DNA of 25,713 nt from Chloroflexota bacterium. GTDB lineage: Bacteria > Chloroflexota > Chloroflexia > QHBQ01 > JADMIH01. The notes under the pieces are model-generated. The model was given only the letters and a program-made list of their open reading frames with translations, had not been told where the DNA came from and searched no databases. The stretch spans positions 1 through 25,713 of the forward strand of contig JADMIH010000040.1 in NCBI GenBank assembly GCA_015478675.1. Reading direction: 5' to 3'. The stretch's first letter is position 1; the number at the start of each line of letters is the position of its first letter. Made by a program: the position numbers and the translations under genes. Below are positions 1-25,713 of this stretch, piece after piece.

Positions 1-106
1 TGACTTGGTTTTTACATTTTCTGTGGTTCTCACCACTCTTCAGTTGTTAAGGTCTATAGCTCTTACGAGCCTCCGTTGCTCGCCGCTTTCCGGCGCAACG
101 TGTTGG
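1..106 (-). promoter_or_regulatory. Putative rRNA operon leader (transcribed leftward)
   Basis: This is the minus-strand transcript downstream of a perfect promoter. It carries a GC-rich hairpin (73-99, about 10-bp stem with a small bulge), a boxA-like stretch reading CCTTAACAACTGAA, a second short hairpin (GTGGT/ACCAC) and then an A-rich run to the window edge. Tandem strong promoters, stem-loops and a boxA-like motif just upstream are typical of 16S rRNA leaders. The 16S gene itself would lie left of base 1 and is not seen, so the assignment is inference. Confidence 0.5.
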
Positions 107-135
107 ATTATACCAAAGCCTATAGCCTTTGTCAA
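107..135 (-). promoter_or_regulatory. Sigma-70 promoter P2, perfect consensus
   Basis: On the minus strand the -35 box TTGACA (130-135) is followed by exactly 17 bases and the -10 box TATAAT (107-112). Both hexamers match consensus fully. It reads toward the left window edge and is the proximal member of a tandem pair. Confidence 0.85.
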
Positions 136-162
136 GGCGATTGCGGAGCGTTCAAACGGCTT

Positions 163-202
163 TTTGCTCGCTCAGCGAACAAAAACCGGTGTTTCACACC
201 GG
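163..202 (-). terminator. Two adjacent hairpins, terminator-like, between P1 and P2
   Basis: On the minus strand CCGGTGT and ACACCGG (arms 196-202 and 186-192) form a 7-bp stem with a 3-base loop, followed by TTTTT. That is the layout of an intrinsic terminator. Immediately after it, 163-185 is a second near-palindrome flanked by A/T runs. The position between the distal and proximal promoters suggests attenuation of the distal transcript, or a structure overridden by rRNA antitermination. The function is inference. Confidence 0.5.
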
Positions 203-301
203 CGCAAAGATAACTACTCAACCCGAAGGTCTCTTGTACTTTGGCTTTGCGGTGGCATCTCCTGCTCTTTGATTTTTAACCCTTTACCTTGCGGCCTAGT
301 T

Positions 302-330
302 ATTATACTCAATGCCACAAGCGATGTCAA
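302..330 (-). promoter_or_regulatory. Sigma-70 promoter P1, perfect consensus
   Basis: Minus-strand TTGACA (325-330), a 17-base spacer and TATAAT (302-307): a second full-consensus promoter about 195 bases upstream of P2 and in the same direction. Paired strong promoters are characteristic of rRNA operons. Confidence 0.85.
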
Positions 331-488
331 GCGCTTTTGGGGCCGATTTCAGGGCTATTTTGCTACCGCCGCACGACAGATGCGTCACTCCCCAACTCAC
401 CGGCTTGCATTTCGGCGGTGGCCTTATCAGCGGACACTAGCGCCTTAGAGCCCTGGCGGCATCGAGCAGCCCGCAACTGTTAGGAAAC

Positions 489-539
489 CACAACACCGCG
501 CCCTGGCTGGTCCAGGACCAGCCAGGGCGCGGTGTTGTG
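489..539. repeat. 51-bp near-perfect palindrome
   Basis: Arms 489-513 and 515-539 are perfect 25-bp reverse complements around a single central A (514). There is no T-run on either side, so it is not a textbook intrinsic terminator. It does lie 40 bases past the stop of the YCII gene, where a strong transcript-ending or 3'-protecting hairpin would sit. It could equally be a cruciform-forming protein-binding site. Confidence 0.8.
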
Positions 540-579
540 CTCGGGGCACTCGCGGCTTTTGCGGGCAGGTAATAGGCTT

Positions 580-885
580 TTAGGCGAACATGTCTGCCCA
601 CTCCCGTATGTACCAGCTTTGAACCATGGCCCTGAGGACGAACGGGTCGCCCCTTGCGAACTCTTCGGCGGCTTCACGCGAGGTCAGAATGGCCATTGTG
701 CTAAGGGGTTCCGCCGGGTTGTTGAGGAATGCGCCGCCCATCAGCAGTGTACCGCGAGCATGAAACTCTTTAGAGCGCGCCTGATGGGCGGCGATAACGT
801 CGGGAGCCTGGGCGATGGCGTCTTCGAGCGATTTAAATTCGGTGGTGAAGAAGACGGCGTAGTTCTCGGCTGCTTTACTGGACAT
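580..885 (-). CDS. YCII-related domain protein (YciI-like)
   Basis: A small cytoplasmic protein of about 101 residues fitting the YCII family (dimeric ferredoxin-like alpha/beta fold). The visible hallmarks are an opening YAVFF strand, the central AHQARSKEFHARGTLLMGGAF segment with a histidine in the family's usual place, a SREAAEEFARGDPFV helix and a closing WYIREW strand. I chose the ATG at 885 because GGAAGG lies 9 bases upstream; an ATG at 894 in the same frame sits right on that ribosome site. The biochemical role of stand-alone YCII proteins is mostly unknown, though some are linked to small-molecule degradation or two-component signalling. It lies 106 bases downstream of the NTF2-like gene on the same strand and probably shares its transcript, ending near the large palindrome at 489-539. 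Confidence 0.75.
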   Translation of the reverse strand: MSSKAAENYAVFFTTEFKSLEDAIAQAPDVIAAHQARSKEFHARGTLLMGGAFLNNPAEPLSTMAILTSREAAEEFARGDPFVLRAMVQSWYIREWADMFA

Positions 886-991
886 GTCAAACATCCTTCC
901 GTGTCTGCATTCTGTCATCGTTAGCTGGCTACCTGGCTACCTGGCACTGAAAATAGAAGAACTCCTCAGTCCACAGGCACACCGTCGCGGG

Positions 992-1372
992 TTATGGCGT
1001 CGCGTCAAAGACCAGGATGACTTTGGAGATCACCCCGTCAGTGAGGCGGAAGTGTTCAGCTACAGTGAAGGTTCGACCAGTCGCAAGGTGAACATCGTAA
1101 ACCAGAGTGGCTTCGGCCTCGCCGTACAGCTCGCTGATCATATCCACGCCTGTAACCCCCCGCCTAAACTTGGCCAAGACGTCCAGGTAGTCAGTGCGGC
1201 TGATGGGGGCCGGGGAGAAGCCGTTGAAGGGCGCGGGGTTAGGGATCTCATCGGCGAGGAATGCGCCAGCCGCGCTCACGTCGCCGGACACCCAGGCATC
1301 GTGATAGGATCGCACGACGCGGCGGGTCTGCTCCTGGCTGCTTTTGTTTGATAGGATTGGTTGGCTGTTCAT
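992..1372 (-). CDS. SnoaL/NTF2-like family protein
   Basis: A 126-residue protein of the nuclear transport factor 2-like (SnoaL-like) cone fold. It shows the typical N-terminal helix (RRVVRSYHDAWVSGD), the AAGAFLADEI turn and the final beta strands (AEHFRLTDGVISKVILVFD). Such proteins act as small isomerases, hydrolases or ligand-binding proteins; no specific substrate can be read here. The ATG at 1372 is preceded by AAAGGAGT at ideal spacing, so the longer reading frame upstream is not used. A 25-bp operator identical to the one upstream of the neighbouring tetR gene lies just before the start (1397-1421). This protein is therefore probably repressed by that TetR regulator, together with the YCII gene. 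Confidence 0.75.
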   Translation of the reverse strand: MNSQPILSNKSSQEQTRRVVRSYHDAWVSGDVSAAGAFLADEIPNPAPFNGFSPAPISRTDYLDVLAKFRRGVTGVDMISELYGEAEATLVYDVHLATGRTFTVAEHFRLTDGVISKVILVFDATP

Positions 1373-1396
1373 TGTTCTACTCCTTTCAATATCCGA

Positions 1397-1421
1397 ATTA
1401 TGTACTAAATAGTCCACAATC
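1397..1421 (-). promoter_or_regulatory. TetR operator copy 1, overlapping the promoter of the NTF2-like gene
   Basis: This 25-bp sequence is an exact reverse-orientation duplicate of 2158-2182. Its core TGGACTATTTAGTACA is a 16-bp near-palindrome with one mismatch pair, the shape expected of a TetR dimer site. On the minus strand it contains a plausible -10 (CATAAT, 1397-1402) with only a weak -35 about 16 bases upstream. Confidence 0.7.
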
Positions 1422-1437
1422 AAAGCAAAAAAGAGGC

Positions 1438-2091
1438 CTAGGTGACGCTCGCCACAGCAACCTGCTTCTGGGGTGCTTCGCGCTCCACGCAGTTTTGACA
1501 CTGCATCAAGGAGAAGACACCACCGCGAAGGGCCGCCATGGAGGAGGGGTCGTTGCGGCCTTTGGCGAGAAGTATCACGCCCTCGAAGTAGGCGAGCAAT
1601 GCCCGTGCGGTGACCTTCACATCTAGGGTGGCGGGCACGACCCCCTCCTCTTTGGCATCATGTAGCGCTCTTTCGAAGTATTTTAGTGCTTCCTCGAAGA
1701 AGTGCTCTACCCGTGCCCGGAGCAGCTCGTCCTGCGTGCTCATCTCCAGAGTGAGGTTGCCGAATGGACATCCACGCATATGGCCCTCGGTCTCCTTCTG
1801 GACCTGCTGCCTCTCCAGCATCAGATCGAAGAACCCGAGGATGCGCTCCTGTGGGGGCAGGTCATCAGTAAAGGTAGGTTTAAAGATTACCGCTTCGATC
1901 CATCGCCACTGGCTCTCAAGGGCTGCGAGCACGAGATCCTGCTTTGAAGAGAAGAAGTGGTAAAAGCTGCTCTTGGTTACGTGCGCAGCCGCACAGAGAT
2001 CGTCCACGGTCACAGCTTCGTAGCTGTGCGCATATATCGTCTCTCTTGCTGCTGCAATCAGCCTCTCCCTGGCATCGCTTGGTCGTCCCAT
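1438..2091 (-). CDS. TetR/AcrR family transcriptional regulator
   Basis: A 217-residue TetR-family DNA-binding protein. The N-terminal helix-turn-helix spans about residues 10-55 (AARETIYAHSYEAVTVDDLC, then HVTKSSFYHFFSSKQDLV), the classic TetR signature. The C-terminal ligand and dimer domain contains a GCPFGNLTLEMS stretch common in regulators of the AcuR/YcdC-like group, with three cysteines (one here, two in CQNC near the end) that could sense electrophiles; that last point is inference. The promoter at 2178-2206 overlaps a 25-bp operator, so the gene is very likely autoregulated. A matching operator precedes the downstream NTF2-like/YCII pair, making this a local regulon. The start ATG at 2091 has a purine-rich AGAAGAG ribosome site. 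Confidence 0.9.
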   Translation of the reverse strand: MGRPSDARERLIAAARETIYAHSYEAVTVDDLCAAAHVTKSSFYHFFSSKQDLVLAALESQWRWIEAVIFKPTFTDDLPPQERILGFFDLMLERQQVQKETEGHMRGCPFGNLTLEMSTQDELLRARVEHFFEEALKYFERALHDAKEEGVVPATLDVKVTARALLAYFEGVILLAKGRNDPSSMAALRGGVFSLMQCQNCVEREAPQKQVAVASVT

Positions 2092-2157
2092 ACTCTTCTA
2101 CTAAGCCTCTTCTCTACTTTGCTTCTCGATGTGCCCTTCAGGCGCAACTCCTTCTTA

Positions 2158-2206
2158 GATTGTGGACTATTTAGTACATAATAGCACAAAAGTGGAGAGT
2201 TGTCAA
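2158..2206 (-). promoter_or_regulatory. tetR promoter with operator copy 2
   Basis: Minus-strand -35 TTGACA (2201-2206), 17-base spacer, -10 TATTAT (2178-2183). The 25-bp operator (2158-2182) covers the -10 and the presumed transcription start, so bound repressor would block initiation. It is identical to the inverted copy at 1397-1421. Confidence 0.8.
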
Positions 2207-2491
2207 GGGTTTCCCAGGAGAATCCCAGGGTGATTGCATCTAAACTGAGGCGCAAATTACGCGCAAAGGCCACAAAGGATGAAACAATAGGGGCCGCAAA
2301 GAGGCAAAGGCTCTATTGTTGCTACGGATACCCCACTCCTTTTGGAGGTAAGAGATTACTCGCCTTACGCATGGCAAGCAGCGGCGGGCGGCGCGATGCA
2401 AAGAGCGCACTCATGTGTGCGGCATTCAAGTCGCAACGGGCACAAAAGCAACAGGGTACTCCCCGTGTATCATCGTGCCTGATCTAATAAA
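2207..2491. other. Intergenic stretch without a convincing gene
   Basis: Open frames here give Arg/Lys-rich, low-quality peptides without a ribosome site or family signature. An imperfect hairpin lies around 2285-2318 (CAATAG...CTATTG arms). The last seven bases, TAATAAA (2485-2491), are the left half of a direct repeat flanking the MITE-like element. Confidence 0.4.
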
Positions 2492-2638
2492 GTAAGTGTT
2501 CAGATTCAGGGTGGAGGGGCTGCTAAGCTAGCCCCCTCTCCCTTCATGGGAGAGGGGGCATGGGGGTGAGGGTGCGTAAGGGTACGCCTCCACAGCTACT
2601 CCTTCAAGATTGCTCCACCCTAAATCTGCACAGCTATG
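2492..2638 (-). mobile_element. MITE-like repeat, copy 1 (147 bp)
   Basis: Read on the minus strand, this matches the element at 16302-16448 closely through the block running from AGGGTGGAGCAATCTTGAAG to the CACCCTCACC region. It begins with GTAAGTGTTCAGA on the plus strand; the opposite end is degenerate. A 12-bp G/C hairpin lies in the centre. It is flanked by TAATAAA at 2485-2491 and 2639-2645, a possible 7-bp target duplication that gives the same 147-bp length as copy 2. No coding capacity, so non-autonomous. Confidence 0.7.
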
Positions 2639-2716
2639 TAATAAACTCCGCTAGCTATTACTCGTGTAATCTATTATATTGAGGCCAGGTTATAGATCTT
2701 CGCGTGGAGGAAGTTT

Positions 2717-3289
2717 GTGATAGCTAACTTTAGGGTAGCGCGCCTGGGCACAGCGGCTATCGCCTGGACAGCCGGGTTCTTTGTTGCGATTCTCTTTTTT
2801 CTGGGGCGGGTCGTTTACGCTTCGACGAGCGGGGCCCCTTTTAGCACTTTCGATGTTGGAGCCGCTATAGTGCTTGCTCTTATGGTGGTATATGGCTGGC
2901 TGCGCTCGGTGCGTCGCTACAGTGTGACAGATGACGGCCTTGTGGTAGAACGCGCTGGCCCCGGCAAAGTAACTATCCCATCCGAGAAGATAGCAAGCGT
3001 AGAAGCAAACTCGGATCTCGGCTCCTTCTTTAATCTGGGCTTCTTTAGTATCGGAGGTCTCTTCGGCTGGGCAGGTAAAGTGCGGGTGAGAAAGCCAACC
3101 GACATTCAGTCGCTTGACGCGCTGGCTTATGGCACTAACCCACGCTACGCGGTGGTGCTTCACCTGAATAGTGAGAAGACGATTATCGTCACCCCTGCCG
3201 ATCCCGCCGGCCTGGTCAACGCGCTGAGCCAGAGAGTGGGCAGCTCCACGAAAGCGATGACAGCGGGCCGCAAAAAGAAGCGCGGTTAG
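2717..3289 (+). CDS. Bacterial PH-domain membrane protein
   Basis: A 190-residue protein with two predicted membrane segments (about residues 9-31 and 46-62), then a soluble C-terminal domain. That domain fits the bacterial pleckstrin-homology (bPH) layout: a YSVTDDGLVVERAGPGKVTIPSEKIASVE strand-turn-strand module interrupted here at residue 80, later an RYAVVLHLNSEKTIIVTPADP segment. The tail is strongly basic (GRKKKRG). Such proteins are usually envelope-associated with unknown roles. The GTG start at 2717 is supported by GGAGG six bases upstream. The DUF167 gene follows after 15 bases, so the two are probably cotranscribed. Family assignment is fairly secure, function is not. Confidence 0.7.
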   Translation: MIANFRVARLGTAAIAWTAGFFVAILFFLGRVVYASTSGAPFSTFDVGAAIVLALMVVYGWLRSVRRYSVTDDGLVVERAGPGKVTIPSEKIASVEANSDLGSFFNLGFFSIGGLFGWAGKVRVRKPTDIQSLDALAYGTNPRYAVVLHLNSEKTIIVTPADPAGLVNALSQRVGSSTKAMTAGRKKKRG

Positions 3290-3304
3290 AGCCGCAGGAA
3301 CACG

Positions 3305-3619
3305 ATGACTGATCCGGCACTTTATGGCATCCAGCCCACCTCTGTCGGAGTAACTGTAAAGGTCTATGTCACTCCGAGTGCATCAGCCAACAAGATCGTG
3401 GGCGAGCACAACGGCGCGCTGAAAGTTTCGCTGACCGCACCGCCGGTAGAGGGGGCCGCAAACAAAGCACTGGTGGAGTTCGTCGCCAGAGTGCTCGGTG
3501 TGCCAAAGAGGAGAGTGAGGCTGATCTCCGGTCAAGCTTCGCGGCACAAAGCGGTGCAGGTAGCTGGGGTGAGTGTGGAGGCCGTGTTGTGGAAGTTGGG
3601 GCTGGAGACTAGGAATTAG
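3305..3619 (+). CDS. DUF167 / UPF0235 family protein (YggU-like)
   Basis: A 104-residue protein matching the DUF167 family over its length: KVYVTPSASANKIVGEHNGALKVSLTAPPVEGAANKAL (seen as consecutive blocks at residues 19-56) and VARVLGVPKRRVRLISGQASRHKAV near the C-terminus. The PPVEGAANKAL block is the family hallmark. Its molecular function is unknown; the fold is a small alpha/beta domain. It sits 15 bases after the PH-domain gene on the same strand, and its 3' end overlaps the convergent nucleotidyltransferase gene by 11 bases. Confidence 0.9.
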   Translation: MTDPALYGIQPTSVGVTVKVYVTPSASANKIVGEHNGALKVSLTAPPVEGAANKALVEFVARVLGVPKRRVRLISGQASRHKAVQVAGVSVEAVLWKLGLETRN

Positions 3620-4373
3620 TGTTACAGTCAATCAGGCGTGCTGCTTCGGAAGCTGCTGAAAGATGACTTTTCTCCATTATTGAGCCAATCAGGGTAAGTG
3701 TCTCCTGAAACAGACGCAGGGCTGCGACACCGCGCGACGTGGGATCTGCACCATTCATAGCCACAAGCCTGTGACGATACGTCCAGGCGGAGTCCAGACC
3801 CGCCGACTCTTGCACTTGTTGGTAGTAAGTACTGTCGCTCTTCACAAGCACCCCACGCTGCACAGCTACAATCTCCGTCAGCCAGAACAACAGCTTCGAG
3901 GTTGCATAAGAAGCCCCCAGTCGATTACCTTTGGAAAGCTCATTCATGATCTTGCCCACTAACTCGATACTCAACATCATGTGAAAACTGGCATAGGTAT
4001 TAGCCTCTTGTTGTAACGACTCCCAGGAAAAAGCCCTAACATCGCGCAGGAGCCTGCCAATGGACCGATCCTTGTCGAGCAGTATGCGACAGTCAGACAA
4101 GCCGGGCACCACCCATATGGCTCTGCTGGGCTTGAGCATGTCAGCACGAACTTCTGCTTCGGTTTTCACGCTGATGCTCACCAGGCGACCATCCCGGTAT
4201 GCCAGGCCTTTCTTTCGCTCGTCCTGCTCATCCCTTGTGAAGCAAGCTATGTCTACATCGCTGTATATAGTTGCCTCACTACGGGCGTAGCTGCCACCCA
4301 GAACAACACCCCTTACACCTTCATCATCCAACTCAGCTACGAGCGTGCCCAGGAACTGGTCGGAAAGGTTCAC
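3609..4373 (-). CDS. Nucleotidyltransferase-domain protein
   Basis: A 254-residue protein whose N-terminus carries the minimal nucleotidyltransferase (pol beta-like) signature GGSYARSEATIYSDVD (residues 26-41), with the GS pair and the two metal-binding aspartates D39 and D41. The expected third carboxylate is not obvious in the next strand (RLVSISVKTEAEV). The C-terminal half is helical (about residues 110-245) and may be a HEPN-like or KNTase-C-like domain, as in aminoglycoside nucleotidyltransferases and related small-molecule adenylyltransferases. It overlaps the upstream aminotransferase gene by four bases (3' member of a tight operon), so it probably modifies a product of that pathway. 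The substrate cannot be read from sequence. Confidence 0.7.
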   Translation of the reverse strand: MNLSDQFLGTLVAELDDEGVRGVVLGGSYARSEATIYSDVDIACFTRDEQDERKKGLAYRDGRLVSISVKTEAEVRADMLKPSRAIWVVPGLSDCRILLDKDRSIGRLLRDVRAFSWESLQQEANTYASFHMMLSIELVGKIMNELSKGNRLGASYATSKLLFWLTEIVAVQRGVLVKSDSTYYQQVQESAGLDSAWTYRHRLVAMNGADPTSRGVAALRLFQETLTLIGSIMEKSHLSAASEAARLIDCNTNS

Positions 4374-5752
4374 TTTAGCACACCACTCTCCCGCATACCT
4401 CTCAGCGTTTCGTGGAAGGCGGTGGCGGTCAGGGCTATGTCCTGGGGTGTGTGGGCTGTAGACATTATCCCCGAATGGCCCGACATTAAGTCGATGCCAC
4501 GAGCCATCATGCCGCTCTGGAGAGCAGCTTTGACTTCCGGTTTGTTGCCCTGACGCAATGTGAGGGTGTCGGCTGAGCCGGAGACGAGGGCTCCGTCAGG
4601 GTTAGCCTTTGCTCCGCGCCCCAGCAAGATGTGGAAGATAGGGCCGTCGCCGTAGACGCAGCTCCCCTCTATCCCAAGCTCGGCGATTGCCCTGTTCATC
4701 TCCATTATCAACTGCTCGCCTGTGTTGGTTATCTCCTTCTGCGGCGCGCCTGTGGTGGCTATCTTAAGCATAGCCACGCCCGCTGCCGCGCTGAGAGGAT
4801 TGGCATTGAAGGTGCCGGGGTGATTGATGCGATGGTAGCGGTTCCACTCAGGATCGCCGGGGCGGAACTCTAAAACCGCCATCACCTCTGCTCTGCCTAC
4901 CACCGCGCCACCCGGCAGGCCGCCCGCAACTATCTTCGCAAGGGTGGTAATATCAGGAATCACGCCCGTTAGTTGCTGGATACCGCCGGGAGCATAGCGG
5001 AAGCCGGTAACAATCTCGTCAAATATGAGCAGAGCGCCATGCCTGCGGGTAGTCTCCTGCAACCCCTCCAGGAAACCGTCGGGTAGCGGTATGGTGCCGT
5101 ATGATGCGCCTGTCGGCTCCAGGATCACACAAGCGATGTCGCCTGGCCGCTCGGAGAAGATACGCTCGACAGCCGACAGGTCGGTGGGCGCAACAACCAC
5201 CCCTTCCAGAGTAGCATCCGCCACGCCCACAGATGAAGGCACGTTGAATGGAGCTTGAAACCCGGCGGTCATGGCGTCTGACCAGCCGTGAAAATGCCCC
5301 TCGAACTTGAGAAAGCGCTGGCGGCCTGTATACGCACGGGCGAGGCGCACTGCCATCATCGTCGCTTCAGTGCCTGAGCCGGTGAACTTGACGCGCTCGG
5401 CGGAGGGTACCAGACGCTGTATTAACTCTCCCCATTCCACTTCGAGAGGGTGCGCCGCGCCGTAGTGTGTGCCTCTCGACATCTGGCTCTGCACAGCGTC
5501 CACTATGGCCGGGTGGCCGTGACCTAACAGCAATGCGCCATGACCCATCCAGAAGTCTACATACTCGTTGCCGTCAACGTCCCACTTGCGCGACCCCTTA
5601 GCTCTGTTTATATAAACAGGCTCAAGCTCGCCAAAGTAGCGGTTGTCGTGCGTAACGCCGCTCGGAAAGAGCTGGAGAGCGCGCTCATAGAGCTTGTGCG
5701 AACGATCATGCGGTAACTGGACGTCGGTTTCTTCAGCGTGCAGGCTTGCCAT
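4370..5752 (-). CDS. Class III PLP aminotransferase, glutamate-1-semialdehyde aminomutase-like
   Basis: A 460-residue fold-type I, class III aminotransferase. Visible landmarks are the GSGTEA phosphate-binding turn (residues 125-130), the LLIFDEIVTGFR block with the PLP-pyridine aspartate D245, and the Schiff-base lysine K273 in TLAKIVAGGLPGG. The N-terminal FPSGVTHDNR and GHGHPAIVDAV motifs resemble HemL. Two features argue against housekeeping HemL: it is somewhat longer than HemL (about 430), and it sits with a cupin and a nucleotidyltransferase rather than with heme genes. It more likely transfers or shifts an amino group in a secondary pathway. The cupin gene ends five bases upstream; the next gene overlaps by four. 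The exact substrate is unknown. Confidence 0.85.
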   Translation of the reverse strand: MASLHAEETDVQLPHDRSHKLYERALQLFPSGVTHDNRYFGELEPVYINRAKGSRKWDVDGNEYVDFWMGHGALLLGHGHPAIVDAVQSQMSRGTHYGAAHPLEVEWGELIQRLVPSAERVKFTGSGTEATMMAVRLARAYTGRQRFLKFEGHFHGWSDAMTAGFQAPFNVPSSVGVADATLEGVVVAPTDLSAVERIFSERPGDIACVILEPTGASYGTIPLPDGFLEGLQETTRRHGALLIFDEIVTGFRYAPGGIQQLTGVIPDITTLAKIVAGGLPGGAVVGRAEVMAVLEFRPGDPEWNRYHRINHPGTFNANPLSAAAGVAMLKIATTGAPQKEITNTGEQLIMEMNRAIAELGIEGSCVYGDGPIFHILLGRGAKANPDGALVSGSADTLTLRQGNKPEVKAALQSGMMARGIDLMSGHSGIMSTAHTPQDIALTATAFHETLRGMRESGVLK

Positions 5753-5757
5753 ATCTT

Positions 5758-6117
5758 CTAGATCCTCTCTAATTGGGCAACCGTTCGCTCGTTTTGTACG
5801 TTGCCTGTGTTCAGGGTTGATTTAGGCTCAAGGAGCAGTACCTCTGCTTCCTCTTCAGCAATGGGCAGATGCTCAATGCCCCTGGGGATCACCACAAACT
5901 CTCCCTCTTCCAGCTCGATGTCGCGATCCCGCAGCTTGATCAGCAATTTTCCCTTTACAACCAGAAATAGCTCGTCCTCAGCTTCGTGGTGGTGCCATGT
6001 AAACTCACCCTTGAGCTTTACCAGCTTGATGTATGAGTCGTTTAGCTCGCCCGTGATCTTAGGCGACCAGTAGTCACCAAACGAGCCGAACTTCTCGGCG
6101 AGGTTTACTTTGTCCAT
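5758..6117 (-). CDS. Cupin-domain protein
   Basis: A 119-residue single-domain cupin. Motif 1 shows the metal ligands H42/H44 and E49 in WHHHEAEDELFLVVKG; motif 2 shows P78-x-G80 and H83 in EGEFVVIPRGIEHLP. All canonical metal-binding positions are therefore present. Small cupins of this kind act as isomerases, dioxygenases or binding proteins for small ligands. It lies directly upstream of the aminotransferase (5-base gap) in a four- or five-gene minus-strand operon. Its own ribosome site is weak, and its start overlaps a short ORF that has a strong ribosome site (6105-6179), so translation may depend on coupling. Confidence 0.85.
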   Translation of the reverse strand: MDKVNLAEKFGSFGDYWSPKITGELNDSYIKLVKLKGEFTWHHHEAEDELFLVVKGKLLIKLRDRDIELEEGEFVVIPRGIEHLPIAEEEAEVLLLEPKSTLNTGNVQNERTVAQLERI

Positions 6118-6179
6118 GAGTGAGCCTTGTCTGTCATAGCCTGCTCAAGATATTCACTAAGAATACACTCTACTGACAT
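6105..6179 (-). CDS. Short ORF (24 codons) overlapping the cupin start; possible HicB-like N-terminal remnant
   Basis: An ATG at 6179 lies seven bases after a strong GGGAGG ribosome site and opens a 24-codon frame that ends inside the start of the cupin gene. The peptide begins MSVECILSEYLEQAM, which resembles the N-terminal helix of HicB-type antitoxins, but the HicB fold that should follow is absent. It could be a relic, or a leader peptide that couples translation to the cupin. Low confidence that the peptide itself has a function. Confidence 0.35.
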   Translation of the reverse strand: MSVECILSEYLEQAMTDKAHSWTK

Positions 6180-6211
6180 TATCGAACCTCCCGCAAGCGC
6201 CATCTCCGGGT

Positions 6212-7099
6212 CTATTTCTTGAGGAGCCGGGCGAGACGGCGAAGGAAGAGGAGCGCTACAACAGCAGCGGCGCCAAAGAGCGCCAGCCCCCGCTCGGTTG
6301 GTGGACGCTCCACGACAACGCCGCTGGGGGGCACGTAGCTGCGCATTCGCCACCAGAGGCGCAGCATTTCCAGGAAGGCGCGGAGCACTACCTTGATGCT
6401 CGCTCCCGATTGCTCGCCTTCGGTGCGGGCGTAATGGTTCACTCCTACCTCTACAAGACTGCGGCCCTGGGCTTTTGCCTTGGCGAGTATCTCGGTATTA
6501 ATGAGCGCGCCCGGCGACTCCAGGTTGATACCCTTCAACACATCGGAGTGCATAACCTTAAAGGCGCAGTCTACATCCCGCACGCGTATATCGAAGAGGA
6601 GCATCACCGCCAAGCCAAAGAGCCTGGCGTTGAGGAGCCGGTGCGCCGGGTCATTGCGCTTGATCCTGTAACCGGCGACGATGTCGTACTCAGCGACGAA
6701 AGGCGTCAGCCTGTGAATGTCGTTGATGTCGAACTGCCGGTCCGAGTCCATGAACATGATGTAATCAGCCTGGGCAGCGTTGAAGCCACTGGTGAGGGCC
6801 GCGCCGTAGCCGCGATTGACGGGGTGATTGACCACACGTACATGCGGGTTCTCGGCTGCCAGTTTATGCGCAATCTCCAGCGTGCGGTCCTTCGAGCCGT
6901 CGTTGACCACAACAATCTCGTAGTCGGAGAAAGCGGTCGGCAAAACCTCTGCTGCTTCTTCAACAACGGCGCGGATATTTGGCTCTTCATTATGCGCGGG
7001 CAAAACCAGCGAAATCTTCCCACGCACCTCCGGTTCGGAAGAGGGCTTGTTTATCAGAGTATCAGGTCGTTCCAGGGTCTGGGCCAAAAGTGCCTCCAT
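6212..7099 (-). CDS. Glycosyltransferase family 2, DPM1/DPG-synthase-like
   Basis: A 295-residue GT-A glycosyltransferase. The nucleotide-sugar site is visible as LVLPAHNEE (residues 31-39), VVNDGSKD (64-71) and the metal-binding DSD (118-120) within MFMDSDRQFD. The body resembles dolichyl/polyprenyl-phosphate sugar synthases, with a single hydrophobic segment near the C-terminus (about 272-288) and a basic tail that would anchor it in the cytoplasmic membrane. Its likely role is transfer of a sugar to a polyprenyl-phosphate carrier for envelope glycan or protein glycosylation; sugar identity is unknown. It is the first gene of the operon continuing through cupin, aminotransferase and nucleotidyltransferase. 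A candidate promoter lies at 7187-7215. Confidence 0.88.
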   Translation of the reverse strand: MEALLAQTLERPDTLINKPSSEPEVRGKISLVLPAHNEEPNIRAVVEEAAEVLPTAFSDYEIVVVNDGSKDRTLEIAHKLAAENPHVRVVNHPVNRGYGAALTSGFNAAQADYIMFMDSDRQFDINDIHRLTPFVAEYDIVAGYRIKRNDPAHRLLNARLFGLAVMLLFDIRVRDVDCAFKVMHSDVLKGINLESPGALINTEILAKAKAQGRSLVEVGVNHYARTEGEQSGASIKVVLRAFLEMLRLWWRMRSYVPPSGVVVERPPTERGLALFGAAAVVALLFLRRLARLLKK

Positions 7100-7186
7100 G
7101 CAAAGATCTAGATGGTGTGTCGGGCGCGAGTTGCGCCCAGGATAACAGCCCGGAAAGCGAGCTTACCTTCGTATCACGACAGGCCA

Positions 7187-7215
7187 GTTTAATAGATAGG
7201 CCAATCGAGCGTCAA
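7187..7215 (-). promoter_or_regulatory. Candidate promoter of the GT2 operon
   Basis: Minus-strand TTGACG (7210-7215), 17 bases, TTAAAC (7187-7192). The -35 is good and the -10 weak, about 90 bases upstream of the GT2 start and just after the yraN stop. Confidence 0.4.
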
Positions 7216-7236
7216 GTATAGTGCAGCCCTTAGCAG

Positions 7237-7695
7237 TTACGAGAGCATATCTTCGTCTATCGCGCTCTTCACCCAGTTGACGGAGCTTATATCGCCTTCC
7301 GACATGGCGATAGCTATGAGGTCGAGCCGCCATGGGGTAGTGTCGGGGTCGAGATCGTGAGCCGACATATATGCGTAGGCTGCCAGAGCCATGCTGGCCG
7401 CTTTACGCCTGGAGATCGACTCCTCAGCCAATCCCGCTCGCCCATGCCTGGTGCGCACCTCCACAAAGACCAGCACCGGCTCCGAAGATAAATCCAGCGG
7501 CCCGCCCAGCATGCCAGGGCACTCCGCGATGATATCTACTTCGCCCGGATTCGCGTGCCAGTTGCGCGTAATGACCCGGCATCCATGACGCGCAAGGTAG
7601 TTGGCTGCCACATCTTCGCCTATCATGCCCGTCCGGCTGCTCGCTCGTGCATGCTTCTTGCCCTCATCAGTGGGCACATTCGTCTCCCAAGACAC
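7237..7695 (-). CDS. yraN: YraN / UPF0102 family protein
   Basis: A protein of up to 152 residues with the UPF0102 signature: GMIGEDVAANYLARHGCRVITRN (in two blocks, residues 23-45), NPGEVDIIAE (49-58) and VFVEVRTRHG (77-85). The E/D-x-D-x-E-x-R/K pattern is that of a restriction-endonuclease-like fold, and the family is usually found beside rnhB, as here. Its role is unconfirmed; links to DNA repair or processing are proposed. The GTG at 7695 gives a 29-base overlap with rnhB; an ATG at 7626 is an alternative without overlap and closer to typical family length. Confidence 0.88.
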   Translation of the reverse strand: MSWETNVPTDEGKKHARASSRTGMIGEDVAANYLARHGCRVITRNWHANPGEVDIIAECPGMLGGPLDLSSEPVLVFVEVRTRHGRAGLAEESISRRKAASMALAAYAYMSAHDLDPDTTPWRLDLIAIAMSEGDISSVNWVKSAIDEDMLS

Positions 7696-8395
7696 TTATC
7701 GCCCTCTCAGTCAGAGGCTGGCCTGATATCAGCGCTTTGATCGGAGCAAAGGAACGGCGATGGATTGGCAGCAGACCTAATTCTCCGAGCGCGCTTGCAT
7801 GCAGCCGCGTACCGTAGCCCTTATGCCGCGCGAAGCCGTAGCCTGGATAGTATGCTTCCTGCTCCTCCATCATACGATCACGCGTTACCTTGGCGACAAT
7901 TGAAGCAGCAGCAATGGTCATGCAAGTGGCATCTCCCTTGATGATAGGGCGATGCGGAACGTGCATCGAAGGTAGTCTGAAGGCGTCAACCAGCAGGAAA
8001 TGGGGCTGCACCCCCATGTTATGTACGGCGCGTGACATGGCGAGCCTGTTCGCCGGACCAAGCCCAATCGCATCTATAAGCCCCGGCGACACAACGCCTA
8101 CACCCACAGCCAACGCTACAGATTTTATCACTTCCAGCAGCTTCTCCCGCGTTGCTGCGGAAAGCATCTTGCTGTCACGCAGGTAAGCAAGCTCAGGAGC
8201 CAGCACGTCGGAAGCAAGCAGGTCTGGGTGGGGCAGGATAACCGCGCCCGCCACAAGAGGACCCGCCCACGCGCCACGCCCTGCCTCGTCTACACCCGCA
8301 ATCAACGTGCAATTGCCTCGGTGTAGCTCAAGCTCATGGTCCCAGTTAGGCGCAATCTGCTGTGATTGGCGCATAGATGCAACACCGGCTGTCAT
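7667..8395 (-). CDS. rnhB: Ribonuclease HII
   Basis: A 242-residue RNase HII, which cuts the RNA strand of RNA-DNA hybrids and incises at single ribonucleotides in DNA. The catalytic carboxylates are visible: D36-E37 in AGVDEAGRGAWAGP, D137 in LLVDAFRLP and D155 in KGDATCMTIAAASIVAKV. The C-terminal RDRMMEEQEAYYPGYGF and HKGYGT blocks are typical of the family. It begins at ATG 8395 (a second ATG seven codons in is possible) and overlaps yraN, consistent with a translationally coupled rnhB-yraN pair. Confidence 0.95.
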   Translation of the reverse strand: MTAGVASMRQSQQIAPNWDHELELHRGNCTLIAGVDEAGRGAWAGPLVAGAVILPHPDLLASDVLAPELAYLRDSKMLSAATREKLLEVIKSVALAVGVGVVSPGLIDAIGLGPANRLAMSRAVHNMGVQPHFLLVDAFRLPSMHVPHRPIIKGDATCMTIAAASIVAKVTRDRMMEEQEAYYPGYGFARHKGYGTRLHASALGELGLLPIHRRSFAPIKALISGQPLTERAISVLGDECAH

Positions 8396-8698
8396 GAAGC
8401 TATTGTAGCAGATTCAAGAGGGGATTAGTTATTCACCACCCCACGTGCCCCACACATCGCCCAAAGCCCATCCCTATCCTTTGGTATTTTATTTCGTTAT
8501 AATACTCAGCATGGGCCATCTGCTTCGCGGATGATACCTGTGCGGCCCGTGGGGCGCTGGGGCCTGGTTCTTGAGGACTCTGAGAACTGGAGCAGATCGA
8601 GCCGATGTGGGACCGCACCTCTAGTAGTGGCAGTGAGCACAGGGCACAGGGTGCCATGTGTACTTCTCATTGCAGTTCACTGAAATTGAGGAGTCGCG
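8396..8698. other. Divergent intergenic region, rnhB / ECF sigma factor
   Basis: A consensus -10 box TATAAT lies on the plus strand at 8498-8503 in an A/T-rich patch, but no good -35 stands 16-18 bases before it. The open frame on the minus strand (8433-8657) has no family signature. No RNA gene was recognised. The roughly 195-base stretch between that -10 and the sigma-factor start could be a long 5' leader. Confidence 0.4.
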
Positions 8699-9274
8699 GT
8701 GGCGCAACCGGACGACGAGCGTTCATGGGTCGAAAAAGCACGCACAGGGGATGCCGAGGCGATAGGCGTACTCTATGAGCGCTATTTTGAACGCATATAT
8801 CGCTATGTCTATCTCAAGGTAAGCGACCCCGCAGAAGCCGAGGACATCACAGAGCAGGTGTTCCTGAAGGTAATAGAGGCTATCAGCGGCTTTCAGTGGC
8901 AGGGGTCGTCCTTCGCATCGTGGCTTTACCGGATAGCCCACAACCTGGTTGTGGATACTCTCCGCCAGCATTCCCGCCGGCCCCAGGTCCCTTTAGAGCC
9001 GCTGGGTGATGCGTTGCCCTCGGAGGGCAAAGATCCCCACTTCTACGCCGAGCAGAGCGATTTTCGAGACCATTTACGTGACGCGCTGACCGAGCTAACT
9101 GACCTGCAAGCTCAAGTGATCAACCTTAAGTTCGGAGCGGGCCTCAGCAACGCAGAAGTAGCAGATCTTTTGCAACGCTCGGAAGGCGCGGTGAAAGCAT
9201 TACAGTACAGCGCCTTGCAGAACCTGCACAAACTGATGATGTTGAGAGGATACACTTCTCAGAAGGACGCCTGA
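8699..9274 (+). CDS. ECF-type RNA polymerase sigma factor
   Basis: A 191-residue sigma-70-family ECF factor. Region 2 spans about residues 20-90, with LYERYFERIYRYVYLKVSD, AEAEDITEQVFLKV and SSFASWLYRIAHNLVVDTLR. Region 4 spans about 125-180, with ELTDLQAQVINLKF and the GLSNAEVADLLQRSEGAVKAL helix-turn-helix. There is no sigma 1 or 3 domain. The start is GTG, with a GAGGAG-like ribosome site eight bases before it. The next gene on the same strand encodes a membrane-anchored DUF5667-type protein, the arrangement commonly seen for an ECF factor and its cognate (anti-)sigma partner. Confidence 0.92.
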   Translation: MAQPDDERSWVEKARTGDAEAIGVLYERYFERIYRYVYLKVSDPAEAEDITEQVFLKVIEAISGFQWQGSSFASWLYRIAHNLVVDTLRQHSRRPQVPLEPLGDALPSEGKDPHFYAEQSDFRDHLRDALTELTDLQAQVINLKFGAGLSNAEVADLLQRSEGAVKALQYSALQNLHKLMMLRGYTSQKDA

Positions 9275-9332
9275 AGTAGACGCCTATTGCGTACGTAAGA
9301 GATAAGGCCATGCTGCCCATAACCTTATGCCC

Positions 9333-9360
9333 TGAGCATTACGCAGTGAGCATTACGCAG
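9333..9360 (+). repeat. Two tandem copies of a 14-bp unit
   Basis: TGAGCATTACGCAG occurs twice in direct succession (9333-9346, 9347-9360) in the 121-base gap between the sigma-factor gene and its partner gene. It could be a duplicated regulatory site or a chance slippage event. Confidence 0.6.
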
Positions 9361-9395
9361 TTGTGGATAATAGAGGAAATTAGGTAGAGTTAATA

Positions 9396-11369
9396 GTGGC
9401 AAGAGTAACAATACAAGAAGCACTTGATTACTGTCTGGCTAACCCGGAGGGCCTCAGCGCGGAAGAATTGCTGAAGAGGTTCCCCGAGTACCGTGACGAG
9501 CTTCAGCCGCTGCTTGCCATCAGCGCTGACCTTGCGAGTATCACACCCCCGCCCGTCCCTGATGACCGGCGCGCCTTGATGAAGCAGCGGCTCATGCGGG
9601 CCGCCTCAGCGAGGCAGGTTACAGCGTCTGTGCCTGTTACTCCCCTTCGCTCACGATCTGCAAAAGCAGGGCAGGTGCCAACACCCTGGCTCGTCGCCTG
9701 GCTGCGCCGCCCGGCTTTTGCTCTTGCTGCGGTTGTGATATTGCTTCTCGGCTCCGTCTGGTCGGCCTCTGCCAACTCTCTGCCCGACAGCCCGTTCTAC
9801 AGCGCCAAGCTCACCTCAGAAAATCTGCTGCTCAACTTCGTAAGTAGTGCGGCTGACAAGGTGCGACGGCACATGGACCTTGCTAATGTTCGCCTCTCAG
9901 ACCTGCAAACGATGCAGAACCGGAACAAACTGGCCGAAGCTGGCCCCGCATTCACCAACTACAGCTACCACTTGAGCAATGGTGTCGCCATCTGGAACAG
10001 CACAACGGGCGATACACGCACGGAGCTCGCCAGGATACTCTATATATCAAGTGTCGCGGGCCAGTACACTTTTAGCGCTCTCAGAAGCACTCTCTCCAAC
10101 TCCTCTACCCAGCTACAGGACGATTACAACCAGACCGCAAGAGCGCTGAACGACCTCAACACAAATACTGCACAGGTGCTCGAAGCCGCCCGCGTAGACC
10201 CTGCTACGCTTTTGCAGTCGGGCGCACCTGAAGTTGCCGATGTGGCCGGCCGCGCCCGCATAGACGCACGAAATCTACTTACCCCTGTACCGGCAGTTGA
10301 GCTTTTCGCGCCCAACCAGAGCGGCACCACGACTGCTGTCGCAAGGGAAAGTGTTACCTCTACAGTTCAGGCAACACCCGAACAGACCTCCAGTGTGCTT
10401 GCGGCTACTTCATCAGTTGTGGCCTCTACAGTGCTACCAGGAACACCGACAGCCCCCACAAGCGTGACGCCAGCCGCAACAAACAGCCCAGCCGCTACTT
10501 CCACCTTGCCCGGGGTGAACGCCACCGCTACGCCTGCCTCCGGCAAGCCTACTCCGCAGGCAAGCCCTTCTCGCAGAGCCACCCCCGGAGCCACGCCGCC
10601 ACGCCCCGGCGCTACAAGCACACGACCTGCCGCGCCAAGCGCCACTGCGCGGCCACCCTCACGTACACCTACGGTCTATCTCGTGCCCACAAATACGCCC
10701 CTACCAGCGAGCACAAGCATTCCGACAGCTACGCCCGCGTCCACGTCCACGTCCACGTCCACACTCATCACGGCAACTGTGTCGAGCGCAAGTAGCTGTG
10801 GTCTCACTGTACAGAGCGTGCTGACCTCTTGCAATGCTCAAGGCTGTTTGAACTGGATTGCCATTGTGGAAAATACCGGCTTCGACCGCATCAAAGCGAC
10901 ATGGATAGCCGAATTGCAGATTAAAAGCGGGAGTGGCAACTTCCACGCGGTGGCTTCCGATCAGAAGAAAGTGAACGTCGCACTGGGCGCTAACAGTATA
11001 TCAGGCAATTTTTGCGTTACTCTCCCCGCCGACACCACCAGCGTCAGGGTCAAGCTTACTATTACTGCCGACGACAACTCTTGCTCTGTAGCTGCTACTT
11101 CGAGCGCAACTGCGCCATGTCTGGCGGCAACACCCACGCCTGTGCCTCGCCCCACGCGCGAGCCTACGCAACAGCCCACTCTCCCGCCCAACGCAACAGA
11201 TGAACCCCGGCCAACCCGCGCGCCGCGTGCCACCCCTGAACCACGCAGAACGCAAGGCCCCGAAGAAACACGAGAACCTGACGAGAATCCTGATCCCTCT
11301 CCCCGCGAAACCAGGCAACCCAGACCGACCAGCGAGCCTCAGCCTTTTTCTGCGCCAACAGGCTTGTAG
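9396..11369 (+). CDS. DUF5667-type membrane protein with Pro/Thr-rich stalks, putative sigma-factor partner
   Basis: A 657-residue, mosaic envelope protein. Residues 1-75 are a cytoplasmic helical domain (EALDYCLANPEGLSAEELL, FPEYRDELQPLL) of the kind that precedes DUF5667 and may bind the sigma factor. A single membrane segment spans about 106-125. Residues 127-290 match the DUF5667 region (LPDSPFYSAKLTSENLLL, VRRHMDLANVRLSDLQTM). Next comes a long Thr/Ala/Pro/Ser stalk (about 310-465), a cysteine-containing beta domain (about 466-570, starting CGLTVQSVLTSC) and a Pro/Arg/Glu-rich tail to the end. The outside part could span the wall and be heavily O-glycosylated; that is inference. The start is a GTG 121 bases downstream of the sigma gene. 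The role as an anti-sigma factor is inferred from context. Confidence 0.75.
   Translation: MARVTIQEALDYCLANPEGLSAEELLKRFPEYRDELQPLLAISADLASITPPPVPDDRRALMKQRLMRAASARQVTASVPVTPLRSRSAKAGQVPTPWLVAWLRRPAFALAAVVILLLGSVWSASANSLPDSPFYSAKLTSENLLLNFVSSAADKVRRHMDLANVRLSDLQTMQNRNKLAEAGPAFTNYSYHLSNGVAIWNSTTGDTRTELARILYISSVAGQYTFSALRSTLSNSSTQLQDDYNQTARALNDLNTNTAQVLEAARVDPATLLQSGAPEVADVAGRARIDARNLLTPVPAVELFAPNQSGTTTAVARESVTSTVQATPEQTSSVLAATSSVVASTVLPGTPTAPTSVTPAATNSPAATSTLPGVNATATPASGKPTPQASPSRRATPGATPPRPGATSTRPAAPSATARPPSRTPTVYLVPTNTPLPASTSIPTATPASTSTSTSTLITATVSSASSCGLTVQSVLTSCNAQGCLNWIAIVENTGFDRIKATWIAELQIKSGSGNFHAVASDQKKVNVALGANSISGNFCVTLPADTTSVRVKLTITADDNSCSVAATSSATAPCLAATPTPVPRPTREPTQQPTLPPNATDEPRPTRAPRATPEPRRTQGPEETREPDENPDPSPRETRQPRPTSEPQPFSAPTGL
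10739..10762 (+). repeat. Hexamer tandem repeat (GTCCAC)x4 inside the stalk
   Basis: Four perfect copies of GTCCAC encode an alternating Ser-Thr run. Six-base units keep the frame, so copy-number change would only alter stalk length. Confidence 0.8.
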
Positions 11370-11426
11370 CCCCCGTTGCCTGGCGCTTCTTTTCACGTAC
11401 GTTCTATCGAAAGGGAACTCTTCCTC

Positions 11427-13046
11427 TCAACGCCGCTTGAGGGCGCTTCTAAGTCCGGCTTTTTCAATCTGGGTGAAGGGCTGCATTGCCAGGAGCACGA
11501 CTGCGTACACTACCAGAAGCATAAGGCCCGCGCCCATATAGAGCGCGAAGTCGCCCCACCCGCTATTCCACTTCTCCGTGATGGGCCAGAGGAACCAGCC
11601 CACCAACCCGGTGGCAGCGCCTGCGAACAGAGGCTTTGCCGCCAGTGCAGGCACAGCTACTCTGCCCAGTTCTCCGGTGGTCCAGAAGAGGAAAGGCCCA
11701 AGCAGCACAAGCTCGCTCAGGATAGTGGTGGCCGCCGCGCCGTAGATGCCGAAGGGCGGCACCAGTAGCAAGTTGGCAATCACATTGAAGGCCACCGTAG
11801 CCGCGAAGGGTCCTGTGATCAGCCGCTGGCGGTCCAGGGCTATAAGGACATATTGCGTTACACCGTTGATGAAGCTAAAAGGCAAGAAAAAGATAAGTAT
11901 ACGCAAGGCCCCTGTTGAGTAAGGCACATATGCCTGCCCCGCCATGACCCATATGAGCAAGGCGGCGTACCAGACGGTCAGCGCGATAATGGGCACAGCG
12001 ATAATCAGCATCACCTTCAGGGTGAAAGCGTACTCATAAGCGAGGCGTGGCCTATCAGTGGCGGCATGGCGCGCCATGCGTGGAAAGAGCGCCAGCGTCA
12101 CCGCAGGAGTAATAAGTAGCACAAAGTTGAGGAAGCTATAGGCTGCCTGGTAACGCGAAACGTCTACATCGCCCTTGTCAGCCCGCAAAATGAAGATGTC
12201 AACCCTGAAGAATAAAGTAACCAGCAGGGCGTTCAGCATCAGAGGCCAACCTATTTTCAGGAGCGATGAGGCGGCATTTCGACTTATCCTCAGCGCAGCC
12301 AGCCCCGGCAGGCTCATCTCCGGGAAGTCGCGCTGCAAAATATATCCAAAAGCAAGGGCAGTTACTACAGTCGAAGCAAAGGCGGCAAGCGCCAGGCCCA
12401 CTATGCCCCAGCCCAGCAAGATAGCGCCCACACCGAGAGCTACATTCAGCGCCGATGTAGCCACTCCAATGCCTGCGGACAGCGACATCCTCTCGCGGGC
12501 ATAAAGCAGAGCCGTAACCGATCCTGAGAAGGCTCCCGGCAGCAAGCCCAGCGATAAGACGATCGTGACCCAAACCCCATCGGCGCTTATCTGCGATATA
12601 GCCAGGTAAAGCGCTATGAACAGCGCCACAGGTACAAAGAGCGCGAGGCTGATCATAGCGCGCAGAGCCAGCGTTTGCCGGAAGATATCGGCCATCTGTG
12701 CGCTGGCGGTTGGCCCACCAACCGCTTTAGACGCTTCTCTTGTGAGCAGCGTGCCTAATCCCCATTCAGAGATTGTACCGGTGATGCTAAAAAGAAGGGC
12801 AGCGGTGAAGTAATTGCCCAGAGGCGCACCGCCAATCCAGTGGTACTGCACGATGGCGTATCCCAGCATCAGCACCTTGGTGGCAATCTGCGCCGCGAAA
12901 GGGTAGAGAGTGTTTATTGCTACGCGGCGCGCCGTGGAAGTTGCATATACCGTAGAGTTTGCAGATGCTATAGGGCCAACCTCAAGCGCAGCTTCCGGCG
13001 CGGGTAGTGGCTCTAAGCTCGCGCTCTGGCTTTCTTGCTCTAACAT
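11427..13046 (-). CDS. Polysaccharide flippase (Wzx/MATE-like, MOP superfamily)
   Basis: A 539-residue polytopic membrane protein. After a soluble N-terminal tail of about 45 residues come 12-14 hydrophobic segments spaced as in oligosaccharide flippases, including the family-typical opening NTLYPFAAQIATKVLMLGYA and the GLGTLLTREASK loop. It would move lipid-linked oligosaccharide across the cytoplasmic membrane for export or polymerisation. It is the last gene of a minus-strand cluster with a GT4 glycosyltransferase and an unknown tail-anchored protein (22-base gap to the latter). It ends convergently, 57 bases from the end of the DUF5667-type gene, with no clear terminator hairpin in between. 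The lipid-linked substrate is unknown. Confidence 0.88.
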   Translation of the reverse strand: MLEQESQSASLEPLPAPEAALEVGPIASANSTVYATSTARRVAINTLYPFAAQIATKVLMLGYAIVQYHWIGGAPLGNYFTAALLFSITGTISEWGLGTLLTREASKAVGGPTASAQMADIFRQTLALRAMISLALFVPVALFIALYLAISQISADGVWVTIVLSLGLLPGAFSGSVTALLYARERMSLSAGIGVATSALNVALGVGAILLGWGIVGLALAAFASTVVTALAFGYILQRDFPEMSLPGLAALRISRNAASSLLKIGWPLMLNALLVTLFFRVDIFILRADKGDVDVSRYQAAYSFLNFVLLITPAVTLALFPRMARHAATDRPRLAYEYAFTLKVMLIIAVPIIALTVWYAALLIWVMAGQAYVPYSTGALRILIFFLPFSFINGVTQYVLIALDRQRLITGPFAATVAFNVIANLLLVPPFGIYGAAATTILSELVLLGPFLFWTTGELGRVAVPALAAKPLFAGAATGLVGWFLWPITEKWNSGWGDFALYMGAGLMLLVVYAVVLLAMQPFTQIEKAGLRSALKRR

Positions 13047-13068
13047 GGTTGGCCTGCGCCGGAAGCCA

Positions 13069-13584
13069 TTATCCGTTCCACTTCAGGGCGATTATGAGGA
13101 GCACTGTAAGGGCCATCATGAGGATCGCCGCCATTCCCGCGCAGCCGATGATGATTACGCTCGTCTGGCCCTTCGCTGCCTTTGCCTTGCGTGTGTGCCA
13201 GTATTGATCCTGTGCCTGCACGATGGCATCATACCGCCCAAGCAGAGCGCGCTCCGCCATGAGCCTCCTCATCGAGCCGCGATGCTCCTTTTCGTATGCG
13301 CGCAGCTCAGGCAGTGTATGTACCACCGCCGAAAGGTTAGGCGTGTAAGGAGGCATCTTGCCCCACAGGTCGTATGCGTCCGATCCCAGACTCTCCGGTC
13401 CTGTAGCCTCCACATTTGTGTATCTGCGAACCCGTTCCGGGTCCTGGCTTGATAGGAGGAAAAGCACAGTAAGGTCCCACCGCTCTCGCGAGGGCGGAGC
13501 AGGATTCTTGTCGAGAGACAGTTCGGCCCAACGCTTGTACAGCCTATCAAAAGGGTCAGTGCCGGGCTCTGGGCCTGCCATCAT
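13069..13584 (-). CDS. Unknown tail-anchored membrane protein
   Basis: A 171-residue protein I do not recognise. Residues 1-140 are soluble, polar and Arg/Glu-rich; a single hydrophobic segment (about 144-166, rich in Ile, Leu, Met and Ala) ends in KWNG, so the protein is probably anchored by its C-terminus with the bulk in the cytoplasm. The start overlaps the GT4 stop by four bases (ATGA) and has a GAGGTGGGG ribosome site; the flippase follows after 22 bases. Tight coupling between a glycosyltransferase and a flippase suggests a structural or regulatory role in the same glycan pathway. Confidence 0.7.
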   Translation of the reverse strand: MMAGPEPGTDPFDRLYKRWAELSLDKNPAPPSRERWDLTVLFLLSSQDPERVRRYTNVEATGPESLGSDAYDLWGKMPPYTPNLSAVVHTLPELRAYEKEHRGSMRRLMAERALLGRYDAIVQAQDQYWHTRKAKAAKGQTSVIIIGCAGMAAILMMALTVLLIIALKWNG

Positions 13585-14747
13585 GACCCCACCTCTTCAT
13601 ATACGCCAAGCACGATGCGCGCTGCCGCCCCCCAGGTGAATCGCTCTACCTGCGGTGGCCCACAAGCAGATAGCCTGGCTCTCAATTGGTTATCGGTGAG
13701 TAATTCCGCCAGCCCACAGGCTATCTCCTCCACCGAGCGAGCATCTACAGAAAGGGCGCATTCGCCCGTCACTTCCCGCAGCGCGCCATCATTCGACACG
13801 AGCGCAGGCACCCCGCAGGCGAGGCTCTCCGCCGCAGGCATTCCAAAGCCCTCATAGAGGCTAGGATAGGCAAAAACCGCAGCCGAGTTATACAGGAGAG
13901 GCAACTCTTCATCATGCACATGATCCACGAAGGCCACTTTGCCCCGACCCTGGTTTACCCGATGGGCAGCTTCTAATACCGGCTCGAAAAGCCAGCCTTT
14001 GCGTCCCGCCAGCACAAGCGCCACTTCACCAATACCAGCGTTGTTATTGACTAGCATTCCATACGCCTCTATCAGCCTTTTGAGGTTTTTACGCGGCTCC
14101 AGCGTGCCTACGTGCAGGATGAACCGCTGCGGCAACCCCAGTTTGCGCTTTAGCTCTTCTTTTGCCAGGTCGTTCTGTACAGGTCGAAACCTCTTCTCGA
14201 CGCCATTATACGCCACAGTTATCTTAGAGGCGGGCACGCCCAAAAGCTCCATAAGATCGCGCTTCGTTTGCTCCGATACAGCGATTACGTGATCTGCCCG
14301 TCGCACGGCAGCAGGCACTGTCTTGCAGAGGAAGGCAGCCAGCTTAGGCTCGGCGCACTCAGGCACAACAAGAAAAGAGAGGTCATGCACCGTAATAATA
14401 TCCGCGCCTGTCTGGTGGGGCGGCGAAACAAAATCGGGCGAGTGTACTAAATCACATCGCCCTGTAAAGAGTTCCAGGGGCAGCGGCAGCCTGAGCCTCT
14501 GCCAGATGGCAAACATCTGCCGCACAGATAGAGGTAGGGGCACAGGTTTGAAGTTGCGGTGCGACCTGAAGAGCGCCCTCGCCTGGGCAGTTTCGGGAGT
14601 AGGCCTGGGCAACCCGCGCGCCGCATAAAAGAGAGAGTAATAGTTTCTCTCATCAATCTGCGCCAGCGCCGCTGCCAGAGACCGTGTATAGCGCGCTACT
14701 CCAGCCCCAGGGTAAATGCCCGTTGTGTAGTCAATCGCGATCTTCAT
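13581..14747 (-). CDS. Glycosyltransferase family 4 (GT-B fold)
   Basis: A 388-residue GT-B glycosyltransferase. The N-terminal acceptor domain opens MKIAIDYTTGIYPGAGVARY with the glycine-rich loop. The C-terminal donor domain has FILHVGTLEPRKNLKRLIEAY and the E-x7-E motif in YEGFGMPAAESLACG, typical of retaining GT4 mannosyl-, glucosyl- or related transferases (similar to MtfB-type enzymes). I start at ATG 14747, because the 32 extra upstream codons are low-complexity and the family begins at this methionine. It probably adds a sugar during assembly of the glycan that the downstream flippase exports. The sugar and linkage cannot be read. Confidence 0.9.
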   Translation of the reverse strand: MKIAIDYTTGIYPGAGVARYTRSLAAALAQIDERNYYSLFYAARGLPRPTPETAQARALFRSHRNFKPVPLPLSVRQMFAIWQRLRLPLPLELFTGRCDLVHSPDFVSPPHQTGADIITVHDLSFLVVPECAEPKLAAFLCKTVPAAVRRADHVIAVSEQTKRDLMELLGVPASKITVAYNGVEKRFRPVQNDLAKEELKRKLGLPQRFILHVGTLEPRKNLKRLIEAYGMLVNNNAGIGEVALVLAGRKGWLFEPVLEAAHRVNQGRGKVAFVDHVHDEELPLLYNSAAVFAYPSLYEGFGMPAAESLACGVPALVSNDGALREVTGECALSVDARSVEEIACGLAELLTDNQLRARLSACGPPQVERFTWGAAARIVLGVYEEVGS

Positions 14748-14946
14748 AATGTAGCGTGAAAGATTGATATTCGATACGAGATCAGATAGCTGACGACGGA
14801 ACCACCGGCACCACAAAGAGCGCGTATGAACGCAAGGTGTCAAGGGATTTACGGCGCATTAGCATAGGTGATCAGGCTTTACCAGAGCAGGGATCATTGT
14901 ACATACGATGAGTTCAACTTGTCACCAAAGGCGTTACCCCTGATTT

Positions 14947-16104
14947 CTAACGCCGTTTACTTATCGCGTAAAGAATGATGCCGCCGACGATCAAGCTCCA
15001 GTAGTTTATTATGCGGTCCAGGATAGCGATAGAGGCGGCAAGGTGCTCATCCTTCAAGAAAAGGAGGAGGGAGAGAGTGACCGCCCCTTCGACGAGGCCC
15101 GCGCCGCCAGGAGTAGCCGGTACGGTGGTGATGAGCGAGCTTAGAAGGGCGATAAAGATCACCGCTGAGATAGTTACCTCATGCGCGTCGAGCGAGCGAG
15201 TAACGAAGAACAAGCGCCCGGCTTCAAAGAACCATATCAGGATCGTATAGCCGAGCAAAGAAGGCAGGCTCCGGCGCTTGAATGAATGAAGTATGCCATA
15301 CTGGAAGCGCACAAACATTTCGCGGAAGCGCTGTGGCACCAGCCCTAAGATAAGGGCCCCAAAGAAGCGCAGCCCGACAAGTCCAATGATCAAGGCAAGG
15401 ACCATAAGCCCGCCGAAAAGAATGATCAGGTTGAGGTCGAGCCCCTTGTTGCTGGAGAGCCTCTGCCCAACCAACCCGAAGGAGGCTACCAGCAGCCCGA
15501 AAAGTATGATCAGGTCCACTATCCTCTCAGCAAGGATGGTGCCTATTGTGCTGGAGAAAGAAACCCCATAGTTGCGCTTGAGCAGATAGCTGCGATAGGC
15601 GTCTCCCAGCTTGGCGGGCACGATGCAATTTACGAACCAGCTCAGATAGATTATCTCGACCAGCCCATTTATGCTGGGGAACTCTTTTGCCTCATTTTCT
15701 TCGTAGCCGACGTTGTTGAGGAGGAGTTTCCAACGTGCGCCCCTGACCCAGAAAGCGGCGTAGTAAATAACAAAGCCCGCCAGCAGATAGAGAGGGTTGG
15801 CGGTGAGCATTATGCTCCACGTTTTCCCTATGTCTATATTGAGGCGGCTAAAGATAAATACTACTATACCGAAGGCAAGGACAAAGGAGATAATTGTGCG
15901 CGGGTTGAGCAGCTTATGGCTGAGCCAGGAGCGGTCTTCGGAGATATCCTCGACCGGCTTCGCCATGATAGGGGCTTCCGCCTCTATCTCTGCGCGCTCA
16001 TCAAGGGGGATAGCGATACCGCCTGTATCTACATCTAATTCAGGTAGTTCTATCAGCGAGTGGTGCTCGTGAAGTCGAGGCGATGTACGCGTGGTAGACG
16101 GCAA
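14947..16104 (-). CDS. Lysylphosphatidylglycerol synthase-like TM protein (UPF0104, flippase-like domain)
   Basis: About 385 residues: a polar, acidic N-terminal tail (about 1-65), then 7-8 membrane segments of the AglD/LPG-synthase TM family. Conserved landmarks are YYAAFWVRGARWKLLL, NCIVPAKLGDAYRSYLLKR and TTVPATPGGAGLVEGA. No aminoacyltransferase (DUF2156) domain follows, so it is the flippase-like half only, as often found beside glycosyltransferases in archaea and Chloroflexota-type bacteria. The first codon is uncertain: the frame begins at a TTG (16104), remains open further upstream, and an internal ATG at 15966 has a GAGGCGGAAG site before it. It lies 199 bases upstream of the GT4 gene on the same strand. 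Confidence 0.82.
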   Translation of the reverse strand: MPSTTRTSPRLHEHHSLIELPELDVDTGGIAIPLDERAEIEAEAPIMAKPVEDISEDRSWLSHKLLNPRTIISFVLAFGIVVFIFSRLNIDIGKTWSIMLTANPLYLLAGFVIYYAAFWVRGARWKLLLNNVGYEENEAKEFPSINGLVEIIYLSWFVNCIVPAKLGDAYRSYLLKRNYGVSFSSTIGTILAERIVDLIILFGLLVASFGLVGQRLSSNKGLDLNLIILFGGLMVLALIIGLVGLRFFGALILGLVPQRFREMFVRFQYGILHSFKRRSLPSLLGYTILIWFFEAGRLFFVTRSLDAHEVTISAVIFIALLSSLITTVPATPGGAGLVEGAVTLSLLLFLKDEHLAASIAILDRIINYWSLIVGGIILYAISKRR

Positions 16105-16301
16105 ATTATTTGCCGCAAGGCCAACAGCTTCACTGGCTTTATGACCTTCCTCTGTAGCTTCTGTCTCTGTGCCTGTACGTCCTTCGGGGTCTACTATCGT
16201 GGGGCCTCCGGGAATCCAGAGCGTGGTTTGCTCCTGCCGCTCAAAAGAGTCTCACGTATATTACCACAAAAGCCCAAAGTAGAGGAAAACGAAACGTGAA
16301 G

Positions 16302-16448
16302 GTAAGCGTTCAGATTTTAGGGTGGAGCAATCTTGAAGGAGTAGCTGTGGAGGCGTACCCTCACGCACCCTCACCCCATGCCCCTCTCCCTTCATGGGAG
16401 AGGGGCATGGGGTGAGGGTGCACATATACCTCTACTCTGAACGCTTAC
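16302..16448 (+). mobile_element. MITE-like repeat, copy 2 (147 bp) with 26-bp perfect stem
   Basis: 13-bp perfect terminal inverted repeats GTAAGCGTTCAGA (16302-16314) and TCTGAACGCTTAC (16436-16448). Inside, arms 16365-16390 and 16396-16421 form a perfect 26-bp G/C-rich stem with a 5-base loop. The left half matches copy 1 (2492-2638) in reverse orientation. It has no coding capacity and no clear target duplication. The strong hairpin could also end transcripts from either side. Confidence 0.8.
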
Positions 16449-16454
16449 TTTGCT

Positions 16455-16627
16455 GGTGATTACCCACATCTCAGATTGAGCGCAAGGTTCCCGCTTTTGT
16501 GGCTGGTTCTATGGCTGGCGGCGTGCCATTGCTTATCCTGTGTCGCCTGGTAGCAATAGACTTTCAGGCGTGGGTTTGCTCTAAAGATGAGCAGTCTTGC
16601 TTGGATCCTGAGATGTGGGTAATCACC
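16455..16627. mobile_element. 173-bp element with 20-bp perfect terminal inverted repeats
   Basis: GGTGATTACCCACATCTCAG at 16455-16474 is repeated as an exact reverse complement at 16608-16627; short matches (CAAG) continue inward. The interior has no convincing ORF. Its right end abuts the point where the ISAzo13-type transposase remnant starts, as if it had inserted into or truncated that gene. It probably represents a MITE or internally deleted IS; the parent family is unknown. Confidence 0.65.
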
Positions 16628-16814
16628 AGAAGTGGTGTTGGAACTGATCTCGCATACTACCACCAAAGAGGAGTTAGTAGTGACGGCTCTCAAGGAGAGC
16701 CATGCATATCCGACAGGCCTCAGGGTCACTGATGAGGAATTGGCTGCCCTCAATTTGTTCAAAGATGCCTTCCACGGGGAATGGAACTACACTATCAAGC
16801 CTCAGGTGCTTTGA
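16623..16814 (+). pseudogene. C-terminal remnant of an ISAzo13-family transposase
   Basis: The plus-strand frame reads SPEVVLELISHTTT, then YPTGLRVTDEELAALN and FHGEWNYTIKP before the stop. These three blocks are the usual C-terminus of ISAzo13-type DDE transposases. The catalytic domain is missing: upstream the frame stops at the inverted repeat of the 173-bp element. It is a dead relic showing past IS activity next to the helicase operon. From its end to 16995 I see nothing recognisable. Confidence 0.75.
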
Positions 16815-16995
16815 TCAACTTATCTGTGGAAGGCTGCTAAGATAGTGGGCAGGGCGAGTTGCCTTCTGCCGAACATCTGGCACAGGAGGTATACCATCTC
16901 GCCGATACACTCATTGCGCTCAATCCGGAATAGGGGCAATCAGCAGGTCCGCAGGATATTGCTTACAAGTGGAATGGGCAGGATTGAGGAACAGT

Positions 16996-19230
16996 TTAAT
17001 CTTTCACTACGAGGGGATGCAATTCCTCCATGAGAGCCTCGGAAGCATGGTCCATCCTCAAACCCTCCACGGCGCGAATAAAGCGCGGCACATCAAACTG
17101 CTCGACCACAGCGCGGCGTCGCAACTCCACGGGAACGAGGTGGTGGTATGCCCCGAGAGCCAGCATCGGCTCGTAAGCGCGGTAGCGATCGCGAAGATAG
17201 CGCTCAACCTGTATAGCCGTAAATGCGGGGATGGAGCGAGGTTCGTCAGTGAACAGCAAGCATAACCCGACCTGGGAAGTCGGCTCTACGGGCAAGGTAT
17301 AAGCCAGCAGATCGAGGATCGCCCGCCCGTAGACGTCTCCGAGCCAGTGGAACCATAGCCACCTGCTACCAGTTGGCACCAGGTCCGGAACCAGTGGTGC
17401 CGTCCCGGGAGAAAGCCCAAGCTGGGACGGAAATCGCCTGGCAAGGTCGTAACTCAGGGCCTGCCTTGTCGAGAGATAGCGCAAAGGCGCTGAGTAAGCC
17501 GCGTTTGCGCTTTCTCCCAGCCTGTTGTCTCGGTTGACCGAAACCCACAGCGACTCCCCATCGTACCATTCGATGTTCAGGGGTCGGCCTTCCAGCGTCA
17601 GTATGTCACCATCAAACCACTGGCGATCTATGCTTGCAACCACACGCTGGCTGTCGCGGTCGCGGATCTTGATGGGCGCGCCTCCCATCTCTATATTGCT
17701 GTGCAGGCTCAACGTGCTGTACTCAGCCGCTTGCATATCGACCAATCGGTTCAGGCCCTCGCCCGCACGCCATTCCCCCGGCCGGCCACTCGTCAGGTAT
17801 CCCAGGGCTTGCAGAGTGCCCAAAAGAAGGCGCAAGTCCTCGGTTGAAAGCATCCCCTCGAACAAGCGCGACAGGGGATTGAGGCGTACAGCGCCTGTGG
17901 GGCTTTGCTTGAGTAAGCTGAATATCTGTTGGACGGCAACCGATGGGCGGAAGCCGGACGTTGCCTTTGCGTCTTGCTCTTCTGGTACCTCGGTGGTCGG
18001 TGGTCGGTGGTCGATGGTTGGTCGTCCCCCAGCGGCCTCGAGCAGCGCGCCGAATGTAATGCGCTCCAGCGGCGTGCGGTAGAAGCAGGCCACGCGCGAG
18101 ACTTTCCTGCGGCGATTGGCGCGTCCCACTCGCTGCACGAACGAGTGGGTGCTGCCGGGCGGGCCGATGAGCAACGTCACATCTATGTTGCCCACGTCTA
18201 TGCCAAGCTCAAGAGTGCTGCTGGCGAAGCAGAGGGCCGCTTCGGCCTGCGCGAACCCCTGCTCGATCTCGCGCCGCCTCTCCCAACCCAGGTTGGAGTA
18301 GTGCACGTACACAGCGTCGCCGAAGGGTGAACCCCCACTCCGAGCGTTGCGTATGGCGGCGGCATACCTCTCAACCTCGGCGCGTGTGTTGCAAAAAGCC
18401 AGGGCCTTTCTCCAGCCACGTGAGCGGAAAGTGCTCAGGTAGTCGAGCAACGCTCCGACCGTGTCTGCTTCAAGAGCAATTAGCTCGGCCTCAATCGCTC
18501 TTGCGCTCGTCAGATTCCCCTGGCTTCCTTGTTCGCCGGGGGTTTGCAGCCGTGTCATCTGTATTACTCTTGCGTTCTCGAAAAATCGCCCGGCAACGTC
18601 AGCCGGTTCCGAGAGCGTCGCCGACAAAGCTGCCAATTGCACGTGTGCATCGGTTGCGTCATCGGCATTCGCTGCATAAGCACGCATCTCACGCAGGCGA
18701 TTGAGCAGAACACGCAACTGGTCGCCACGTACCGTGCTGTCGAAGGTGTGCAATTCGTCCAGCACCACCGCGCACACTCCCGCCAGTAACCTCGTCTGGT
18801 TTGACATGAGAGCGTCCAGCGACTCGGGTGTGGTTAGCAGAAGGTCGGCGGGGCGCTTAGGGTCAAAGGTATTGAAGTCGTGGGTCTTGACGGCGCATGA
18901 CACTCGCAGCGTCTCCAAAGGCATACGGAGGCGTACCCACAGGTCACTGATCAAGGCTCGCGTGGGCAGAAGGTAAAGGATCGTCAAGCCGGGAGTAACG
19001 CGCTCTGCCGGAAGATAGCGCTCGATCAGGGGGGCAAGGGCGGCTTCCGTCTTGCCGCTGGCGGTCGGCGCGCACAGGATGACGTTGTCTCCCGCCAGTA
19101 CAGGGGGAATGGCGGCAAGCTGGGCAGCAGTGAAGTTGCCATACCTGCGGAAGAAAGCTCCCCACGTGCGCGGCAAGGCAGCTTTTAGCGCGTGGGGCCT
19201 TACTTTGTTTAGGTGGGCTTGTTGACGCAA
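16996..19230 (-). CDS. Superfamily 2 DEAD/DEAH-type helicase, Lhr/BrxHI-like
   Basis: A 744-residue SF2 helicase. Motifs in order: Q-like region FTAAQLAAIP (33-42), Walker A APTASGKT (54-61), TTPESLD (133-139), motif II DELH (158-161), motif III SATL (203-206), FASSTLELGIDVG (335-347) and motif VI QRVGRANRR (366-374). The second half (about 425-744) is a winged-helix-like and Lhr-type C-terminal region. The family includes BrxHI of BREX type 2 systems and Lhr-like DNA helicases; ATP-driven translocation on DNA or hybrids is expected. It is the last gene of the seven-gene operon, 27 bases after the GIY-YIG gene. The frame begins at a TTG (19230) with a poor ribosome site, so the start is uncertain. 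A heptamer repeat interrupts the linker after motif VI. Confidence 0.85.
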   Translation of the reverse strand: MRQQAHLNKVRPHALKAALPRTWGAFFRRYGNFTAAQLAAIPPVLAGDNVILCAPTASGKTEAALAPLIERYLPAERVTPGLTILYLLPTRALISDLWVRLRMPLETLRVSCAVKTHDFNTFDPKRPADLLLTTPESLDALMSNQTRLLAGVCAVVLDELHTFDSTVRGDQLRVLLNRLREMRAYAANADDATDAHVQLAALSATLSEPADVAGRFFENARVIQMTRLQTPGEQGSQGNLTSARAIEAELIALEADTVGALLDYLSTFRSRGWRKALAFCNTRAEVERYAAAIRNARSGGSPFGDAVYVHYSNLGWERRREIEQGFAQAEAALCFASSTLELGIDVGNIDVTLLIGPPGSTHSFVQRVGRANRRRKVSRVACFYRTPLERITFGALLEAAGGRPTIDHRPPTTEVPEEQDAKATSGFRPSVAVQQIFSLLKQSPTGAVRLNPLSRLFEGMLSTEDLRLLLGTLQALGYLTSGRPGEWRAGEGLNRLVDMQAAEYSTLSLHSNIEMGGAPIKIRDRDSQRVVASIDRQWFDGDILTLEGRPLNIEWYDGESLWVSVNRDNRLGESANAAYSAPLRYLSTRQALSYDLARRFPSQLGLSPGTAPLVPDLVPTGSRWLWFHWLGDVYGRAILDLLAYTLPVEPTSQVGLCLLFTDEPRSIPAFTAIQVERYLRDRYRAYEPMLALGAYHHLVPVELRRRAVVEQFDVPRFIRAVEGLRMDHASEALMEELHPLVVKD
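17992..18012 (-). repeat. Three perfect copies of a 7-bp repeat inside the helicase gene
   Basis: GGTGGTC is repeated three times on the plus strand, followed by a degenerate fourth copy (18013-18019). It encodes part of the DHRPPTTEVP linker, about residues 405-414 of the helicase, just after the RecA2 core. Seven is not a multiple of three, so gain or loss of one unit would shift the frame. Confidence 0.8.
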
Positions 19231-19257
19231 CTCTATGCTTCAACTTTAGTGCTATGG

Positions 19258-19743
19258 CTAGCGAGTGAGATTAGCAAAGGGGCTGCCATAGACACTCTCG
19301 AACTCACGGAACAATTCAAGTTCCAGGTCTCTAGCAGTTTGTGTTGGCTCTGTTAATTTCCAAGCTATCACGAAATCTTGTGATTGCTCCACCTGCCACA
19401 CATAGTGGCCACCCCGGTGACCAATCACGTGACCCTGACCGAAGCGGATGAACTGTCGCATTCTCTGATACAGCCCTTTGGCTCCACTACCTTTTCCTAT
19501 GTAGATGACATGAGCATTGCTTACCCACCTCTCTACAAGCTCGTCCTTGCTAACCGTAGGGTCGCCATTGAACCAACCGCCAGGGTTCACGTCCAGGAAT
19601 AGGGCTTTACTGTCATGTTCTCGCAACACCACATACACACCTGCTTTCTGTGGCACATCTCTTAGTTTTCCTTGCCCCAATGCTTGAATGGGCACAAAGC
19701 TTGTGAAACCTGCTTCCTCCAATGTGCTCCTCTTGAAGTCCAT
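19258..19743 (-). CDS. GIY-YIG-like nuclease-fold protein
   Basis: A 161-residue protein with a GIY-YIG-like signature: GVY (35-37) in PQKAGVYVVLR, YIG (81-83) in HVIYIGKG, an arginine-rich helix (LYQRMRQFIRF) and a GHRGGHYVWQ block. The C-terminal helix holds an acidic stretch (LELELFREFESVYG) ending in PFAN, where the catalytic glutamate and asparagine of this superfamily usually lie. The spacing between GIY and YIG is longer than in UvrC or homing enzymes, so catalytic activity is plausible but unproven. The ATG at 19743 has a GAGGTGGGAA ribosome site. It lies between hicB and the helicase with gaps of 17 and 27 bases, hence the same operon, and could supply the nuclease of the system. Confidence 0.65.
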   Translation of the reverse strand: MDFKRSTLEEAGFTSFVPIQALGQGKLRDVPQKAGVYVVLREHDSKALFLDVNPGGWFNGDPTVSKDELVERWVSNAHVIYIGKGSGAKGLYQRMRQFIRFGQGHVIGHRGGHYVWQVEQSQDFVIAWKLTEPTQTARDLELELFREFESVYGSPFANLTR

Positions 19744-19760
19744 TTCCCACCTCTACACAT

Positions 19761-20006
19761 CTAAGCCATTGCCTTTGACGCGAACTTGGTTTCGTCAACC
19801 TCTACGAAGCCTGCCTGTGTGGCGCTTACCGAAGGCAACGGTTGACCGCGCTCAAGCGCTACCTCAAAGTAGAGTTCGAGTGCTTCCTGCATGTTCTCCA
19901 ATGTATCGGCAACGGTGTCACCAACAGTGCCCACGCCCGGTACGTCCGGAGCATAAGCAGAATACCCGTCGGGCGTCTTTTCTATTACCACCAGATATCT
20001 GTACAT
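19761..20006 (-). CDS. hicB: HicB-family antitoxin
   Basis: An 81-residue HicB antitoxin. The partial RNase-H-like fold is visible as YRYLVVIEKTPDGYSAYAPDVPGVGTVGDT followed in sequence by the VADTLENMQEALELYFEVAL helix. The C-terminal part is short (GFVEVD), with no obvious DNA-binding domain. It pairs with the HicA toxin encoded just upstream (32-base gap) and neutralises it by binding. A perfect AGGAGG lies five bases before the ATG, so antitoxin translation is likely far stronger than that of the toxin, which starts at GTG; this is the balance expected of a TA pair. Confidence 0.9.
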   Translation of the reverse strand: MYRYLVVIEKTPDGYSAYAPDVPGVGTVGDTVADTLENMQEALELYFEVALERGQPLPSVSATQAGFVEVDETKFASKAMA

Positions 20007-20038
20007 ATCCGCCTCCTGAATGTTGGCAACCCTTCGGG

Positions 20039-20224
20039 CTATTTGCCAAGGTCAGCAATCTCAAGTAATGCCTTCAATGTCCCCGTTGCTAACTCTTTAT
20101 TGTGCCTGGGGATAACTAACTGGCCGGATTTCGTGGGGTGGATGTAAACGTCGTGCTTCTTGCCATGCCGATAGAGCACCCAACCGTCTGCTTTCACTTT
20201 GCGTACCAACTCACTCGCTTTCAC
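20039..20224 (-). CDS. hicA: HicA-family toxin (mRNA interferase)
   Basis: A 61-residue HicA toxin with a dsRNA-binding-like fold. KASELVRKVKADGWVLYRHGKKHDVY contains the expected catalytic histidine of the G-x-x-H motif (read in two parts around residue 22), followed by HPTKSGQLVIPRHNKEL and a C-terminal helix. HicA cleaves mRNA and stops translation unless bound by HicB. The GTG start lies three bases after the TAA of the ATPase gene, so it is translationally coupled to it. That makes the toxin an internal gene of the ATPase-helicase operon rather than a separately inserted module with its own promoter. Confidence 0.9.
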   Translation of the reverse strand: MKASELVRKVKADGWVLYRHGKKHDVYIHPTKSGQLVIPRHNKELATGTLKALLEIADLGK

Positions 20225-20227
20225 CCA

Positions 20228-21694
20228 TTATACCTTTAACCCCCGCTTCAATTCCTCCAACATATCGCCCCGCTGGTAGTCGGGATGAAGGTATAGGAGG
20301 TCGCACACGGTGACGGCGGTGCGGATCAGTTGGCGCAGGTTGATGCGGTGCTGCGAGAGGGCGCGTGACAGCACCCCAGGCACGTTGGAGGCCACCTCAG
20401 TGTAGCGTTCAGGTGTGTCGGATGTGGAAGACCCATTGTAAGTATAATCATAGGCCAGCGCGTGGTAGCGCTGAAGTGTGCCAAAGAACTCTCGAATGTC
20501 CTTCTCGATGAAGCGGTCATCCAGCCGCACGATCTGGGAGGGGGCCAGCCACGAGCCGACGGGCATCCGGTCTGCGCTCTCTGTCAGCGCGAACAAAAAG
20601 AGAAGATGCGGCTCGGAGACGTAGCTTACAGGGTATTCGGAGCGGGGATTGTCCGGGATTGTGCGAGCATCGATGCGCCCGTTGTTCAGGCCGAGCGCCG
20701 ATACAACCATCGCCTTGAAGAAGGCGTCGGCTCGCTCCCGCTGCGTGGTGCGCAGCAAAGAATAGTGCTCCGACTCGTCTATTAGCACGGCAAGCCCGCT
20801 GTATCCGAGCAATGTCGCCAGCGTGCTGATGCCTGTGAGCATGTAGCTGTACTGGCGTGCTGTCTCGCCCGTCACATACATGGGCGGGGGCTTCTTCAGA
20901 CAGCTTCTCATCTCTGCCTGTGGTTTAGCCTGTCCGCTCAACCACTGCACGATCTGGTCGAACGCCAGTTGGCTGGCGCAATCCTGCAAGGCTAGCAGGG
21001 CCGACGCCAGGGGACAGTTCTTCGGTTCGCGTGGGCAGGCCTCAACCAACCACGCTATCGCTGAGGGATTTTCAAGAGCCCTGTTGATCAAGGGAAGAAG
21101 GCCGCGCTCCTCTGTGTCTGGGTAGCGTAGCGACGTTACGAGCGCCTCGTAAATCTTGTGCGCCTTGCCGGGGGGCACTTCCACAAGGTCGAGGCTGGCT
21201 GAGGCGACCAGGAAGTTCTCGCGCAGGCCGCGCCGCGCGGCAAGCTCGATGAAGTGGCTCTTGCCGAAGCCATAGTCACCGATCACGGCAAGAGCGTCTC
21301 CGCTGCGCTCGCGGCTCCTGGCGAGCGCCCTCTCCAGCGTCACCTGCTCGGCTTCCAGGCCGATGGTGAGGGTCTCTGCGTCCTGCACGGGCACCACGCC
21401 GACACGCAGCGCTTCAAGTGTCTGCTGGGCGCGGAACTGGTCACCTTCCAGCACCATAGTGCGCGCAGTCAGAGGATGTGCCTTCACCGCGGGCGCGTGG
21501 GGCGACTCGTCGAACTCCCTTGAAGGCAAGCGAAAGCGCCTGCCCGATTCGAACTGCACTTCCCACTCGAACCCGCCCATGAATGTTCTCAGGAGCGTGC
21601 CGGGGCCGAACTGTGGGTGATGCACCTGTTCCATTTCTTTGGCCTCTACAGGGACCACAGGGTCAATATGGTCCATATGGTCGTGGTAATCCAA
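20228..21694 (-). CDS. BREX-type (DUF2791) P-loop ATPase with N-terminal SH3/Tudor-like domain
   Basis: A 488-residue ATPase. Residues about 22-62 (VHHPQFGPGTLLRTFMGG, then WEVQFESGRRFRLPSREF) look like the small beta-barrel domain seen at the C-terminus of UvrD/PcrA helicases and in DUF3553 proteins. The P-loop core follows with Walker A GDYGFGKSH (139-147) and Walker B LAVLIDESEH (D306-E307), matching the BrxC/BrxD (PF10923-type) ATP-binding family. The C-terminal half resembles AAA+ lid and winged-helix regions. The frame begins at TTG with GGAGG seven bases upstream; an ATG at codon 7 is the alternative. It is 15 bases after the first ATPase gene. The two ATPases probably form a hetero-oligomer that works with the helicase; that is inference. 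Confidence 0.8.
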   Translation of the reverse strand: MDYHDHMDHIDPVVPVEAKEMEQVHHPQFGPGTLLRTFMGGFEWEVQFESGRRFRLPSREFDESPHAPAVKAHPLTARTMVLEGDQFRAQQTLEALRVGVVPVQDAETLTIGLEAEQVTLERALARSRERSGDALAVIGDYGFGKSHFIELAARRGLRENFLVASASLDLVEVPPGKAHKIYEALVTSLRYPDTEERGLLPLINRALENPSAIAWLVEACPREPKNCPLASALLALQDCASQLAFDQIVQWLSGQAKPQAEMRSCLKKPPPMYVTGETARQYSYMLTGISTLATLLGYSGLAVLIDESEHYSLLRTTQRERADAFFKAMVVSALGLNNGRIDARTIPDNPRSEYPVSYVSEPHLLFLFALTESADRMPVGSWLAPSQIVRLDDRFIEKDIREFFGTLQRYHALAYDYTYNGSSTSDTPERYTEVASNVPGVLSRALSQHRINLRQLIRTAVTVCDLLYLHPDYQRGDMLEELKRGLKV

Positions 21695-21709
21695 TACAGG
21701 GCCTCCGAC

Positions 21710-23008
21710 CTAATATGGACGCTGCTGCTCGTCGGCCAGCAGTTCGAGGGCGGTACTCTCTCCTCTGATGCGGGCGTCGGCGTATTCGAGGGCGATGCCG
21801 GTCTGCCCCTCCTCTTTCTGCCGGAACCACTCTGTAACGAGCGCCTTCACGAAGAGGCGGCGGTGGCTGACCGCCAGGTAAGAGTTGACTGCTGCCTCCG
21901 CCAGCACGCGGATGTTCTGGCTCTGTATCTCTCCATCAAGCTTCACGTCGTATGCCACTTCGAAGATGGGCATGAGGCGATAGCCGATCTGCACGAGTAG
22001 CTCCTCGTCGGGCATGTCGAGGTGGTCCAGGTCGATCTGGGGGCTAAAAGGGTTGGTGCGAGAGAAGTAATCGGCGGCCTGCACTCTCTGTTGTAGAGCT
22101 GGGTACTTGGGCACCACGGTGTGCAGGAAATCGGGCGGCACCGCGTACATGAATAGCGCGCCCGGCAGGTCCTCCCGGCAGCGGTCGATCACCTCGCGGA
22201 GGTTGTCGGTGGCGGTCTTCTCGGCCTTGCCGCCGATTGAGAGCATCCGGTCGCCTTCGTCGAATAGGAGGGTGAGCCCCGTGTAGCCCAGGGCGCGCAC
22301 CGCCTGGCACAGGGAGCGGAGCATCTTGAAGGCGTTGTTGCGGTTGATCTTCTCGGTCACGCCGATCGAGCGCAGATCACGCATATCCTCTGGGGTGACT
22401 TCCTCGCCGTGCAGCCAGCGTTCAAGCGAATCTACGCGGCGCTCTTGCCCTCTGAACAGGGCGGTGAAATACCCCTGCACGGCTTTGTGGAAACTGAGAC
22501 TATCTATGTGAGTTGAGTCAATGGTGTTCAGGAAGGCGCGCACTTCGGGGACCTCTTCCGCACCCTCGTCCTGCAAATCGAGACCGTGCGGGGCGATTAT
22601 CCGCCGGAGGGTGCCCTCCAGGAAGCGTCCCAACCCGTATTCATCTTCCGCGAGGCTGCCCAGCTCGTGCCATACTATGGAGGATGCCACCGCCCCGTAC
22701 ACCCGGCGCTGATCGTCGTAGGGGCTCTCTTTGGGGCTGAGGTCCACTTTGCTCACGGCGAAGTCGCGCTGCCAGGCGCGGTCACGCACGCAGTAGAGGA
22801 AGTGCGATTTGCCGCTGCCGTAGTCTCCCACCACCAGCTTGAACACGGCCCCGCCGTCTGCCAGGTATGAGCCGAGGTAGTGCGTATCGATGGCGTTGAG
22901 GAGCGATTCGTTGCCCACGTTGTAGTAGCTCACACCCCTGGGCATGGGGGTACCCGACTGCCCCAACGTCTCGATGATCTGGCGGGCCAGGCGCGGCTCA
23001 GGCAACAT
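21710..23008 (-). CDS. BrxD-like (DUF2791) P-loop ATPase
   Basis: A 432-residue ATPase of the BREX ATP-binding (BrxC/BrxD, PF10923-type) family, about the length of BrxD. Walker A is GDYGSGKSH (61-69) and Walker B is LTLLFDEGDR (D250-E251); between them lies the VSKVDLSPKESPYDD segment typical of the family. An arginine-rich sensor-like region is followed by a probable winged-helix C-terminus (about 360-432). The ATG at 23008 has AAGGAGT eight bases upstream. It is the second gene of the operon, 13 bases after the coiled-coil gene, and shares only modest similarity with the next ATPase outside the nucleotide site. BrxD co-occurs with BrxHI-type helicases in BREX type 2, which supports a joint function here. 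Confidence 0.82.
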   Translation of the reverse strand: MLPEPRLARQIIETLGQSGTPMPRGVSYYNVGNESLLNAIDTHYLGSYLADGGAVFKLVVGDYGSGKSHFLYCVRDRAWQRDFAVSKVDLSPKESPYDDQRRVYGAVASSIVWHELGSLAEDEYGLGRFLEGTLRRIIAPHGLDLQDEGAEEVPEVRAFLNTIDSTHIDSLSFHKAVQGYFTALFRGQERRVDSLERWLHGEEVTPEDMRDLRSIGVTEKINRNNAFKMLRSLCQAVRALGYTGLTLLFDEGDRMLSIGGKAEKTATDNLREVIDRCREDLPGALFMYAVPPDFLHTVVPKYPALQQRVQAADYFSRTNPFSPQIDLDHLDMPDEELLVQIGYRLMPIFEVAYDVKLDGEIQSQNIRVLAEAAVNSYLAVSHRRLFVKALVTEWFRQKEEGQTGIALEYADARIRGESTALELLADEQQRPY

Positions 23009-23021
23009 AATTCAACACTCC

Positions 23022-24071
23022 TTATTCCCTCGCGAACTCCACGTCCGCGATATACCGGCCATCGTAAGGTGTGTCCCCCTCAACGATCCACATGCTCTTG
23101 GTAGCATAGTCGGTCTGGGACTTGACGGCGCTGTGGGCCTTCACGATGTGACGATCGTAGGCCAGGTGCAGGCGGCTGGCGAACTCGTGGAAGTCGTACT
23201 CGAATTGCGCCCGCAGATAATCGGTGAATGTGTGCTTGCTTGGCTGGCTGGCGAAGGCTCTACCCTGGCGCAGCAGCACCATCTCTATATAGCAGTCCAC
23301 GATATTCACCCGAGTTCCCTGTGCCTGCGTGCCTCGTTTGCGTCGGGCGGTCTGGTAAGCCTCGTGGAATTGCGCAATCCAGGCTTTCCCATCCTGATTT
23401 CGACCCATGATGGCCTTTGATGCGCTCGCGTAGGCTTTCATTGCGCCTTCTACCGTGATGGGAGCATGTGGCACCACAATGTCTTTGCCGTAACGCAGCA
23501 CTATGAAGCGTTTGGCGAAGTTGGCCTCAAGCTCGAAGCGCCCGATCTCGAAGCGGGGTGCGCGACCGCCTATCTGTATCCCCTGCTCCGACAGGGCCGA
23601 GCGGAGCCTCCGGCCAAATTCATCGCCGAGCACGCGCTGGGCCACATCCAGTTCCTCACGTAGGGGCGGAAGCGTTTCGCGCACGTTCTCTTGTTTTGCC
23701 AATTCCAGTGCGGCAAGAGCTTTGTCCAGCCGCACTACGTCCACAGGCTCCGTGCGTAGAGCCGACGACGCATCTTTCAGCGCGCCGGTGAGGGTGGCCA
23801 GGCTCTTGAGCTCGCGGCGTATGTCGGGTAGCAGCGGATCCACTGCCTCTTCCTTCAACCTGCTTTGAGAGAACACTTCTTGAGCACCGTTCAGGCCGTC
23901 GGGGGAGACGCCTGACCTCAGCATGCTAAGGTCTCGCAGCGCCTTTTGTGCCTTGCTGTGGGCGTTTGTGACCCCCTTGAAAGCCGCCTGCAATCCGGCA
24001 ACAGCTTTCTGCTGCTGAGTATATGTCTCGCGCAGCGTATCAAGTTGGGTATTCAGAGTTTCGTCAGGCAT
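23022..24071 (-). CDS. Coiled-coil protein of unknown family, first gene of the ATPase-helicase operon
   Basis: A protein of about 349 residues that I do not recognise. The first ~155 residues are helical with coiled-coil character (QQQKAVAGLQAAFKGVTNA, LPDIRRELKSLATLTGALKD, ELDVAQRVLGDEF). The rest is a globular domain containing the FEIGRFELEANFAKRF and RGTQAQGTRVNIVDCYIEMV blocks and a C-terminal FEYDFHEFASRLHLAYDRH stretch. No signal peptide, membrane segment or catalytic motif is evident. I prefer ATG 24071, with AGGTGA nine bases upstream, over the GTG at 24080. As the leading gene it may be the target-recognition or scaffold component of the system; that is inference from position only. 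Confidence 0.7.
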   Translation of the reverse strand: MPDETLNTQLDTLRETYTQQQKAVAGLQAAFKGVTNAHSKAQKALRDLSMLRSGVSPDGLNGAQEVFSQSRLKEEAVDPLLPDIRRELKSLATLTGALKDASSALRTEPVDVVRLDKALAALELAKQENVRETLPPLREELDVAQRVLGDEFGRRLRSALSEQGIQIGGRAPRFEIGRFELEANFAKRFIVLRYGKDIVVPHAPITVEGAMKAYASASKAIMGRNQDGKAWIAQFHEAYQTARRKRGTQAQGTRVNIVDCYIEMVLLRQGRAFASQPSKHTFTDYLRAQFEYDFHEFASRLHLAYDRHIVKAHSAVKSQTDYATKSMWIVEGDTPYDGRYIADVEFARE

Positions 24072-24243
24072 GATGATCACTCACCTAGTCAATAAACATA
24101 CTTGGACGCAACCAGCAGATATTTCACCTTTTTCGTTATCTTGGGCGCGAGACCGGCTTGCTACAAGTTGAGGGCCAAACCAAAGGTCACAACGGAGATC
24201 CTGTCCTGTTCCTCCGCTTTCCGCAAAAGTGACCTGAGCTGTG

Positions 24244-24498
24244 TCAGTAGTGAAATCGCGCCTGTAGCAAATCGATCCTATCCGCGCGCACCAGGTAGAG
24301 CTCCTGAGTGATTCGCCTCGACCAGACGTTTGGGCCCAAATACTTCAACGGCTCAGGCTTCCCTATGCCTCCGAAAGGGTCTCGCAACACAGCCTCCACC
24401 AGGTTTAGCACTCTCAACGCTGTGCGGCGATAGCTTTCTACCCAGTGGCGCAGGTCTTCTCGAAACTCCGACTGAAAAAGCGCCTGGCGCTCACTCAC
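24244..24498 (-). pseudogene. YoeB-like toxin, internally deleted
   Basis: From a GTG at 24498 the frame reads a Txe/YoeB-type mRNA interferase: FREDLRHWVESYRRTALRV, then DPFGGIGKPEPLKYLGPNVW and SRRITQE, ending ARFHY. Between ITQE and the next strand, the usual HRLVY box is missing about four residues, including the arginine that corresponds to catalytic R65 of E. coli YoeB; the glutamate of KPEPLK and the final His-Tyr remain. A four-codon in-frame loss would leave an open frame but probably a dead toxin. It follows an eroded yefM by 49 bases, so the pair is a relic. Confidence 0.75.
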
Positions 24499-24547
24499 GT
24501 TCCGGTGCGTCCTGCTCCGAAGTATCTCGCATTGATTTCGGCTCGGA

Positions 24548-24750
24548 TTACAGCCCCATCTCTTTGCGAAGGTCGTCCACCGTGCCCGGCTTCTCGCTCC
24601 CATCGAGGGCACGACTCAAGGCTGCCAGCAGCCTTTGCCGCCTTTGCACCTGCGCACGATGATAACTTCGCGGTCATCGACAACCCTATCAAAATAGGAT
24701 GCCAGATTCTCCCGGGCCTCTGTGTAAGTAGTTCCTACTGCCAACTTCAC
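24548..24750 (-). pseudogene. YefM/Phd-like antitoxin, frameshifted by an internal deletion
   Basis: From a GTG at 24750 the first frame gives TYTEARENLASYFDRVVDD followed by REVIIVRR, the N-terminus of a YefM antitoxin, and then runs to an early stop. The C-terminal part (LAALSRALDGSEKPGTVDDL, then RKEMGL) appears in another frame directly after. The segment normally linking them (RGGE...VAL...LLET) is absent, and the total length (203 bases) is not a multiple of three. A deletion of roughly 55-75 bases is the simplest explanation. Without its antitoxin, only an inactive yoeB could be kept, which agrees with the toxin lesion. Confidence 0.75.
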
Positions 24751-24761
24751 ACCCCTGCTGC

Positions 24762-24800
24762 ATAATCACCACGTAGAGCCTTCCTGTACGTGGTGATTAT
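24762..24800. repeat. 14-bp perfect inverted repeat upstream of the yefM remnant
   Basis: ATAATCACCACGTA (24762-24775) and TACGTGGTGATTAT (24787-24800) flank an 11-base spacer. It sits 11 bases before the yefM start, where an autoregulatory operator would be. It has no T-run. An end-structure of the neighbouring IS630-type element is the alternative. Confidence 0.7.
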
Positions 24801-24885
24801 AGCTCAAAGGCACCATTCAGTCCAGCGCTAGTGCAGGTTCGACAAACCAGTTGTGTAAACAGTGTTGAAGTTGGTAAACCTGGGC

Positions 24886-25682
24886 ATGAGACCTCCTATG
24901 TTTGTACGCACGCTGAGAGCTGAGGAGCAGTCACATTTACAGGCTGGACTGCGCTGTTCTGAGGCATTCACCATGCGTCGTTGCCAAATACTGTTAGCAT
25001 CTAGCCCAGGCCAACGAGCCTCCGAGATTGCCGGCAACCTCGGTTGTGCGACCCAGACTGTGCGTAATGCCATCCATGACTTCCATGCCGAGGGGTTGCA
25101 ATGCTTGTCTAAAGAAACCTCACGGCCCAAGAGTGTCCCGCCTCTGTTCGACCAATCGAGGTGTGAGGCTCTACGTGAGTTGCTACACCGCTCGCCGCGT
25201 TACTTCGACAAGCAAAGCAGCATCTGGAACCTGGAATCAGTGACCGCTGTGACCTATGATATGAGCAAAAGCTCACTTCATGGCTCGTCAGTAGCCAAAC
25301 CATACGTAATGCCCCTGGGAGTTAGTTTAGACGTTGGCTGCAAACGCGCTAAACATTGGATCACCAGTCCTGATCCCGATTATGCAGCTAAAAAACGTTT
25401 GCAGTGGCTGACTGACCAAAACAGCAATCGCCCTGGTTGGGTAATCGGCTATCAGGACGAAAGCTGTTGGAGCAGGCTTAAGCCACCAACCACAGCTACA
25501 TAGTTGGGTAGCGCATGATGAGCAGGCATGATGAGCAGTTAGGCTTGCACGAGTTAGAGCGCAATAAAGCTGATGAGGCAGACCCCGCTCCTATGGCATT
25601 GTGTTGCTACGGGATGCTGCGGGCAGACAACGGGCACCATGGTCAAATGCTCCTACTTAGTCCTACAGCCGCAGTTATATAA
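24886..25682 (+). pseudogene. IS630-family transposase, multiply frameshifted and 3'-truncated
   Basis: The start MRPPMFVRTLRAEEQ and the helix-turn-helix region (AFTMRRCQILLAS, RASEIAGNLGCATQTVRNAI) are those of IS630-type transposases, and KRAKHWITSPDPDYA and WVIGYQDESCWSRL mark the approach to the DDE domain. Family blocks change frame: LVSSQTIRNA lies in frame 3 around 25284, QPQLHSWVAHDEQ in frame 2 from 25487 and LGLHELERNKADEADPAP in frame 3 after 25538. The last switch follows a 13-bp tandem duplication (CATGATGAGCAG at 25514 and 25527). The remaining DDE residues are absent, so the element cannot be active by itself. Confidence 0.8.
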
Positions 25683-25713
25683 TGTTAAAATAGATCTCCA
25701 AGAGAAAGAAGTT

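Follow-up and report, generated by a model that had tools for sequence, protein, structure and literature searches.

The window, the whole 25,713-nucleotide stretch of DNA analysed here, contains a locus made up of four core genes, A, B, C and G, and of cargo consisting of a HicAB toxin–antitoxin pair and a GIY-YIG-like gene. The core encodes two BrxD-type ATPases, a BrxHI-type helicase and protein A, and our best reading is that it is related to both Shango and the BrxD–BrxHI pair of BREX, yet distinct from either. The A-B-C-G unit is probably a stand-alone, four-gene anti-invader system, in which a loader formed by A, B and C would drive G onto invading DNA and the cargo would be exchangeable.

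Gene content of the locus

All seven reading frames were confirmed on the minus strand, separated by gaps of 13, 15, 3, 32, 17 and 27 bases, in agreement with a sequence-only reading of this DNA that had described a single-strand operon of seven genes with gaps of 3–32 bases. In line with its statement that the window holds no PglZ, methyltransferase, kinase or Lon-like gene, a Pfam scan of twelve non-core window frames (all five of at least 300 aa and seven shorter ones) found no PglZ, DNA methyltransferase, kinase or Lon-like gene among them.

B (positions 21,710–23,008, minus strand; 432 aa) matches PF10923 in Pfam (2.5e-44) as well as BrxD (5.9e-36) and SngB (1.3e-26) in PADLOC, while C (20,228–21,694, minus strand; 488 aa) matches PF10923 (2e-26) and BrxD (1.4e-20), bearing out the earlier recognition of paired DUF2791-type ATPases. 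B is the most conserved component, with 156 positions conserved to at least 95% in 48 alignment rows, including the Walker A and B residues, and the Walker residues of C are invariant or nearly so. Walker A and B are intact in the conserved columns of both proteins, as expected of the AAA+ ATPase of an ORC/Cdc6-type loader, and we propose that B and C are anciently split paralogues of this type, whose split predates the phyla sampled. For the small N-terminal domain of C, the best solved match was the C-terminus of UvrD, which was not significant (E 0.066 and 0.048).

G (16,996–19,230, minus strand; 744 aa) is an SF2 helicase of the BrxHI/SngC/Lhr kind, with Pfam matches to DEAD (7.4e-29) and Helicase_C (2.7e-12) and PADLOC matches to BrxHI (5.9e-62) and SngC (1.5e-54) that span the helicase core; its helicase motif residues are kept across 31 alignment rows. 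The frame of A covers positions 23,022–24,080 (minus strand); translation probably begins at the ATG of residue 4, where the 15 other alignment rows begin, giving a protein of 349 aa. No significant Pfam family was found in A by Pfam scan, and neither of its two structural models had a Foldseek match at E≤0.001. The modelled N-terminus is long and helical, and the nearest solved folds to the model of the C-terminal part (residues ~229–352) are winged helices of the ORC1 type. A is a likely DNA-binding partner of the ATPases and the helicase; the proposal that this coiled-coil protein recognises the target gains from the helical N-terminus and the winged-helix match, but that match is only middling (Z 7.7).

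The four core genes are inherited together

Across 51 loci, counting a step only if the contig extends far enough to hold the next gene, B comes after A in all 47 cases, C after B in all 43 and G after C in 31 of 33. The pairwise distances of the four core components also correlate with one another (Spearman 0.86–0.92). G is absent behind C in two loci despite room (L051 and L081), and perhaps also in L018. A, B, C and G co-occur in homologous neighbourhoods, so that for these four the refuting case named in the sequence-only reading, a failure to co-occur, does not apply. This supports the earlier view of a unit that stands alone, lacks the BREX core and has paired BrxD-type ATPases beside a BrxHI-type helicase. 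Of the companions proposed for that unit, the 349-residue protein held up, with A beside B in all 47 cases, but the GIY-YIG gene occurs in only one of 54 core records.

Our search covered Chloroflexota genomes, with other phyla reached through plasmid and phage collections. The core is patchily distributed: it is carried by 5 of 400 genomes and, within a single class, by 38 of 396. A-B-C-G was also found in two further phyla, where one copy lies on the Desulfomonile tiedjei plasmid pDESTI.01 (positions 10,215–15,641 of NC_018026.1) and the other on a conjugative plasmid of Aulosira. In Aulosira, the unit lies directly behind BrxA-BrxB-BrxC-PglX, an annotated phosphatase at the place of PglZ, BrxD and BrxHI, showing that BREX and the core can coexist as neighbours.

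Separation from BREX and Shango

G, B and C branch apart from their BREX and Shango counterparts. In the tree of G, SH-aLRT support was 100 for the core clade, 96 for SngC and 94 for BrxHI, placing G outside the Shango branch despite its match to the SngC profile; in the ATPase tree, support was 95 for C, 91 for B, 99 for BrxD and 100 for SngB. Like the BrxD–BrxHI pair of type 2 and related BREX systems, the core has a BrxHI-type helicase immediately behind a BrxD-type ATPase, the two being adjacent in relatives without cargo, yet these homologues lie on branches separate from the BREX proteins. The core differs from BREX in having two ATPases and A, and in lacking PglZ, PglX, BrxC and PglW. 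None of these four BREX proteins appeared among the twelve non-core window frames scanned. For the relatives, PADLOC results covered 94 of the 119 genes gathered, namely 93 flank genes of at least 140 aa from loci L001–L011 and one gene of L018, and the 25 families listed out of 32 again included none of the four.

Shango (SngABC), the nearest characterised ATPase–helicase system, restricts phages (PMC10250203), and its mechanism is listed as unknown in the relevant part of one review (PMC12926258). Like the core, it is a short operon that joins a BrxD-like ATPase and an SF2 helicase with an adaptor protein and has neither nuclease nor methyltransferase. In contrast to the core, it carries a TerB protein where the core has A, and one ATPase rather than two (both are present in 43 of 43 core loci with room). 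Pfam detected no TerB family in A, and the probability of profile similarity between A and the TerB-annotated proteins of five plasmid loci, which we called Shango from their annotation, was 0.3%.

The text of PMC12839542 that deals with BrxD places it in the ORC-Cdc6 class of AAA+ ATPases, calls its role uncharacterized and proposes that it loads or activates BrxHI. B and C would resemble ORC/Cdc6 loaders through this class assignment of BrxD (PMC12839542), and A through its C-terminus, which is modelled like the winged helix of ORC1. The core differs from these loaders in that its winged helix sits on a separate protein, its partner is an SF2 helicase rather than MCM, and no origin function is known for it.

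Cargo genes and flanking regions

The cargo of the window locus lies between C and G, all on the minus strand. HicA (20,039–20,224; 61 aa; PF07927, 1.4e-14) and HicB (19,761–20,006; 81 aa; PF15919, 1.1e-10) are adjacent, 32 bases apart, and form a HicAB toxin–antitoxin pair. A search of the other 53 records gave no relative of this HicA at E≤0.01, and one other HicB was found among the 54, in the insert of locus L048. The GIY-YIG-like protein (19,258–19,743; 161 aa) has neither a Pfam nor a PADLOC match. It keeps GVY, YIG, Arg, Glu and Asn positions, as do three plasmid relatives of 40–45% identity (4/4 aligned), and we take these positions to be the GIY-YIG signature. Its relatives come from 26 plasmid records and one phage record, and the three of their neighbourhoods that we examined, on plasmids of other phyla, contain no annotated core genes.

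At other loci, the B|C or C|G junction holds HigB, YoeB, CARF, methyltransferases, HEPN-MNT or OLD-like ATPases. Toxin–antitoxin, restriction or effector types made up 19 of 30 scanned insert genes vs 1 of 20 flank genes (Fisher p 2.7e-5), where the insert classes are our own reading, assigned after the genes had been seen, and we selected the flank genes ourselves. Some genes flanking L001–L011, the first 11 loci, carry PADLOC flags, and outside the core no neighbour family was common to more than four frames. The genes closest to the core on either side have mainly metabolic functions and do not resemble classic defence islands. Enrichment in defence-type genes, which the sequence-only reading had suggested looking for, is strong inside the core, at the insert sites, but weak around it.

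Interpretation

An ORC-like loader and a helicase could also form a DNA-maintenance machine, acting in repair, replication restart or a transposition-like process in the service of the host or a plasmid. We consider this unlikely, although it draws on the same features that count against the defence reading: the very strong conservation of B, which one would not usually expect of a front-line sensor; a core with no nuclease or modification enzyme, which leaves the destruction of the invader unexplained; and the metabolic flanks. The plasmid location in Aulosira and Desulfomonile fits it as well. It is opposed by the patchy distribution within one class, the lack of a non-core neighbour family in more than four frames, the toxin–antitoxin and restriction types of the cargo, and the position of the unit behind BREX in Aulosira. 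Still less probable is a form of Shango, the same system in substance with the same mechanism, in which A replaces the TerB protein and the ATPase occurs in a second copy. The profile matches of G to SngC and of B to SngB, and the similar protein–ATPase–helicase order in the five annotation-labelled plasmid loci, speak for such a form, whereas the dissimilarity of A to TerB proteins, the two ATPases with a split older than the sampled phyla, and the separate Shango branches in both trees speak against it.

That all seven genes form one machine, with the GIY-YIG protein as its nuclease and HicAB as a fixed part, seems very improbable despite the common strand and the short gaps. GIY-YIG and a HicA of the window type each occur in one of 54 records, 30 complete A-B-C-G loci besides the window have no GIY-YIG gene, and the three neighbourhoods of GIY-YIG relatives that we examined show no annotated core genes. 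The GIY-YIG protein is therefore not a general cutting subunit, contrary to the sequence-only reading, and it and HicAB are better described as an insert of the window locus than as parts of one seven-gene system.

Under the anti-invader reading that we prefer, A, B and C would assemble into a clamp or loader, the winged helix of A would contact DNA, and the loader would place or activate G on invading DNA. G would then translocate along or unwind this DNA and thereby block the replication or transcription of the invader. Because the core lacks a nuclease and a methyltransferase, the invader would be stopped mechanically or with the help of host nucleases. What the data show directly is the gene content and order, the joint inheritance, the separation from BREX and Shango, and the composition of the cargo; defence, loading, the contact of A with DNA and the part played by the cargo are inferred. 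More tentatively, the unit may represent a third, unnamed branch of ATPase–helicase immunity beside Shango and the BREX pair, free of modification, in which a hetero-ATPase loader and a separate winged-helix subunit sense the state of the invader DNA (for example, replicating or transcribed) and fire an SF2 helicase, with the operon gaps docking exchangeable backup effectors.

BrxD and BrxHI belong to the more poorly understood parts of BREX. If it works, a four-gene unit that does without PglZ, a methyltransferase and TerB would single out the ATPase–helicase step, and the idea of a loader could then be tested directly. Cargo at the B|C and C|G junctions could serve as backup effectors or addiction modules, and BREX loci with embedded OLD-ABC + PIN and HEPN-MNT effectors are described in PMC12839542. 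The insert sites are a place to seek unknown effectors, as they also hold proteins without a Pfam family, beside toxins and methyltransferases.

A conserved four-gene core within the operon

All seven genes that the sequence-only reading had described as a BrxD-like ATPase and BrxHI-like helicase operon without the BREX core (16996–24080) are present as stated, on the minus strand, with gaps of 13, 15, 3, 32, 17 and 27 bases. A Pfam scan assigned PF10923 (BrxC_BrxD) to two of them, the ATPases B and C, together with one HicA, one HicB and one SF2 helicase (G), and yielded no significant family for the first gene product, A, or for the 161-residue GIY-YIG-like protein. PADLOC named the ATPases both BrxD and SngB and the helicase both BrxHI and SngC; because of this double naming, the Shango system is about as near a relative as BREX. 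Translation of A likely starts at the ATG three codons into its frame, since the 15 other rows of the alignment all begin there, and the resulting 349 residues agree with the length reported before. Upstream (24244–25503) lie two frames, one for a YoeB-type toxin and one whose match to an IS630 transposase is partial and below the cut-off; downstream, beyond ~0.9 kb, we found lysylphosphatidylglycerol-synthase-like, glycosyltransferase and polysaccharide genes. By eye, a near-perfect inverted repeat with a short loop (16365–16421) was seen downstream of the helicase. Further away (8699–11369), a DUF5667 protein follows an ECF sigma factor, perhaps as a sigma/anti-sigma pair.

A profile search for A in the genome collection returned 11 loci with titles naming Anaerolineae, Chloroflexi, Oscillochloris and Herpetosiphonaceae, each of which belongs to Chloroflexota. 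In whole-genome searches, 5 of 400 genomes from the phylum and 38 of 396 from the class carried A; both counts include the centre genome, and several of the other genomes were already represented by the 11 loci. In a set of 51 loci including the window (L050 and L081 being contig ends from one genome), we accepted two core genes as consecutive when the second began at most 5 kb away on the same strand. By this rule B follows A in 47 loci, the other three A-bearing loci reaching a contig end within 1.3 kb; B is followed by C in 43 (five more: contig end within 1.45 kb) and C by G in 31 (ten more: within 2.1 kb). G is truly absent behind C in L051 and L081, and may also be absent in L018, one of the ten contig-end loci, since the 2 kb behind C there hold a frame without a Pfam or PADLOC family. 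Pairwise distances of the four proteins correlate (Spearman 0.86–0.92), part of which is expected from shared ancestry alone. Outside the core, few families recurred in 15 loci: one comprised four frames from three loci, and thirteen were pairs, of which L002 and L003 shared four.

The proposed co-occurrence thus held for A with B, C and G across loci and failed for the GIY-YIG gene: in 54 records, it and this HicA turned up in the window alone, and the window HicB has a single relative, in L048. Hence HicAB and the GIY-YIG-like gene, earlier taken as fixed parts of the operon, do not belong to its core.

Variable cargo between the core genes

Gaps of more than 400 bases occur at none of 47 A|B sites, 6 of 43 B|C sites and 11 of 31 C|G sites, in 14 loci altogether. 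Gaps of this and smaller size outside the window held 42 frames. Ten were dropped because they were short, ran antisense or were a fragment of A; the 32 kept became 34 with two L064 frames, located behind C where the contig ends before G is reached. Of these, 30 entered the Pfam scan; the other four, from L068, L077 and L080, are short.

By our reading of the family names, with classes given after the genes had been seen, 19 of the 30 scanned genes count as toxin-antitoxin, restriction or effector genes (17 of 28 without L064). These inserts include HicB (L048), HigB (L052), YoeB on the opposite strand (L054), an N4/N6 methyltransferase with a Phd antitoxin (L066), a C5 methyltransferase (L072), AAA_15 (L078), DUF4258 with a below-cut-off MqsA-like protein (L080), Uma2 (L009), and AAA_15 with PIN (L064). 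Six more come from one operon copy, L082 (2728–9189), which holds two AAA_21–DUF4276 pairs and one HEPN–nucleotidyltransferase pair. The last, a Card1-type CARF protein, sits in the C|G gap of L062 (5773–6759, minus strand); CARF domains normally respond to CRISPR second messengers. Three scanned inserts have an uncounted family (2-phosphosulpholactate phosphatase, HTH, DUF2442) and eight have no Pfam family. At least one gene of the counted type is present in 11 of the 14 loci (the window's HicAB counted, the sole L068 frame lying outside the scan), and none was seen in the L074 and L077 inserts.

As a control, we chose and scanned 20 of the 45 listed genes nearest outside the core, from 13 loci, four of them without insert (L006, L053, L057, L063). 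Only one, an HNH protein adjoining L048, is of the counted type. Of the rest, 15 fall in other families, metabolic or unassigned in most cases, and four have no Pfam family. Inserts differ from flanks with Fisher p 2.7e-5 (19/30 vs 1/20), or 6.8e-5 for 17/28; the YoeB gene upstream in the window lies outside this control and would count as a second flank case. A wider scan of 94 flank genes of the first loci matched 32 PADLOC families at E<=1e-8, not tied to single genes and including PsyrT (2.3e-122), DpdF (6.1e-63) and mad3 (5.3e-44). Some flank genes thus fit defence models, and among these models are helicases or enzymes that have housekeeping relatives; the Pfam families of the 94 genes are mostly metabolic among the 25 of 148 listed.

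Relation to BREX and Shango

A tblastn search of plasmids with B led to conjugative plasmid 3 of the cyanobacterium Aulosira laxa NIES-50 (AP018310.1), on which a BREX set lies directly ahead of A-B-C-G (L084, 1–10545; L089, 3238–15245). Its genes, on one strand, are BrxA (1.8e-91), BrxB (3.6e-77), BrxC, PglX, a phosphatase, BrxD (2.1e-166) and BrxHI (6.5e-280), the protein in the place of PglZ being annotated as an alkaline phosphatase. After BrxHI, 172 bases lead to the four core genes; the Chloroflexota profiles match A (279 residues) at 7.7e-13, B at 5.9e-48, C at 2.4e-27 and G at 9.8e-125. The B profile also matches the BREX BrxD (4.5e-29) and the G profile the BREX helicase (1.7e-76), these profile E-values being for a few hundred frames. 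Using the Aulosira A and B, we found the same four genes on a 27-kb plasmid of Desulfomonile tiedjei, whose annotation also has AbiE-type toxin-antitoxin genes and a PD-(D/E)XK protein. The unit is therefore present in three phyla or more and is no BREX fragment.

We built quick, unrooted trees without bootstraps. In the helicase tree (20 of 31 core helicases, two plasmid ones, four BREX, five Shango, one Deinococcus), one branch sets the 22 core rows apart from all others (SH-aLRT 100), a second the Shango rows (96) and a third the BREX rows (94). The ATPase tree (16 of 48 B, 16 of 42 C, two plasmid ones each, five BrxD, five SngB, one Deinococcus) has four separate groups, C (95), B (91), BrxD (99) and SngB (100), so that the B/C split seems to predate the phyla sampled. 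The B (91) and BrxHI (94) branches are not starred, L019 is a long row, and Shango labels derive from annotation (TerB protein, ATP-binding protein, helicase).

A-B-C-G has parts of the BREX and Shango kinds but lacks defining features of each, and we found no description of it in the literature searched, which does not prove that none exists. PMC12839542 classes BrxD as an ORC-Cdc6 AAA+ ATPase and suggests that it loads or activates BrxHI. A similar ATPase-helicase pairing is present here, with two BrxD-type ATPases and A, which likely carries a predicted ORC-type winged helix; on the simplest reading, A, B and C would form a loader placing G on DNA. Several observations favour a defence role: the unit is patchily distributed, occurs on plasmids, has a BREX neighbour and holds this cargo. 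Others call for caution: B is strongly conserved, the core has no nuclease, and the nearest flanking genes are mostly metabolic. Shango, which combines a single ATPase with a helicase and a TerB protein, modestly lowers plating of several Pseudomonas phages (PMC10250203). As backup effectors embedded in BREX loci, PMC12839542 reports OLD-ABC proteins together with nucleases of the PIN or other kinds, and also HEPN-MNT pairs; the L064 and L082 cargo is similar in make-up.

Two further plasmid loci were noted. On a Deinococcus plasmid (NZ_CP034187.1; L087, 2011–9945), two hypothetical proteins of 852 and 452 residues, with many long charged, helical-looking stretches, precede a BrxD-like ATPase, a helicase and an HNH gene; the ATPase and helicase sit closest to the BREX rows in both trees, and the locus is perhaps another stand-alone variant. 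A Cetobacterium plasmid (NZ_CP143326.1; L096, 2795–10794) carries a Shango-like unit between type I restriction genes and a more distant HicAB pair.
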